Source: Neptuniibacter marinus
Lineage (GTDB): Bacteria > Pseudomonadota > Gammaproteobacteria > Pseudomonadales > Balneatricaceae
Length of the DNA: 64,000 bases
Direction: 5' to 3'
Assembly: GCF_001597725.1 (NCBI RefSeq)
Contig: NZ_LUTR01000010.1
Location: forward strand, 1-64,000
Shown here: one piece after another, positions 1 to 64,000 of the stretch
Position numbering within the stretch: the stretch's first letter is position 1
Layout of the letters: each line of letters starts with the position of its first letter
Notes under the pieces: generated by a model
Seen by the model: the letters and a program-made list of their open reading frames with translations, nothing else
The model's database searches: none
Told to the model about the DNA's origin: nothing
Position numbers and translations under genes: made by a program

Positions 1-75
1 GGCGTCCCATAGGGGGTTCGAACCCCTGTTACCGCCGTGAAAGGGCGGTGTCCTAGACCTCTAGACGAATGGGAC
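1..75 (-). tRNA. tRNA-Glu (TTC), clipped at its 3' end
   Basis: The reverse complement folds as a tRNA: acceptor arms GTCCCAT (75-69) and ATGGGAC (10-4), discriminator G, and CC running off the window edge, so the final A is not visible. The anticodon loop between CCGCC and GGCGG reads CTTTCAC, giving anticodon TTC. The T arm contains GGTTCGAACC. It closely resembles enterobacterial tRNA-Glu. The next gene upstream on this strand is not visible; the ORF at 217 is divergent. Confidence 0.96.
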
Positions 76-216
76 GCAACAAGCTTCACCAGCTCATTAA
101 AGCGGGGGAAATAATACTGATCTAACATTAAAAATACAAGTATTTTATTTGATTATTTACCTATAAAATCAGAGCTGTTTCCGATAGTGTAAAGTGATTA
201 GAAATAGGACACTTTC

Positions 217-957
217 ATGAGCCCAACTTACATAGCAGTTATTATTCTTTGTGGCGTTGCTCTCATGGCCTGTATAGCCTTTGTCATACAGGATATTGAA
301 AACAAAAAGCGTGAACGTAAGCTTCGCTTAATCAGTTTAAAGTCTGGCATTCGTAGGGCATCTCATCTACTGGATGCCTTCCCCCCCATTCTAATGACTA
401 CCGAAATCCGTTCCCTACTTTGCAAATATTTAGAAGCTCGCTGGACAGCAGTTGTCGAATTAGATTCGAGCGAAAGCAATAAACAACAAAGAGCCACCTT
501 TCAAGCTCAAGCAGCTATTTTGCCAGAACCAGTAGCTCATCCATCCGGCTCCATGACCATATTTAAAAGCCATACAGAAGCAGCCAGAGCAATGGGAATC
601 ATAAAAGAGCTCGCTCAATTCATTACCGACATAAAAAATAAAGGCGAAATCAACCACGACATTGCTGATAACTTAACAAAAGGTGCGAAACAGACCTATG
701 CACGTATAGAGGTCGATGTAGAACTACTAAATGCAATGGAAACGGAGAAGTCTAGAGGCCCTGAAGTTGTTATACATCATTACCGTAGCTGTTTTAGCAA
801 ACTGCAAAATCTCAATCACCACCAAACACTCGATCGGCAGCTATACGAAATTCGCACACACGTCGGCCAACTGGCAGAAAAAATAGATGCGGCAACAGAA
901 GAAAAAGCAAAAGAGAAAGCAGAGGAACAAGACTCAGGTAAAAAGTTTAACTTCTAA
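217..957 (+). CDS. Membrane-anchored protein of unknown function
   Basis: A 246-residue protein I do not recognise. Residues about 4-24 form one hydrophobic helix (IAVIILCGVALMACIAFVI) followed by a basic KKRERK stretch, which fits a type II anchor with the bulk in the cytoplasm. The rest is hydrophilic and looks helical, and the tail (about 220-240) is rich in E, K and A, suggesting a coiled coil or a flexible acidic/basic end. No catalytic motif is visible. An AGGA sequence precedes the ATG at a suitable distance. It converges on the YeeE gene with only 10 bases between stops and no obvious terminator. It stands alone between a tRNA and a transporter, so context does not suggest a role. Confidence 0.75.
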   Translation: MSPTYIAVIILCGVALMACIAFVIQDIENKKRERKLRLISLKSGIRRASHLLDAFPPILMTTEIRSLLCKYLEARWTAVVELDSSESNKQQRATFQAQAAILPEPVAHPSGSMTIFKSHTEAARAMGIIKELAQFITDIKNKGEINHDIADNLTKGAKQTYARIEVDVELLNAMETEKSRGPEVVIHHYRSCFSKLQNLNHHQTLDRQLYEIRTHVGQLAEKIDAATEEKAKEKAEEQDSGKKFNF

Positions 958-967
958 CCACTGAAAG

Positions 968-2017
968 TTATTGCTTCCGATCAACAAAAGTATCGGTCAG
1001 ACCTGCCCCAGCCCACATAGAAGCCAAAGCAATCCAAGCCGTAATAGAAAACGCAGAACCTCCAGTTAATCCTGCACCCACGGCACAGCCACCAGCCAGC
1101 ATCCCTCCCATCCCCATTAGGCATGCACCCATAATGTAGCGCACCATACTACTACCATCTTTAAACCCCTCAAGCTTCAACGTACGGGAAAAGAAAGCAG
1201 CTAAGAACGAACCGATAAAAACACCAGGCACGAGCCCAACATCAAAATCCATTGGCGCCCCACCCGGCGTCAGAAAGTACATCAAGGTATCAGCAGAAGG
1301 TCCTGTAAACGTCATGCTCTCAACTTGTGTAGATTCGAATGTTTGATAAGACATATGATAAGTAAACCACCAGCCGCCTACGACCATAGATCCAACACCC
1401 ATAGAACCAATCCAAGCCCACGGCGTCAGTTTATTTTTTATACCATAGATCACAGCCACTACAGCACAGGCGATACTGATATATATGCCGGCATAATCAC
1501 CTAAGCCAAGAAAACCTAATAATTCCAGCCCCCCATCTTCATGTAGTAAAACAGAATGGGCAACAGCATCCCTAGCCGGTGCAAAAATACCCCGTAAACT
1601 CGCTTGCGCTATAGCAGCAAACAATAAGCCTGAAAACAGAGCACGAAGGTTTCCTGTGGCTGCTAGCACAAGCAAGCGTGCTCCGCAGCCTCTCGCCAAA
1701 ATCATACCCGCACCAAACATGAGTCCGCCAAGCACTGCACCCGATAAACTTCCATAAGATGCCAGCATTCTAGAATCAGTAATATCCAGCTCACCCATCA
1801 GAATAAGCGCTTGAGTCCCGCCTACCGCAGCAGAAAAAGTTAACAGCCAAATAGCCACCTTAGGCCCCATATTTCCACGCACAAATTCAACAACCGCGGC
1901 TCGTAAACAGAACTGACTTCGCTGGGCAAACACACCAAACATTAGCCCTAACATCAGTCCACCTAAGGCTGTTGCGCCATCTTCACCTAAGCTATCAATT
2001 AAAAAATCGAAATCCAT
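968..2017 (-). CDS. YeeE/YedE family membrane transporter
   Basis: A 349-residue polytopic membrane protein of the YeeE/YedE family, whose studied members import thiosulfate or related sulfur species. Visible family signatures are the N-terminal GVFAQRSQFCLRAA motif (about 28-41), a central ARGCGARLLVLAATGNLRAL motif and a C-terminal AGGCAVGAGLTGGSAFS motif. Each carries the conserved cysteine in a glycine-rich loop, as expected for a pore built from repeated halves. About nine to ten hydrophobic segments can be counted. Substrate is inferred from the family, not shown. An IS3-type element begins about 40 bases upstream of the ATG, so the native promoter has probably been displaced or cut. 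No partner gene such as tusA or a rhodanese lies next to it. Confidence 0.9.
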   Translation of the reverse strand: MDFDFLIDSLGEDGATALGGLMLGLMFGVFAQRSQFCLRAAVVEFVRGNMGPKVAIWLLTFSAAVGGTQALILMGELDITDSRMLASYGSLSGAVLGGLMFGAGMILARGCGARLLVLAATGNLRALFSGLLFAAIAQASLRGIFAPARDAVAHSVLLHEDGGLELLGFLGLGDYAGIYISIACAVVAVIYGIKNKLTPWAWIGSMGVGSMVVGGWWFTYHMSYQTFESTQVESMTFTGPSADTLMYFLTPGGAPMDFDVGLVPGVFIGSFLAAFFSRTLKLEGFKDGSSMVRYIMGACLMGMGGMLAGGCAVGAGLTGGSAFSITAWIALASMWAGAGLTDTFVDRKQ

Positions 2018-2097
2018 AATGGCTAAACCTATACATAAACGTTAAAGCTAATAGGTACGGTAATCCTCCCATTTTTAACTGGCGCTAAAAGTAGAAG

Positions 2098-2913
2098 TTA
2101 TGCCACCATTAACGGTGATTTACCGCCATTGGCTTTGTGCGGCCGCTCATGATTGTAAAACCATAACCAGCGTGTTGCATAGTCCTGTACTTCCTCCAGT
2201 GTTTCGAATAGGTGCTTGCTAACCCAGCTATATCTGAGTGTGCGGTTGTGACGCTCAATATAGGCATTTTGTTGTGGGTTGCCTGGCTGAATATATTCGA
2301 TGCGTATTTTGTACTTCAGCGCCCACTCTGTGAATTCATGACTGATAAACTCTGGGCCATTATCACAGCGAATAATCTGTGGCTTACCTCGCCATTCAAT
2401 CAACTGATTAAGCGATCGTATGACTCGTATTGAGGGTAATGAGAAGCCTGCGTCTATCGCTAACCCTTCGCGCTTGAAGTCGTCTATCACATTAAACAGG
2501 CGGTATTTCCGGCCGTCAGATAACTGATCATGCATGAAGTCGATGGACCACACCTGATTTCTGCGTAAGGGCTGTTTCAAGGGTTCTGGTTTATGTCTCT
2601 TCAGTCGCCTACGTGGCCGTATCCTGAGATTGAGCGACAACGCGCAGTAAATACGGTAGACCCGCTTATGGTTCCAATGAAAACCTTTCACGTTACGCAG
2701 ATACTCAAAGCACAGACCAAAGCCCCAATCAGACTCTTTATCTGTCAGCTTGATTAGCCAATCAGCGATTTCGGCATTCTCTGAATCCAGCTGCGGCTGA
2801 TAACGATAACAGCTTTCGCTGATGCCAAAGGCTACGCATGCCAATCTGATGCTAGATCCTTGGGTGGCAACGGCCTGTTGCGCCATCTCTTTTCGCTGAG
2901 ACGGCTTTACCAC
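2098..2913 (-). CDS. IS3-family transposase OrfB (DDE catalytic domain)
   Basis: A 271-residue frame in the -1 phase relative to OrfA, beginning at a GTG inside the frameshift site. It carries the HTH_21-like region ([20 protein letters not shown]) and the rve integrase core: first Asp in VWSIDFMHD (about 125), second in [10 protein letters not shown] (about 185) and Glu in [10 protein letters not shown] (about 221), followed by the family's C-terminal YNHERPH motif. All three DDE residues are present and no internal stop is seen, so the element could be active. The functional product is expected to be the OrfAB fusion. Confidence 0.93.
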
Positions 2914-3173
2914 TTTTTTTGTAAAGCCTCTTGGACAATCTCAGCCTTGAGGCGTTCTTCGGCATACATCTTTTTGAGACGCCGGTTCTCTTCTTCCAGC
3001 TCTTTCATACGGGCCATTAATGAAGCATCCATGCCGCCGTACTTTGCACGCCATTTGTAGAATGTTGCTGAACTCATGCCGTGTTCACGGCACAACTCAG
3101 GCACTGGCGTGCCTGCTTCAGCTTGCTTAAGGATTGCCATGATCTGGCTGTCGGTATAACGTGATTTTTTCAT
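2907..3173 (-). CDS. IS3-family transposase OrfA (HTH and leucine-zipper subunit)
   Basis: An 88-residue frame with the transposase-8 type helix-turn-helix ([20 protein letters not shown], then [17 protein letters not shown]) that recognises IS ends, followed by a heptad-like helix ([20 protein letters not shown]) used for dimerisation. ATG at 3173 is preceded by GGAG in AGGAGATTCTC. It ends in EALQKKW and overlaps OrfB by seven bases at an A-rich slippery run, so OrfA is both a stand-alone regulator and the N-terminal part of the OrfAB transposase. Confidence 0.93.
2913..2919 (-). promoter_or_regulatory. Programmed -1 frameshift site A AAA AAG in the IS
   Basis: On the minus strand OrfA reads CAA AAA AAG TGG TAA. 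The heptamer A AAA AAG (2919 to 2913) is the classic slippery sequence of IS3 elements. A -1 slip gives AAA AAA GTG GTA, entering OrfB and bypassing the OrfA stop six bases on. Confidence 0.85.
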
Positions 3174-3243
3174 GAGAATCTCCTGTGTCTAGATTACGAG
3201 AAAATTCTACTTTTGAGGACCGTTAATTTTCGGGGGGATTACC

Positions 3244-3636
3244 GCACCGCGCACAAAAAAAGAGACTCACAATCTCACGCTCAATTGAGAAAGGAATGAC
3301 CACTGAGGGCTATTAGATTATTTCTGGATGGAATAATAACAAAACAAATTAGTATATAAATTGACCTATACCAACAGGCGAGCAACTTTATTAACATTAA
3401 CTAATAAAGACAATTGTCGGATGTAGTTGGTACTGGAACTGAGTTCCAACTTAGCTGGATTGCCTAGACCTCTTGTATAGCAAGGCGTTCAAGTGATTTC
3501 ATATCCTCTTATCTAGCATACATAATCCAGTTGAAGATGGAACTCGTAAAACTAGATCTTGCAATTCCACTATCTAGGAATGATTACCGAGCATTGGGGT
3601 AAATACATGAGATTATTTTTTACTATAGACAGCTAG
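3244..3636. other. Intergenic stretch between the IS and the accessory genes
   Basis: No convincing ORF or RNA is visible in these roughly 390 AT-rich bases. The one notable element is a copy (3419-3440) of a short sequence that recurs at 13558 on the far side of the helicase operon, including a small palindrome GGAACTGAGTTCC. The region is downstream of the minus-strand gene at 3637. Confidence 0.5.
3419..3440 (+). repeat. Degenerate direct repeat, left copy flanking the accessory block
   Basis: GGATGTAGTTG followed within three bases by CTGGAAC. The same two words in the same order and orientation occur at 13558-13577, and weaker similarity continues on both sides (CTAAT..ACA upstream, TTGCCTA downstream). 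It could be a diverged boundary or attachment repeat. Similarity was judged by eye only. Confidence 0.4.
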
Positions 3637-4161
3637 TCACAAGAAGCCGTAATCAGCGGAAAGCTCGATTGCCCTCCCTTTTGCTTTAAAAGCCCCCTTA
3701 AAGCTCTCATCCTTTAATAGAGAAATATTCATAGGTTCGTTTACATCTAATATTTCAGTCTGAATGAGTATTAGTGCATCTACATCTAAGAGTGCTAAAA
3801 CAGAACTATCTACACCATACTCTGGGGTATTAATCATCTCTGTAGCAGTAGCAATGGGAAGCCTTTTGTACCATTCTTTGAAAAAATCGGGCACTTTATC
3901 TAACAGCCTCTGTACTCTTTGACCGCCTATTGGCTCTCTCACAATATCGAATCTTATTCTGTCTTCGTAAACATCGAGATCTGTATAAATTGTTTTACCA
4001 AGCAGTCCCTCATCAAGCCGAAGAAACACACAGTTTTTGGACCGCATATCTATAGCGAATGTTTCGCTTACAGGGTAACACCCAGAAAGAATCTCTCTTC
4101 TGTCATCATCTATTACGTTTCGAATAAAGATATAAGTTCTTAGCTGCGGAGAACCAGGCAT
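3637..4161 (-). CDS. Hypothetical protein, 174 residues
   Basis: I do not recognise this protein. It is a soluble-looking 174-residue chain with alternating strand-like hydrophobic segments (RTYIFIRNVI, KNCVFLRL, DALILIQTEILDV) and no signal peptide or obvious catalytic motif. Its ATG lies inside the 3' end of the small membrane-protein frame at 4106-4294 in a different phase, so the two are probably translationally coupled, or they are one gene split by a frameshift. Base composition is AT-rich like the defence genes upstream. It lies downstream of the RloC-like gene on the same strand, separated by about 280 bases from the end of the small ORF, so whether it belongs to that system is open. 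Confidence 0.55.
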   Translation of the reverse strand: MPGSPQLRTYIFIRNVIDDDRREILSGCYPVSETFAIDMRSKNCVFLRLDEGLLGKTIYTDLDVYEDRIRFDIVREPIGGQRVQRLLDKVPDFFKEWYKRLPIATATEMINTPEYGVDSSVLALLDVDALILIQTEILDVNEPMNISLLKDESFKGAFKAKGRAIELSADYGFL

Positions 4162-4294
4162 AGCTCAGGTCAATAGCTTGAAAGTGCAAGCTAATCGATT
4201 TATGTAATGATTGGTAACTGAAAAGGCCAATAACCCCTAAAGCCAAACCAAAGACAAAGGTTTTTAATTTTTTCACTTTAACAAACACCTCCAC
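4106..4294 (-). CDS. Small single-pass membrane protein overlapping the next gene
   Basis: A 62-residue frame starting MEVFVKVKKLKTFVFGLALG, with a basic N-terminus and one hydrophobic helix (about 13-28), then a soluble tail. It overlaps the 174-residue frame at 3637-4161 by 56 bases in another phase. Either this is a genuine small protein whose translation is coupled to the downstream gene, or the two are the N- and C-terminal parts of one membrane-anchored protein split by an indel near 4160. The sequence alone does not decide. No function is assigned. Confidence 0.4.
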   Translation of the reverse strand: MEVFVKVKKLKTFVFGLALGVIGLFSYQSLHKSISLHFQAIDLSYAWFSAAKNLYLYSKRNR

Positions 4295-4326
4295 ACTTAA
4301 TAAATCAATAGTTTACTAGTGAAAGA

Positions 4327-4452
4327 CTAACCATTAGTATTGCCTTGTTGCCACTTAGGCATTTCTCCAGTCTTATACACTCGACGTAGCTTATTACATT
4401 GGGTAATGAGGCTACCTGTGGCGGGCACAGGTACAATATGGAGATTGCTCAT
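4327..4452 (-). CDS. Possible 41-residue ORF
   Basis: An ATG at 4452 opens a short minus-strand frame beginning MSNLHIVPVPATGSLITQ and ending in PKWQQGNTNG before TAG. The composition looks more protein-like than the 68-residue plus-strand frame across the same bases. There is no strong ribosome binding site and no recognised family. It lies between the RloC-like gene (ends 4573) and the small membrane ORF (starts 4294), on the same strand, and could be a small gene or the relic of a larger one. Confidence 0.25.
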   Translation of the reverse strand: MSNLHIVPVPATGSLITQCNKLRRVYKTGEMPKWQQGNTNG

Positions 4453-4572
4453 GTTGAAAGTTGTTGATGTACGTCAGTACACTCGCTTCAGACTAGGCAA
4501 GCTTGAGATAGTGTGTAAGCACCGTCGAAGGCTACCTAAGCGATAAACCCCAATGCCTTTGTGGTGACAACC

Positions 4573-6765
4573 TCATTCCAACATTCTCTGGTAATGGTTT
4601 AGATCATCCATTTTGTCAAATACCATCTTGAACCTTTCTAAGTAAATTTCTGGCTGAACATCCATCATAAAGCCCATATTAGTAGGATCAGAATGTGACT
4701 CCCTGTTCACATAGCGATAGAAAGACTTAAACCCCTGATTAGGCTCTTCGTCAGCTAATTCATTAAGGATGATACCCAGTTTTTCTTTCTTATGAACAAA
4801 ACCAAAGTAATGCTCAAGTATATTTCTCATTACATTAGGTAAAACCACGGGATCAGTGTTCGAATCCCTGACATCCTTCAGTATCTGCCAAAGCGACTGA
4901 TAGTCATTTTTTATATCACCAGACTCAATAGGGCTTATCTTTGAAAATTTATTCTTGCTAATTCTGAATAAAGAATAGTTATTATTAAACCTTTCTTTAT
5001 TGTTCGGAGATAGCTTTATAAGCTCGTGATAGAAAAATAAGCTATGCGTAAGAACAAGCACTCTTTTAAATCTAGCTCCTCTAATCAACTCATTATGAAT
5101 TAGGGAAGCAACATCGTAGACATAATTCTGCGATAGACTAGAAATAGGGTCATCAATCACTATGAACTTTTCAGAATCATTAACATCCCCGTCTTTTCTA
5201 TCACTACCATTACACAGCTCAATAAAGTACAAAAATGCAATTAAAGTTTTCTCCCCCTCACTCAAGCTTCTAAACACATTATCTTCGCCTATTTCTCTAC
5301 TAATTTTAAAAAAGTTATCTTCCTCACCTTTCTTATATTTTTCTATTTGAAAACCAACCAAACCAAGGGATAATAAGTTAGCATTTATACGTTCAATCGT
5401 TTCATCAATATTAGACGACTTCTTTCTCAATAAAAGAATTCTATCTCTAACCTTCCTACCAACCTTTTCAACCCTATCTAAATGAGCAACCTTTTCATCT
5501 ATTTTAACACCTAGCTTTCTTTTCCCCTCAATCTCAAGGCGAATTATATCGTCAACCTGACCTCTTAAAACGCCCCACATTCTTTCTTTTAAATCTTCTT
5601 TGCTTTCTTTTATTTTAGCCGTCTTAGAATTAACAGCTCGAACTTCCTTATTGATCTCAATCGCTACCGAGGCTAGATCAGAAACTTTATCATTACAAAA
5701 TCCAGCCTCTACAATTCTATTAAGATCTTTGCTCTTCAAAGAAATCTCTTTTAAATTATCATTCAGATAAGATTCAACAAGTTCAATCAACGGTGATACT
5801 TTATGTACACCATCATTAAAAAGAGCACAATCTAAAAATGCGGAATTCAATCCATCAATATAAGTCTTTATGCTATTCTTGTACTTATATTCAATTTGAA
5901 TTATTCTTTCTAACCTCTGTTCATATGATTTGTCAAAAAGTTTTCTAAGCTCATCATGAAAGTCTATAGAGATAGTATTACTCTGACAGAAAGGGCATTT
6001 TTCCTGACCTTCTCTCAAGTACAAATCTCTTCCTTCTTTAACCCAGCTCAAACCATCAATCTCTTCAATAAAACTGGAAAGCTGGCTATTATCAGATCCT
6101 ACAATAGGCTCCTTCAATATCAACCTTTCTTCATCTGTTAGGTCTCCAAAAACAGGCAGCACAACTTCCTTTAAAGAAACACCATCAAATTCAATGAGCG
6201 AATCCATTTCACTGACCAAGTCAGACAGCATGGTTTCTTCTAGTGGCTGATAGCTTTTAACTTTATTATAGAAACTAGATTTAGGTCGAATAAAGCCCTT
6301 CAAGAATTGTTCTAAAGAGGTCCCCTCCACCCCTTTCTTTTTCTCATAAACTTCAGAAATTCCCTTCTCATTAATTCGAGTTATCTCGAGTTCAAAATCA
6401 GTTTTCTCTCCCTTTAAACACTTATACTTTTCGCCAAGCCTTTTCCTTAGTTTTTCTTTGGAGGCAATCTGTCTTTCAATATCCCCATTATTCTTACTGA
6501 GTGTGAAAACTCCTTTCTGCTCCTCTCTATTAAAAAAGTTATCATCAATAAACTGATGATTATAAACTAGAGGAACACATTCGCCGTCTAATTCAAAGCC
6601 ACACTCAGAGTATTCATGAGTCTCATTATAGATATACCTTGATATTGTGGACTTCCCTGTTCCATTAAGACCAAACACAAAGATATTATTCTTTGATAAG
6701 TCCAGCCGCTGTTCTTCGTCAGGGTGATAACTGGCCACTCCCTTAATACTTATATAATTACTCAT
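4573..6765 (-). CDS. RloC/PrrC-like ATPase with zinc hook and anticodon-nuclease-like C-terminus
   Basis: A 730-residue protein of the AAA_13 / COG4694 type, which includes the tRNA-cutting phage-exclusion enzymes PrrC and RloC. Walker A is GLNGTGKST (32-40). A long coiled-coil middle carries CPFC (257-260), a Rad50-like zinc hook typical of RloC. The ABC signature is LSEGE (501-505), Walker B FIVIDDP (534-540), D-loop SSLSQ, and the H-loop is in LTHS (572-575). The C-terminal part has R647-NIL-E651-H652 and a later RESH with H691, matching the Arg/Glu/His arrangement of the PrrC anticodon nuclease, though the E-to-H spacing is longer than in PrrC. Known members sense DNA damage or restriction failure and cut tRNA anticodon loops; that activity is inferred here. 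It is the last gene of a three-gene operon, 19 bases after the 706-residue gene. Composition is markedly AT-rich. Confidence 0.8.
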   Translation of the reverse strand: MSNYISIKGVASYHPDEEQRLDLSKNNIFVFGLNGTGKSTISRYIYNETHEYSECGFELDGECVPLVYNHQFIDDNFFNREEQKGVFTLSKNNGDIERQIASKEKLRKRLGEKYKCLKGEKTDFELEITRINEKGISEVYEKKKGVEGTSLEQFLKGFIRPKSSFYNKVKSYQPLEETMLSDLVSEMDSLIEFDGVSLKEVVLPVFGDLTDEERLILKEPIVGSDNSQLSSFIEEIDGLSWVKEGRDLYLREGQEKCPFCQSNTISIDFHDELRKLFDKSYEQRLERIIQIEYKYKNSIKTYIDGLNSAFLDCALFNDGVHKVSPLIELVESYLNDNLKEISLKSKDLNRIVEAGFCNDKVSDLASVAIEINKEVRAVNSKTAKIKESKEDLKERMWGVLRGQVDDIIRLEIEGKRKLGVKIDEKVAHLDRVEKVGRKVRDRILLLRKKSSNIDETIERINANLLSLGLVGFQIEKYKKGEEDNFFKISREIGEDNVFRSLSEGEKTLIAFLYFIELCNGSDRKDGDVNDSEKFIVIDDPISSLSQNYVYDVASLIHNELIRGARFKRVLVLTHSLFFYHELIKLSPNNKERFNNNYSLFRISKNKFSKISPIESGDIKNDYQSLWQILKDVRDSNTDPVVLPNVMRNILEHYFGFVHKKEKLGIILNELADEEPNQGFKSFYRYVNRESHSDPTNMGFMMDVQPEIYLERFKMVFDKMDDLNHYQRMLE

Positions 6766-6784
6766 AAAAATCCCTCTTAATAAA

Positions 6785-8905
6785 TCAATTTTCTATGTAT
6801 AGCTCTGTGATTTTCTGGAGAATAGATTTTTTAGAAGATTCAGAATTATTCAACAGATCAAAGGTCAAACTACTAAAGAAAAGTTTAGTCACTGGCTGCT
6901 CTAACGGAGCAAGCTTGTTACCTTCTCTATCAAACACTAGAACGTTCCTTGTCAGGCGCTGCTTATCCATCGTTTCCTGAGCGGGTTGCTGCTTCGTCAC
7001 AAAGTACCTTGCACCATCAGTGCCACAATCCTGGATAAAGGTCCTGTATCTAGTTCCTTTTGAGCTGTAGGTCAGATAGTAAGGTAAGGGAGTCTCTTCT
7101 ACTTTATTCGTCCTTGAGATCCCATCTGCAGATCGACTTCGCTCAACATTGTCGAATACTGTGTTACCAATGACGTTTGGCACTCTTGCTGAATGATAGG
7201 AATTAAGAATCTGTCCCGAATCTTTATCATGGATGAAGAAATGGTTATCCCTTAGACCTTCGAAAATTGAGTCCGCCCATGGCATAGTAACTGGCTGTAA
7301 GAAATCGTACTCAAAGCTGAAGCGACCTGCAGTCTTGTCGTCATACCTTTTATGAGAATTAATCTTTACTCCTGACTCCCCAGTGGTGACATCTACCACG
7401 GAGACGTAAGTACGATATCTGCGCCCCAAATTGAACCTACGAACATAGAACAACTCAAGATTCGCTTCAGGAAGAGAAAAGCCTGTAACCAGCTTCTTAC
7501 GAAATACTGACTCTTTTAGCCATATCTCATTTCGTACTTTCTTGATGATATTCTTATTGAATTTCTTCAGTTCTAATGACGAATCAGCTACATCCCCACC
7601 AGCAGACTTTACTTTCTTTGATACCTTGAAGACATCAACACCCTGTATCACACAAGGAATCTCTTTGGATAGTCTCTCTAACTTTGCTTCAGTGTAATAA
7701 TCCAATTCAATATCACATTGAGAAGCCTTCTTAGCAAGCGCTTTAGAGAATGACTTCAGTTCTTTACCATCTTTCTGGGTACGGATACTCGTACCCTTTG
7801 ATCTATTTAGCTGATTCACCACTAAATAGTTCTTTTCATTCTTTCCTATAGTTTCAATACTTGGAGCATCCTTTAGCGGAATAACTGAAGAAGCACTGAA
7901 TTCAGTCATCAGATGATCATGAAAAGCGTCTTTGATTTCATCTGTCTCATAGCAATTCAGCCCATCAACAATTACTAGTTCATCGCTATAAGATTGGTCA
8001 GGCTTAACAAACACCTCACAAACATGATCCGCACAGAACACTAATGGTTCGTATCTAATATGAGCTTCTATGAGGAGACTGATTATCTTGTTCTGGATAT
8101 CTGTTTGGTGAAAGTTAATCGAGTTGTCATAGCGCGAAAGAAGCTTTTTCTCTTCTTCCTCACGTGACTTCAAGGTCAGTCCCATATAAACGCGCTGAGA
8201 CTCTTTAGTGGAGTTTAAGGACTTGTTGACCCTGTATTTGCTCTTCTTGGAGCGAAAAACAATAGCCCCTTGATCACCTTCGGCCACAAAAGTATCTATA
8301 AGAGAGCAGTCAAAAACTTCTCGATGGAGAGACAGTGATATCTCATCAAAGTCTGAGTAATAGATCTCATAGCTAAGTGCTTCAATGATGACATTCCCAT
8401 CAGGCTTTGTATCTCGAATGAATGCCCCCACGAACATCTCATCGTTATACAGCACAGGCTGAATATCATAAATTTCAGCAGCCTCTTCAAGGTAATCAAG
8501 CTTTATAAATAACGAAAGAAGAACCTGGGCTGCCTTTTGAGTTGAAATACTATTTTCTTCTAACTCAGTCAGCAGATCTTCTGATTTGGAAGATTTTGTC
8601 CCCAGATAAAAGAAAACCGCTTTCGAGTTTGAGATTCTTCCACGCGAATACTTAACTTCATCCTTGGAATTTAAACCTAGCTCATTTCGAATGTACTGTT
8701 TAATGGCACGATCAAAGCGCTGGAAGTACTTCTCTGTATCTTCTCCTGACGCTTTTTGGCAGATCATAATACCGTAACAAACTTTCCCCAGAGGGCGATC
8801 TATCAACATCAACCGATCAATTACACTATCAATTGATTCAATGACACTAAGCATGTTGGTCCGTGCTACAGGTGCGCCCTCAACCTTCTTAAAAATGCTT
8901 TCCAT
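6785..8905 (-). CDS. Unrecognised 706-residue protein of the helicase operon
   Basis: I do not recognise a family. The chain is soluble, with no signal peptide or membrane helix. Residues about 1-280 look mostly helical. A strand-rich segment at about 286-320 (PLVFCADHVCEVFV, ELVIVDGLNCYETDEI) precedes a basic helical part (about 360-470, with EIPCVIQGVDVFKV at 415-428) and a strand-rich C-terminal half (YRTYVSVVDVTTGE at 498-510; RYFVTKQQ near 633). No complete nuclease, ATPase or methylase motif is evident. It starts 7 bases after the helicase-nuclease stop and ends 19 bases before the RloC-like start, so the three are almost surely co-transcribed. A role as the specificity, sensor or nucleic-acid-binding partner of the helicase is plausible but only inference. 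The order of the segments after 286 faintly recalls a MID-PIWI layout; I could not support that. Confidence 0.7.
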   Translation of the reverse strand: MESIFKKVEGAPVARTNMLSVIESIDSVIDRLMLIDRPLGKVCYGIMICQKASGEDTEKYFQRFDRAIKQYIRNELGLNSKDEVKYSRGRISNSKAVFFYLGTKSSKSEDLLTELEENSISTQKAAQVLLSLFIKLDYLEEAAEIYDIQPVLYNDEMFVGAFIRDTKPDGNVIIEALSYEIYYSDFDEISLSLHREVFDCSLIDTFVAEGDQGAIVFRSKKSKYRVNKSLNSTKESQRVYMGLTLKSREEEEKKLLSRYDNSINFHQTDIQNKIISLLIEAHIRYEPLVFCADHVCEVFVKPDQSYSDELVIVDGLNCYETDEIKDAFHDHLMTEFSASSVIPLKDAPSIETIGKNEKNYLVVNQLNRSKGTSIRTQKDGKELKSFSKALAKKASQCDIELDYYTEAKLERLSKEIPCVIQGVDVFKVSKKVKSAGGDVADSSLELKKFNKNIIKKVRNEIWLKESVFRKKLVTGFSLPEANLELFYVRRFNLGRRYRTYVSVVDVTTGESGVKINSHKRYDDKTAGRFSFEYDFLQPVTMPWADSIFEGLRDNHFFIHDKDSGQILNSYHSARVPNVIGNTVFDNVERSRSADGISRTNKVEETPLPYYLTYSSKGTRYRTFIQDCGTDGARYFVTKQQPAQETMDKQRLTRNVLVFDREGNKLAPLEQPVTKLFFSSLTFDLLNNSESSKKSILQKITELYIEN

Positions 8906-8912
8906 GGAAGTA

Positions 8913-11900
8913 TTACCCTTTCAAAAGCTCAATAACAGTCTGGTTAATATTGATCATCTGCTTTACTACAGAATCATTAGTCCTCTGCCCATCTCTAGCC
9001 TTCTTGTCATAGTAGCGATGAACGATTTTAAAGAGATTCAAAAAGTACTGAGTACCCCCATCATGATCCTCTCTTCTTATAAACAACTCATTCTCATCAT
9101 AGTGTGCATTCACATAGATGAAGACAGGAGTAATGCCCTTGGCCTTCAATGCCTGTGATACTTGGTCCATTTTTCTTTTTGATTTAGCAAATGCTTCTCT
9201 GGAGTTCGTTTCCTGATCAAATCTACTAGACCAGCTTTTCACATCTACGCACAACATTCGATCATCTGACTTGATGTAGAAATCAAATAGCTCATATGAA
9301 AATGATCCTATCTGCTCAAAGCTTTCTTCTACAGTGAGTGGTTCTAGCTCTAGCTTGTCTAGGCACTTCTGGAATATGTACTCACCCACATTACCCTTAA
9401 AGAGGGGAATAACCGCTGGATTTGGAAGCCAGCCCTGATCCTCGGTGTCACTGAGATCAAATAGATATCCCAATATGCTAGAAGCCGTACCATCTTCATT
9501 TTTGGAAGCTTTGTGATAACCAGGAATAATTGACTCATATGGTCGGTATACGACCGTTCCCCCCTTCATGTCTGAAAGATGGTTTTGGCCTTTATTAGTT
9601 CGACATATAACTATATCCGTTTCAGTATCTTCAGGCTTAATGTAGAGAGCATTGATGATCGAGGAGAGATAGCTATCCTTCTTAGCTTCAGGCAACGCTA
9701 GTAACCTATCGATATATCCCTTGGGGTTAACAACACAGTCAATATGTCTAAAAGCTTCGTTCAGCTTAACTGCAGTTAGATCTGAAGTACGTCTTACATC
9801 ATTCAACCTGCGCCCTTTGAAATCACTCTTAAAGTACTCATCTATTGATCGAGCTTGCTTTCTTATATGCGCTTCAAACTGCTCTCGCGCTTTAACGTCA
9901 CTGAAAGATCGTTGATCAATGAAGTTCATGCAAAAACTCATGAGTTTATGATTCAACAAAGACATACTTTCAATACTGAGCTCGTTGCCTTGCTTCTCCA
10001 GCTGCTGGAACTGAATTGCTATATCCTCAATAAGATCTTCTGGAAGATAAATCTCAGTACTGATCCTGGTATCTCTTCTTTCAACACGGCCTACAGCCTG
10101 CATAATTTGACTAAGGATAGCCATTCGATGCTCGTTCATGAGTATCTTGTAGTTATCCCCTTTAGTCAGATTCACATCGAACTCTTTGAGCTGTATAAGT
10201 TTGCCTGAGCTGGCATAGTGCTTAAGAAGCAGGACGTAATTTGAAATGCTGTTCAGTCCAGAATCAGTCTTTATAGATGAATAAAATGGACCGTTCGCAA
10301 GAACCAGCCTTTCAAAGTCTTCAGTAATCTCTGACCCCTTGTAACGAACAAACAAGTTAAGCCCTGTTCCTGCGCTCTTATATGAAGAAACAAAAGCGAT
10401 TTTTAAGTTTGGATCATCTACTTCTAGCCACTCATCCATCTGGCTTGTTTTTGGCAAATCAGCATCAAACAAAACCAACCTGATTGCCGTCCTGTCTTTG
10501 AAAGGAGTAAGCTCAATTACCTTCTGCGTTTCATCAAGAACATTAATGGATGCAATCCTGTCTGCAGCAGAAGTTTTTAGATACTCTCTGAAAGCCTTAG
10601 AGAAGTTATTCGTAAGTGAAAGAGTAAGTGTATTTTTCCCTTCATAAGCAGCGAGAAGTACTGACTCTAACACTCTGGATAACTCTTTACGGTGGTACTT
10701 ATTCTTACTGCGAAGGTGCTTCTGCAGCGGTGTATAAAAAGCTTTGAATACCTTTTTAAATAAAGCATCTTCTCTAGAGCCGTTTATGACATCATTTTCG
10801 GAATCTTCAAAAGCTCTGATATCTATATTTCTATACAGCTCTCTCTTTTCTCGAACTTCAACAAGCCTAGCTATATCCGAAGACGTTCTTGAGTACACTT
10901 TGTACCCCAGATTCCTTCTCGCATCTTCACCAAATAGAGCCATGGGCTTACGTGCGTAATTTCCGCTATAGATGTCACTAAATCCGCTCGTAGCACTGAG
11001 AGTAATCACCGAGTTTCGAGTGCCATACAGTACCCGCTGCAATGTCACTTCAGGTAACTCTTCAAATAGATCAAGCTTAAAGTTAACGAATATTTTGTCT
11101 TTTAATTCAGGAGCCTGGTACGGCAAAGAATCAATTTTAGTAATGGAGAAGACGATCTTAGGAGTAAAGTAGGTAAAGAACTCATCAATATAAAGACTGT
11201 CATCTTCCACTCGATCAAACAACGAAGAGAGGCTTACACGCGATTTCTTAGCCCTCATAATGAACTGCTTGAGAGGCGTATTCTGATTGTATTCGTTACC
11301 ATCACTGATCATCGATTCAAAGTGTTCATCTTTGATCCTTGAACATGCGTAGAAACAACAAATAATCACCTGCATGATGTCATACATAGTGGGATTAGGA
11401 TCGTGCTCTTCTCTCTCATAATAGATCTGACAAACAGTATCATTGTAGAGAGATTTTAAACGTATCTTCTTCAATGCCTGTTCATTAAAGAACCTTTTAG
11501 GTGTAAGGCTAAAGACGTTCTTACATATTTGGATAACCTGCTCAACCTCAGAGCTGTCGATGAAAATATGCTCGACACTACTGCGGAATAAACTGAGTAT
11601 TTCAATCAGAGTGTTGTCAGATACGACATTGCACTTGGAACCAAAGGTGGAGATCAGATCATCCCTGAACTTCCTTTTGGTGTCATAAAACGTTATTTCA
11701 TCAGTGCTTTCTTTGGTGCCTTCAATGGTGGACACAATCCTGTATACGGCAGAGAGGATATGGTCCATTTTGAAGTTGTTATCAAAAAGCTGCTTGTCAC
11801 AACTATTGAAGAAGAGCTCGTAAGCTACATGCTCTTCATCCACAATCAGGGTGAAATCGATACTGTTCTTTCTGAAGAAGTTGTCAGGGTCTAAGACAAA

Positions 11901-13361
11901 ATAATTATGCTTTATAAACTCCACTTGCTGCTCGAACGCCTGACCGTTCATATCTGCCAGCGTCTCTTCTTCTAGTTTCTTTTTTTGACCCAAGATGTAA
12001 TCGAAAGGCCTAGAAGTAATTGCTACTTCATTGTCGTCGTTTGTTACAGCTATATGGATGTTGTAATCAAATTTACTTGAGGTAGCTAGTAGAATACAAG
12101 GAAAGTACTTCGCTCGTTCAAACGGAAGAACAAAGTCCAGAATCTCAGCATAGTAGGCATACACATTTTTAGGCTTACCATTTTTCAAAATTTCTTTTGA
12201 AAAAATAGCCTCGGATGTGAGTCGTTTGTCCTTTCCAGCTTCTATGTTAAGAATCTCTTTTGCTATATCTGATAGCGTCTTAACCATAATGTTGGAGTTT
12301 TTCTGGAAGCTTTCTCTAGCCTCCTTCAGGTCTTCAATTATGCCATAGCTTTCAAGTTTCTCAATCCTATCCGTCAAGTACTGAGCGTTATTCACCTGAT
12401 ACTTAAGGCTGCTGATCAACTTCTTAACTTTTGCTGCACCTGGTCCATCAGCACTAAAGAAGTTTATCCAGCGTTCAAAGACGTATCTGTTCTCTTCATT
12501 AGTAATCCAGTTTTTAAATTCCAGCCCAGACATATCAGGACGTGCCAGAAAGCTGAGAATATGTATACCCTTAGTACGAGCGTTCTCAATAAGCTCTGGA
12601 TCAATATCAATCTGAGCCTTAAGGGGAGTAATAAAGAGAAGATTACGGTGCCCATCTTGTTCACATGAGGGATCTGTCTCATCAATGTACTGAGCTATAA
12701 CGCTGTAAGACTTACCTGTTCCAGTACCATCATTAGAGTAGGTAATAGAAGGGTTGAGCTTGAAGTATGAGTCATAGAGCTTGCCTAACTTCGCTCTTGC
12801 ACCGTTTATTTCTTTCTTCTCATCTTCAGGAATAAGCTTGTTTTCTAGTTGATTAGAGTCTGTTTGTTTAAAAGCCATTGTGTATGATCCGTCATGTTCA
12901 GGTCTGATCAAACGTTCATCTATAGCGACTTTCTTAACCAGCAAGAATGGGAGTTTAGATGAACAGGTAAGACGAATTGCTTGATCGATATCGCTGACAC
13001 TTTCAGCATGCTTACGGAATGACTCTAAAAGGCGCTGTTTCTGATCATCAGATATAGCTGAAAAGTTTGGATTAACGGTCAAACGAGAAATTTCAGTTTC
13101 TGTAACACGCTTTATCCCAAACTTCTTCGTGCTGTGACTGTGTTGGTAGTGAAATAAAAAACCCATCTTTGCCATTTGATATAGAATGGCTGCTTCATCC
13201 CTTTCTAAACTTACAGATTCAGATGATGCAAACTCTTTATGAATCCTGATAAGGACTGGGGAATTGAGATCAATCTCCTTACCACAAGATCGCAAGCCAT
13301 CCAGATTTTCACAAACAATCTTAAATAGCGTTTCTCGTTCTAAATTAGTCCATATAGCCAC
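8913..13361 (-). CDS. Large SF2 helicase with C-terminal PD-(D/E)XK nuclease domain
   Basis: A 1482-residue protein. Helicase motif I is GTGTGKS (212-218), motif II is DEEH in TLIVDEEHVAYEL (508-511), motif III SAT is in VITLSATSGF (789-791), and motif VI is QAVGRVERR (1088-1096). The roughly 290 residues between motifs I and II hold a long, probably helical insertion. Near the C-terminus the residues E1327 (NVGEYIF), D1360 (ELFDFYI) and D1373-V-K1375 (CVDVKSW) form a PD-(D/E)XK nuclease signature, so unwinding and cutting are probably fused in one chain. It is the first gene of the operon with the 706-residue protein and the RloC-like ATPase. The layout resembles known helicase-plus-partner defence systems, but I cannot match it to a named one. 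A dyad lies about 50 bases upstream of the ATG. Confidence 0.8.
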   Translation of the reverse strand: MAIWTNLERETLFKIVCENLDGLRSCGKEIDLNSPVLIRIHKEFASSESVSLERDEAAILYQMAKMGFLFHYQHSHSTKKFGIKRVTETEISRLTVNPNFSAISDDQKQRLLESFRKHAESVSDIDQAIRLTCSSKLPFLLVKKVAIDERLIRPEHDGSYTMAFKQTDSNQLENKLIPEDEKKEINGARAKLGKLYDSYFKLNPSITYSNDGTGTGKSYSVIAQYIDETDPSCEQDGHRNLLFITPLKAQIDIDPELIENARTKGIHILSFLARPDMSGLEFKNWITNEENRYVFERWINFFSADGPGAAKVKKLISSLKYQVNNAQYLTDRIEKLESYGIIEDLKEARESFQKNSNIMVKTLSDIAKEILNIEAGKDKRLTSEAIFSKEILKNGKPKNVYAYYAEILDFVLPFERAKYFPCILLATSSKFDYNIHIAVTNDDNEVAITSRPFDYILGQKKKLEEETLADMNGQAFEQQVEFIKHNYFVLDPDNFFRKNSIDFTLIVDEEHVAYELFFNSCDKQLFDNNFKMDHILSAVYRIVSTIEGTKESTDEITFYDTKRKFRDDLISTFGSKCNVVSDNTLIEILSLFRSSVEHIFIDSSEVEQVIQICKNVFSLTPKRFFNEQALKKIRLKSLYNDTVCQIYYEREEHDPNPTMYDIMQVIICCFYACSRIKDEHFESMISDGNEYNQNTPLKQFIMRAKKSRVSLSSLFDRVEDDSLYIDEFFTYFTPKIVFSITKIDSLPYQAPELKDKIFVNFKLDLFEELPEVTLQRVLYGTRNSVITLSATSGFSDIYSGNYARKPMALFGEDARRNLGYKVYSRTSSDIARLVEVREKRELYRNIDIRAFEDSENDVINGSREDALFKKVFKAFYTPLQKHLRSKNKYHRKELSRVLESVLLAAYEGKNTLTLSLTNNFSKAFREYLKTSAADRIASINVLDETQKVIELTPFKDRTAIRLVLFDADLPKTSQMDEWLEVDDPNLKIAFVSSYKSAGTGLNLFVRYKGSEITEDFERLVLANGPFYSSIKTDSGLNSISNYVLLLKHYASSGKLIQLKEFDVNLTKGDNYKILMNEHRMAILSQIMQAVGRVERRDTRISTEIYLPEDLIEDIAIQFQQLEKQGNELSIESMSLLNHKLMSFCMNFIDQRSFSDVKAREQFEAHIRKQARSIDEYFKSDFKGRRLNDVRRTSDLTAVKLNEAFRHIDCVVNPKGYIDRLLALPEAKKDSYLSSIINALYIKPEDTETDIVICRTNKGQNHLSDMKGGTVVYRPYESIIPGYHKASKNEDGTASSILGYLFDLSDTEDQGWLPNPAVIPLFKGNVGEYIFQKCLDKLELEPLTVEESFEQIGSFSYELFDFYIKSDDRMLCVDVKSWSSRFDQETNSREAFAKSKRKMDQVSQALKAKGITPVFIYVNAHYDENELFIRREDHDGGTQYFLNLFKIVHRYYDKKARDGQRTNDSVVKQMININQTVIELLKG

Positions 13362-13408
13362 AAGTACATCCTTTAAACTTGTTTAGGCCTACTGGGAAAA
13401 GAGTTACA

Positions 13409-13426
13409 GGAATACTGAAGTATTCC
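13409..13426. promoter_or_regulatory. Perfect dyad upstream of the defence operon, possible operator
   Basis: GGAATACT-GA-AGTATTCC is an exact 8+8 inverted repeat with a two-base centre, 48 bases upstream of the helicase ATG at 13361. It has no T-run, so it is not a terminator. Its size and position suit a dimeric repressor site in the operon's leader or promoter. No regulator gene lies next to it, so the binding protein is unknown. Confidence 0.4.
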
Positions 13427-13557
13427 GAGGTAAAAGAAGGGAAAAAGAGCTTTACAATAATCCCTGTAAAAACCTGACCACAATCCCAGTGCCAGTTTCG
13501 TAACGAATATATCTTTAATATCAGTTAATTGGGTAATAGTCTAATGACATCCCTCTG

Positions 13558-13604
13558 GGATGTAGTTGATCTGGAACAGGGTAGTAGTTGAATCCAATTC
13601 AACT
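13558..13604 (+). repeat. Degenerate direct repeat, right copy, with a palindrome
   Basis: GGATGTAGTTG at 13558-13568 followed by CTGGAAC matches the copy at 3419. Immediately after it, AGTTGAAT-CCA-ATTCAACT (13586-13604) is a perfect 8+8 inverted repeat. The pair of copies brackets the helicase operon and its companion ORFs. Confidence 0.4.
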
Positions 13605-13629
13605 TGTTGCCTAATGAGGAACTAAGATA

Positions 13630-13797
13630 TTACTTCTGTTTGCTCAATCGGGCTAAAACTTCCCGATCAGACAGAATTCCATTTGATGCCAGAGAGATTA
13701 AGTCAACCGGCTCATCCTTCAGATCAAAACCTCAAAGGTTTATATTGCCCTTCACAATACTTAAAAGCGCATCGACAGGAAGGTCAGATGAAATCAT
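13630..13797 (-). pseudogene. Remnant of a small protein, possibly VbhA-like antitoxin, with in-frame TGA
   Basis: The minus strand reads from ATG at 13797 as MISSDLPVDALLSIVKGNIN, L, then TGA, then continues in the same frame as GFDLKDEPVDLISLASNGIL and SDREVLARLSKQK to TAA at 13630. The C-terminal part (a G-[FL]-x-L opening, a helix, an S/A-x-G-I-L turn, then a DREVLARL helix) resembles small VbhA-type antitoxins, judged from memory of the pattern. One stop codon interrupts it, so I list it as a relic. The overlapping plus-strand ORF (13604-13813) looks like a shadow. Confidence 0.3.
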
Positions 13798-13912
13798 GGG
13801 CGATAACCTTTAAAGGAGGGATAACTCTAAGCCCATATATCTAGCGACGTAACCGCTCCTTTCTGTATTCGGCTAAGAAAAACCTCAGAGCCAATCACTA
13901 CCGATCAAAAAA

Positions 13913-14506
13913 CTAGGCTAGGTCTTGTGATGTATTAATATTTTTTAATGCAGAGGACTTTGCATCCATTTCCACAAAATAGATAGGAAACTGCTTATAC
14001 CATTTATAAACAGCTCGCTCACCGCTGGAAAGCCAATGGGTTAATTCAGTGCCAAATCTTATAGGTATAACCGCATGAAGAAACTGCGGTTGATCACCCG
14101 TTTTTAACACCACAACCTTATCTCGATGCTCTTTGGCGGCCAGTAATAAACGCTCTATGACATTTTCATCCAACAGAGGCGTATCACAAGGTAACACCAT
14201 TAAATGGGTATAAGCATCCAGTTGACGCATCGCCGCATGAATACCTGCCAGCGGCCCCTGATAACCATTGGTCTGGTCTTTTACTAAGGTACAGCCAAAA
14301 GACTCATACTGATCAAAATTACGGTTACAACTAATAACCACGGTTTCTAACAAAGGCTTTAAACAATCCAATGTCCAGCAAACCATAGGCTTCCCATCAT
14401 AGAGCACTAAGCCTTTATCTTGATCTCCCATTCGACTCCCCTGCCCTCCAGCCAAAACGACCGCAGCAATCTTTAACGGGGAATGCTGTGTCAAAGTATG
14501 GGACAT
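13913..14506 (-). CDS. mobA: Molybdenum cofactor guanylyltransferase MobA
   Basis: MobA transfers GMP from GTP to molybdopterin to make the guanine dinucleotide cofactor of DMSO-reductase-type enzymes. The signature LAGGQGSRMGDQDKGL near the N-terminus is the nucleotide-binding loop of this family, and LPCDTPLL holds the metal-binding Asp. I place the start at ATG 14506 (MSHTLTQHSP, 197 residues, usual length for MobA). The longer frame back to 14578 would run into the upstream response-regulator gene and adds a non-homologous hydrophobic stretch. No other molybdenum genes are adjacent, although the window does not cover the genome's other moa/moe loci. Confidence 0.92.
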   Translation of the reverse strand: MSHTLTQHSPLKIAAVVLAGGQGSRMGDQDKGLVLYDGKPMVCWTLDCLKPLLETVVISCNRNFDQYESFGCTLVKDQTNGYQGPLAGIHAAMRQLDAYTHLMVLPCDTPLLDENVIERLLLAAKEHRDKVVVLKTGDQPQFLHAVIPIRFGTELTHWLSSGERAVYKWYKQFPIYFVEMDAKSSALKNINTSQDLA

Positions 14507-14561
14507 AAACAACCTAAATAGTAGATACGTTAAAAATCTACATACCGATAAAATGAAAGGA

Positions 14562-14933
14562 TTACTCCGACACCGCAATATTATCTAAAGCAGTCACCAA
14601 TTTTTCAAAATCAATCGGTTTCCAGAGAATCTCTTTAACATTCCCAGCATCAAGAATATTCTTAATCTCACGCCTTTCTGCTTGCCCAGTGATCACGATA
14701 CAGGGTTGCTCTGGAAATTTCTGACTGATGTAATTAACCACCTGATCACCAGTCAAAAGTGGCATTTTCACATCGGTGATAAAAGCATAACAATCACCTT
14801 TTTCCAATTCAGCCAAAGCCGCTTTAATCGAACTAAAACAGTGCGGTTCATAGTCCAAGTTTTCTGACTTAATACGACGCTCCAAGCTTTTGAGCATCAT
14901 CTTTTCATCATCAAGAATGATAATTTTACGCAT
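14562..14933 (-). CDS. Single-domain response regulator (receiver only)
   Basis: A 123-residue CheY-like receiver. The acidic pair is in IIILDDEKMM (Asp 8-9), the phosphoacceptor Asp is in FITDVKMPLL (about 53), the conserved Thr/Ser is in IVITGQAE and the Lys is in LWKPIDF (about 104). There is no output domain, so it presumably acts by protein-protein contact or phosphotransfer with a sensor kinase elsewhere. No kinase gene is adjacent. It ends 55 bases before the chosen mobA start. Confidence 0.92.
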   Translation of the reverse strand: MRKIIILDDEKMMLKSLERRIKSENLDYEPHCFSSIKAALAELEKGDCYAFITDVKMPLLTGDQVVNYISQKFPEQPCIVITGQAERREIKNILDAGNVKEILWKPIDFEKLVTALDNIAVSE

Positions 14934-15029
14934 CTCAACACCGCTCAGTTTTCAACAACCCCTTATATTAGGAGCTATACACTTTTATAACGCTTTAATT
15001 ATAAACCACAAATTAAAAAACAGATCGAC

Positions 15030-15662
15030 TCAATTTCTCTTTGCACTCACTATAGCCAACCAAGGTTGCTGTTGGCGCGGCATTCCCTCTGGACGGTAAT
15101 AATGATGTAGCACCTCAAACCCAGCGTCACTCCAGAAACGTTGACTCACATCAAACTCCATATAATGGCCATAACGCTGCCCATTCCAACCCTCATCATT
15201 CCCTCGAGGATTAGAACTAAACAAAATACCACCCTCTCTAAGCGCTCGATGGCATGCATTTAAAACACTCGGTAATAACTGACTAGGCACATGAAACAGG
15301 GAAGCATTTGCGTAAATACCATCAAAACATTGCTCGCCTAAATCCAACTCAGCAAAACTTTGATTCAAAACATCGCAACCACTATGCTCCTGCGCCATCT
15401 TACAAAAAGTCTGACTACCATCTAAACCAACTGCTCGATGACCAAGCCCTTTAAAATAATGAAGATCGCGACCGGGTCCACAGCCTAAGTCCAAAAGGTC
15501 TAATCCTTCACGCTGCGGAAGCGCTTTTAAAAACGCCTCAATATTTTGACTAACATCATGATCACGTGTTCCCTGCCAAAACGCTTCTGCATTCGTTTCA
15601 TAATGACCTAAAGTAATACGTTCAATCTCTTCAACTGCATCATCGGTGTGTTTCTTTGTCAT
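15030..15662 (-). CDS. Class I SAM-dependent methyltransferase
   Basis: A small methyltransferase of the Methyltransf_11/25 type. Motif I is LDLLDLGCGPGRDL, which binds S-adenosylmethionine; the acidic residue of motif II is in RAVGLDGSQTF; motif IV-like sequence is FDGIYANASLFHV. I choose ATG 15662 (MTKKHTDDAVEE, 210 residues) because AAGGTAGGT lies just upstream; the frame extends to 15776 with an unlikely basic extension. The substrate is unknown. It is divergent from the UbiM-like gene, and the two starts are about 130 bases apart. Confidence 0.85.
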   Translation of the reverse strand: MTKKHTDDAVEEIERITLGHYETNAEAFWQGTRDHDVSQNIEAFLKALPQREGLDLLDLGCGPGRDLHYFKGLGHRAVGLDGSQTFCKMAQEHSGCDVLNQSFAELDLGEQCFDGIYANASLFHVPSQLLPSVLNACHRALREGGILFSSNPRGNDEGWNGQRYGHYMEFDVSQRFWSDAGFEVLHHYYRPEGMPRQQQPWLAIVSAKRN

Positions 15663-15792
15663 ACCTACCTTCCAATTTATATCTTTTACTAAATATTCGA
15701 ACCGAGATTGAGGCCGTTTTATTTGATTTACATCCAAGCTTAAAACTAAATGACGGAGTAAAGTAGCTTTTTTCAACTAAGAGGTGGTTGTT

Positions 15793-17112
15793 ATGAGTGA
15801 AATCTACGATGTCTTAATAATTGGTGCCGGCCCTGCAGGGCTGAGTTTTGCTCGTTCCTTAGCAGACCTGCCGCTTAATATCGCTATCGTAGAACGATCA
15901 TCAGAAACAACACTGGCAGAACCTCCCGAAGATGGCCGAGAAATAGCTCTCACCCATCAATCCGTAGAGATCATGAAAGCTTGTGGCGCATGGCAAAGAC
16001 TACCCGCGGAGTCGATCTCACCTATCAAAGCAGCCAAAGTGTTTGATGGTGAATCAAGCTACAGCTTAAATTTTGATAACTATATTCAAGATTTAGAAGC
16101 CTTAGGCTACCTAGTCCCCAACCACCAGATCCGTAAAGCTTACTACGCAGAACTCATATCTCACCCTCAGATAGACGTTTTAACTGAAACCCTTGTGGAA
16201 ACAGTGACAACAGATGAATACAACGGCACAGCAATTCTCAGCAATGGCAAGGAACTAAAAGCTAAGCTAATTATTGCTGCGGATACGCGTTTTTCTGAGA
16301 TGCGTCGTAAAATGGGGTTATCTGCAACCATGAAGGACTTTTCAAGAAGCGCAATCGTCTGCCGAATGGAACATGAAAAGTCACACCAGCAAACTGCATT
16401 TGAATGCTTTCATTATGGTCGTACAACCGCAATCTTACCCATGAACGGAAACCGCTCATCCATTGTAGTTACTGTTAATAGCCGTGAAGCACAGCACTAT
16501 GCTGAAATGAAAGAAACTGACTTTAACCAGACGATAGAACAGCAGCTAACTGGCTTACTTGGTGGGATGCAACTGACCGGTATACGTCATATCTATCCAT
16601 TAGTTGCTGTACACGCTAATCAATTTGTAGGATGTCGCTTCGCCTTAATCGGTGATGCCGCTGTAGGTATGCACCCCGTCACAGCTCACGGTTTTAATCT
16701 TGGACTTAAAGGACAAGCAACCTTAACTAAATTAATAGCACAAGCTGTGGCCGATGGAGAAGAGATTGCTAGTGAAACACTGTTAGCCAACTACGAATCA
16801 GAGATGATGCGCACTACTCGTATCCTCTACCACGGCACAAACTTAGTGGTAGGCCTATTCACAAACGACACTTTGGCAGCAAAAATAGCACGTAAAGCGA
16901 CCCTACGTTTGGCAAATAATATTACCCCGATAAAGCAGCTTATTACCCAATCTCTGACTGAAAAAGAATTAGATCAAGCAAACCCACTACAGGTATTAAA
17001 AAATTACCTACCGCCCCAACCAGCTTCCCTACCTATAAATAAGGTAAAACAGAACTTAGAAAAGAAGATATTGAACAAATTTAATCCGGCGGCGTTCTTT
17101 AGTTCTAACTAA
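15793..17112 (+). CDS. UbiM-like FAD-dependent ubiquinone hydroxylase
   Basis: A flavoprotein monooxygenase of the UbiH/UbiF/COQ6 family. The N-terminal dinucleotide fold is IIGAGPAGLSFARSLADL. DGREIALTHQS and LGYLVPNHQIRKA follow, and the second FAD motif is LIGDAAVGMHPVTAHGFNLG. DGREIALTH and the overall pattern are most like UbiM, which hydroxylates ring positions in ubiquinone synthesis. At 439 residues it is longer than usual because of a C-terminal basic tail of about 40 residues (from LKNYLPPQP). ATG 15793 is chosen over the in-frame GTG at 15784 because AAGAGG lies 8 bases before it. A hairpin follows at 17208. UbiM versus another member of the family is uncertain. Confidence 0.8.
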   Translation: MSEIYDVLIIGAGPAGLSFARSLADLPLNIAIVERSSETTLAEPPEDGREIALTHQSVEIMKACGAWQRLPAESISPIKAAKVFDGESSYSLNFDNYIQDLEALGYLVPNHQIRKAYYAELISHPQIDVLTETLVETVTTDEYNGTAILSNGKELKAKLIIAADTRFSEMRRKMGLSATMKDFSRSAIVCRMEHEKSHQQTAFECFHYGRTTAILPMNGNRSSIVVTVNSREAQHYAEMKETDFNQTIEQQLTGLLGGMQLTGIRHIYPLVAVHANQFVGCRFALIGDAAVGMHPVTAHGFNLGLKGQATLTKLIAQAVADGEEIASETLLANYESEMMRTTRILYHGTNLVVGLFTNDTLAAKIARKATLRLANNITPIKQLITQSLTEKELDQANPLQVLKNYLPPQPASLPINKVKQNLEKKILNKFNPAAFFSSN

Positions 17113-17207
17113 ATTATCCCTTATAGGGGCAAATGAGTGTTGAAGATCATTCTGCCGAAATTGCAGCAGAGCGGTAATTTAAAACCAAAATTCATCAACA
17201 AGCGTTT

Positions 17208-17236
17208 GGCACGCCTACCTTAGACGTGCCCTTTTT
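17208..17236 (+). terminator. Probable intrinsic terminator of the UbiM-like gene
   Basis: GGCACG (17208-17213) pairs with CGTGCC (17225-17230), with a possible CTA/TAG inner pairing, followed by CTTTTT. It lies between the convergent UbiM-like gene and the secreted-protein gene. Confidence 0.6.
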
Positions 17237-17248
17237 CCAAAACCTTAC

Positions 17249-17980
17249 CTAATTCAGCCTCACAGCTAGGTAATGAATCCCCTGACCTGATAGCTGAGGC
17301 AAAAAGTAAATATCTCTATATTGAAAATACTGCTGTCCATTGATGGTGACCGACGCTGCGCCTTGGGGCAAAGCGCTATAACTGTTACCCAACTGAAAGT
17401 TGCTACTCCGGGTAGGTAAAATAGTCGTACTACGGATAATCGTGCCACTCGGTGCTTCAACTACACGGTAATAGCCATTATCAAACACATAGTAAATGCC
17501 TTGAACAGCATAATAGGAGCGCCCCTTTACTATGACCTTTTCATGTCCATTGGGTAGATAACGAATTTTTAAACCCAACGGTGGACGAACAACCGTATAG
17601 CCTTGATGACCATAGCGATAATAGAACCCGTCATTAAAGACAAATGACACACCTCCAAAATTAATGGATATTCCCTTCGCTGGTGCTTTATGAACAACCG
17701 CACCGGTTTTATAAACCTTCCGCTGCGGAACGCTATGCTGGCGATATACAATTGTCTTGTGCGATACAACTTTAACCGGAGCACCCTTATGATGACCCGG
17801 ACTCTTTTTCGTTTCCTTGCCCTTAGATTGTTTATTCTGATTCTTTTTATTTTGACCTTCTATAGATTTAGTCTCTTTATAGTGTGCATCTTTATACTGT
17901 GAGTCTTTTCCTTGAGCGGCACCCGTCGTTGGCAGCACAATCAAACTCATAACAAGGGGTAATAGGATAGTTAATTTCAT
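17249..17980 (-). CDS. Secreted DUF6515-like protein
   Basis: A 243-residue protein with an N-terminal signal peptide (MKLTILLPLVMSLIVLPTTG, cleavage near AAQG) and a Lys/Gln/Asn/His-rich, low-complexity linker (about 25-75). The C-terminal half has tandem Tyr/Gly-rich segments (FNDGFYYRYGHQGYTVVRPP, then YYVFDNGYYRVVEAPSGTII, then YRDIYFLP). This pattern of YY plus a PP/APxG turn and LPxGxxxV strands is that of DUF6515-type periplasmic proteins. Function is unknown. The His/Lys-rich part could bind metal or anions, but that is only a guess. Confidence 0.75.
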   Translation of the reverse strand: MKLTILLPLVMSLIVLPTTGAAQGKDSQYKDAHYKETKSIEGQNKKNQNKQSKGKETKKSPGHHKGAPVKVVSHKTIVYRQHSVPQRKVYKTGAVVHKAPAKGISINFGGVSFVFNDGFYYRYGHQGYTVVRPPLGLKIRYLPNGHEKVIVKGRSYYAVQGIYYVFDNGYYRVVEAPSGTIIRSTTILPTRSSNFQLGNSYSALPQGAASVTINGQQYFQYRDIYFLPQLSGQGIHYLAVRLN

Positions 17981-18250
17981 CGCGTTACCTATCTAAACCA
18001 ATTAAGTTAATAACCATACTACGCGGAAAAAATAACAAAAAACTCGACTTAGCATAGCTTTACACTACCTTTGCACTTCTTGACGGCCCTTAACATTTAA
18101 CGATGAACTGGTGCACCTTCATAGACACATTGATTTCTTTCTAACCAAATAAGCCAGATAAAAAAGGCACAAATAATACGCGTACTAAGCTATACCAAGA
18201 TAGAAATAGCATTCAGGGAATAGGCATAAAAACGTTAAGCTAGGATCTCT

Positions 18251-21175
18251 TTAGGGAAGGTAATCCGAAATCTGAACCTCATCAATCTGATCAGGGCTCA
18301 TGTATTCTTGCGCATAAACCAGATAGGCCTTTGACTCTAAAAATAAGCGAAAGATATCAGGATCAATATGTTGGTTATCTACCATAAAAGACAGAATTTT
18401 AATGGATTCAGAGAGCATTTTTCCTTTTTTATAGGGTCGATCAATCGCAGTCAGCGCTTCAAATATATCAGCAACAGCCATCATTCGAGCGACAGGAGAC
18501 ATCTCTTCTCTCATTAAACGTTTAGGGTACCCTGTACCGTCCATCTTCTCATGATGCCCACCAGCAAGCTCGGGAACCATGCGTAAATGTTTAGGGAACG
18601 GGAGGTTATCAAGCATTTTTATGGTCTGAACAATATGTTCATTAATTTTATAACGGTCTTCTGGTGTTAGTGTTCCCCGTTGTATTGACAGATTATGTAT
18701 CTCACCACGGTTATAGAGAAGTTCAGGAACATCCATTTTAAAGCCCCAAGGATTGCCTTCTGGAAGTTTTTCCGATTCTGGCCTCTCAAAAATATGCTCA
18801 AGCCTATCAGCGAGTAAAGGCTCTTTTACTGGTAGTTTAGGGGCAACAATCTTATTTTTCCTTTCTAGCTCCTCATGGGATATACCAATGCGATCATCCA
18901 GCGTTCGAGTCCAAGTTTTTTGAGCGATAGTATTCATACGATCTTGCTTGCTCTCGTCTAAATACTCCCCCCCTTGATTAAGCTTAGCGATAAAGGCGAA
19001 GTCATCATCAAGCTGGGAAAGCTCTTCATGCAATGCCATATCATCACAGGTAACACCGGCTGCACTAAGAGCACTGCGCAAGAAACGAATCTCTGCTTCG
19101 CGCTTCATCACCTCTACACGCATGCGAATCTCATGAATTCTATCGTAGAGGGTTTCGAGTTTTGTTGCCTTATCGACTATGAATTCCGGTGTTGTGATCT
19201 TGCCACAGTCATGCAACCAAGATGCAACATGAATCGCCTCCCAGTTATCACGAGACAAATTAAAATCTTTAAAGGGACCTTCATCTGCCTCATTCGCCGC
19301 TTTTGCGAGCAACTTAGTCAGCTCAGGTACCCTTGCACAATGCCCTCCTGTATAAGGACTTTTCGCATCAATAGCGCCCGCTATAAGCTGAATAAAACTC
19401 TCAAATAGATCACGCTGGGCCGCAATAAGTCGTCTCGCTTCAACTGAAACAGCAGCCGACCCCGAAAGAGCCTCAGTAAAACGCACTAAAGCGGGGTCAA
19501 TATTTGTTTCTTCAAAAAGCAGTATTACCCCAACAAGTTCGTTACTTCTATTAAATAGAGGGGCTGCCAATAGGTGTGACGGCGTAACATCCAAAACCGT
19601 TCCGAACGTTTCCAATCCCATACGCTCGAGCTCTTCACTCGAAGCTTTCGCATTCTCTGCATTTTTGTTTTCAGCAACACGAACAACTAAAGCCTCATCT
19701 AGCGAAAGCGGCACCGAAGGTATACTAATGTCAAGTGTTTGCTCACTGTCGATACGCGAGACAAATGGAACTAACGCAGTTTCTTCATTATCAGTTAGAT
19801 AAAGAACACCAGCTTGGGTCTCGGTGGTGGCGATTATTTCGTCCAAAAGCTTCACAAGCAGTGTATTGAAGTCTTCTTCTGCCGCAATCGTTCGATTGAT
19901 CTCTAAGAAGCGAGAAACAGTAACGCGCAACCGATCAATCGTATCGGCTAATTCCGAAGCCTCCCTAACCCTAGAACCCACACTGACCGGCTGAGTGAAA
20001 TCGAAAGATGCAAGTTTTTGAACGTCCTTAGAGAGTTGGCTCAAAGGCTTAGTGATTTGGCGAATTATAAAAATGCCAAAAGGAATTGAAAGGCACAAAA
20101 TAATCAAAATCACTATGCTTTGATCTCGAATAATTTGTCGTGTTGAGGCAAATAAATTATCCGCAGGTACAGCCAACAAGAGACGTGCTTCGGCCCCCAT
20201 TCCAAAATCTAGAGGCCGGCTAGATACTACCCACTCCCTTCCCTCTGATTCGATAACACCATGTTTATATGATCCAGACAGGCCCATTTCTACAGCAGCT
20301 TTACTTAAAATCGGTGATTCAAGGCCAGATATATTCTGACGCACAATTTTACCGGAATCCGCACGCCTAGCTATTTGAGTAAGGTCAGGGTGAGCAATCA
20401 ATGTACCATCACTTTCTGTGATAGCAATTTCAGAATCTGATGATAACTGAAGGCTTTTAACTTCCGCCGCCAACTGACCAATAGTCGCATCAAATCCAAC
20501 AACAGCAGAAGCGTTCACGGAACGCTGCGATATAGTCACGCCAATTTTATCCGTCGTAAAAAATGCATAGGGCGCACTCGTAACTGAACCAGACTTTCCC
20601 TCACTAGCCTGAAACCATGAACGATCACGAGGGTCATAAGTATAATCCGACTTTACCTTCACCGCTTGTAAACGAAGGTTTTCATCATATAACCGATACT
20701 CCCCAACTCGATTACCGTTCACATCGATAGTTATGCTTTGCACAAGAAATGATGTCGTTTTATCTAACTGAAATAACGACCTAAGCTCATCATTATCTAT
20801 TTTTTTAGCAAGAAAAAACTCACCATTCACATAACCTACATAGATATTACGAATGGTCGGATTGTTTTTAAGCGCTTCGGCTAGTACCGGCAATCTAGAA
20901 AGCCGTGTACTTAAATCTGAAGCAACTGTAATTTGATCATAAATCAGTATGCTCAGTTGAGATTGCACAGGCTCGACTAGCCGACGAGCACGTTCTTGGA
21001 TCATCATACCGAGTGTATCAAACTGCTCCTCCAAAGCGGCCCTTAATCCATTGTTCGCACCAGTATAGCCAAGCACTAAAACCGTACTACCGAGCGTCAA
21101 TGCAAGCGCAAAACTCGCTGCAATAAGCAACGTTTGAACAGATATGAGATTTTTTTGGGGTCTAGCGTGTGGCAT
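18251..21175 (-). CDS. HD-GYP c-di-GMP phosphodiesterase with periplasmic Cache sensor, HAMP and GAF domains
   Basis: A 974-residue membrane sensor. After an N-terminal membrane helix (SVQTLLIAASFALALTLGS) comes a double-Cache-like periplasmic region of about 300 residues, a second helix (SIVILIILCLSIPFGIFII), a HAMP segment (RQITKPLSQLSKDVQKL) and a GAF-like region. The HD-GYP part follows: GGHCARVPELT, LHDCGKI (the HD metal pair), HHEKMDGTGYP (the GYP motif) and ADIFEALTAIDRPY. Members hydrolyse cyclic di-GMP. Between LHDCGKI and the GYP motif there is an insertion of well over 100 residues. ATG 21175 (MPHARPQ) is chosen because GGAG lies 10 bases upstream; the frame stays open to 21205. 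It is divergent from the solute-binding protein gene. Confidence 0.88.
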   Translation of the reverse strand: MPHARPQKNLISVQTLLIAASFALALTLGSTVLVLGYTGANNGLRAALEEQFDTLGMMIQERARRLVEPVQSQLSILIYDQITVASDLSTRLSRLPVLAEALKNNPTIRNIYVGYVNGEFFLAKKIDNDELRSLFQLDKTTSFLVQSITIDVNGNRVGEYRLYDENLRLQAVKVKSDYTYDPRDRSWFQASEGKSGSVTSAPYAFFTTDKIGVTISQRSVNASAVVGFDATIGQLAAEVKSLQLSSDSEIAITESDGTLIAHPDLTQIARRADSGKIVRQNISGLESPILSKAAVEMGLSGSYKHGVIESEGREWVVSSRPLDFGMGAEARLLLAVPADNLFASTRQIIRDQSIVILIILCLSIPFGIFIIRQITKPLSQLSKDVQKLASFDFTQPVSVGSRVREASELADTIDRLRVTVSRFLEINRTIAAEEDFNTLLVKLLDEIIATTETQAGVLYLTDNEETALVPFVSRIDSEQTLDISIPSVPLSLDEALVVRVAENKNAENAKASSEELERMGLETFGTVLDVTPSHLLAAPLFNRSNELVGVILLFEETNIDPALVRFTEALSGSAAVSVEARRLIAAQRDLFESFIQLIAGAIDAKSPYTGGHCARVPELTKLLAKAANEADEGPFKDFNLSRDNWEAIHVASWLHDCGKITTPEFIVDKATKLETLYDRIHEIRMRVEVMKREAEIRFLRSALSAAGVTCDDMALHEELSQLDDDFAFIAKLNQGGEYLDESKQDRMNTIAQKTWTRTLDDRIGISHEELERKNKIVAPKLPVKEPLLADRLEHIFERPESEKLPEGNPWGFKMDVPELLYNRGEIHNLSIQRGTLTPEDRYKINEHIVQTIKMLDNLPFPKHLRMVPELAGGHHEKMDGTGYPKRLMREEMSPVARMMAVADIFEALTAIDRPYKKGKMLSESIKILSFMVDNQHIDPDIFRLFLESKAYLVYAQEYMSPDQIDEVQISDYLP

Positions 21176-21346
21176 AAGAAAACAACTCCATTGCATACAA
21201 AACATTCCATTTATGCCACTTAGAAACCGGCGAGACTACACTCTCTTTTAGCTCAATATACACAAAATAATCAATAGCGTTTGACTATTTTTTCGAATAA
21301 TCTGGCTTAAAATCATCTAGAAATTTTTAGACTTAGAGGTCTCATT

Positions 21347-22165
21347 TTGCAGCCAATCGTTTTAGCCCTAGCATTATTTATCACACTAACATTAGATGCT
21401 TCAGCTGACAGCATTGACCCATACGGCTGTAAGGACAAAGAAATTTCTGTTGGTATTACTAAGTCTGGTGTCATGTATCATGACGGGCATGGCATAGACC
21501 CTGATTTACTTGCACTCTTAAGTGACATAACCCATTGCCAATTCCATTTAATCCCTATTGCCAGGAATGACGCATTCAATTTGGTAGAGCAAGGTAAAAT
21601 AGACTTTGTTCCCAGCGTAACTCGCGAGCCGCACCGCGAAGCATTTGCATGGTTTATTCCTTATTACCAAGTTAAATTTTTACTATTGGCAAATACAAAT
21701 AAATTACCGCTTATCTCTGATTTAGAGCAGTTAAAGAAAAAACAAAACATCAGCATTGCTCGCTCAGAAGGCAGTGGATACGGCACTTATTATAACTACC
21801 ACTTATCTGAAATGAACTCACTCGGGATGCTTAAACTTTATCCTGATTATGGCGCAACCGTCGCCGCACTATTAGACGGAGAAGTCGATGCAGCACTTAG
21901 CCTACCCCTTATTTACCGTTTATTCTTTGCAGAAGGCGAAGAACCGATCCCCCTAAGTTTTACAGACCTATCTCCCGCCAATCCAATAACTGTTTCACTT
22001 ATGCTCGGAAAACACCGCTTTTCAAGCTCACACGCTGCTAACTGGCTACGCGTAATTGAAACCTTACGTTTAGATGGCCGCTTACAAACAATAATGGAAC
22101 ATTACGTATCCGAAGATGAAGCTAATGCGATGATGCTAGGCACCTCCGCCCATCACTCCAATTGA
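21347..22165 (+). CDS. Periplasmic amino-acid-type solute-binding protein
   Basis: A 272-residue SBP_bac_3-like protein starting at TTG, with AGAGG about 10 bases upstream. Residues 1-20 form a signal peptide (ending DASA). Typical family features are ISVGITKSGVMYHDGHGIDP near the start of the mature chain, LVEQGKIDFVPSVTREPHRE, and ALLDGEVDAALSLP. No permease or ATPase gene is adjacent. Being divergent from the HD-GYP sensor, it may signal to it rather than feed a transporter; that is inference from neighbourhood only. Confidence 0.82.
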   Translation: MQPIVLALALFITLTLDASADSIDPYGCKDKEISVGITKSGVMYHDGHGIDPDLLALLSDITHCQFHLIPIARNDAFNLVEQGKIDFVPSVTREPHREAFAWFIPYYQVKFLLLANTNKLPLISDLEQLKKKQNISIARSEGSGYGTYYNYHLSEMNSLGMLKLYPDYGATVAALLDGEVDAALSLPLIYRLFFAEGEEPIPLSFTDLSPANPITVSLMLGKHRFSSSHAANWLRVIETLRLDGRLQTIMEHYVSEDEANAMMLGTSAHHSN

Positions 22166-22334
22166 AATCGGCCAGTCGCCCAAATATACAGATTGCTGAA
22201 TAGACTTAAAAAAGCTGCCCACAAAAAGCCAATAACAGTTTTATTTCAGATAGTGGCTATCAATCAGCCAATCAGCTGATCAAATTTACCCTAGGGAGTA
22301 CTTCCTGTTCTGTTATTACAGGGAATAGATCTCT

Positions 22335-23297
22335 CTACGCATCTATTAAACAAGCCAACATTTTACGTTCAACCTTTTCCCAATCTAGCTCAAACGGGCT
22401 AATAATTTCGACTCGAGAATCGCGGCGGTAAGCGACCTTATCAAAATCAGATCCGTCCTGAACCCTATTGAACAAAACCCAATCACTACTAATTCGGATT
22501 ACGCCCTTAATTCGATTAATGCCCCGAATACCATTAAGCACCTCTTCCAACTTCCAATAGTCGAAGCAATCACTCCGATGAAAAATCCAACCACAACTGT
22601 AAAAACCACTCCCATTACCTATTTTTTTGATAGGAGTTCTTGGTTCTGGCCATACGTCTGGATCGGAATGATTATGGTGATGATGAGGATGCCCATGGGA
22701 ACCGGGCAATTGATTACAAAACTTACCCTCTCGCACTACATCAAGCAGCTTAAGATCAATCAGTCCCCGAGTCGTTCTACCAACATGTTGTTTTGGAGGG
22801 AACATATTGTTGAGACTTGTTTCAGCTATTTCTATAAACTCTTCAGCAGCAAGATCACATTTATTGATGAGAACAATATCCGACATGCTCAGCTGATCCT
22901 GGGATCCAGCAAACACACTGTCGCCCGTACATCCAGGATATCTTTAAAAGAACGATTCATAAGGGTATCCATAATACCTTCCGGATGCCCTAGACCTGTA
23001 GGTTCAATAATTAGACGGTCAGGGCTGGCATGCTCAATGAGCACTGAGAGCGTTTTTGACAATGAAGCTCCCATAGAACAACACATACATCCACCAGCAA
23101 CCTCATTTTACATAAACGCCATCATTGTCAGGCAACATTTCCTGATCTATCCCGACCTGACCAAATTCATTAACTAAAATAGCCCAGGATTCACTTTCAG
23201 GTTTACTAGCTAACATTGCATTTATTGCTGTGGTTTTCCCGACACCCAAAAATCCAGTGATAATATTTGTAGGGATCTTTCGTTTCTGATCATTCAT
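22335..23297 (-). pseudogene. Broken CobW/COG0523-family GTPase gene
   Basis: Three frames reconstruct one G3E-type metallochaperone. Segment 1 (23297 to about 23103) has Walker A ITGFLGVGKTTAINAML and ends VYVK at TGA. One base out of phase the sequence continues EVAGGCMCCSMG, where CxCC is the family's metal-binding motif. Segment 2 ends VCLLDPR with a stop near 22889. Segment 3 (22916 down) reads FAGSQDQLSMSDIVLINKCDL and contains the NKxD motif, a His-rich patch (HGHPHHHHNHSD) and the CobW C-terminal domain to 22335. VCLLDPR and FAGSQDQ are read from overlapping bases, so a short piece seems deleted there. Family members handle zinc or cobalt under metal limitation. At least two frameshifts make a full product unlikely. 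Confidence 0.85.
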
Positions 23298-23395
23298 TAA
23301 TTTTCTTCGCTATATTGTGAAGCAGGATACATCATCGAGGCTAAGTAACTTGAAACGCTTCAACGTGACACAAGATTCATAGATAACTGGTAGGT

Positions 23396-23422
23396 ATGGC
23401 CGTTCTCAAAGGTAACGGCCAT
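23396..23422. other. Perfect 9-bp hairpin
   Basis: ATGGCCGTT (23396-23404) pairs exactly with AACGGCCAT (23414-23422) around a nine-base loop. There is no following T-run, so a terminator is doubtful. It lies in the otherwise empty space (23298-23588) between the broken GTPase gene and the integrase relic. Confidence 0.4.
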
Positions 23423-23588
23423 ATTACAGGGCTATAACTTAAAAACTCATAGCGGAAGCGCAGCAAAGTTCTTAGCATCCGTTCTAGGAGTTTATTTTAA
23501 TTTCTCTAGAGAGATAATAGCCTTTCCATAAAAACATCTTTTACACACAGGTAATAATAAAACCCCAGATAAAGCAGGTCTTTAATCC

Positions 23589-23792
23589 TTGCTGATGAAA
23601 AATGGACACCCCATGATTTACGCAGAACGGTGTCTAAAGCACCTAGAAGAAAATCAGGTGAAACGGACTTACCAACGGTATAGCTACCACAATGAAATGA
23701 AAGAAGCTTGGAAGTTACTGGAGGAACAGATTGAGCTATCAATACTTCAAGCTGCAAGCAAAGTAATAACAGCTGATTTATCACCTATGTGA
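23589..23792 (+). pseudogene. C-terminal relic of a tyrosine recombinase (P4-type integrase)
   Basis: The 67-residue plus-strand frame matches the end of P4-like integrases: a degenerate ERCLKH (the box with the last conserved His), NQVKRTYQRYSYHNEMKEAW with the nucleophilic Tyr context (V-x-R-x-Y-x-R), and a terminal helix. Everything upstream is missing: a TAA lies just before the frame and no catalytic Arg is in sight. It therefore cannot be active. It converges on hsdR with 26 bases between the stops and marks the old edge of an integrated island. Confidence 0.6.
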
Positions 23793-23818
23793 CTTTCGCT
23801 TTCAAGCGTCCCTGATTA

Positions 23819-26800
23819 TTACTTACTCCGAGCCTTAATTGTCCCACCAACTCCCTTAAATTTCTCAACAAAAACCGATATTTTCTGAAATACAGACTGC
23901 TTTTTCGTTTTGTATTGTGGGTTCAATGGGCTCATCTTCGGCAGAGCCTCATTGAGCGCTGTGCCGTTTTCACTGGCGTATTCGCGCTTTAATGATGAAA
24001 CGATATAGCGCTTAGCAGCATCTTCGTTTAAACCTTCTGACTCAATCAGCTCTTTGGCTTCTCTCTGCAACTCTGCTTGAGCAAAAGTGAAGAAAGCATC
24101 AATAATACTGGCTTTATCATTTATTTCGTCAAGGTTTGTCTGATTGATAAAATCGACCACTAAGCCCTCTTTTGCTCTATTACCTAAACTAGCGCGTATT
24201 AAACGGCGGACTTCTTCGATCAAGGCCTCTTTGCTCTTGTTCTTCTTATTGTGATCAAAAATCAGCTCAAGAATGTAATCGAGGTTTATTTCTTGTGATT
24301 TAAGCAAATCAACTTCAAAGACCACATCGTCCCAGTCTACCGTTGACTTATCTTTGTTCTGACCTTCCTTATCGCGTCGTAACCAGTCGCGGGTATCGTT
24401 GTAAGTAGAGCGATAATCTTGGATAGCACGTTCGCTTGGCATATCGATGGTTTGCATTGCCTCGATGTCAGCATCGTCCAGATAGTGCTTTGACTTAAAC
24501 TCTTCGACGGCTTGTTCATCACTGGTATCTAAGCTTTGCAGTGCTTTTAATCCAGCAAACTCATCGTAGTTTTGTAAAATATTTTCTACTTTTAGGTATT
24601 CACCAAACAGCTTTGCAAATTCTTTTTTATCTTGTTCTTTTTCAATATTTTCTGGGTTTGGAAAGCGTTCTTGCAGTTCTTTTACGATATCAACAAAACC
24701 TCGACGCGCTTGGCCAGTGGCAATATCGTTAAAGCCTTCCATGTATTCTTTGTAGCTCTTCTCCAACACCACGTTTTTGGTGTTTTTGTCACCAAACAAG
24801 GTGATGGCATCAATGGTTGCCTGTTCCAAGTCCCGGAAGGTAACAATATTGCCAAAGGTCTTCGTCGCATCATAAATGCGATTAGTTCGAGAAAACGCCT
24901 GCATCAAGCCGTGATAGCGCAAATTCTTATCGACAAACAAGGTGTTAAGCGTAGGCGCATCAAAGCCCGTTAAAAACATACCGACTACGATAAGCAGGTC
25001 TATTTCTTGATTCTTCACGCGCTGGGCAAGGTCACGGTAGTAGTTCTGAAAGCCATTACTGTCCACGCCATAGTTAGATTTAAACATAGCGTTGTAATCA
25101 GTGATCGCGGCGCTCAAAAACTCTTTTGCGCTGCTGTTCATGGCACTGACTTCAAAGCTCTCATCTACAATATCACCAATGGCGTCCTGCTCTTCATTGG
25201 CCGCAAATGAGAAGATAGTCGCAATACGCAACTGCTTTTTATACTCGTTCCCACGCTCCTGCGTGGGAACGCCGACGCCATTTTGTATCTGCTTAAAGCT
25301 TTCATAATACGCTTTAGCTGCATCAACACTACTGACCGCAAACATGGCGTTAAACCCTTTGGCACCAGAATAGGCTCGATGCGTTTTCTGGTTAAAATGG
25401 TTCAGAATATACTGCGAGATTTCACCAATGCGCATTGGATGTAAGAACGCTTTCTTGTTCTCCGCCGCACTAAGCTTCTTATCATCCTGCTCAGTCTCAA
25501 TGCTCTTAAATTGCGGACGAACATCGTTATAGTCCACTTTGAACTTGAGTACTTTTTCATCACGAATGGCATCAGTTATCACATAAGTGTGCAACTGCTG
25601 GCCAAACACGCTGCCCGTGGTTTCAGCACCCAAGGCGTTTTCAGGGAAAATTGGAGTACCGGTAAATCCAAACTGGTAGTACTTTTTGAATTTCTTCTTC
25701 AGGTTTTTCTGCGCTTCACCGAACTGGCTTCGATGACACTCATCAAAAATAAACACGACTTGCTTGTTGTATATTGCTAAATCGCTTTCGCTTTTGATTA
25801 AGTTGTTGAGCTTTTGGATAGTGGTGACGACAATCTTGTTATCGTCTTTATCCAGGTTACTCTTCAGCCCTGCGGTACTGTCTGAACCGTTCACACTATC
25901 AGGTGAGAACCGCTGATACTCTTTCATCGTCTGATAGTCGAGGTCTTTTCGGTCCACCACAAAGAAGACTTTATCTATACAGTCTAAATCGGTGGCCAAA
26001 CGTGCCGCTTTAAAGCTAGTGAGTGTTTTTCCTGAACCTGTGGTGTGCCAAATGTACCCGCCGCTTTCGGTGTTGCTCCAGTTCTTAGCGTTAAACGCGC
26101 TCTTTATCTTCCATAAAATGCGCTCAGTGGCCGCAATCTGGTAGGGGCGCATTACAAGTAAGGTATTGCTGACGTCAAACACCGAGTAACGCAAGATCAC
26201 TTCAAGCAGCGTCTCTTTCTGGAAAAAAGTTGCGGTAAAGTCTTTTAAATCCTTGATCAGCGTATTGTCTGACTTCGCCCAGTTCATCGTAAAGTCGAAG
26301 CTATTTTTGTCGCGCTTAGTGGTATTGGCAAAATAGCGCGTGTCGGTGCCATTCGAGATCACAAACAGCTGCAAGAACTTGTACAACGAGTTCTCAGCAT
26401 TAAAGCTCTCTTTGCTGTACCTATGAATTTGATTAAATGCCTCACGGATAGCCACACCACGCTTTTTCAGTTCAATTTGCACCAAAGGCAAACCATTGAC
26501 CAAAATCGTCACATCATAACGGTTAGCATGACTTCCCGTTTGCTCAAACTGCTTAATGACCTGCACTTTGTTACGAGCAATGGTCTTCTTGTCGAACAGG
26601 TATATGTTTTCTATATGGCCATCATCAAAGACAAAATCGAAGATATAGTCACTGTGCACCTTGCGAGTTTTATCAAGAATATTATCGCTTGGGGTGTTTA
26701 AGTATTGCTCGCAAAAGCGAGCCCACTCGGCATCGGTAAACTCGACCTTATTAAGGGCTTGTAGCTGCTTGCGCACATTCGCCAGCATAGCGTCTGGCGT

Positions 26801-26965
26801 CGTTAGCGCAGGTAAATACTCATAACCCTGGTTGCTTAGGTCTTGAATCAGCTCACGTTCTAAATCTGCTTCGCTTTGAAAGCTTTCTGCGACTTGCCAA
26901 TTTTTGACGTATTTATCTAACACAATAAAGTTATTAGATTCTGCCACCGTTTTATACGTTGTCAT
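23819..26965 (-). CDS. hsdR: Type I restriction enzyme R subunit HsdR
   Basis: A 1048-residue motor and nuclease subunit of a type I restriction-modification complex. The N-terminal nuclease site is [20 protein letters not shown] (D...E-x-K). The helicase has Walker A in [14 protein letters not shown], a DECH box in [12 protein letters not shown], motif III in FGFTGTPIF, and a late RTNR motif ([17 protein letters not shown]). ATG 26965 ([10 protein letters not shown]) is chosen because AAAGGATG precedes it; the frame remains open to 27019. It translocates DNA and cuts unmodified sites with HsdM and HsdS. An in-frame palindromic repeat adds residues like [13 protein letters not shown] near residue 570 without breaking the frame. 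The Fic gene lies directly upstream. Confidence 0.95.
25246..25271. repeat. REP-like palindrome inside hsdR
   Basis: CGTTCCCACGC, loop TCCT, GCGTGGGAACG: perfect 11-bp arms. A near-identical unit occurs at 28645 inside hsdS. The 26-base unit plus flanking bases stays in frame, contributing roughly VPTQERGNE to HsdR. Such palindromes are usually intergenic, so two in coding frames of one operon are unusual. Confidence 0.75.
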
Positions 26966-27028
26966 TCGTTTACATCCTTTTTTGTTAGCCGTGGTGTTTT
27001 CCAAAATGGAACCAGCCACTGCATCGCA

Positions 27029-28030
27029 TTATTCAATGACTTGCCAATGGCCGGTTTTATCTGAACCTACCCGAGTTAACCTGCCTTCTTTTTGTAGTTT
27101 GCTAATGGCGCGACCAATGGTTCTAACGTCTTTATTCAAGGTATCAGCGAGTTGTTGTCGGGTTAGCTCGGGCGTGCTAGTAAGCAAGGCTAAAATAGCC
27201 TCAGGCGTTTTAAGGCCCGTTACATTGATAAGGGTATTTACAGGGGCGTTTTTACCTTCTCTTAGAGGGGCATTTACAGAGACGTTTTGTGCTAGCGTTT
27301 GCTGAATAACCGACAACATAAAATGAATAAACGGCGTGCTATCCGCTTGGTTATCGGCCTGCTCAAGGGCGTGATAATAGGCTTGCTGATGGTCTTTAAT
27401 CACACTTTCTAGTGGCAAAGATAAAAACAACGGATGCCACTTGGACAAAATCAGCGTTTGCCATAACCGCCCCATTCGGCCGTTACCATCGGCAAAGGGG
27501 TGAATAAACTCAAATTCATAATGAAATACACAACTGGCGATCAATGGGTGATCTTTTGTTTGCTTAAGCCATTGGATTAAATCAGCCATTAAACCGGATA
27601 CCTGATGCGCAGGCGGCGCAACATGGTGCACTACACCAGCTTTATGGATACCCACGCCTTTACTGCGAAACTCACCGGCATTCACAAGAATATCTGACAG
27701 CATTAAACCGTGAGCCGTGAGTAAATCGGAAATCTCGCTGGGTGTGAATGCAGGCAGTGCATCATAAGCGGCAATCGCGCCTTTTACCTCGGCCAGCTCG
27801 CGCACGCTACCCAGCACGGGCTTACCTTCAACAATGGCGGTAATTTGCTCTTCGGTTAAGCTATTACCCTCAATCGCCAGCGTACCCGTAATGGTTTTAA
27901 TGCGGTTTTGTTTGCGCAGTTGCGGCGAGGTATTGAGCTGGCTGGCGTTTAACTCACCCACCTGCTGGCTGATTTGTGCCACCAAATTGAGAATCTCGGT
28001 GGTGATGGTAAAAGGTGGTTGGTAGGCCAT
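27029..28030 (-). CDS. Fic family AMPylase, class II, with C-terminal winged helix
   Basis: A 333-residue Fic protein. The active-site motif HPFADGNGRMGR is at 177-188 with catalytic His177. The N-terminal inhibitory helix TLAIEGN (50-56, S/T-x-x-x-E-G/N) marks a class II, self-inhibited enzyme. The C-terminal 60 residues (TPEAILALLTSTPELTRQQL onwards) form a winged helix-turn-helix, so it may bind DNA. Fic proteins transfer AMP or other NMPs to target proteins. It lies between hsdS and hsdR, its ATG overlapping the hsdS stop by one base, so it is part of the restriction operon. It might modify or guard HsdR, which is inference only. Confidence 0.92.
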   Translation of the reverse strand: MAYQPPFTITTEILNLVAQISQQVGELNASQLNTSPQLRKQNRIKTITGTLAIEGNSLTEEQITAIVEGKPVLGSVRELAEVKGAIAAYDALPAFTPSEISDLLTAHGLMLSDILVNAGEFRSKGVGIHKAGVVHHVAPPAHQVSGLMADLIQWLKQTKDHPLIASCVFHYEFEFIHPFADGNGRMGRLWQTLILSKWHPLFLSLPLESVIKDHQQAYYHALEQADNQADSTPFIHFMLSVIQQTLAQNVSVNAPLREGKNAPVNTLINVTGLKTPEAILALLTSTPELTRQQLADTLNKDVRTIGRAISKLQKEGRLTRVGSDKTGHWQVIE

Positions 28031-29307
28031 TAAGCCGCCTCATCTGAATGAGGTTTAGGGAAGCTCAGCAGCAAATCTCGGTAATATTCGTATTGCTTTT
28101 GGCGGAGTTCTATTTCGCGGGGCAGACCTTCGGTAATGGAGCTCGTTAGAGTGTCAAATTTGTCGAGAATAGTAACGATGCGTTCTTGTTCCGAAAGAGA
28201 TTTCTCTCTATTGCTAGCAAATGGAATAGGAACCAAATACTCCATGATTTTTGGCTTATTTCCTCGTGGCATTTTTGCGCCTTTTGCATGTTGCATGTTG
28301 TATTCAAAAAACTTGTCATCAGCTAAAACTTGATACAAATATCGTGGATTTATAGCTGTATCAGTAGGGTGAACCACAAGAACATCACCATTCGTGCCGC
28401 CAACTCGATCTGCATACCATATCTTCTTCAAATAGGGACGTATATTCCCTATTAAGATATCATCAGGATTGTATTGTGTAAGATTTCCACAATCTGGGGT
28501 TCGAGTGGAGTCTATCTTACCAGCTCGATTCTGAAGTAAGCTTTCAACACCAACGTAATTGCTGTCATCTAGTTCTGTGTAACTAATACGAGCCTTTGAA
28601 TACTCGGCCATTTCACTCAAAGCCCTCCACTCAACGTCACCTTGCGTTCCCACGCTGGAGCATGGGAACGAGAGCAACTGGTCGCGGTAGTAGTTGTATT
28701 GTTTTTTCCGCATGTTAAGCTCGGCGGTCAGCTCGGCGGTCATGGCGGTAAATGCGTCCAGAATACGCACTATTTCAGCTTGTATTGCCAGCGATTTTTC
28801 TGGGTTATTTGGGCATGGGATGGGGATTTGAATCTTTGCCATATCGGTCGCAGAAACATCAATAACTTTAGTTCCTTTTGCAAGTTTTCTCTTCGCGGAA
28901 AAAAAAGTAGATGTTTGCGTGAAATACGCAAAGTATTTGCCGATTATAAGCTTGCTGGGCTTAAAGATGGTTGCGTGACCACCGGTAACGGCTTGCTGCT
29001 CACCCAAATATACTAAAGCCTTTCCCACGTCATCAAGATTTTCGCTTGTATTCGTTATTACAACATCACCGGTGTCCACCTTTTTTAGTTTTTTGGCTGT
29101 TTCAGGCGAAACGAAAGATAGGGTTGTCTCGGTAGAAAGCCCATAGTGAGTGTAAATCTGTCCGTAATGAATGGCTGGCACACCCGTGTCCGTAAAATCG
29201 GTTTTGGGTAAGCCATTTCCACGGACTAACTCGCCTAGCTCAGCGAGCACTTTCCACTCTACCTCAACTCCATCTAACAGTTTCTCCATATAGTTCAAAT
29301 GACTCAT
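28030..29307 (-). CDS. hsdS: Type I restriction-modification specificity subunit HsdS
   Basis: A 425-residue DNA-recognition subunit with two target-recognition domains in tandem. Each is followed by a conserved helical region: [20 protein letters not shown] then [10 protein letters not shown] in the middle, and [14 protein letters not shown] then [15 protein letters not shown] at the end. This internal repeat is the HsdS hallmark and sets the HsdM spacing. It overlaps hsdM by four bases (ATGA) and fic by one. A REP-like palindrome at 28645 sits at the start of the second half and encodes residues such as CSSVGTQGD, so the linker between the domains has been enlarged; this could change sequence specificity or spacing. 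Confidence 0.95.
28645..28670. repeat. REP-like palindrome inside hsdS
   Basis: CGTTCCCACGC, loop TGGA, GCATGGGAACG: 11-bp arms with one mismatch. The left arm is identical to that of the hsdR copy at 25246. It falls just after the first [10 protein letters not shown] repeat, at the junction of the two recognition halves. Confidence 0.7.
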
Positions 29308-30878
29308 GCCTCATGCTCCTCACCTTCAATCTCCGCCCCTTCTATTTCTAAAACGATGGCATCAATATCACTGCGAAGTGCATCAATTTTAGCAACAGTG
29401 GTTTTAAGCTCGGCATTAAGCTCTGTAATGTCCACTAGCTCGCGGTTGTCTTTGGCTTCCACATAACTGCTCACCGATAGGTTATAGCTATTGGCTGCGA
29501 TAACATCCAAATCAACGGATTTGGCAAAGTGATCCACGTTCTCTTTGCTGGCAAACACCTTGATGATCTGCTCAATGTGCTCATTGCTTAGGGTGTTGTT
29601 ATTGGTTTCTTTTTTAAACAGGCCACTGGCGTCAATAAACTGGGTGGTGGTGTCGGTTTTGTGTTTAGACAGCACTAAGATATTCACCGCAATGGTGGTG
29701 CCAAAGAACAGGTTAGGTGCCAGTGAAATCACGGTTTCAACATAGTTGTTATCAACCAAGTACTGGCGAATTTTTTGCTCAGCACCGCCACGGTAAAAAA
29801 TACCCGGAAAGCAAACAATGGCTGCACGGCCTTTGCTTGATAGGTAACTGAGCGCATGTAATACAAAAGCAAAGTCGGCTTTTGATTTAGGCGCAAGTAC
29901 GCCAGCGGGCGCAAAGCGGTCGTCGTTGATTAGGGTTGGATCGTCGCTACCCATCCATTTCACCGAATAAGGCGGGTTTGAGACAATGGCATCAAAGGGT
30001 TTGTCATCTAAAAAGTGCGGTTCGGTTAAGGTATCACCCAACTGAATATTGAACTTGTCGTAGTTAATGTTGTGCAAAAACATGTTCATACGCGCCAAGT
30101 TGTAGGTGGTGTGGTTGAGCTCTTGACCAAAAAAACCATCTTCAATGATATGCGCATCAAAGTGCTTTTTAGCTTGTAAGAGCAACGAGCCCGAACCCGC
30201 CGCAGGGTCATAGATTTTATTCACACTGGTTTGACCGTGCATGGCCAGCTGCGCGATCAATTTTGAAACGTGCTGAGGGGTGAAAAATTCGCCACCGGAT
30301 TTACCCGCATTAGCCGCGTAGTTAGAGATAAGGAACTCGTAAGCATCACCAAATAAGTCGATTTGGTTATCTTCAAAATTACCGAAGGTTAAACCTGCCA
30401 CGCCTTTTAACACAGCTGCTAGCCGTTTGTTTTTTGCCTCTACCGTATTACCTAAGCGATTACTGGTGGTATCAAAATCCGCAAATAAGCCTTTGATATC
30501 TTTTTCTGAATCATAGCCATTGGCTGAGTTTTCGATTGCAGCAAAAATAGCGGCCAAATCAGTATTTAAATTTTCATTCTTGTGCGCATTGGCCGCCACA
30601 TTGCTGAACAACTGGCTAGGGTAAAGAAAATAGCCTTTGGTTTTAATGGCATCTTCTTTGGCAAAACCGATGTTTTCGTCATCGTCAGACATGGCAGCAT
30701 AATTAACGCTCTCATCTCCGCCTGTGATGTAGTTGACAAAGTTTTCACTGATAAAACGGTAGAACAGCGTACCCAGTACATATTGCTTAAAATCCCAGCC
30801 ATCCACTGAACCGCGCACATCGTTGGCAATTGCCCATATTTGGCGTTGAAGTTCGGCGCGTTGTTGGGTGCTTGTCAT
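29304..30878 (-). CDS. hsdM: Type I restriction-modification methylase HsdM
   Basis: A 524-residue N6-adenine methyltransferase subunit. The N-terminal helical domain ([20 protein letters not shown]) is followed by the catalytic domain: [16 protein letters not shown], AdoMet motif [16 protein letters not shown], and NPPY in [11 protein letters not shown]. Together with HsdS it protects host sites; with HsdR it restricts. ATG 30878 ([10 protein letters not shown]) follows AAGGAC; the frame continues to 30944 with a non-conserved extension. It is the first gene of the hsdM-hsdS-fic-hsdR operon. Confidence 0.95.
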
Positions 30879-31074
30879 GTAATTGTCCTTGTTGAAATAT
30901 GAATCAAAATATCCACTATCGAACCTTGAAGAGACCAAGCGCATTATATCGTAGTTAGCGCTTTATAAACCAAAACTCCTTAGGCAGAGATACTTTATCT
31001 AACTGCACGAAATTATGTAATAACTCATCAGTCAACTCCGTGTATGTATGTATCACATCATATGCGCTCGAACA

Positions 31075-31260
31075 TCAACAGACACCCCTTTGCTCAATCT
31101 TTCCCAAAACCCAATCATCCACTTCACTCACTATCCAAGCAACTGCAGGCTCGCCCAATGATACAGGTTTAGGGAACTCTCCTTCTGCCACATACTTATG
31201 GATAGTGGAGCGCCCCAATCTGGTATTGCTCATTACTTCTTTCAGTTTGATTAATCTCAT
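31075..31260 (-). CDS. AlpA-family excisionase-like regulator
   Basis: A 61-residue protein with the winged helix of phage AlpA regulators: MRLIKLKEVM, then GRSTIHKYVAEGEFPKPVSL and AVAWIVSEVDDWV. ATG 31260 is preceded by GAGGAATACGTC; the frame extends to 31284. AlpA proteins activate integrase genes or act as excision factors in prophages and islands. Here it lies between tRNA-Pro and hsdM, and the only integrase trace is the relic at the far end of the locus, so its target may be gone. Confidence 0.85.
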   Translation of the reverse strand: MRLIKLKEVMSNTRLGRSTIHKYVAEGEFPKPVSLGEPAVAWIVSEVDDWVLGKIEQRGVC

Positions 31261-31569
31261 GACGTATTCCTCATCAGCGTTCATAAGATCAATCCCTCTT
31301 ACTCGGCGTTATCGCAGGGTATAACTGAACTAAAAACCAAGAGACTTAATGCTTCGACTAACATATAGAAGAAAGAGATAACTTAAAGGAAAAGTACGAT
31401 CAATTAACACATACACTAGATCAACTTCGTAACTTCAGATAAAGAAATGTGAACTGAAAAGCAGCCTCTATTAATACGGCTAGTAAGTTGTAAATAGCAA
31501 CGAGAATCGAGCTTCCATCTAAACTAGAAAGAAGAGAGACCGAAAACAATCAGAACTTATTGATTTTAT
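31261..31569. other. Intergenic stretch next to tRNA-Pro
   Basis: About 310 AT-rich bases between the AlpA-like gene and the 3' end of tRNA-Pro. I see no ORF, hairpin or duplicated tRNA end here. It is a plausible place for an old attachment site, but no repeat of it was found near the integrase relic at 23589. Confidence 0.4.
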
Positions 31570-31646
31570 TGGTCGGGATGAGAGGATTTGAACCTCCGAC
31601 CCCTTGCACCCCATGCAAGTGCGCTACCAAGCTGCGCTACATCCCG
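31570..31646 (-). tRNA. tRNA-Pro (GGG)
   Basis: The reverse complement starts CGGGATGTAGCGCAGCTTGG and ends ATCCCGACCA, with the CCA encoded. The anticodon stem CTTGC/GCAAG encloses loop ATGGGGT, giving anticodon GGG. It closely resembles E. coli proL. The restriction island begins on its 3' side, the usual target of tRNA-specific integrases. Confidence 0.95.
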
Positions 31647-31728
31647 ACTAAGAACTTGAGAGCGAGCGCTCTTCAAGAGGGCGGTATATTAACTTAACCG
31701 CCTGAATCTGTGAAGAATTTTTAAGAAT

Positions 31729-32964
31729 TTATTGTGTAATAACCTCTTCCGCTATCACCATTACAGTAGCGGTTTGATTATAGTGACCAATGGAGCCACC
31801 TTGTGTTGAGCCCTGCTCGCCAAATGTATTAAATCCAATTAAAGGCACCTCTTCTCCGCAGACCTCTTGCAGCAAACTGAGGTCATCGACTTTTAGACGG
31901 CATTTAAGTTCGTGGCGCAGGATACAGTTAAAGACGATTACAGCAGCGATTTTTTTAGGGCTGCCCGCATCAATAATCGCTTTTTCCAAGGTTTCTTTAA
32001 AACGTTGCTTGGCGATTTCCGCATCGGTTTTCATCTCCCGAAGAAAAGCGCCTTTAGGGATCTCCGCATAAAAGCTGACGCTACCATCTTCATGTACCTG
32101 TTGCGCACTTTTGATTGTGTATTCTGCAAACACATCGGAAGATTTAATCCCAAAGGGGTTTTGTATAAAAAGTTCAGGCGTTAGGTCGTCACTTTCTAGC
32201 AACTTTTCAAGCACCTCTTTTGCTGGTTTACCATTGAGGCTTATCACTCTACGACCAGAAGACTTTGTAACTACAGCACCTTTACTGGCAGGTGTGTAAG
32301 GATGCCCCATCGCTGTACCAATTTTTAACCCGCTACTAAAACTAGCAATGGCGGCAGCATCTTGATAAATCCCATTACAGATCTGATAGCTTTTACTGTC
32401 AGAGAAATCGGTAGCGGTCGACCCCCCGATAATTTGCGATACAGTTCCAGTTTCAAGAATAAGGCTACGTAAAAACGCTTCCTCTTGTGCCGATGTACCA
32501 TCCGGTAACACCATGTTAATACAAGGCTTAATACGAGAGACTTCATTTGCCCCTTTACTGTCTAGCGCAATCGCCATAAGGGACATAACAGCAGGGTTTG
32601 ATAATAAGTTAGAGTAGGCATTACGAATAGCGTCTTTAGCCGCCTGTTCTGGCTGAGCGGTTAAGTTTTCACCTATGCCTAAACCAACGCTGAAGTAGGA
32701 ACTTTGCAGGGTCAGAATAACAACCGTACCTGTTTGGGGCTCATCCATTAAACTGGAAAACTCTCCCCAAGCACTACCGCCAATAATTGGGGTATTTTCA
32801 CCTACGATTGATCTTACATCTGCGTAAGCTTGATGAATGTCTAATGAGAAACTAATAAAACAGATTACTAGATCTGGTTTAGGTGTTTTCTCCATTGCTT
32901 GGTTCGCAGCAGTTGCTGCATCAGTCGCGTGACCTAACCCGACTCTAACAATAGCCATATCCAT
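31729..32964 (-). CDS. FIST-domain signal protein
   Basis: A 411-residue protein with the FIST N and FIST C domains, a ligand-binding module found fused to or next to signalling enzymes. Visible features are PDLVICFISFSLD and TPIIGGSAWGEF in the N-terminal half, and IAAVIVFNCILRHELK, then VPLIGFNTFGEQGSTQGG in the C-terminal half. No transmembrane segment or output domain is present. The proposed ligands of FIST domains are small molecules such as amino acids, which I cannot test here. GAG precedes both ATG 32964 and the in-frame ATG 32958; the latter has the better spacing. Confidence 0.85.
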   Translation of the reverse strand: MDMAIVRVGLGHATDAATAANQAMEKTPKPDLVICFISFSLDIHQAYADVRSIVGENTPIIGGSAWGEFSSLMDEPQTGTVVILTLQSSYFSVGLGIGENLTAQPEQAAKDAIRNAYSNLLSNPAVMSLMAIALDSKGANEVSRIKPCINMVLPDGTSAQEEAFLRSLILETGTVSQIIGGSTATDFSDSKSYQICNGIYQDAAAIASFSSGLKIGTAMGHPYTPASKGAVVTKSSGRRVISLNGKPAKEVLEKLLESDDLTPELFIQNPFGIKSSDVFAEYTIKSAQQVHEDGSVSFYAEIPKGAFLREMKTDAEIAKQRFKETLEKAIIDAGSPKKIAAVIVFNCILRHELKCRLKVDDLSLLQEVCGEEVPLIGFNTFGEQGSTQGGSIGHYNQTATVMVIAEEVITQ

Positions 32965-33124
32965 ATCTCGCCGTTATTATTTTTGTTACATAATAGTAAC
33001 TGAACAGCGATATCTAAACCAATAGTCTAAGAAAGAAACAGTGCCAAAGAGGGAGGGTATTGAAACTATGTATGTAAAACAGTTGTTTTAATAGATCCAA
33101 ATATATAGAACTAAAGACGTATAA

Positions 33125-33493
33125 CTAGTTCCGTTTAGACGAAGCTAGAATTGCTTCCAGTTCGGTAATTGTTTGCCGAAGCAACTGTTTATATTGATTT
33201 TGATCATCTTCGTTATTCTCGCCAGATAAATACTGCTTAGCCCCGCTCAAGGTATAACCTTGATCGTGTAATAAGCTTTTAATTTGGCGAATTAGCAGAA
33301 CATCCTGCCGTTGATAATAACGACGATTATTACGTTTTACAGGCGATATTTGGCTAAACTCTTTCTCCCAATAACGCAGTACATGCGCTTTGAGATCACA
33401 AAGTTTAGCCACTTCACCAATAGTAAAATAACGCTTACCCGGAATAGGGTTAGGGTCGTTACTCTGCTCCGTCTCCAGCATAAGTTTCGACAC
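33125..33493 (-). CDS. MerR-family regulator downstream of ihfA
   Basis: A 122-residue regulator with the MerR winged helix ([20 protein letters not shown], then YWEKEFSQI and [19 protein letters not shown]) and a short C-terminal helix for dimerisation. There is no cysteine-based metal site. It overlaps the end of ihfA by about 35 bases, or about 20 if the ATG at 33481 is used. The order pheS-pheT-ihfA-merR is conserved in gammaproteobacteria. Its targets are unknown. Confidence 0.9.
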
Positions 33494-33764
33494 GATCCTT
33501 CAATTTTTGACCAGGTCGGAAAGTCACTACGCGGCGAGCCGCTATAGGTACCTCTTCCCCCGTTTTGGGATTGCGGCCCGGTCTTTGACGCTTATCGCGC
33601 AGATCAAAGTTACCAAAGCCGGACAGTTTCACCTGCTCGTTATCAGCCAGACATGCACGGATTTCATCAAAAAACGACTCCACCATCTCTTTGGCTTCGC
33701 GTTTATTTAACCCAAGCTCTTCATTTAGGCGTTCAGCCATTTCAGCTTTTGTTAACGAACTCAT
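33459..33764 (-). CDS. ihfA: Integration host factor subunit alpha
   Basis: A 101-residue DNABII protein: [20 protein letters not shown] at the N-terminus, [20 protein letters not shown] with the DNA-intercalating Pro in [10 protein letters not shown], and [14 protein letters not shown] at the end. With IHF-beta it bends DNA sharply at specific sites in recombination, replication and transcription. It follows pheT by 20 bases, in the conserved order. Confidence 0.97.
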
Positions 33765-33784
33765 GATAAATCACCTTTCGCTGC

Positions 33785-36181
33785 TTACTCTCGCAATGTG
33801 GCACTCAACTTAGAAGCTAGTGCTGAAACAACTGCGTCAATTGCGCTGTTTATTTCTTCGTCATTAAGAGTGCGCGAAGGATGCTGCCACGTCAAGCCCA
33901 CAGCAAGACTTTTTCGTCCTGATTCAATACCTTGGCCCTGATAAACATCGAAAAGAGTGACTTCTTTAATAAATTCGCCTGCATGTTTCTCTGTAATCTG
34001 ACGAATTGATTCAAATGCTACAGACTCATCCACAATCAATGCTAAGTCACGACGCGACTCTGGAAATTTAGAAATCTCATCATAACGAGGTAATTTACCT
34101 TGGCATAATGCAGCTTGGTTAAGCTCAAACAGATATACAGTGCCATTCAAACCCAGCTCTTTAATCAAGTTAGGATGTAAAGCACCGATAAAGCCAATCG
34201 CGTTACCGTTACGCTCGATACGTGCGGTCTGCCCAGGATGCAAAGCGATATGACGGTCAGCAACAAAACTGAATTCATCCGCAGCACCACCAAGAGCTAG
34301 CAAGCTCTCCAAGTCACCTTTAATATCGAAGAAATCAACAGCGTCTTTACCTGCGTTCCAGCCTTCAGGGTCACGAGGGCCGGTGATCACACCCGCTATC
34401 ACGTTTTCTTGAATAATCTCATCGCCGTCCGTAGGTAAAAAGCGCTGTCCGCTTTCAAACATGCGTACACGGTTTTGTTGACGGTTCTGGTTGTATTGAA
34501 CGGCTTTAACAAGACCGGGCCAAATACTTGTACGCATTACAGCCATCTCAGCGGAAATTGGGTTAGCTAACGCAATCGCTTCGTATTGATCATCAAACTT
34601 TTTCTGCAAACCCGCTTCAATAAAGCTGTAAGTAATCGCTTCTTGATAACCTAAGGCGGTCAGAGCACGGCGCACATTGTGAATCGTTACAATGGTTTCA
34701 TCATTCGCTTTGATCGGCATAGACGCCATTGGTGTGCGTACAGGTAGATTGTTATAACCATAAACACGGGCCAACTCTTCAATAAGATCAACTTCGATAG
34801 CGATATCAAAACGATAAGAGGGTACAGATACGCTCCATTCGCCTTCTGTGGAAGTCTTCTCAACACCTAAACCTAAGCGTGTCAAAATCTCTTCAATTTC
34901 AGCAGCAGGCATCTCAAACGCTAACATACTGTTCACTTTGCTTTGACGCAGAGTAACTTGACGAGCCGATGGCAACTCATCTTGGTCAACAGTTTCAATA
35001 ACGGGACCTGTTTCGCCACCCACAATCTCGAGCAATAATGCCGTTGCGCGATTCATCGCTTTAGTTTGTAGCTGCCAATCTACCCCACGCTCAAAACGGT
35101 GAGATGAATCTGTATGCAGACCATAAGAACGCGCACGACCCGCAATAGTAATCGGATTAAAGAAGGCGCTTTCTAGGAAAATATTTTTAGTATCGGCGGT
35201 TACGCTAGTCGGTTCACCACCCATAATGCCGGCCATAGCAACAGGCCCTTTAGCATCAGAGATAGTCAGCGTATCAGTATTAAGCTCAACCTCTTGCCCA
35301 TCAAGCAGTACAAGCTTTTCACCCTGCTCTGCACGACGAACAACGATGCCGCCTTCTAACTTATCTAAGTCAAAGGCATGCATCGGCTGACCTAATTCCA
35401 AAAGAATGAAGTTAGTGACATCAACGACTGGGTCGATACTACGCACACCAGAACGCTCAAGCTTCTGTTTCATCCACAATGGCGTTTCGGCCTGTGGATT
35501 AATATTACGAATCACACGGCTAACATAACGCGGGCAATCAGCACTGTCTTTTAAACCAACCGTAAATTGGTCATCAATGGTTGCAGCAACCTCAGGTGCG
35601 TCTATAAAGGTAACCGGTGCTTTATTAAGTACACCCACTTCACGAGCAAGGCCGGTAATACTTAAACAGTCTCCTCGGTTAGGCGTAAGGTCAACATCAA
35701 TAATATTATCATCAAGACCTAAGTAATCACGGATACAGGCACCTATAGGTGCTTCAGCCGGTAGCTCCATAATGCCGCCATGGTCTTCAGAAATACCTAG
35801 TTCATCATCCGCACATAACATACCGAAAGATTCAACTTGGCGTAGCTTAGCCTTCTTAATCTTAAAAGTTTTACCATCAGGCGTTGGGAGTACAGCCCCC
35901 ACTGTCGCAAAGGCTGTTTTTAAGCCTGCACGTGCATTAGGTGCACCACATACAACTTGGAACTCTTCGCTACCACTTGATACAGTACAAACCTGTAATT
36001 TATCAGCATTAGGATGCTGTTCAGCTGTTAGAATCTCACCGACAACAACACCACTAAAATCTTTAGCTGCCGCTTCTACTTCGTCTACTTCAAGACCTGC
36101 CATTGTGACCTGATCAACAAGACCCTGCGTATCAATTGCAGGGTTTACCAGTTCACGTAACCACTTTTCACTGAATTTCAT
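33785..36181 (-). CDS. pheT: Phenylalanyl-tRNA synthetase beta subunit
   Basis: A 798-residue subunit of the alpha2-beta2 enzyme that charges tRNA-Phe. The N-terminal tRNA-binding (OB) domain includes VVVGEILTAEQHPNADKLQV. The B3/B4 editing domain (DLTPNRGDCLSITGLAREVG, then HAFDLDKL) follows. The B5 domain and the catalytic-like core (SYRFDIAIEVDLIEELARVY) come next, and the C-terminal anticodon-binding FDX-ACB domain has FPESRRDLALIVDE. Length is normal. It lies 46 bases after pheS. Confidence 0.97.
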   Translation of the reverse strand: MKFSEKWLRELVNPAIDTQGLVDQVTMAGLEVDEVEAAAKDFSGVVVGEILTAEQHPNADKLQVCTVSSGSEEFQVVCGAPNARAGLKTAFATVGAVLPTPDGKTFKIKKAKLRQVESFGMLCADDELGISEDHGGIMELPAEAPIGACIRDYLGLDDNIIDVDLTPNRGDCLSITGLAREVGVLNKAPVTFIDAPEVAATIDDQFTVGLKDSADCPRYVSRVIRNINPQAETPLWMKQKLERSGVRSIDPVVDVTNFILLELGQPMHAFDLDKLEGGIVVRRAEQGEKLVLLDGQEVELNTDTLTISDAKGPVAMAGIMGGEPTSVTADTKNIFLESAFFNPITIAGRARSYGLHTDSSHRFERGVDWQLQTKAMNRATALLLEIVGGETGPVIETVDQDELPSARQVTLRQSKVNSMLAFEMPAAEIEEILTRLGLGVEKTSTEGEWSVSVPSYRFDIAIEVDLIEELARVYGYNNLPVRTPMASMPIKANDETIVTIHNVRRALTALGYQEAITYSFIEAGLQKKFDDQYEAIALANPISAEMAVMRTSIWPGLVKAVQYNQNRQQNRVRMFESGQRFLPTDGDEIIQENVIAGVITGPRDPEGWNAGKDAVDFFDIKGDLESLLALGGAADEFSFVADRHIALHPGQTARIERNGNAIGFIGALHPNLIKELGLNGTVYLFELNQAALCQGKLPRYDEISKFPESRRDLALIVDESVAFESIRQITEKHAGEFIKEVTLFDVYQGQGIESGRKSLAVGLTWQHPSRTLNDEEINSAIDAVVSALASKLSATLRE

Positions 36182-36227
36182 TTTGCTTTCCCGAAAATCC
36201 TGTTAATAACCACTAAACGTTTATTGA

Positions 36228-37250
<1,023 letters not shown>

Positions 37251-37336
37251 TTATCTATATGAGAAAAGTAGGTCCCTACATAAAATCAGTTTCTTTGCGC
37301 AAATTTCATCAATAAATCTGTGCAAAAAAACCGAAA

Positions 37337-37370
37337 AAATAGGGGAAGAGCTTGCACCCTTCCCCTATTT
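37337..37370 (-). terminator. Strong intrinsic terminator between rplT and pheS
   Basis: On the minus strand AAATAGGGGAAG pairs perfectly over 12 bp with CTTCCCCTATTT around a ten-base loop, followed by a T-rich tract. It lies 35 bases after the rplT stop. It ends the infC-rpmI-rplT transcript, or acts as an attenuator for pheST. Confidence 0.85.
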
Positions 37371-37404
37371 CAATCGAGTCGTTCACACGACACTGGGTGC
37401 TTAC

Positions 37405-37761
37405 TTACGCTAGAGAAGCTTTCGCTTTCTCAACGATCGCAGCAAATGCGCCAGCTTCGTGAACAGCTAGATCAGCTAGAACCTTACGGTCGATTTCAAT
37501 GTTAGCCTTTTTCAGACCAGCAATGAAACGGCTGTAAGACAAACCATTGATACGTGCACCAGCGTTGATACGTGCAATCCACAATGCGCGGAATTGACGT
37601 TTTCTCTGGCGACGGTCACGGTATGCATACTGACCAGCTTTAATAACAGCCTGTTTAGCAACGCGGAATACACGGCTACGAGCACCGTAATAACCTTTTG
37701 CTTTTTTCAGGATTTTTTTGTGACGACGACGGGCAACAACACCACGTTTAACGCGAGCCAT
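37405..37761 (-). CDS. rplT: 50S ribosomal protein L20
   Basis: A 118-residue ribosomal protein with the expected start [20 protein letters not shown] and the signature [21 protein letters not shown]20 binds 23S rRNA early in assembly and in several bacteria represses its own operon by binding the leader RNA. It follows rpmI after 42 bases. Length is normal. Confidence 0.98.
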
Positions 37762-37803
37762 AACTTTCCTTCCTTTCTAAATTCTATTAACTAAAAAAAT
37801 CGT

Positions 37804-37998
37804 TTAAATATAAGGCAACATACGACGAACTAGAGCCTTATCAGCAGCATGAATCTGCATCATCGGGCGTAGCTGACGCTTACGCTTAGTCGATTTTTTA
37901 GTCAGAATATGACTAGTGAAGGATTGCTTGTGCTTGAAGCCGTTAGCGGTTTTCTTAAAACGCTTAGCCGCACCACTATTAGATTTCATTTTAGGCAT
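37804..37998 (-). CDS. rpmI: 50S ribosomal protein L35
   Basis: A 64-residue protein starting [20 protein letters not shown], a canonical L35 N-terminus. ATG 37998 is preceded by GGAGATTTTAGTA; the frame extends five codons further to 38013 but those are not conserved. The C-terminus LVRRMLPYI is typical. Confidence 0.97.
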
Positions 37999-38051
37999 TA
38001 CTAAAATCTCCACGCATTCGTTAATTTTTTTTCACTCAGAACAAACGACAA

Positions 38052-38089
38052 AACCCGCAGCTAACTTTTTAACGAGTTAGTCACGGGTT
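38052..38089 (-). promoter_or_regulatory. Hairpin between infC and rpmI, possible L20 leader element or attenuator
   Basis: On the minus strand AACCCG-TGA-CTAAC pairs with GTTAG-CTG-CGGGTT around a ten-base A-rich loop, followed by TTGTCGTTTG. The interrupted stem and weak T-tract suit partial termination or a regulatory fold rather than a full terminator. L20 autoregulates in this region in other bacteria; a role here is inference. Confidence 0.5.
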
Positions 38090-38104
38090 AAGGTAAGTAA
38101 CGAG

Positions 38105-38650
38105 TTACTTTTTCTTCTTCGGAGCTAAGACCATGACCAATTGACGGCCTTCCATCTTAGGACGCTGTTCAACTACGGTTGTCTCTTCCAAATCTTTTTC
38201 GATTCGTTGGAGCAACTGCATGCCCAGTTCCTGATGAGCCATCTCACGGCCACGATAACGTAGTGTTATCTTGGCTTTATCTCCTGCTTCAAGGAAACGT
38301 ATCAGGTTGCGTAGTTTTACCTGATAATCACCCTCTTCCGTATTTGGACGGAATTTTACTTCTTTAATCTGAACCTGGTGCTGTTTCTTCTTGGCTTCAT
38401 TTTTTTGCTTTTTCAGCTCATATAAATGTTTGCCATAATCCATCACCTTACAGACGATAGGATCCGCTTCAGAAATCTTCACCAGATCAAGACCCGCTTC
38501 TTGAGATGCCTCAATAGCGTCTTTAATCGGTACGACGCCTATCTGCGTTCCGTCTGGACCAATCAACCTGCATTCTTTAGTTACTTTAAGCAGGTTCTCA
38601 TTGATCATGGGCTCCTCTCTGCGAGCGCCCCTTTTATTATCACGCCTGAT
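38105..38650 (-). CDS. infC: Translation initiation factor IF-3, starting at a rare ATC codon
   Basis: IF-3 checks start-codon pairing on the 30S subunit. Signatures are [40 protein letters not shown], and the lysine-rich end MVLAPKKKK. An in-frame ATG exists at 38608, but upstream codons read [14 protein letters not shown] without a stop, matching the usual IF-3 N-terminus. AGGAGA lies 8 bases before the ATC at 38650, and no ribosome site of that quality suits a different start. E. coli infC also uses a non-AUG start (AUU) for autoregulation by IF-3, so a start at ATC, giving 181 residues, is likely. thrS ends 31 bases upstream. Confidence 0.93.
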
Positions 38651-38681
38651 AGCTGTATCTCCTGACCATTATTTAGTCTAA

Positions 38682-40598
38682 TTATTCCTGACGACCTTTC
38701 TTGGCGACATCGCTACCAAGAAGGTTTATAAATTCATCTTGAGACATGGAACCAAGGTCTACACCTGTTCTCGTACGTACCGCAACGGTACCTGCCTCAA
38801 CTTCTTTATCGCCTATTACAAGAAGGTAAGGAACCTTCTGTAAAGTACGCTCGCGAATTTTAAAGCCGATCTTCTCATTTCTCAAGTCCGACTCGGCCCT
38901 GAATCCGTTATTTTCAAGATTTTGGACAACTTTTTCACAATATTCTGCTTGTTTGTCCGTAATATTCATCACAACAGCCTGTACAGGCGATAACCATGTC
39001 GGTAATGCACCGGCAAAGTTCTCGATCAGAATACCAATAAATCTTTCAAAAGAGCCCAAAATTGCTCGATGGAGCATGACTGGAGTCTCACGTTCGCCCT
39101 GCTCATTTACAAATTGAGCACCTAAACGACCGGGCATTGAGAAATCTACTTGAATAGTACCACACTGCCAAACACGACCAAGACAATCTTTCAAAGAAAA
39201 TTCAATTTTAGGGCCATAAAAGGCGCCTTCGCCTGGAAGTTCACCCCATTCAAGGCCAGCAGCATCTAATGCATCCGCCAGAGCCTTCTCGGCTTTATCC
39301 CAAACTTCATCTGAACCTACACGCTGTTCTGGGCGTGTAGACAGTTTGTATATAACTTCGGTAAAACCAAAATCATCATATACTTCATCAAGAAATTCGA
39401 TAAAGCGTGCAACTTCTTCTTGAATCGAGTCTTCAGCACAAAAAATATGCGCATCATCTTGCACAAAGCCGCGCACACGCATAATACCGTGTAAGGCACC
39501 TGATGGCTCATTACGGTGACAACAGCCAAACTCAGCCAAACGTAAAGGCAGATCTCGGTACGAGCGCAACCCTTGGTTAAACACTTGAACATGACAAGGG
39601 CAGTTCATTGGCTTAATTGCAAAATCGTGGTTTTCAGAGTGTGTTGTAAACATCTCTTCTGAGAACTTATCCCAGTGACCTGATTTCTCCCACAAGGAGC
39701 GTTCAACCACTTGTGGTGTTTTAATCTCGTTATAACCATGCTGGCGCTGCTTAGTACGCATGTACTGTTCGATCTGCTGATAAAGCGTCCAACCATTTGG
39801 ATGCCAAAACACCATGCCCGGTGCTTCTTCTTGCAGATGGAACATATTAAGCTGTTTACCCAGCTTACGGTGATCACGTTTTTCAGCTTCTTCTAAGCGG
39901 TGCAAGTACGCTTTAAGTGCTTTTTTATCACCCCAAGCAGTACCGTAAATGCGCTGTAGCATTTCATTATTAGAGTCGCCACGCCAGTATGCACCGGCAA
40001 CCTTCATCAATTTGAATGCTTTAATATGACCCGTAGATGGCACGTGTGGGCCACGACAAAGATCAATAAAATCACCTTGAGAGTAGAATGAAAGATCTTC
40101 AGCATCCGGAACAGCCTGTAGCAGCTCTACTTTGTACTTCTCACCCATCTCATCAAACATTTTAGTCGCTTCATCACGACTCATAATTGAACGGGTAACC
40201 GGTAGATTCTGCTTTGTTAGTTCAGCCATTTTCTTTTCGATCTTTTCTAGATCTTCTGGCGTAAACGGGCGTTCGTAAGCAAAGTCGTAATAGAAACCAT
40301 CTTCAATAACAGGCCCGATGGTTACCTGAACACCTGGAAAAAGTGCTTGAACTGCCATTGCCATCAGATGCGCGCAAGAGTGACGAATCACTTCTAAACC
40401 TTCTTCATCACGGGAAGTTATAATCGCGAGGTCTGCATCATCTGCAATGGTAAAAGAAGTATCAACTGGCTGACCATTCACTTTACCAGCAAGGGCAGCT
40501 TTCGCTAAACCTGCACCAATATCAGCAGCAACTTCGAAAACAGTAACCGGATTAGCAAACTCACGTTTGCTACCGTCAGGTAGGGTAATTACAGGCAT
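38682..40598 (-). CDS. thrS: Threonyl-tRNA synthetase
   Basis: A 638-residue class II synthetase. The N-terminal TGS domain ([11 protein letters not shown]) and the editing domain with [17 protein letters not shown] and the YGTAW region lead into the catalytic core: [30 protein letters not shown] (motif 2), DDAHIFC, and [19 protein letters not shown] (motif 3). The C-terminal anticodon-binding domain ends the chain. Length is normal. In E. coli thrS is autoregulated by its leader; the 240 bases upstream here hold weak hairpins but I cannot identify an operator. Confidence 0.97.
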
Positions 40599-40840
40599 GT
40601 TATTTCCTTAGTTTCAGTGGTGACCCATACGGAAGGCCACATAGAATAATGGTTAAACTCGCATATCATACAAACCAAGTACGCTGCGGCGCGCCATTAT
40701 ATTCTATTGCAGAGCAGGTAGCTATAACGCACTTAAGAAACACTCGACAAGGCATTGCATTTAAGTTTATTCACGAAAAACCCAAACTTATTCGTATTAT
40801 TTAACAACTTACCCTATATCTATGTCGCCTTAATTATTTC

Positions 40841-41311
40841 CTATGTACTGTATGAAAGTACCTTTCTTTGCTTCACTTCAGCAACACGTAACATAAATCC
40901 ATCGATACTCGCCACACCGGCACCATAAACAATAAGCTGAACCAGTAAAATACCCCATATATAGTGAAGATATAGTGCTGCAGGTGCTATTTCGACCAAA
41001 CTAATGACAGCCACATAGTTGACAATAAACAAGCCTAACGCCGTAAACCGTGTAAAAAAGCCTAATACCAACAGCACAGGTAAAACTAGTTCACCAACCG
41101 TGCCTAAATAAGCGGCAAGTTCAAATGGTATCAACGGCACTTGGTACTCCTCTTCAAAGAGAAACAACGTTGTATCCCAATCTTGTACCTTTGTAAGCCC
41201 AGCTAAAAAGAAAATCTTTGCTATATATAATCTTGCTAATAGAGCAACCCAGCTATGGGCGGTAACAATCTTATCTACCTTTGTAAGATAGCCTTGATAA
41301 AATTTACTCAT
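40841..41311 (-). CDS. DoxX family membrane protein at the end of the bufferin operon
   Basis: A 156-residue protein with four hydrophobic segments and the DoxX pattern: ALLARLYIAKIFFLAGLTKV at the N-terminus, ELVLPVLLVLGFFTRF and IWGILLVQLIVYGAG. ATG 41311 (MSKFYQG) is chosen; the frame extends to a GTG at 41323. DoxX proteins often accompany bufferin genes and may supply a redox or membrane step, which is not established. It follows the BufC gene after 65 bases. Confidence 0.88.
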   Translation of the reverse strand: MSKFYQGYLTKVDKIVTAHSWVALLARLYIAKIFFLAGLTKVQDWDTTLFLFEEEYQVPLIPFELAAYLGTVGELVLPVLLVLGFFTRFTALGLFIVNYVAVISLVEIAPAALYLHYIWGILLVQLIVYGAGVASIDGFMLRVAEVKQRKVLSYST

Positions 41312-41376
41312 GATAATAATCACTCTTAAAATCTTTTAAAAAATCAAATTCACAATGGAAACGGACGAGATCTGTT

Positions 41377-42147
41377 TCAACGTAAACCTTCTAACCACTG
41401 TTCTTCAATTGCAACACTTAACCAACCTGATAGATCAAAGGTTACATATTTTTCCAATAACTGGTCTAAACTCAAACCTGCCAACACGTCTATTAACCAA
41501 GCCTGTTCTTGTTCGGTTAATCGCTCTACGCAAGGCACAGCTTCGCGCTGATAAATAACAATACGATGCAGTTCTATAGGTTCCTTTAAAAGCACGGCTA
41601 ATTCATTAGTGTCAATTTGGTTTTCATCTAATTGATGCAACATCCAAATTTCATCCACTGGATAGTGAAAACTCAGAACCTTCAACGTTTTGGATAGTTG
41701 AATAAATACACTCTTCAAATTCTGCTCGGATAAGCGAGCCAGTGAATTAACATTGAGTTCGGTCCCTACGCCTCGAGCGGTTTCATGTAAGAACCACTCA
41801 AATGATGCAATTTCTGCTAAATAAGGGTGCTGATCATACAATTCAGTTGTCATAATTAGTGATGAAAGCTGCTCACCCCAATCAGCCCAATCACCTGAAG
41901 CTGGAAGCTCTATATGCAGTAATTTCCGCGTTAAACCGCTTAATGCCTCACGCCCAATCATTTTATCAATTACGGGGTATTTTAATGATAAGGCTCGAAC
42001 TGCGGTCATCAATAAGTTGTTCTGGTAGATTTTTAAGCCTTTGCTCATCTGATCCTCTTCTTTATTTTCGAGCATTGATTGTTCGGAAAAGATTAGGGCT
42101 ATTAAAGCTTCTTGGCGGCGACATAAAATATCGAGTTCAGATTGCAT
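41377..42147 (-). CDS. BufC-like DUF2063 protein, partner of the MNIO enzyme
   Basis: A 256-residue protein of the DUF2063 (HvfC/BufC) family: an N-terminal helical domain (GLKIYQNNLLMTAVRALSLKYPVIDKMI is its conserved part, about 35-62) with the Y-x-N and YP-V features, followed by a less conserved C-terminal region. In known systems BufC partners the MNIO enzyme BufB, giving substrate precursor recognition. It overlaps the BufB gene by 11 bases, so the two are translationally coupled. Confidence 0.85.
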   Translation of the reverse strand: MQSELDILCRRQEALIALIFSEQSMLENKEEDQMSKGLKIYQNNLLMTAVRALSLKYPVIDKMIGREALSGLTRKLLHIELPASGDWADWGEQLSSLIMTTELYDQHPYLAEIASFEWFLHETARGVGTELNVNSLARLSEQNLKSVFIQLSKTLKVLSFHYPVDEIWMLHQLDENQIDTNELAVLLKEPIELHRIVIYQREAVPCVERLTEQEQAWLIDVLAGLSLDQLLEKYVTFDLSGWLSVAIEEQWLEGLR

Positions 42148-43066
42148 TTAAAAAGCCCTCTTCACTCATCGGTACGTTTTTCATAATGGTTATCCCACTC
42201 ATAATAGAGCGCGCCTTGGTCGCCTGATCTAATAAAACAGGCCAACTTGGCAAGTTATTATCCCATTCAATCAACGTTGTTACCGCCCCAAACTGCTTTA
42301 GTGCCGTGCGGTATAGCGACCAGCACTCATCAGAAACAGGCTGACTATGATCATCAATAATCAGTTCATTCTCAGCAACCGGTGTATAACCTGCTAAATG
42401 AATCTCTCCCACTGCACCAGTAGGTAATTGCTGCAACCACTGTGACGCAGTTTGGAGTGAACTCTCATCACTAAAATTATGCGCGTTCACAATTAAGTTA
42501 TTCAGATCCACCAGCAATCCACATCCTGTGCGATTTACAAGTTCAGTTAAAAACTCTGTTTCGCTCATATTTGAAAACCGAAATTCAACATAAGAAGATA
42601 AGTTTTCAACTAGAATTTTACGCCCTAACACTTGCTGAACTTTATCTACATTTTCAGTCATAACTTGCAGGTTTTGCTGGCTAAACTCTAGAGGCAGAAG
42701 ATCTCCCGCATGTACAGCATTTCCATTAAGGTTACTCCAAGTGAAGCAGGCATGATCAGAGATCAATATCGGGGTAACTTTCTGTGATAAGCGCTTTAAA
42801 CGCTGCAGATAATCTCTGTTTATACCTACAGCCGAGCCTAGCCCCATGGAGGTTGAATGTAAGCTAATGGGATATTGCTGCGCGATATCATCTAAAATCG
42901 CAGGTACAATCCCACCTTCAGCAAAGAAGTTCTCGGCATGCACCTCGACAAAATCAATGGAAGATGACCCAAGCAGCGCTTCCTTATAATGAGGGTGGCG
43001 CAGCCCGACCCCAACCATTGATGAAAGAGTCTCACCTCTAGTATGAGCTGTATTTAAACAGGACAT
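42137..43066 (-). CDS. MNIO enzyme BufB (DUF692), bufferin-maturing oxidase
   Basis: A 309-residue DUF692 protein with a TIM-barrel fold, the multinuclear non-haem iron oxidase family that includes MbnB. Metal ligands expected in the family are visible: H70 (SLHSTSMGLG), H105 (ISDHACFTW), E154 (LVENLSSYV), D187 and H196 (LVDLNNLIVNAHN), H223 (EIHLAGY), H240 and E267. Enzymes of this group oxidise cysteines of a precursor, in bufferins to thiooxazole-type residues that bind copper. GGAGAAAGAAG precedes the ATG. The precursor gene lies 40 bases upstream and the BufC gene overlaps downstream. Confidence 0.9.
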   Translation of the reverse strand: MSCLNTAHTRGETLSSMVGVGLRHPHYKEALLGSSSIDFVEVHAENFFAEGGIVPAILDDIAQQYPISLHSTSMGLGSAVGINRDYLQRLKRLSQKVTPILISDHACFTWSNLNGNAVHAGDLLPLEFSQQNLQVMTENVDKVQQVLGRKILVENLSSYVEFRFSNMSETEFLTELVNRTGCGLLVDLNNLIVNAHNFSDESSLQTASQWLQQLPTGAVGEIHLAGYTPVAENELIIDDHSQPVSDECWSLYRTALKQFGAVTTLIEWDNNLPSWPVLLDQATKARSIMSGITIMKNVPMSEEGFLNAI

Positions 43067-43106
43067 CTTCTTTCTCCTAGTGTTTTACTTTGCAGTAACC
43101 GAACAG

Positions 43107-43388
43107 CTATTTCTGCGCTTGATAGCGCTCTTTCGCTTCAGCCTTTAACATGCCACCCATATCTTCACAGGTACCTTTTGCTACGAGCTTCCATTCACCA
43201 GGATCGTTATCTACCTTTGCTTGACCTGCACACGAGTGCGTCCCAGCCAGATTGCCACAATCATTTTGGCCGGCTAATGCCACGCCGTAACACTTTTCTT
43301 TACCTGCGGCATTAGCTGCAGGAAGGGTTGCTACTGATGCCAGCGCTACGGCTAGCGCTGCAGTGGCTATACGTTGTTTACTGTCCAT
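43107..43388 (-). CDS. BufA-type bufferin precursor (DUF2282)
   Basis: A 93-residue precursor with a signal peptide (about 1-27, ending PAANA) and four cysteines, C33, C44, C53 and C74, in the DUF2282 pattern [29 protein letters not shown]. Bufferins are ribosomal peptides exported to the periplasm, where modified cysteines sequester copper. The four Cys match BufA1-like members, as do the neighbouring BufB and BufC genes. The unusually long signal peptide region of this family is compatible with Sec export after modification. Confidence 0.9.
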
Positions 43389-43402
43389 AACTTTTCTCCA
43401 CT

Positions 43403-43729
43403 TTATTTAAAGTTAGCTAGATGCTGCTCGGCCATATGGCTAATCTGTTGATAGGCTATAGACCCCATCTGCCGATCCAGCTCTGCGTCTTTACTTAGAA
43501 AAACTAAGGTTGGAACCGCACGAATATTGAACTTATTTGAGAGTTCCGGCTGTTGATCAACATCGACTTTCAATACGCGAAGTTGACCTGCATATTTTTC
43601 AGCAAGCTTTTTCATAATGGGCACCATTTGCTGACAAGGTCCGCACCAATTAGCGCTGAAACAGATCAACGCTAAAGGTTCAGAGTAGTCGTGCCCAGTC
43701 GCTGAAAATGTCAATTCAGACTTAGACAT
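43403..43729 (-). CDS. Thioredoxin-like protein in the bufferin operon
   Basis: A 108-residue cytoplasmic thioredoxin fold with the active site WCGPC (28-32) and the cis-Pro loop VPTLVFL. No signal peptide is present. It lies 14 bases upstream of the BufA start and 6 bases downstream of the YHS gene. Its place suggests that it keeps precursor cysteines reduced before MNIO processing, which is inference. Confidence 0.88.
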
Positions 43730-43735
43730 CAGGAA

Positions 43736-44212
43736 TTAATCTTCTGCGTTTGTGACAGCCACTGAAAGATCTTCAATACCCGCCCAAATACGATCAGCCG
43801 ATTTCACATGGCCCGGTACATCTGTTAACCATTTTTTCTGTACATCTTTATTCAAATTAAGATAAAGCTTACCTTCCTGAATGTAGAACGCCTGAGGATC
43901 CACATCTAACTTTTTATTAAGCGCAACACCCATTGCACAATAACCACCAAACTGTGGTGCATATCGATCAGCATCGGCATTAAACAGGTCGCGATTTTTA
44001 GCACTTGCGAAACGATAAATTGCGCCATCATGTGTAGCCGTATATTTAGCGGAGCCTTCCACAGCTTTATCTTTTGTGAAATATGCAACAGGATCGTAAC
44101 CGTGAATCGCTACATCGTTTGTGCCAATATTCACAGAAGCTGCAAAACTCATGCTGCTTAGTAAAAGCGCACCAGCTGCTGTTGCTAACTTTAGTGTTTT
44201 AGAAACTTTCAT
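43736..44212 (-). CDS. Periplasmic YHS-domain protein, first gene of the bufferin operon
   Basis: A 158-residue protein with a signal peptide (about 1-24, ending SFAAS) and a YHS domain: VAIHGYDPVAYFTKDKAVEG, YRFASAKNRDLFNADADRYA, FGGYCAMGVALNKK. YHS domains are often linked to copper or other soft metals. It opens the operon, so its promoter lies in the 148 bases it shares with the divergent AraC gene. A copper role fits the downstream genes but is inferred. Confidence 0.85.
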   Translation of the reverse strand: MKVSKTLKLATAAGALLLSSMSFAASVNIGTNDVAIHGYDPVAYFTKDKAVEGSAKYTATHDGAIYRFASAKNRDLFNADADRYAPQFGGYCAMGVALNKKLDVDPQAFYIQEGKLYLNLNKDVQKKWLTDVPGHVKSADRIWAGIEDLSVAVTNAED

Positions 44213-44360
44213 ACCTTTTTCCTCATTTAATGGTTAAATAAACAAACTAGACAAAAGAAATCTGTCCCGTTGTTGTTGAGGTATAGATTACGGACAATTA
44301 AGAATGGAAAGGCCTCCATTCATCTGCAAAAAAGCGCCAATCGTCCAAAAGGGGGTGTTC

Positions 44361-45191
44361 ATGGATAAATTAAGTCACTTACTGCAAAACTTAGAGATCA
44401 ATGCGGAAGTTTTTTTTAGTGGCAATTTATGCGGAATTCAACGCTTTGACGATAATGAAGAATCGGGCTTTCTACATTTAGTACAATCGGGATCATTAAC
44501 GCTCAAGACTGAACAAGAACATAGCCTTAAGATGCATGCAGGTTCAGTGATCTTTTTCCCTAATGGAATCAGCCACCAAATCGAAATAGCTAAATCAGAA
44601 GATGCTCAGATGATTTGTGCTGCGATCAAGCTGCCCTCCTCCCAACACAAACAGTTGATTAGTCATCTCCCTAAATTTCTCTATTTTAATAAACTAGAGG
44701 AACAAGAAACCACTGACACAGTCGAGAAAATTTTTATGGAAGGCTTTGCTGAAAAACAAGGGCGTAAAATAATGATTGATCGCCTGTGCGATATTTTTAT
44801 GGTCCAAACATTACGCAAGGTTGTTGAACAAGGGACCATAGAGTTAGGCCTTATTGCAGCGCAATCTCACCCTCAACTTGCCCGTTTGATCGAGGCGATT
44901 CAAAAGCAACCTGAACGAGAGTGGAGTCTTGAAGAGATGGCGGAGTCTGCCGCTATGTCTCGCTCAAAGTTTGCCTTAGTGTTTAAAGAAACCGTCGGGC
45001 AAGCACCCATGGGTTATGTAACCAGCTTACGCATGGCTATGGCAAAAGGCTTACTGCAACAAAATAAACCCGTAAGCCTCATTGCTAACGAAGTAGGCTA
45101 TGAAAACTCTTCCTCTTTAGCCAAAGTATTTAAAAAACATTTTGGAATTACGCCAAAAAAATGGCTGCAAGAACATCTAAAGTCGCGCTAA
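44361..45191 (+). CDS. AraC-family regulator divergent from the bufferin operon
   Basis: A 276-residue regulator with a cupin-like sensor domain (LHLVQSGSLTLKTEQEHSLK and GSVIFFPNGISHQIE) and a C-terminal pair of helix-turn-helices (WSLEEMAESAAMSRSKFALV, then PVSLIANEVGYENSSSLAKV and FKKHFGITPKKW). ATG 44361 (MDKLSHLLQ) follows AAAGGGGGTG; the frame is open back to 44304. The shared 148-base region with the YHS gene makes control of the bufferin operon likely. The ligand is unknown. Confidence 0.88.
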   Translation: MDKLSHLLQNLEINAEVFFSGNLCGIQRFDDNEESGFLHLVQSGSLTLKTEQEHSLKMHAGSVIFFPNGISHQIEIAKSEDAQMICAAIKLPSSQHKQLISHLPKFLYFNKLEEQETTDTVEKIFMEGFAEKQGRKIMIDRLCDIFMVQTLRKVVEQGTIELGLIAAQSHPQLARLIEAIQKQPEREWSLEEMAESAAMSRSKFALVFKETVGQAPMGYVTSLRMAMAKGLLQQNKPVSLIANEVGYENSSSLAKVFKKHFGITPKKWLQEHLKSR

Positions 45192-45220
45192 CAGCTTAAT
45201 AAGGAGTGGGGTTGTAACAA

Positions 45221-45655
45221 TTAAATAAAGTGGAGTCCTCTGTAAAAGGAAGGCGTTACACCGTTATCATTAAGTAGGGCTTTAGAGGTCACCCAGCGAC
45301 CTAAACGCAAAGCGGTATCTTCGGTAAAGGCTGCGTCAACTTATATCTGTCCCTGCTTGGCGTAACCATTACTAACACTAGTTAAGGTGCCAATGCTTTG
45401 GTCATCGTCACTATCATCAAGCTTCACGTTAGCAAAAGCTGACGCACCCAATGTAATCATATCTGTTGCGAGGACCCGCGAGTCAATACGCAAGGCTTGC
45501 GTTAGGATGTTCGATCCGTGTTCCCATCTTTGAAATCACAATAGAATGTTCTCAGGCTCAGGTCCGCTTCCCGCCGCCACACTGACTGTTGCGAATGAAG
45601 TAATGCTTAACATGGCAGCAGCTAGAGGCTAAACCTTTTTTCCGAAATAAGGCAT
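45221..45655 (-). pseudogene. OprD-like outer-membrane porin pseudogene
   Basis: The minus strand from 45655 reads MPYFGKKV, a TAG, then PLAAAMLSITSFATVSVAAG, a signal-peptide-like run. Fragments in other phases follow: CDFKDGNTDRTS, then LRIDSRVLATDMITLGASAF, NVKLDDSDDDQSIGTLTSVS, a TAA after KQGQI, then VDAAFTEDTALRLGRWVTSK and NDNGVTPSFYRGL to TAA at 45221. LRLGRW and the V/L-P-x-S-F-x-G pattern are those of OprD-type porins. At least one internal stop and two frameshifts, and loss of the C-terminal barrel, make it a clear relic. Confidence 0.75.
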
Positions 45656-45849
45656 AGTGTCAGAATCCAACGTTATTTATTATGGGTGGGATACTAAATT
45701 CTAGTAAAGAACCATTGGTTTATTTCGCTATATTGTAATAATTTGCAGTGCATACCATTCGTATCGCGCACTCAAAAAACACCGTTCAAGCTGTCGACTT
45801 ATAATACAAATACATAGTCCCCACGTTACTTAACTATAAGTACCCGTGC

Positions 45850-45884
45850 AAAAAAAAGAGAATCAACATGATTCTCTTTTTTTT
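45850..45884. terminator. Strong bidirectional terminator after lutC
   Basis: Fifteen-base arms AAAAAAAAGAGAATC and GATTCTCTTTTTTTT around the five-base loop AACAT. It lies 40 bases after the lutC stop and would end the lutABC transcript; being symmetric with T-runs on both strands it could also stop plus-strand transcription. The rest of 45656-45924 shows nothing further. Confidence 0.88.
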
Positions 45885-45924
45885 AATGCTTAAACAGAAT
45901 TATCTGTGCTTAAGACTTTTATAC

Positions 45925-46608
45925 CTATTGGTCTTCAATAATGACGATATGTAAAACCTCAGGGCCGTGCGCCCCTTGAATAAGTACACCTTCAATATCC
46001 GTAGTCCCACTCACACCAGAAATAAGACACATATTACGTGGCGTTCCCCCCTTTCTAGCTATCTCACCTGCAATTAGAGCATAGTCATCCATATAAGGGA
46101 GTATTTTCGATTTCGGGATAACAGCAAGAAGATACAAAGGCAAAAAATTAAGAAGAATAGGCATATCCGGCCCAGAATGAACGACAAACGTACCCGTTTC
46201 CGCTATACCATACTCCGCCCAACATAGCCCAACAGTATTATCGTTTTTAATATCGACTTCTGTTGTAATACCCTGCCAATTTAGTGCTTTTAATCGCTCT
46301 ATCTCCTGAACCTTAAGCTCCGCAGGTAAAGCATATTTAGCTAAAAACTGATTAACAGAATCAGGTAACTGATCAAGGGAAGCAATCTTTTCGCAGCTGG
46401 TGCCTATAACTAGACCCGCTTCAATTCTTAGCGTCAATGCTTCAGCTGCATCTTCAGCTAATAGGGCAGGACGTGCAAACTCACTTTCACCTAAAATTTC
46501 AAGCGCTTCATTCTGAATGGTATTTACATCCATTGAAGTAGTGGGTGCTGCGGCTTTGATCGCACTAAAGATATTAGCTCGACTCATTTCACTTTTTTGT
46601 TTATTCAT
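45925..46608 (-). CDS. lutC: LutC, lactate utilization protein (LUD domain)
   Basis: A 227-residue LUD-domain (YkgG-type) protein, third component of the LutABC lactate oxidase complex. Visible pattern: ARPALLAEDAAEALTLRIEA and the C-terminal GVSGTTDIEGVLIQGAHGPE. The complex oxidises L-lactate to pyruvate at the inner membrane. It starts 3 bases after lutB ends and is followed by a strong terminator. The GTSCEKI segment may contribute the bound nucleotide or cluster site, which is uncertain. Confidence 0.9.
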   Translation of the reverse strand: MNKQKSEMSRANIFSAIKAAAPTTSMDVNTIQNEALEILGESEFARPALLAEDAAEALTLRIEAGLVIGTSCEKIASLDQLPDSVNQFLAKYALPAELKVQEIERLKALNWQGITTEVDIKNDNTVGLCWAEYGIAETGTFVVHSGPDMPILLNFLPLYLLAVIPKSKILPYMDDYALIAGEIARKGGTPRNMCLISGVSGTTDIEGVLIQGAHGPEVLHIVIIEDQ

Positions 46609-46611
46609 TAT

Positions 46612-48042
46612 TTACGCACCATCACTTTTGGCTTTTTTCATTGCTTTATATTGCTGCATAAAGGTTTTTGATTCTGGCTCAATCAAATCACGATTACGCG
46701 TCCAACCACCTGCTAATGGCATTGATTTAATCCACCCCTGACGACTACATAACCTCATAAAGATCACGCCACAAGAGGAAACCAATTGAAAGAGCTTAGG
46801 GCGTTTAGCTAAAGCGGCGAAAGCTTTTACAACAAAACGGTTTGTTAACGGTTCGTACTTCTTATCCCACGACTGGGCGCGTAGCGAACGTAATAATTTA
46901 GGGAGAGGAATATTAACCGGACAGACCTCTTCACAACGTCCGTTTAAGGTACAGGCATGGGTCTGTTTATTCGCCACTTCCAGGCTATTTAAATGGGGTG
47001 TTAACACTGACCCCATCGGACCTGGGTAAACAGAGCCATAGGCATGACCGCCAATATGTTTATAAACCACGCAATGGTTCATACAAGCGCCACAACGTAT
47101 ACAACGCAGCATCTCTTCCATACCGTCAGCCAACATTTTGGTACGGCCATTATCGACTAAAACTATATGGCACTCTTCAGGCCCATCCGCATCATTCTGG
47201 CGCTTAGGTCCGTTATGAAAAGTAATATACTGGGTAATTTCCCCCCCAGTCGCCGAACGGGTCAGCAATCGCAATAAAGGTACCGCATGAGCCATTGATG
47301 GTACTAATTTTTCAATACCCGCCGTCACAATATGGACCTTAGGCGGCGTAATCGTTAGCTCCGCATTACCTTCGTTAGTAACGGTACAAGATGAACCGCT
47401 ATCCGCCAGTAAAAAGTTAGAACCACTGATACCAATATCTGCGGTTAAAAACTTAGTGCGAAGATCTCGACGCGCGCTGCGCACTAGATCAATAATCTCT
47501 TCAGAATAAGTAGGGTCTTTATGGTATTCGCGGAAGAGTTTAATAACATCTTCCCGACTACGGTGCATCGCAGGCCAGACAATATGCGAAGGGGGATCAC
47601 CCGCCAACTGAATAATATGTTCAGCCAGATCCGTTTCAACTCGCTCTATCCCTGAGTTATCTAACGCATGGGACAAACCGATCTCTTCACCTAGCATCGA
47701 TTTACTACGTGTCACTTTCTTCGCTTCATGCTGACGGCAAATATCTAAAACAATCTTTGACGCTTCTTCTGCGGTACTGGCCCAATGAATGATAGTCCCT
47801 TGTGCCAACGCATTTTTCTCGAACTCAGCCAAATAGTGATCCATATACTTAATCGTATGGTCTTTGACTTTCTGCCCCTGTTTACGGGCATTTTCAAACC
47901 CTGGGAAGTTAGCAATCGCCTCCGCACGTTTTGCTTCTGCTTTATCGGTCGTGCGCCGAATGATCATTTTCAGATCCGGTTGTGCAAGCGCATCTTTAAC
48001 GTTCTGGTAGAAATTTTCCGGTTTATTTGCTTGCATTTTCAT
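46612..48042 (-). CDS. lutB: LutB, iron-sulfur LUD-domain subunit of lactate oxidase
   Basis: A 476-residue LutB/YkgF-type protein. The N-terminal LUD domain (RSKSMLGEEIGLSHALDNSG, ETDLAEHIIQLAGDPPSHIV) is followed by ferredoxin-like cysteine clusters: MLRCIRCGACMNHCVVYKH and ACTLNGRCEEVCPVNIPL, which bind two 4Fe-4S centres. The role is electron transfer in L-lactate oxidation. It overlaps lutA by 20 bases and precedes lutC by three. Confidence 0.92.
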   Translation of the reverse strand: MKMQANKPENFYQNVKDALAQPDLKMIIRRTTDKAEAKRAEAIANFPGFENARKQGQKVKDHTIKYMDHYLAEFEKNALAQGTIIHWASTAEEASKIVLDICRQHEAKKVTRSKSMLGEEIGLSHALDNSGIERVETDLAEHIIQLAGDPPSHIVWPAMHRSREDVIKLFREYHKDPTYSEEIIDLVRSARRDLRTKFLTADIGISGSNFLLADSGSSCTVTNEGNAELTITPPKVHIVTAGIEKLVPSMAHAVPLLRLLTRSATGGEITQYITFHNGPKRQNDADGPEECHIVLVDNGRTKMLADGMEEMLRCIRCGACMNHCVVYKHIGGHAYGSVYPGPMGSVLTPHLNSLEVANKQTHACTLNGRCEEVCPVNIPLPKLLRSLRAQSWDKKYEPLTNRFVVKAFAALAKRPKLFQLVSSCGVIFMRLCSRQGWIKSMPLAGGWTRNRDLIEPESKTFMQQYKAMKKAKSDGA

Positions 48043-48856
48043 CTCCCAAAATCTGTGGAGCTAAGCCTGCTAGCACTTCCGCCGTATGTAGCGCTTTTAT
48101 CTCTTTATGGCCTTCTCGATTCAGCTTTCCCGCCATATTCATTAAGCAACCCATATCACCACCCAGCAAGTAATCCGCTTCAGTCGCTAGAATATTTTCA
48201 GTTTTCTCTGCAACAATCTCATTAGAGATATCGGAATACTTCACACAAAATGTTCCACCAAAGCCACAGCATTCAGAGTGGCCATTCAGCGGGTTATGCT
48301 CTAAGCCTTTAACATTAGCCAACATCTTTCGAGGCTGCTCATAAACATGGAGCGTTCGATAACCTGAGCAGCTATCGTGGTACGTGTATGATCCTTCAAG
48401 CTCAATACCGCTGGATTCAAATTCACAAACATCCACTAAAAATGAAAGCAGCTCATGAGTTATGTCAGCCAAATGCTGTGCTCGTGCAAGCCATTCTGGT
48501 TGATCTTTAAAAACCTCAATAAAATTCTTTTTGATCATTGCAGCACATGAGCCTGAAGGCACAACAACATAATCAAAATTCTCAAACTGTTTAATCGTCT
48601 GATAGGCTATCTGACGTGTTCCCTCATCATCACCCGAATTAAAAGCAGGCTGACCGCAACATGACTGCTGCTCCGGAACTTCAACGGTACATCCAGCCTC
48701 CTCCAGTAATTTTAGAGAAGCAAAACCTACCGATGGTCGCATAGTGTTGACTAAGCAGGTGACAAATAAACCTACTTTCTTTTCAGATATATTCAGGCAT
48801 TTAATCGTATTGGATTGTGCGCCCTTAACATCGGCATTAATAATTTCTTGAGACAT
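48023..48856 (-). CDS. lutA: LutA, CCG-domain iron-sulfur subunit of lactate oxidase
   Basis: A 277-residue protein with two CCG domains, each with its cysteine set: VEVPEQQSCCGQPAFNSGDD and GHSECCGFGGTFCVKYSDIS, as in YkgE/LutA and GlpC-like subunits. It works with LutB and LutC. The gene starts the lut operon; a GntR-type operator lies 200 bases upstream. Confidence 0.9.
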   Translation of the reverse strand: MSQEIINADVKGAQSNTIKCLNISEKKVGLFVTCLVNTMRPSVGFASLKLLEEAGCTVEVPEQQSCCGQPAFNSGDDEGTRQIAYQTIKQFENFDYVVVPSGSCAAMIKKNFIEVFKDQPEWLARAQHLADITHELLSFLVDVCEFESSGIELEGSYTYHDSCSGYRTLHVYEQPRKMLANVKGLEHNPLNGHSECCGFGGTFCVKYSDISNEIVAEKTENILATEADYLLGGDMGCLMNMAGKLNREGHKEIKALHTAEVLAGLAPQILGDENASK

Positions 48857-49166
48857 TTACCCGCCCTTGTTAATGAAGGTGACGTTCTTTTTATTGTTAT
48901 ACGAATCAACCAATAAGCAGTTTCAGGCAATGCTTGGCTAATCCACTAATCGGACCAACGTTTCGGGATAAATTATCATCGAATACAGGCCACCATTAAA
49001 ACTTATGCAAGACACACTAAACTCTATTTCAAAGCAAAAATAGACAGACACGCCAACTGGTCTGACCAGATAAATCAAGAAAGCTAAGATTGATTGAAAA
49101 AAACATAATGTGAATAAGTATAGGGCAATAAAACAGTACTGGATGGGAAAAACAGGCACACCTAGA
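48857..49166. promoter_or_regulatory. Region between the lut regulator and lutA, with operator
   Basis: About 310 bases between the regulator stop (49167) and the lutA ATG (48856). It holds the operator at 49057-49069 and presumably the lut promoter; I could not fix -35 and -10 boxes with confidence. A 73-residue minus-strand frame here (48938-49159) shows no protein-like pattern. Confidence 0.5.
49057..49069. promoter_or_regulatory. LldR/FadR-type operator
   Basis: CTGGTCTGACCAG is a perfect palindrome and contains TGGT-N3-ACCA (49058-49068), the consensus for the FadR-subfamily GntR regulators such as LldR. It lies about 200 bases upstream of lutA and about 100 bases downstream of the regulator's stop, fitting lactate-responsive repression of lutABC. 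Confidence 0.75.
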
Positions 49167-49883
49167 TTAACCAGCGCCTTCCAACTGACTACGTGTATAG
49201 TTGATATGCTCTGTGGCTATTTTTTTTGCAAGCGGCGCATCTCTATTCATTAGAGCTTGATAGATCTGTGTATGCTGGGCACCAATGCGATCAGGGTATC
49301 GCCCAAATTTTTTCAGTGTGAGATCAAGTACGCCATAAATAGCATTAAAATAGCGATCATAAAAAATCTGGCTAAAGGACATTACTAAAACATTATGACT
49401 TGCTTCAGCGATCATCATATGGAAACGAAGATCTGCTTTCGCTTTAGCTAAGGTGGTCACGCCACTCGAACGCGCATGTACAATTTGGTATTCCTGCTCT
49501 ATTTTTTCTAGCTGCTCATCTGTTGCTCTTAAAGCTGCATAAAATGCAGCCTCTCCTTCCAAAGCAGCCCGCATCTCCATCACTTGTAATTGAAACTCCA
49601 AGCTATGTCCTAATCCTCCCAACGGCATATCTAAGTGAGGTTCAAGTAAATTGAGACAAACAGATCCTCCACCCGGATAGGTCTTCACCATTCCTTTCAG
49701 CTCAAGATCTTGTATTGCCTCTCGCACTGTAGACCTAGAAACTTGATAAGTAGAAGCAAGCTCTCGCTGAGAGGTCAGCTTATGGCCGGGGCAAATATCG
49801 CCGTATAAGATATCTTGTTGCAGCTTTAGACTTAACTGCTGACTAAGACCCTTAACATCCGAACCTGTTTTTTTAATAGACAT
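49167..49883 (-). CDS. GntR-family (FadR subfamily) regulator of lutABC
   Basis: A 238-residue regulator: winged helix LQQDILYGDICPGHKLTSQR, ELASTYQVSRSTVREAIQDL and the FCD ligand-binding domain (EMRAALEGEAAFYAALRATD, and AKADLRFHMMIAEASHNVLV). Asp/His residues in the FCD (RFHMMIAEASHN, HTQIYQALMNRD) typically bind a metal and an organic acid. ATG 49883 (MSIKKTGSD) places the HTH as in LldR; the frame is open to 49976 with a poorly conserved extension. Placement next to lutABC makes lactate the likely effector. Confidence 0.88.
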   Translation of the reverse strand: MSIKKTGSDVKGLSQQLSLKLQQDILYGDICPGHKLTSQRELASTYQVSRSTVREAIQDLELKGMVKTYPGGGSVCLNLLEPHLDMPLGGLGHSLEFQLQVMEMRAALEGEAAFYAALRATDEQLEKIEQEYQIVHARSSGVTTLAKAKADLRFHMMIAEASHNVLVMSFSQIFYDRYFNAIYGVLDLTLKKFGRYPDRIGAQHTQIYQALMNRDAPLAKKIATEHINYTRSQLEGAG

Positions 49884-50118
49884 AATAGATGATACGAATA
49901 GCCTTCTGGACAGACCCGTTATCAGTTTAACATTTCTCTTAATTTTATCCTGAACTACTTTTTGAATTGAATGCATCCGCTATTTATAAGCTAAGCCTTG
50001 AACGGCTTGTAATAATCTAAATGGGAAATAACAAGTCAGTGAATTTTAGGTCATATTCAGGTAAACAGTGTTCGTGTGATCTCGGTGCTTTAGGCTATCT
50101 AGCAGATAATAGACATAA

Positions 50119-50155
50119 AAAAAGAGCGATCCCTTTTTCAGAAATCGCTCTTTTT
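50119..50155. terminator. Intrinsic terminator of the SRPBCC gene
   Basis: AAAAAGAGCGAT (50119-50130) and ATCGCTCTTTTT (50144-50155) form a perfect 12-bp stem with a 13-base loop. It lies 18 bases past the stop of the gene at 50174 and has T-runs on both strands. Confidence 0.85.
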
Positions 50156-50173
50156 AAATAGGAAAATGTTTAA

Positions 50174-50668
50174 TTAGTTATAAAGTTTTTCCAGATTTCC
50201 TACACCAGCTTGAAGCACACCGCGCATAACATCTTCCGCTTCTTTATCTGATAGGCCCGCAGCATTAAAGCTTGTTTTCCAAGTCATTACAGAGCCGCCT
50301 TTGCCATTTGGCTTAACGGTGATTTGCGCTTCATAATCAGAAACAGGCAATGGAGAGTCGGTGATCGCATAGCGATAAGAGTGATTTACATTATCTTCTT
50401 CTAGAAGAATTTCAGTAACTTTGCCGCCATCACCTAATGTCAATACACGAGTATCACCTGTGCGATCGCTGGCAACAATACCTGGAAGCCAACGGTTCAG
50501 GCTATTAAAATCACCCACTAAAGCCCATACACCAGCAGGCTTAACATTAAGGTTTGCAGTTTCTTCGATATTAATATTACCCGCCGCAAAAGCAGTACTA
50601 GACAACATGCCTGATGCTGCAATTAATCCAATTAGAACTTTGCGAGTAACGCTTTGTTTCTGTTTCAT
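50174..50668 (-). CDS. Secreted SRPBCC (START-like) protein
   Basis: A 164-residue protein with a signal peptide (about 1-28, ending SSTAFAA) and a polyketide_cyc2-type SRPBCC fold: NVKPAGVWALVGDFNSLNRWLPG, RYAITDSPLPVSDYEAQITV, SVMTWKTSFNAAG and the final helix DVMRGVLQAGVGNLEKLY. Such domains hold hydrophobic ligands in a cavity; periplasmic MxaD-like members exist. No specific ligand can be named. Confidence 0.82.
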   Translation of the reverse strand: MKQKQSVTRKVLIGLIAASGMLSSTAFAAGNINIEETANLNVKPAGVWALVGDFNSLNRWLPGIVASDRTGDTRVLTLGDGGKVTEILLEEDNVNHSYRYAITDSPLPVSDYEAQITVKPNGKGGSVMTWKTSFNAAGLSDKEAEDVMRGVLQAGVGNLEKLYN

Positions 50669-50983
50669 TATCCCTGACCCTTTTAATTTTAATTTTTAGT
50701 AAAGCAAAATGAAGTTAATTTAAAGCCTAAAAAATCCAGATAAGCATGAACTGTATATTCTGGTTTTTAAATCATTCTTGAGGCTTAGTTCCAAAATAGT
50801 GTTTCCTGCCCAAAAAGTCACCCTTTGAATCGATTTCCTAAGGTTTAAACACAGTGAAACCTAAAGCAGCACTCAAGTATCTACACTTTCAGCCGATAAT
50901 TTTATTACCTCTTTTTAAACAGAAAGAAAAAACTTCGCAGAGGAATGACAACCTAATCCCACGATCAAGGCAAAAGGTTAGAA
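50669..50983. other. Divergent promoter region
   Basis: About 315 AT-rich bases between the SRPBCC gene and the small plus-strand ORF at 50984. I see no ORF, strong hairpin or repeat; it must carry both promoters. Confidence 0.4.
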
Positions 50984-51193
50984 ATGGAAATAAATGAAAT
51001 CAGTAGCAGTGCAGCGGTCGCTAGTGAGCATACAGTACCCACTAACCACTCGATAAAATCTGCAGAAATGGCTAACAACCAAATTGAGAAAACGGGCGAG
51101 CAAGTGATGCAACTGTTAGAAGTCACTGCACCCGGAAAGTTACGTACCGACCCTCTAAGCCCATTAGGTTCACTGCTAGATGTCACCGCATAA
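50984..51193 (+). CDS. Small protein resembling the YjfB family
   Basis: A 69-residue, helix-rich protein without cysteines: MEINEISSSAAVASEHT, then a helix rich in A, N, Q and E (HSIKSAEMANNQIEKTGEQVMQLLEVT) and a Leu/Pro-rich end. The layout (short M-x-I-N/S start, a QxxG helix and QLL) recalls the YjfB putative motility family, but the match is loose. AGG lies 8 bases before ATG. It converges on polB with 36 bases between the stops. Confidence 0.45.
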   Translation: MEINEISSSAAVASEHTVPTNHSIKSAEMANNQIEKTGEQVMQLLEVTAPGKLRTDPLSPLGSLLDVTA

Positions 51194-51229
51194 AAGCGGG
51201 CGAAAGCTGCCTATTTTTCCGCAAAAAGA

Positions 51230-53587
51230 TTAAAACAGTTTAATTTGCGGTGCGACTAAGTCATCAAAATCCTCACCTAAAAACTGCATAATTGCCTCAG
51301 CTACCGGCCGAATCTGTTTCTCTAGGTAATGCTGGTAATCCAATGAAGACCTCACAAACTCGACTGGTTCTGGGCCATTAACCGTTATTACATATTCGAT
51401 GTAACTTCCCGAACGGTACGGACTTGGCTGATCAAGCTGTTCATATTCGCGCTCAGCTTTTAAGCCTGCTTGAACGTGGGGCGGTTTATTTTTGACATAT
51501 TGATCTAGGCGCTGCCTGATCCGTTTTCGATACACAAGCTTTGCATCAACCTCTCCCTGTTTCAGCTGCTCCACTATATGTTTTAAAAGTGACTTCCACT
51601 CCTGCCCTTTAAATACGCGTTCATACAAGTTCTCTTGCAACTCTCTAGCAAGCGGAGTCCAATCTGTTCGTACATTTTCCAACCCTTTAAAAACCATCCG
51701 CTCAGAACCATCAGACAGACGCTTTAATCCCGCATAACGCTTCTTTGAACCTTTTTCAGAGTGTCTTATGGTCGGCATTAAAAAGCGGCTATAGTGTGTC
51801 TCGTACTCTATCTCCAATTGAGTATCTAACTGAAAGCGCTGCTGTAAGTTTTCTCGCCACCAGCCGTTTAAAAATTCAGCTAACAACTCACCTTTTTTAT
51901 CTGCATTTTCAGTAGAAAAGTCATCGCCTAACCACACAAAGACAGAGTCGGTGTCGCCATAGATTACTTTGAAACCAAAGTTATCCTCTATGCACTCAGC
52001 AGTTTTTGTCAGTATTTCATGTCCTCTCAGTGTAATAGAACTTGATAACCTTTGATCATAAAACCGGCAAACATTTGAACCAAGCACGCCATAAAACGAG
52101 TTCATAATTATTTTTATTGCCTGAGAGAGTGCGGCATTTTTCGACCGTTTAGCCTGATCTCTAGCGGCCCACAAGGTTTCAATTAACTCAGGGAGAATCG
52201 TCTTGCTACGCGAAAAAATAGCATGATTGAATCCAGGTAATAGATCTTCTGGGAGGCTATCCTCTTTTAGTCCTTCAGCTAAACCATAGGGATCTACTTT
52301 AAACGTACGAATAATACTCGGGTATAGGCTTTTAAAATCCAGAACAAGTACATGGCTGTATAGTCCTGGACGGGAATCCATAACATATCCACCAGGTGCA
52401 CTTAGCCCTGAAACTCCCGATGCGTATTCCGGCGCAACATAGCCTTTGCGATGAAGATGAGGTAAATACTGGTTATCAAAAGCGGCCGCTGAGCCTCCTA
52501 CTTTATCTAAAGACAATCCAGTCAAACGGGCTCGCTCAATAAGATAATTGATCAGATCTGCTTTCTCAAAAATATCCCAAACCAACTTACAATCTTCGAG
52601 GTTATAGCGGGCTAAAGCTTCTTTATCATCACGAAAAAGCCGTTGAATTTCATCCCCTCGAACCTCGACATGGTCAATCAACTTGCCACGATCCAACATC
52701 TGACGGGAAACATTTTCTAAGGAGAAGCTTTCAAATTGGTAGGTCGCACCTTTAAGAGTGTCTATACCATCCAACACCATGCGCCCCGCCATACGGATAA
52801 ATAACTTCCCTTGACCTGACTCATGTAACTGTATTGGCTGCTTATCACGACCTAAACGTAAAGCAATATGCAATGCATCAGCTCTATTTTTAAGGACCCT
52901 AAAATCAAAACCAACAACATTCCAACCTATAAAAATATCCGGATCATATCGTTCAACTACATCAATAAAAGCAAGTAAAAGTGATTTTTCACTAGGATAG
53001 TATTTTATTTCTGCCTTATCTTCCCCTTCCCCAAGCATTAACACTAAGCGAAAGTCATCTGCATAAAAGGCTGCCGATAATATTTTATCGGCGCGCATAG
53101 TGGTTTCTAAGTCGATAGAGAGAATTCGAAAACGAGGGAATACTTCTGCAGGTTTAAGCTTAAATTGGGAGGCGCATTGCGTAATGGCAACACCACCTTG
53201 AATAAACCGCTCCATTAAAAAGCGATCAGTAAGGCGAATATCTTCCTCCATCATCACAATGCCTGACAATCGCAAAAGATCCACGATTTGCCGCATGACT
53301 TTAAGGCTACGGCAATAGAGGCCGTGCACCCCTTTATAATTAAGGTCAGTTAATTCAAGCTTAACTATTCGCCAACCTGAAAAACGCATTAATATGCGTT
53401 CGACCTCTTCAACCTGCTCATCTAAGACAAAGAAAATCGTCTCTTGATTAGGAATCGTAACAGGAAAAACTTGATCTATTGTGCGAACCCAGTAGGTAAG
53501 CACAATCCCAGTAGGACTATCCTGTTGCTGACGCGTTAATATAAACCCCGTTGTCGATTCCAACGCTAACAAATCTCGATTAGGCAT
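51230..53587 (-). CDS. polB: DNA polymerase II
   Basis: A 785-residue family B polymerase. The 3'-5' exonuclease motif is ILSIDLETTM and the second is FIGWNVVGFDFRVL. Polymerase motif A is LDFKSLYPSIIRTF, motif B is KIIMNSFYGVLG and motif C is YGDTDSVFVW; KKRYAG follows. It performs damage-tolerant synthesis in the SOS response of E. coli. It is the last gene in the mevalonate run, 17 bases after mvaD, which is an unusual address; no separate promoter or LexA box was found in so short a gap. Confidence 0.95.
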   Translation of the reverse strand: MPNRDLLALESTTGFILTRQQQDSPTGIVLTYWVRTIDQVFPVTIPNQETIFFVLDEQVEEVERILMRFSGWRIVKLELTDLNYKGVHGLYCRSLKVMRQIVDLLRLSGIVMMEEDIRLTDRFLMERFIQGGVAITQCASQFKLKPAEVFPRFRILSIDLETTMRADKILSAAFYADDFRLVLMLGEGEDKAEIKYYPSEKSLLLAFIDVVERYDPDIFIGWNVVGFDFRVLKNRADALHIALRLGRDKQPIQLHESGQGKLFIRMAGRMVLDGIDTLKGATYQFESFSLENVSRQMLDRGKLIDHVEVRGDEIQRLFRDDKEALARYNLEDCKLVWDIFEKADLINYLIERARLTGLSLDKVGGSAAAFDNQYLPHLHRKGYVAPEYASGVSGLSAPGGYVMDSRPGLYSHVLVLDFKSLYPSIIRTFKVDPYGLAEGLKEDSLPEDLLPGFNHAIFSRSKTILPELIETLWAARDQAKRSKNAALSQAIKIIMNSFYGVLGSNVCRFYDQRLSSSITLRGHEILTKTAECIEDNFGFKVIYGDTDSVFVWLGDDFSTENADKKGELLAEFLNGWWRENLQQRFQLDTQLEIEYETHYSRFLMPTIRHSEKGSKKRYAGLKRLSDGSERMVFKGLENVRTDWTPLARELQENLYERVFKGQEWKSLLKHIVEQLKQGEVDAKLVYRKRIRQRLDQYVKNKPPHVQAGLKAEREYEQLDQPSPYRSGSYIEYVITVNGPEPVEFVRSSLDYQHYLEKQIRPVAEAIMQFLGEDFDDLVAPQIKLF

Positions 53588-53604
53588 CAGGGATCACAGA
53601 TAAC

Positions 53605-54609
53605 TTATCCAAACGGCGCAACAATATCTACGTCCATTAACTCAGGAAAAGCATCTCTTACTTGAGCTTCAGACTCACTATGGAAAATCAACTTTAAGTT
53701 GGGACCCGCATCCATAGTTAAGTAAACCTGAACACCCGATGCTCTTAATTCCCATAATCTATGCATTGCTGCAACAGACTCGGGCTGCCAATAAAGTAAG
53801 GGCGGCCAAGAACCTATCATAGTGGCATGCATAGATAAGGCATTCTGCTCCGCAGTTTGACCTAATAATTCTAGATCCCGATTCTTAATAGCCTCTTTAA
53901 TCACCCTCAAATCATTGGCAGCTTGCTTCGGCCATGAGTTATAAAGTGGTGCGGATTCAACTGTGCGCTGCATACCTGAACGGGAATCTATTTTTTTCTC
54001 GCCGGTTGCAACTTTTAACAGACCAATCCTAAATCCAGGCCATTGTGCAGCTAAAGGCTCAGCACAACTATCCATACCATCTGTTCGAACACCTAAATGC
54101 CACTCAACAAAACCTTGGTAAATGGAACGAGAAGCACTGCCACTCCCCATGCGAGCAAAAGCTGATAGATGTTCTTTCTTCAACCCAAAACGATAAAAGT
54201 CATTTACCGCTAAAGTCAAAGCAGCAAAGCCCGATGCAGATGATGCCAAACCTGCCGCTGTAGGAATATTATTTACAGTCCTCACAGTAATAGGCTGATC
54301 TAGATCTCGCCGAAACAGCTCAATAAACCTAATCACTTTACTGGCAAACTTACTATCTGGTTCAAGCAACTCATCGTTTAAATAAACCTGATCCTCTCCT
54401 GTGTCAGACTCATTTATTGATGTATGACTGCCCAGCTCACCTAACGAAATAGACAAAGATCCATTAATAGGCAGATTAAGCTCTACGTCTCGTTTCCCCC
54501 AATATTTGCATAACGCAATATTACTAGGCGCAAATGCCTCAGCTTTTAGCCCTGCCTCTGTTCTTTTCGGCAGGTAATTTGCGATCACATCCTTTTTAGA
54601 GATACTCAA
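53605..54609 (-). CDS. mvaD: Diphosphomevalonate decarboxylase
   Basis: A 334-residue GHMP-fold enzyme that turns mevalonate diphosphate into isopentenyl diphosphate. Signatures are SNIALCKYWGKRDVELNLPI at the N-terminus, IPTAAGLASSASGFAALTLA (the ATP loop), GSGSASRSIYQGFVEW and YLTMDAGPNLKLI, which contains the catalytic Asp. It overlaps the upstream GHMP kinase by 14 bases. Length is normal. Confidence 0.95.
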   Translation of the reverse strand: MSISKKDVIANYLPKRTEAGLKAEAFAPSNIALCKYWGKRDVELNLPINGSLSISLGELGSHTSINESDTGEDQVYLNDELLEPDSKFASKVIRFIELFRRDLDQPITVRTVNNIPTAAGLASSASGFAALTLAVNDFYRFGLKKEHLSAFARMGSGSASRSIYQGFVEWHLGVRTDGMDSCAEPLAAQWPGFRIGLLKVATGEKKIDSRSGMQRTVESAPLYNSWPKQAANDLRVIKEAIKNRDLELLGQTAEQNALSMHATMIGSWPPLLYWQPESVAAMHRLWELRASGVQVYLTMDAGPNLKLIFHSESEAQVRDAFPELMDVDIVAPFG

Positions 54610-55525
54610 GACTCACTCCTTGTTCTGATACTGCAACCTCTATCTGTTCATAAGGCATAGTTACATCTGTCACCTGCCCTAAAGCTAATACGCAATCACC
54701 TAAACCAGAACCTGATATTTTAACGCCTTGCACATCTGTACCGGATCGTAATCGATAAACCATATCTGAAATAACGCGATCAGATACGCCTAACGCATCC
54801 ATTAAGCCTTGATAATGGTTCATCAGACAGCCAAGGTTCTGCCAATCTTGGTCTACAACAGCTTGTTCTGCTTTCAGTGTCACTTGCCCCATTAGCTGAT
54901 AAATCTGTTGATATATCTCAGGATTAGCACGACTTAATTGCTCAACTTTACATAATACATCTGGGGTTTTTGTCTTATAACCTGCATAAAATAGAGAGAT
55001 TGCAGGACATGCGGGCAGCTTTTTAATTGAACAAGGGTTAACACTATAAGCGACAATAGAGCCGTATATGCTAGCAACTAAATCTGTACCTGAACCACGT
55101 CCATCTTGCACTTTGTGCACGACAGCTAACGCTTTTTCAAATAAGGATTTATTATCTACCTTAAGCTCAGCATAGGCGGACAAAACAGCTACAACACCCG
55201 CTGTTACCGCCGCCGAAGAGCCCAATCCCACCTTATGGGAAAACTCTGACTCAATAGTTAACCGGAAGCCATTTGGCAGCTGACTCGCAAACAATTCAAT
55301 CGCAGCTAACACAAAAGTTAAATTTGGATTAGCGGTAAGCTGAGCTAAATCAGATCGGTAATACGCTAAAGCAGAATCAATTACCACTTCAGGTTCTGAC
55401 AGAGGCGTTAATTCAACAACAATATATTTATCTACAGCACAGGCCAATGCTCTCTCGCCAAAGAGCACTGAATGTTCACCCATCAGCATAATGCTACCGG
55501 GTATTTTTGCACGAATCTTACGCAC
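54596..55525 (-). CDS. GHMP kinase, probably phosphomevalonate kinase
   Basis: A 309-residue GHMP kinase: KIPGSIMLMGEHSVLFGERA at the N-terminus, VGLGSSAAVTAGVVAVLSAY as the ATP loop, GRGSGTDLVASIYGSIVAY for the catalytic Asp, and GVKISGSGLGDCVLAL at the end. The C-terminal S-G-x-G-x-G-D-C and the SGTDLVASIYG motif look more like phosphomevalonate kinases, and the pathway needs one. It cannot be told safely from mevalonate kinase by eye. It overlaps both neighbours (8 and 14 bases). Confidence 0.8.
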   Translation of the reverse strand: MRKIRAKIPGSIMLMGEHSVLFGERALACAVDKYIVVELTPLSEPEVVIDSALAYYRSDLAQLTANPNLTFVLAAIELFASQLPNGFRLTIESEFSHKVGLGSSAAVTAGVVAVLSAYAELKVDNKSLFEKALAVVHKVQDGRGSGTDLVASIYGSIVAYSVNPCSIKKLPACPAISLFYAGYKTKTPDVLCKVEQLSRANPEIYQQIYQLMGQVTLKAEQAVVDQDWQNLGCLMNHYQGLMDALGVSDRVISDMVYRLRSGTDVQGVKISGSGLGDCVLALGQVTDVTMPYEQIEVAVSEQGVSLEYL

Positions 55526-56516
55526 GATGGGCGCCCCTTAATTGTTGCTGTAAAGGTGTTAACTGAATGCCGAGCTGTGCACTTAAGAGCTCAGTATTTT
55601 GTTCAGGAAAATACACTAGCACTTGCCCCGCCCCCTCACCTCGATGAGCTCCTGCACCACAAATTTTAGCTGCGCCGCCTAGCGCTTCAATACGCTCGAT
55701 TAGCTGCGATACCGATAAAGGTACAACACCAATTTCTTGTAATAAACGATGATTTAATCGAATTGCGGAAAGCATCTCTGTAGGTTGATTGACACTCATC
55801 TCAACCCTTTGAGTTACTTCAGAAAATTGATCCCAAAGATGAGACTGATTTGAAAAACGTTCCCGTACTTCCGCAACTGTTTCTCCCGTTGAACAACAAG
55901 GCTCTCCCGAGTGAAAATGATACCATCCCTCTCCAAGCTCTACAGATAAAGGCGTTACATGATGATCTTGTACTTTAATTAGCCCGCCATAAGTCACCGC
56001 AGCAGCATCTATAGCACTACCTCTACCATGCTGTAAACGCTCACAATATTTTACTTTCTGGAAAAATATCTGCTGGTCAGCAGTCTCTTTTTGCATAGAG
56101 GAAGAGGGGTCAAATAGTTGAAGCAAACTCGCTATGACAGCAGCCGATGACCCCATACCTGCACCGCTAGGTATCTCACTATTTATGATTATGTTTCCAG
56201 CACGTAATCTATTTGACTGTAACGCCGTATAATAAAGAAGATCATGGGGGGTAGTTAAAATATCTTGAACCGCAAGTTCGCCAGACAAAAAACGCTCAAA
56301 ACGCTGATCTATATGCTCAACTAAGGTTGCTAGTTGCTCAAAAGTACGTCTATCCTGCCCCAACACAGTGGAAGTAATAGCTAACGTATCGGAATCCGAA
56401 GGAGTATAGCTAGCTGTGACAAAATGGTTCACAGCTAGCGCAATGGCAGGCGCCCCATAGACAACTGAATGTTCACCACTCAGTATCAATTTTCCAGGAG
56501 CTTTAGCAGATAACAT
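55518..56516 (-). CDS. GHMP kinase, probably mevalonate kinase
   Basis: A 332-residue GHMP kinase: AKAPGKLILSGEHSVVYGAP at the N-terminus, IPSGAGMGSSAAVIASLLQL as the ATP loop, GRGSAIDAAAVTYGGLIKV for the catalytic site and a GAGAHRGEGAGQ end. The GEHSVVYG start is that of mevalonate kinases. ATG 56516 is chosen (14-base overlap with mvaS); a GTG at 56534 is also possible. Assignment relative to its sister kinase is by motif resemblance and pathway logic. Confidence 0.8.
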   Translation of the reverse strand: MLSAKAPGKLILSGEHSVVYGAPAIALAVNHFVTASYTPSDSDTLAITSTVLGQDRRTFEQLATLVEHIDQRFERFLSGELAVQDILTTPHDLLYYTALQSNRLRAGNIIINSEIPSGAGMGSSAAVIASLLQLFDPSSSMQKETADQQIFFQKVKYCERLQHGRGSAIDAAAVTYGGLIKVQDHHVTPLSVELGEGWYHFHSGEPCCSTGETVAEVRERFSNQSHLWDQFSEVTQRVEMSVNQPTEMLSAIRLNHRLLQEIGVVPLSVSQLIERIEALGGAAKICGAGAHRGEGAGQVLVYFPEQNTELLSAQLGIQLTPLQQQLRGAHRA

Positions 56517-57669
56517 ATTCTCGTTTATGACCACTGATTGCAGCTAAACGATAGCGTCCTGTCGTGGACTCAGAAATATCATGATGCCCACCATCTCTGG
56601 GGTCAGGATAATGATAGAGCGTGAGATACTCGTCATAGGTTACTTCTCGACGCGCGTCCAACATACTTTTATGTGTCAATGTATGTAGACATTGTTCATA
56701 ACCTGACACAACAGTGCCCGAGAAAAACTCAGCTACGCACCCTGAACCATAACTAAAAAAGCCAACTTTGTGGCCCGCAAGGTTTTCCTTACAGTTTTCT
56801 AGCAGCGAGGTTAGGCCAATATACATTGATGCCGTATAGCTGTTACCAATCACTCGATTGTAGTGCAGCGTATCTTCAACCTGCTGCTCTATTTGGTCTA
56901 GTGACAAGCCCGCTTTATTCACTTTAGCTAAATGCTTATGTGCCTTCTCAGCCATTCGACTAAAGGGCAGGTGATAACAAAAGTGAGAAAAGTCATTAAA
57001 TGCTAACGAACTCACTTCAACAAAATTTTCCCAAGCCTTTTTAAGCGATTTTAAATAAATCTTGGTGGAGTACTTACCATCCACAATAGCTGTAGTACGA
57101 TAGTTAGGACGCCAAAAATCCATTACATCTTCGGTGTAATTTCCAACTTCAGGGTCAATTTCAACTAACCGAGGGTTCGTTGAGATGAGCATGGCTACAG
57201 CACCACAGCCTTGGGTCGCTTCACCTGAAGTATCCAGGTCATAACGGGCAACATCAGACGCGATAACCAGTACTTTTTTATTCGGCTGACGAGCAACTAA
57301 AGCGCACGCCATCTGAACCGCAGCGGTTGCGCTGTAGCAAGCCTGCTTTAATTCAACGACACGACAATTTGAATTTAGCCCTAATAAACGATGAACATAA
57401 ACGCCAGCAGCTTTAGACTGATCGATCCCTGTTTCTGTAGCGAACAACAAGGTACCGATCGTATCTGCACCGACACGATCAATTAATGGATTGGCTGCAT
57501 TTGCAGCCATAGTCACAACATCTTCATCTGGAGCGGCCATTGACATTTTTTCTTGCCAAATGCCTTGATAATACTTCCCAGACTCAATCTTTTGAACGTC
57601 TGCAAGAGTTCTCAGGTCTAAAAAATAATTAGATGTATAGAAACTAATTTCGTCAATACCAACTGACAT
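56503..57669 (-). CDS. mvaS: Hydroxymethylglutaryl-CoA synthase
   Basis: A 388-residue thiolase-fold enzyme condensing acetyl-CoA and acetoacetyl-CoA. The catalytic cysteine C111 is in VVELKQACYSATAAVQMA, the general base Glu79 in LFATETGID, and the His is in FCYHLPFSRMAEKAHK. It follows idi2 by 15 bases. Length is normal for bacterial MvaS. Confidence 0.95.
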   Translation of the reverse strand: MSVGIDEISFYTSNYFLDLRTLADVQKIESGKYYQGIWQEKMSMAAPDEDVVTMAANAANPLIDRVGADTIGTLLFATETGIDQSKAAGVYVHRLLGLNSNCRVVELKQACYSATAAVQMACALVARQPNKKVLVIASDVARYDLDTSGEATQGCGAVAMLISTNPRLVEIDPEVGNYTEDVMDFWRPNYRTTAIVDGKYSTKIYLKSLKKAWENFVEVSSLAFNDFSHFCYHLPFSRMAEKAHKHLAKVNKAGLSLDQIEQQVEDTLHYNRVIGNSYTASMYIGLTSLLENCKENLAGHKVGFFSYGSGCVAEFFSGTVVSGYEQCLHTLTHKSMLDARREVTYDEYLTLYHYPDPRDGGHHDISESTTGRYRLAAISGHKREYVIC

Positions 57670-57684
57670 TATGGGGTCTCGATC

Positions 57685-58713
57685 CTAACGCGCTTCTAAA
57701 ATATGGGCTGGGTTATTAAATAAAGCGGCAACATCCCGAGCACCAAGCAGAAACATAGCAGTTCTGAATTCTGTTTTAATTTTTTCTATTTCTGCGACAA
57801 CCGCTTCGCTTGATTCCATCGCCGGTTTCAGCAATGGAGCGGCCATGCCACATATTGAGGCGCCGAGTATAACAGATTTAACCATATCAATCCCATCCCT
57901 TAAGCCACCACTTGAAACTAATGTGGCACGATCGGTATAAGGATTTGCCATTTTCAGCGCCATTGGCGTAGAAATACCCCAGTCTTGAAACTTCAACCCT
58001 AAGTCACTACTGTCTTGACGACGATGATGTTCAATGCGACTCCATGAGGTACCACCGCTCCCTGCCACATCAAAGATAGATATACCGGCCTGCAGACCAA
58101 TCTCAATATCCGCTGGAGACAAACCACTACCCACCTCTTTCAAAAGTACCGGGATATCCAACTTGTTAACTAATTCGGCAATGGCACTACCTAAGTTAGA
58201 AAAGTCCGTATCGCCTTCAGGCTGAACCGCTTCTTGTAAAGGGTTCAAATGCAGATAAAGCCCATCAGCCTGCAAGCAATCGATCGCATCTTGGACCTGT
58301 TCACCAGACATACCACAATTCAGTTGTACTGCACCAATATTACTAATCAACGGCACATCAGGGGCAAAATCTCGTAATTGGAAACTCGCTCTTGCGGAAG
58401 GCGCGGTAAACATCACCCGCTGAGAACCCACAGCCATTGCAACACCGCAGACTTGGGCCGCCTTAGCTAAATTCTGATTCACCTGTTTAACAAGCTGATG
58501 ATCTCCACCGGTCATTGATGAGATCAACATAGGAAAGCTCAGCTTTTTTCCAAGGAAATCACAGGAGCTATCTACCTTCCCCAACGCTATCTCAGGAAGA
58601 GCTCGATGCATCAGTTTGATCTGATCAAAATAATGACCTGAACGATCGGTTAAAGGATCATTCTCAATAGCTCGAATATGCTCAAGTTTACGGTCATTGG
58701 TTAGATCCGTCAT
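57685..58713 (-). CDS. fni: Type 2 isopentenyl-diphosphate isomerase (FMN-dependent)
   Basis: A 342-residue FMN enzyme interconverting IPP and DMAPP. Signatures are FPMLISSMTGGDHQLVKQVN, AMAVGSQRVMF, LHLNPLQEAVQPEGDTDF (with the catalytic Gln region), VLLKEVGSGLSP, and VSSGGLRDGIDMVKSVILGA. Type 2 is typical of bacteria with the mevalonate pathway. Its ATG overlaps the HMG-CoA reductase stop by one base (TAATG). Confidence 0.95.
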   Translation of the reverse strand: MTDLTNDRKLEHIRAIENDPLTDRSGHYFDQIKLMHRALPEIALGKVDSSCDFLGKKLSFPMLISSMTGGDHQLVKQVNQNLAKAAQVCGVAMAVGSQRVMFTAPSARASFQLRDFAPDVPLISNIGAVQLNCGMSGEQVQDAIDCLQADGLYLHLNPLQEAVQPEGDTDFSNLGSAIAELVNKLDIPVLLKEVGSGLSPADIEIGLQAGISIFDVAGSGGTSWSRIEHHRRQDSSDLGLKFQDWGISTPMALKMANPYTDRATLVSSGGLRDGIDMVKSVILGASICGMAAPLLKPAMESSEAVVAEIEKIKTEFRTAMFLLGARDVAALFNNPAHILEAR

Positions 58714-59747
58714 TATCGCTCCAACTTAAGATGCGCTTCCATAAGCTCACCTGGATTTGTCTGTGCCGCCAATAAAGAAAGCTCACCACACAACACCGTC
58801 GCGGCACAAATAGCCGCTAAACGACGCGCATTTTCACCTGGCGCCCTGTCTTCTTTACAGCCCAGCATCGCAAGATTATCTTCTACAAAATCAATCCCTT
58901 TACCATTCCCCACAGAACCCATTATTAGATTAGGTAAAGTACAGGAAAAATAAAGATCATCCCCCCTCACCTCTGCATGCACTATCCCTTGAGAGCCTTC
59001 AATAATATTCGCGGCATCCTGACCTGTTGCCAAATAGAATGCTAATAGCATATTAGCAAAATGGGCATTAGCACTCCGCAAACCACCGGCCACCATAGTA
59101 CCTATTAGGTTTTTCTTAATATTAAGATCAACCACTTTCTCAGGTGTCGTCTTTAAGCGCCGTTCACAGAGCTCACGTGAGATTAGAATTTCACATACAA
59201 CATACTTGCCTCGGCCAAGAATACCATTCACCGCAGTTGCTTTTTTATCTGAGCAATAGTTACCCGATATGGATGAATACCGTAGCTGGGGATATTCATT
59301 GAGTATCCAAGGAATAATCTTATCCGCTGCATTAGTTACCATATTATGGCCCGACGCATCCCCAGTGGTAAACTCTAACCGCAGGTAGATCATATTCGCC
59401 ACAATCTGGCTATTCATATCTATCAGCTTTGCAAAACGACTGCTGGTTGCCACCACAGCGTTAATATCATCCATTCTAGCCTTAATTGAGCTCAACGCTT
59501 TTAATGCTTCACAGGCATCATCCGCTTCCAAGAGAATTGAGCGACTCATACGCTCATCAATTACCGTTGTTTTAATTCCCTCAGTTAATACAGAGATCCG
59601 CGCTCCTCGACCCACAGAAGGCCAAAGCGGTGTTTCATAGGTCGCCAACGGCACCGATATTTTTTCATCCAATACAGGGCCACTAATCTTAATAGGGCCA
59701 ACAGTTCGCATTGGGATTGGGGCTTGGCTAATTTTATGAGCTTTCAT
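58713..59747 (-). CDS. mvaA: Hydroxymethylglutaryl-CoA reductase
   Basis: A 344-residue HMG-CoA reductase making mevalonate. Signatures are LRLEFTTGDASGHNMVTNAA, SGNYCSDKKATAVNG with the catalytic Lys, and GGLRSANAHFANMLLAFYLA with IIEGSQGIVHAE. The chain is shorter than many class II enzymes and has features of both classes; class is not settled by eye. It is the first gene of the mevalonate operon, after a strong terminator. Confidence 0.92.
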   Translation of the reverse strand: MKAHKISQAPIPMRTVGPIKISGPVLDEKISVPLATYETPLWPSVGRGARISVLTEGIKTTVIDERMSRSILLEADDACEALKALSSIKARMDDINAVVATSSRFAKLIDMNSQIVANMIYLRLEFTTGDASGHNMVTNAADKIIPWILNEYPQLRYSSISGNYCSDKKATAVNGILGRGKYVVCEILISRELCERRLKTTPEKVVDLNIKKNLIGTMVAGGLRSANAHFANMLLAFYLATGQDAANIIEGSQGIVHAEVRGDDLYFSCTLPNLIMGSVGNGKGIDFVEDNLAMLGCKEDRAPGENARRLAAICAATVLCGELSLLAAQTNPGELMEAHLKLER

Positions 59748-59765
59748 TTTGGCACTTCACATAAA

Positions 59766-59797
59766 GAAAAAAGGGCTGCCAATGGCAACCCTTTTTC
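59766..59797 (-). terminator. Intrinsic terminator between the TolC-like gene and the mevalonate operon
   Basis: On the minus strand GAAAAAGGGTTGCC pairs with GGCAGCCCTTTTTTC around ATT, with one mismatch. The T-run lies on the minus strand, so it ends the secretion transcript just before HMG-CoA reductase. Confidence 0.85.
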
Positions 59798-59883
59798 AAA
59801 CAATAAGGTTAGGGAGTGATTGTAATGAACTTCACACACCTTTTTCAATAATAGAACAATTCTATTAGCCTTTATTTATTCAT

Positions 59884-61227
59884 TTATTTAGCGTCAGCTA
59901 ACTGATCTTTTGGTTCTACATCACCCAAATTAGGTTCGGGTAACGAAAGATTAAAGCTATCCAATAGCGTACCCATACCATTAACGACACGATACTTAGC
60001 TACTAATTGATCATGCAACGCATTAGTAAGATCGTTTTTCGATGAAAACACCTCATTTTCAGTATCCAATAGATCCAATAATGAACGCTGACCAATATTG
60101 AACTGCTTTAGATATGAATTACGCGTCTCTTGGCTTGAGGTAACATGCTGTTCTAAATAAGGAACTTGGCGACTTAAAATAGAAAAAGCATTCCACGACA
60201 ACTCAACACTCTGCATAACCTCACGGTGAGCATTACTCTGAACTGCTTTTGCTTCCTCAATCTGGTGCTGGGTTTGACGCACTTTCGCCTGATCAGCGCC
60301 ACCATTGTATAAATTATAACTCATACGAATCATAGCGGTTAGGTCTTCATTCATACCATCAACGCCATCTAAATCATTATTCCATGTACGGTCTACTTCA
60401 AAATCAACGCGAGGATAATAATTACGTTTGGCTGCATTATACTGAGCGACGGCGGCCATCGTGTCAGCTTCAGCCACTTGAAGTGTCGGATGATTACTCA
60501 TCGCCATCTCGGTAGCTTCTACAACAGTTTCAGGAATAGTTATATTCGCCGCTTCAGGGTAAATAATCTCTTCAGGAGCCGCAACGCCTACCACCCGCTG
60601 AAAGTTAGCCTTGGCATCCAATAAGTTGTTTTCAGCTGCCAATACGTTAACTTCAGCTAAAGCTAGACGACCTTCAGCCTGCTGAATAGAAGCTAACGCA
60701 CCTAAACCAGACTCGGAACGGCGCTTAATTCGATCGTAAATTTTAACGTGATTAAATAAGGTTTCTTTAGCTTGTTGAAAAAGAACATTGCGACGATTCA
60801 ATTCAATATAAGCGCGAGTGGCATCTAACGCATAAGATTCAGCTGTTTCAATCAGGCGTTTATCAGCCGACAACGCGCGAGCTTTTTGACGATTAACTTC
60901 GCTTTCCGTAGCAAAACCATCAAAAAGCATTTGACGGATGCTTAGAGCGCCCTCGCCCCTTTTTAATTCAACATCGTCCAAACCGTTAGCACCGGTAGTC
61001 GTGTTATTTGTCCATTCGTAACCATAACCAGCTGACACATCGACAGTAGGCAGATAGCCTCCTTTGGCTTGCCTAACTTCTTGGTACACCGAATTACGAT
61101 AATTAATTGCTTGTTTTACACTGGGGTTGAGTGATAACCCCTGTGTAACGACCTCCTCCAAAGAGGCTGAATAGGAAACCGCACTCACTGTTCCTATAAG
61201 CACACCAGCAACTATTGACCTAAACAT
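59884..61227 (-). CDS. TolC-family outer-membrane channel for type I secretion
   Basis: A 447-residue outer-membrane efflux protein. Signal peptide (MFRSIVAGVLIGTVSAVSYS) and two OEP repeats are visible, each with a long amphipathic helix: LEEVVTQGLSLNPSVKQAIN and YVELNRRNVLF-type helices, and AAKRNYYPRVDFEVDRTWNN followed by QSVELSWNAFSILSRQV. The end, QFNIGQRSLLDLLDTENEVF, is typical of type I secretion partners (TolC/LapE). ATG 61227 follows GGCGGAAGA; the frame is open to 61269. It is 52 bases after the LuxR-type gene. Confidence 0.9.
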   Translation of the reverse strand: MFRSIVAGVLIGTVSAVSYSASLEEVVTQGLSLNPSVKQAINYRNSVYQEVRQAKGGYLPTVDVSAGYGYEWTNNTTTGANGLDDVELKRGEGALSIRQMLFDGFATESEVNRQKARALSADKRLIETAESYALDATRAYIELNRRNVLFQQAKETLFNHVKIYDRIKRRSESGLGALASIQQAEGRLALAEVNVLAAENNLLDAKANFQRVVGVAAPEEIIYPEAANITIPETVVEATEMAMSNHPTLQVAEADTMAAVAQYNAAKRNYYPRVDFEVDRTWNNDLDGVDGMNEDLTAMIRMSYNLYNGGADQAKVRQTQHQIEEAKAVQSNAHREVMQSVELSWNAFSILSRQVPYLEQHVTSSQETRNSYLKQFNIGQRSLLDLLDTENEVFSSKNDLTNALHDQLVAKYRVVNGMGTLLDSFNLSLPEPNLGDVEPKDQLADAK

Positions 61228-61279
61228 AAATCTTCCGCCTTCATTTAATAAATAGTTTGTAGCCACCACCGCATTACTG

Positions 61280-61948
61280 CTAAACCGCCATAGAAGGCGA
61301 TTTACTGGCCAATAAGACCAGCGAAACTCTGTCTGAAACCCCTGTTTTCTGAAAAATAGAACTCAGGTGGGCTTTAACTGTTCGTTCAGTAATGTCAAGC
61401 TCGCGGGCAATTTCCTTATTACTAGCACCCGTCACTAAGACTGACAGTACCTCTTGCTCACGACTACTTAATCCTTCAAAACAATCTACAGACTCTGCGG
61501 TGTCCACTTTACTATTTGATGCAGGCAAATTACGTAATAGCCGCCGAAGCAACTTTTGTAATAATTCGGGGCCAGCCCAAATATCACCACGGAGTACAGT
61601 CTTCACCACTTCTAAAAGCAGTGAACCTGTTACATACGTGTTGGTATAACCATTTGCACCCAACTGCAACACTTCAACACCCTCTTCTTCATTAGGCGTA
61701 TCCGTACATACAATTAAAATACTTTTAGGATTATTTTTTTTATAACTAAATACAAGCTGACTTTCAATGTCATTAACTGAGCTTAAATGCATCAGTAAAA
61801 GACCACCATTTGCCAACTTAGCTGCTACTTCATTTGCGCCAACCGTCTCAGGACTCCAATCACCTAATAGGTGATACCAACGTTCCAGAACCTTCGGTCG
61901 GTTACTAATGAAGAATAACTGCATAATTACTAGAATCCATCGCTCCAA
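61280..61948 (-). CDS. LuxR-type regulator with a pseudo-receiver domain
   Basis: A 222-residue regulator with a C-terminal GerE/LuxR helix-turn-helix (LSSREQEVLSVLVTGASNKE, then IARELDITERTVKAHLSSIF). The N-terminal 130 residues fold-wise resemble a receiver, but the usual phosphoacceptor Asp position reads LLLMHLSSVND, so it may not be phosphorylated (VpsT/CsgD-like regulators sense c-di-GMP instead). The start is TTG 61948 or ATG 61924; neither has an ideal ribosome site. It sits between the HlyD/ABC genes and the TolC-like gene of a type I secretion locus. Confidence 0.85.
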   Translation of the reverse strand: MERWILVIMQLFFISNRPKVLERWYHLLGDWSPETVGANEVAAKLANGGLLLMHLSSVNDIESQLVFSYKKNNPKSILIVCTDTPNEEEGVEVLQLGANGYTNTYVTGSLLLEVVKTVLRGDIWAGPELLQKLLRRLLRNLPASNSKVDTAESVDCFEGLSSREQEVLSVLVTGASNKEIARELDITERTVKAHLSSIFQKTGVSDRVSLVLLASKSPSMAV

Positions 61949-62391
61949 TTATAAACTTAAGAAATGATAACAAGTACATTACAACGAAATAAAGACAAAT
62001 AACCATAACTTTATTATTGTTATTACGACTATCCTTTTTATAACTGAACATAAGCTGACTGAATCCATAATCAGGCGCTTAACCAGTTGTTTTTACTACT
62101 CTATCCACATTAGCCACCCCAGTATTTTATAATAATATCGATACAGAGTGGCATCAGCCTATTTAACCGGTTTTGTTAAATCACACCCAATAAACATGCT
62201 TTATAATTTTTTAGACTGACGCTCGGATTTACCTTCAGGTATTTAGGCTCGCTCTATAGCTAAAGAACTAATTACCACAACGCCCACCCTCCTCATAACA
62301 AAAAAACATGCATGATGTAATCCTTAGACTATAATTTAAATACACGTTTTCTTTTAAACTCAACCCTTTGTTTCCATTAGAGAAATCTTAA
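61949..62391. other. Intergenic stretch before the HlyD/ABC genes
   Basis: About 440 AT-rich bases between the HlyD stop and the LuxR-type start. No ORF, tRNA or strong hairpin is visible. It should hold the promoter of the LuxR-type and TolC-like genes and the end of the HlyD transcript. Confidence 0.4.
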
Positions 62392-63720
62392 TCAACGTTC
62401 AGTTAATGCTTTTTCTTTAGCTTTTAATACCGGCTTTAATAAATAATCCATTACCGTTTTCTTTCCTGTCAGGATATCAACTCCTACTGTCATGCCTGCA
62501 ATCAGTGGTAATTCAGTTGAAGCCGTGCCTATATAAGGCTGATCTGTTTGTAAACGAACGAGATAATAACTCTCCCCCTCCTCATCTAGAATAGTACTAG
62601 GGCTGACAAAAACCACCTCCGCACCTACGCCACCATAAATCGAGAAATCATAAGCGGTTACTTTAATAACGGCTTTTTGCCCTTGTGCTATATTGGCAAT
62701 ATCCGAGGGCCTGATTCTCGCCTCAACAAGCAATGTGTCTTCCCATGGAATAATATTTAATAACTCATCACCCGGCTGAACAACACCGTCAATAGTGTTA
62801 ACCAATAACTGCTTAATTGTCCCTTTCACGGGAGCTTTTACTTCAGCCTTTGCGATACGATCATTCATACCGGCCAAGGCTTGAGTGATTCGAGATATTT
62901 CCGCACTAACTTCATTCAGCTCTTTTTGAGCCTCATTACGATACTGAAGCTCAAACTCTCCTAATTTTTGCTTGGTTTCTTTTAAGGTTGATTCAATACG
63001 AGGAATATTTAACCGAACACCTGATAACTCCCCTCGTAGATCATTTAATTGACGCTTCAAACGCAAAAATTCTACTTCGGAAATAACCCCCTCTTTCAAT
63101 AAAGGACGAGTTATATCAAGTTCACGCTTTAATAAACTATAACTCCGAGCAAGTTGCCCCTCCTGAGATTTAGCAGCCTTTAACTCTTGGCCTCGCTGAG
63201 CAATTTGCTGCTTTAGCCCTTCCACACCAGCTTGCATTTCAGCCTTACGGGTGGAATAAAGGTATTTTTCTTGCTCAACCATCGATTGATACTTGCCCGG
63301 AAAGTCACTAGGACTTACAAACTCCACATTATCTGCTTCCGCTTTCAAGCGTGCTGCTTTTGCAATAAGCTCATACTGACGAACTAAATTTTCCTCTAAC
63401 GAACTAGAGAAACGGACATCATCAATACGCAAAAGCACTTGCCCTTTTTCAACAATCCCCCCTTCTTTAACCAAAATTTCTGATACGGCTCCCCCTTCCA
63501 ACGTTTTTATAATTTGGAGTTGGCTTGAAGGTATAATCTCTCCATCACCTCGAGTAATTTCATCGAGCTCAGCCCACATTGCCCAACCTATAGCGATAAT
63601 AACGAAAAGAACCATTGCCCATAGTAGAATACTAGCGCCTCTTGGTGCTTGCTCCACAATCGCTTCGCTCACACTAGACATATACGAAAGATCTTTTTTA
63701 TTGTGATTCATAGTACTCAT
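62392..63720 (-). CDS. HlyD-family periplasmic adaptor of type I secretion
   Basis: A 442-residue membrane-fusion protein. One N-terminal membrane helix (ASILLWAMVLFVIIAIGWAM) precedes the biotinyl-lipoyl-like strand region (GDGEIIPSSQLQIIKTLEGG), a long alpha-helical hairpin (about 120-280) and a barrel (VKAPVKGTIKQLLVNTIDGV, GMTVGVDILTGKKTVMDYLL). It links the ABC transporter to the TolC-like channel. It overlaps the ABC gene by four bases (ATGA). The type matches LapC-like adaptors used for large adhesins or proteases; the substrate gene is not in the window. Confidence 0.92.
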   Translation of the reverse strand: MSTMNHNKKDLSYMSSVSEAIVEQAPRGASILLWAMVLFVIIAIGWAMWAELDEITRGDGEIIPSSQLQIIKTLEGGAVSEILVKEGGIVEKGQVLLRIDDVRFSSSLEENLVRQYELIAKAARLKAEADNVEFVSPSDFPGKYQSMVEQEKYLYSTRKAEMQAGVEGLKQQIAQRGQELKAAKSQEGQLARSYSLLKRELDITRPLLKEGVISEVEFLRLKRQLNDLRGELSGVRLNIPRIESTLKETKQKLGEFELQYRNEAQKELNEVSAEISRITQALAGMNDRIAKAEVKAPVKGTIKQLLVNTIDGVVQPGDELLNIIPWEDTLLVEARIRPSDIANIAQGQKAVIKVTAYDFSIYGGVGAEVVFVSPSTILDEEGESYYLVRLQTDQPYIGTASTELPLIAGMTVGVDILTGKKTVMDYLLKPVLKAKEKALTER

Positions 63721-64000
63721 TTCTGCACCTGAAGACGCCCTTGCTTCAAGGCATCTAAAACAACATCTTTAGGGCCGTCAGCAACAACTCTGCCCGAGTC
63801 CATAACTATGATTCGATCAACTAAAGAAAGTAATGACATTTTATGCGTAACCACTAACATCGTTTTATCTGCAGTGTATTTTTTCAACATAGATTTAATA
63901 TGCTCTTCTGAAGCATTATCCATCGATGCCGTAGGCTCATCTAAAATCAAAACATTAGGGTCATGCACTAAAGACCTCGCTACGGCGACGGCCTGACGCT
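63717..64000 (-). CDS. Type I secretion ABC transporter, C-terminal part (cut by window edge)
   Basis: Only the last 94 residues are visible, running off the end of the window. They show RQAVAVARSLVHDPN (the end of the ABC signature), Walker B VLILDEPTASMDN, and the H-loop LVVTHKMSLLSLVDRIIVM. In frame the gene continues upstream of 64000. This is the nucleotide-binding domain of the exporter that pairs with HlyD and the TolC-like channel. Confidence 0.9.
   Translation of the reverse strand, partial: RQAVAVARSLVHDPNVLILDEPTASMDNASEEHIKSMLKKYTADKTMLVVTHKMSLLSLVDRIIVMDSGRVVADGPKDVVLDALKQGRLQVQK

Follow-up and report, generated by a model that had tools for sequence, protein, structure and literature searches.

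An ApsAB-type pair with an adjoining RloC-type gene on a probable Tn7-like transposon remnant in Neptuniibacter marinus

Positions 3415-13905 of the Neptuniibacter marinus DNA analysed here (a stretch of 64,000 nucleotides, hereafter the window) are very probably the remains of a Tn7-like transposon, carrying ApsAB and then RloC as cargo, with RloC as an independent passenger. Judged from their sequences, genes 1 and 2 of this island are ApsA and ApsB, distant marine members of the ApsAB antiplasmid system, and gene 3 is an RloC-type anticodon nuclease by the published sequence definition. ApsAB, RloC and Tn7-like defence cargo are each already known; what is fresh is that ApsAB would travel on Tn7-like elements next to a neighbour that can be swapped. 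Tests of ApsAB to date used E. coli copies; the present loci place it on marine-bacterial Tn7-like elements, where gene content changes abruptly behind apsB. The features discussed below are as follows.

2059..3243, minus strand: IS3-like insertion, lacking in the sister genome (L066), between a YeeE-like gene and the transposon end
3415..3470, no strand: candidate retained Tn7-like transposon end, begins TGTCGGATGTAGTTGGTACTGGAAC, common to L002 and L071
3637..4161, minus strand: ORF of 174 aa between rloC and the transposon end (ORF list)
4573..6765, minus strand: rloC homologue, ABC-type ATPase with zinc hook and anticodon-nuclease triad, 730 aa (Pfam, PADLOC, motif scan)
6785..8905, minus strand: apsB homologue, Argonaute-like, MID-like motif, 706 aa (E. 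coli ApsB homology and motif residues)
8913..13361, minus strand: apsA homologue, SF2 helicase with C-terminal PD-(D/E)XK nuclease, 1482 aa (E. coli L032 homology and motifs)
13362..13905, no strand: apsA upstream region, holding the 3' portion of an ORF whose L002 counterpart is longer (alignment with L002)

Identity of the three island genes

The island carries three minus-strand ORFs with no internal stops, at 13361-8913 (gene 1, 1482 aa, GTG start), 8905-6785 (gene 2, 706 aa) and 6765-4573 (gene 3, 730 aa), separated by 7 and 19 bases. This is the order and spacing that an earlier, sequence-only reading had given, and the AT-rich composition it described is also observed, mildly so (33-41% G+C per kb at 4-14 kb versus 40-48% at 1-4 and 14-30 kb). 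By alignment to the sister genome the island ends at 13905 and host sequence is back from 13906; the flank from 13913 is chromosome common to members of the genus, with genes that, by their sequence features, probably encode MobA-like, response regulator, methyltransferase and monooxygenase proteins. On the other side, the IS3-like insertion is a separate event outside the system, and its two overlapping ORFs (2098-3173) presumably encode an IS3 transposase, again by sequence features. The setting between an IS3 element and housekeeping genes holds as to the insert and the chromosomal flank, the gene names being putative. The 174-aa ORF, possibly further cargo, matched nothing in Pfam, PADLOC or NCBIfam up to E 1.

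ApsAB is an antiplasmid pair of a helicase/nuclease and an Argonaute-like protein, described in E. coli ST38 (Zongo et al. 2024, PMC11096173). Gene 1 shares 34.9% identity (507/1452 aligned) with ApsA of E. coli locus L032, and gene 2 shares 27.2% (184/677) with E. coli ApsB. The earlier view of gene 1 as a helicase-nuclease is borne out by SF2 motifs (GTGKS 214-218, DEEH 508-511, SAT 789-791, QAVGRVER 1088-1095) and by the C-terminal PD-(D/E)XK nuclease residues D1360 and D1373-V-K1375; the residues it had singled out, K217 in Walker A, D1373/K1375 and H691 of gene 3, are correct. Gene 2, which that reading could not classify, can be assigned from its sequence as the Argonaute-like ApsB: Y404, K408, Q421-G422, K464 and the C-terminal N706 match E. 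coli ApsB one for one, and the Y, K, QG and K464 positions are kept in all 12 aligned rows, the C-terminal Asn in 11 of them. In L032 itself, ApsA (GFGKS 218, DELH 532, QAVGRVER 1140, D1433-V-K1435) and ApsB (Y409, K413, Q431, K489, N743) carry these residues at the published ST38 positions. Two motifs of the window protein differ from L032 by one residue each, with T in place of F and E in place of L; the published residues all have their counterparts. A homologue at 28/25% identity was still plasmid-destabilising, and activity was abolished by helicase and MID mutations and partially affected by a nuclease mutation (PMC11096173). The full match at published residues, together with identities of 34.9/27.2% that exceed those of this active homologue, lends support to the ApsAB assignment, and the pair can no longer be called unnamed.

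Family databases give little further help. Apart from hits at chance level and a NERD nuclease match in Pfam that fell below threshold (gene 1 residues 1322-1406, E 0.018), genes 1 and 2 matched no family in Pfam, PADLOC or NCBIfam, and PADLOC-DB 2.0.0 misses both ApsA and ApsB here. A PADLOC match of gene 2 to DrmA (E 0.0053) and a Pfam match of gene 1 to MlaC (E 0.022) were treated as chance. Reading gene 2 as a pPIWI-RE protein, an idea prompted by its MID-like stretch, found no support in Pfam. An AlphaFold2 model of ApsB from three sequences reached a mean pLDDT of 28.7; the ApsB profile matched no solved structure, and genes 1 and 3 taken singly, and likewise the profiles A3 and A2, gave nothing meaningful against solved structures.

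DdmDE, the plasmid defence of Vibrio cholerae, follows a common plan of a helicase-nuclease with an Argonaute-like protein, and the nuclease domains at the C-termini are related by profile comparison (probability 95.8%, E 7.9e-9). That the window pair is DdmDE rather than ApsAB is nevertheless highly improbable. Genes 1 and 2 had no PADLOC DdmD or DdmE match up to E 1, whereas both L026 proteins and the L027 partner did match; the L026 proteins also match solved DdmE and DdmD chains. ApsB and DdmE profiles are unmatched (hhalign probability 0.2%), and gene 2 has the MID motif, reported absent in DdmE (PMC11096173). Between ApsA and the DdmD of the L026 pair the nuclease domain is the only detectable common part. 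Because the shared portion is confined to that domain and ApsB does not match DdmE, we read the pair as ApsAB.

RloC was defined as a protein of 658-897 aa with ABC ATPase motifs, a CX2C zinc hook and an Arg-X3-Glu-X36-52-His triad, the His often preceded by Ser (Davidov and Kaufmann 2008, PMC2610378). Gene 3, earlier described as RloC-like, agrees with this definition throughout. Its 730 aa fall in the defined range; its ATPase motifs are GLNGTGKS 32, LSEGE 501, FIVIDDP 534 and HS 574; the zinc hook CPFC (257-260) lies between the Walker A and signature motifs, in an insert that splits the ATPase; and a motif scan places the triad at R647-x3-E651-x39-H691, with S690 before the His. Gene 3 matches Pfam AAA_13 (338.7 bits), PADLOC PDC-S06 (785 bits) and PrrC (45 bits), and its homologue RloC is reported to cleave tRNA. 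A tRNA-Glu lies near the island at window 1-82 (also L071 1927-2399), with several repeated copies in relatives. An Acinetobacter RloC has been reported to cut tRNA-Glu and tRNA-Gln; the correspondence is probably a coincidence.

The exchangeable place behind apsB

The sequence-only reading had treated the three genes as one system. We compared 12 ApsAB loci: the window, L002, L003, L010, L016, L017, L023, L024 (whose stretch starts at a contig start), L025 and three of E. coli (L028, L030, L031). Left aside were L004, with a broken apsA, and the E. coli copies L029, L032 and L033, which are close to counted ones. The locus lists used ORF length limits of 60 to 150 residues and may miss small genes. 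apsB directly follows apsA in 12/12 loci, while RloC adjoins ApsB in 1/12, the window alone. A same-strand gene begins less than 100 bases behind apsB in four loci (window, L002, L003, L025). That slot holds a set of dual-OB, DUF488, DUF4326 and dGTPase genes in L002, the Gabija genes GajA-GajB in L003 and, in L025, a 241-residue protein without assignment followed by a DUF2971 protein. DNA homology between the window and L002 or L003 breaks off at most a few bases from the apsB stop codon. Because apsAB is constant, RloC adjoins it once and homology ends at the apsB stop, genes 1 and 2 form a module behind which the third gene can be exchanged. A conserved three-gene operon is rejected on this comparison: RloC is adjacent in one locus and other systems occupy the slot in two close relatives. 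Two of the refuting outcomes named beforehand, a match to a named system and the absence of conserved three-gene linkage, were thereby obtained.

The L002 set runs in one direction behind apsB (16655-19709) and comprises genes for a dual-OB protein, a DUF488 protein, mSLOG-DUF4326 and a dGTPase-like protein; the DUF488 protein matches the PADLOC candidate PDC-M45C.

A true three-part system, in which ApsAB destroys invading DNA and RloC, sensing DNA ends or a failed attack, stops translation much as PrrC stands behind a type I restriction enzyme, has to be weighed against these loci, and we consider it unlikely. Genes 2 and 3 do share a strand across a 19-base gap free of terminator-like and minus-strand promoter-like sites, RloC is activated by DNA breaks (PMC3874168), and in E. 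coli EC974 (L031) an RloC-like gene lies about 8 kb from apsA, on the opposite strand with a Shango set between; a Shango-ApsAB neighbourhood is already published (PMC11096173). Against this stand the single adjoining case and the other systems in the slot of the two nearest relatives. In G427, another member of the genus, an RloC homologue moreover lies 24 bases behind the TniQ of a different Tn7-like element (L073 4712-11359), and the 18.5 kb read around it held no ApsA match; this case suggests that RloC is recurrent Tn7-like cargo. Plasmid records with P0001 homologues number 232, and in 96 of these the match spans at least 80% of the query, against a single plasmid record in all with an ApsA match.

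Functional coupling of ApsAB and RloC is not supported by the locus comparison. With little confidence we nonetheless entertain a coupled pair, in which plasmid or phage DNA broken by ApsAB would trigger RloC and the open slot behind apsB would try out second-line modules. If true, RloC would cut tRNA as a dormancy switch in support of an Argonaute-like attacker, and the slot behind apsB on Tn7-like elements would be testing RloC, Gabija and the dGTPase set.

The probable Tn7-like vehicle and its transfer

Returning to RloC as an independent passenger beside ApsAB, a Tn7-like vehicle that would have carried both is suggested by the remaining end and by relatives. Tn7-like transposons carry TGT...ACA at their termini and duplicate 5 bp of their target site. 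In the window the end at 3415 starts TGTCGG, as in L002, and no second end was found there; L003 shares the inner 42 bases (93%) and lacks the outermost TGTCGG. Upstream of apsA, L002 and L003 carry TnsA-like, TniB/TnsC and TniQ genes by Pfam, with TnsB candidates from weak integrase-core matches, barely over the cut-off in L002 and under it in L003.

The sister genome G434 (L066) is without the island, its flanks being 93-97% identical, and its alignment to the window stops at 3414. Across the island site, window 3414 pairs with L066 3414 and window 13906 with L066 3485, with 70 L066 bases missing in the window; window 1-2058 and 3244-3414, on either side of the IS3-like insertion, align to L066 1189-3246 and 3243-3414. 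At the same site, G430 (L070) has the end motif, as a relic copy, and a piece of the upstream region without apsAB, and L067, L068 and L069 (G429, G427, G435) have no apsAB match at the island site. No tns gene lies in the window island, whose ORF list shows no unassigned ORF large enough. The L002 TnsC had no match in the window's own genome, an assembly of 117 contigs that may be incomplete. A TniB family search did recover tnsC in both G436 and G372, though it is noisy, 13 of 14 control genomes also matching; its single match in the own genome is a 755-aa ORF, not counted as TnsC because a counterpart of like length exists in all four other genomes searched. The absence of tns genes, of the other end and of the 70 bases leads us to infer a deletion that stranded the cargo.

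Such a loss could also mean that the whole is a decaying relic without function, its mobile element broken and its cargo drifting. The absent tns genes and second end, and an IS3-like insertion beside the remaining end, are in keeping with decay. All three ORFs are full length with their catalytic residues kept, and apsAB shares 97.3% DNA identity with L002, that is, a recent acquisition, which makes a relic rather unlikely. Over window 6784-13809 this identity contrasts with 65-79% for the shared chromosome on both flanks, where tRNA copies (about 99%) and two pieces of less than 150 bases (82%) are the exceptions. A 97.3% block amid chromosome of 65-79% points to recent horizontal transfer of the module. 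Nearly the same ApsAB with different partners offers a natural comparison of cooperation with mere co-travel of defence genes.

Distribution, expected activity and relation to known systems

Searches turned up apsAB homologues in Neptuniibacter sp. PT1 (L002), Amphritea balenae (L003), an E. coli plasmid record (L004) and other genomes. Among 5426 complete E. coli genomes, 147 have a DNA match, which in 141 covers at least 80% of the query. Gene 1 was searched in 369 class and 116 family genomes, matching 1 and 5, and alignment A2 in 390 order and 398 phylum genomes, matching 3 and 6, the own genome included in each case; some of these matches are of DdmDE or 1547-aa kinds. Viral contigs gave 102 pattern matches with no true relative among them, and P0005 and P0008 had no match in phage records.

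Several copies merit mention on their own account. In L004 (CP061233.1 879310-883968, a 1-Mb record) apsA is broken into several frames and apsB is intact, unlike other E. coli, where intact apsA copies are present. In E. coli MSB1_6C (NZ_LR890714.1 4559739-4571236) the apsAB match is split in two by a segment whose annotations include ISEcp1, CTX-M-14 and IS903B. L012 5341-12175 (G436) and L011 6585-13419 hold a third kind of helicase-nuclease pair, whose 1547-aa protein is related to ApsA by profile (E 2.8e-21) and whose 728-aa partner matches neither ApsB nor, by BLAST, DdmE homologues; it may be a new Argonaute-like type. The published ApsAB tree mentions intermediate helicases (PMC11096173).

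By analogy with E. coli, ApsB would hold a short nucleic-acid guide in its MID-like pocket and mark plasmid DNA, guide use being an assumption; the SF2 motor of ApsA would unwind that DNA for degradation by its PD-(D/E)XK nuclease. RloC would act as a Rad50-like sensor of DNA breaks and cut tRNA anticodons when DNA ends persist. The rloC gene is probably co-transcribed with apsAB. The apsB-rloC gap showed no terminator-like or minus-strand promoter-like site, the scans finding no more sites than in shuffled sequences, and AGAGGG precedes the rloC start, which together make co-transcription plausible.

By the same analogy ApsAB is presumed active in this host. The sequence-only reading had proposed defence against foreign DNA, which remains the likely role judging by homology, and plasmids would be the likeliest target, because ApsAB of E. 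coli cleared plasmids without protecting against eight phages (PMC11096173). This same result weighs against a complex that attacks phage DNA instead of plasmids, a reading we hold to be quite unlikely even though an antiphage-type gene adjoins the pair and Gabija and dGTPase-like genes lie beside it in relatives.

As to precedents, defence genes, Gabija among them, have been described as cargo of Tn7-like transposons (Benler et al. 2021, PMC8649781), in a paper whose main text lacks the words Argonaute, RloC and anticodon. The elements here resemble those transposons in the TnsA, TnsC and TniQ of relatives, the TGT end and the Gabija-type cargo; the window copy differs in being without transposition genes. 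Among openly licensed papers, ApsAB and Tn7 occur together in the original ApsAB paper, where a mini-Tn7 vector is used (PMC11096173), and in one other, while none joins ApsAB and RloC. DdmDE is alike in pairing a helicase-nuclease with an Argonaute-like partner and in its related nuclease domain, and unlike in its profiles and in a partner unrelated by profile comparison. The known pairing of PrrC or RloC with type I restriction also differs: it comes with linked hsdR/M/S genes, and no restriction family in Pfam, PADLOC or NCBIfam matched genes 1-3 and the 174-aa ORF, which are all the larger ORFs that the island has. With described RloC (PMC2610378) gene 3 shares size, ABC motifs, CxxC zinc hook, the R-x3-E-x36-52-H triad and the Ser before the His; it adjoins ApsAB instead of standing alone or at a restriction locus. 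With ApsAB of E. coli ST38 the window pair shares gene order, domain plan, the published functional residues and full-length homology, at 1482 versus 1569 aa for ApsA and 706 versus 743 aa for ApsB. The published E. coli pairs lie in genomic islands, while the window pair sits on an apparent Tn7-like remnant with RloC next to it.
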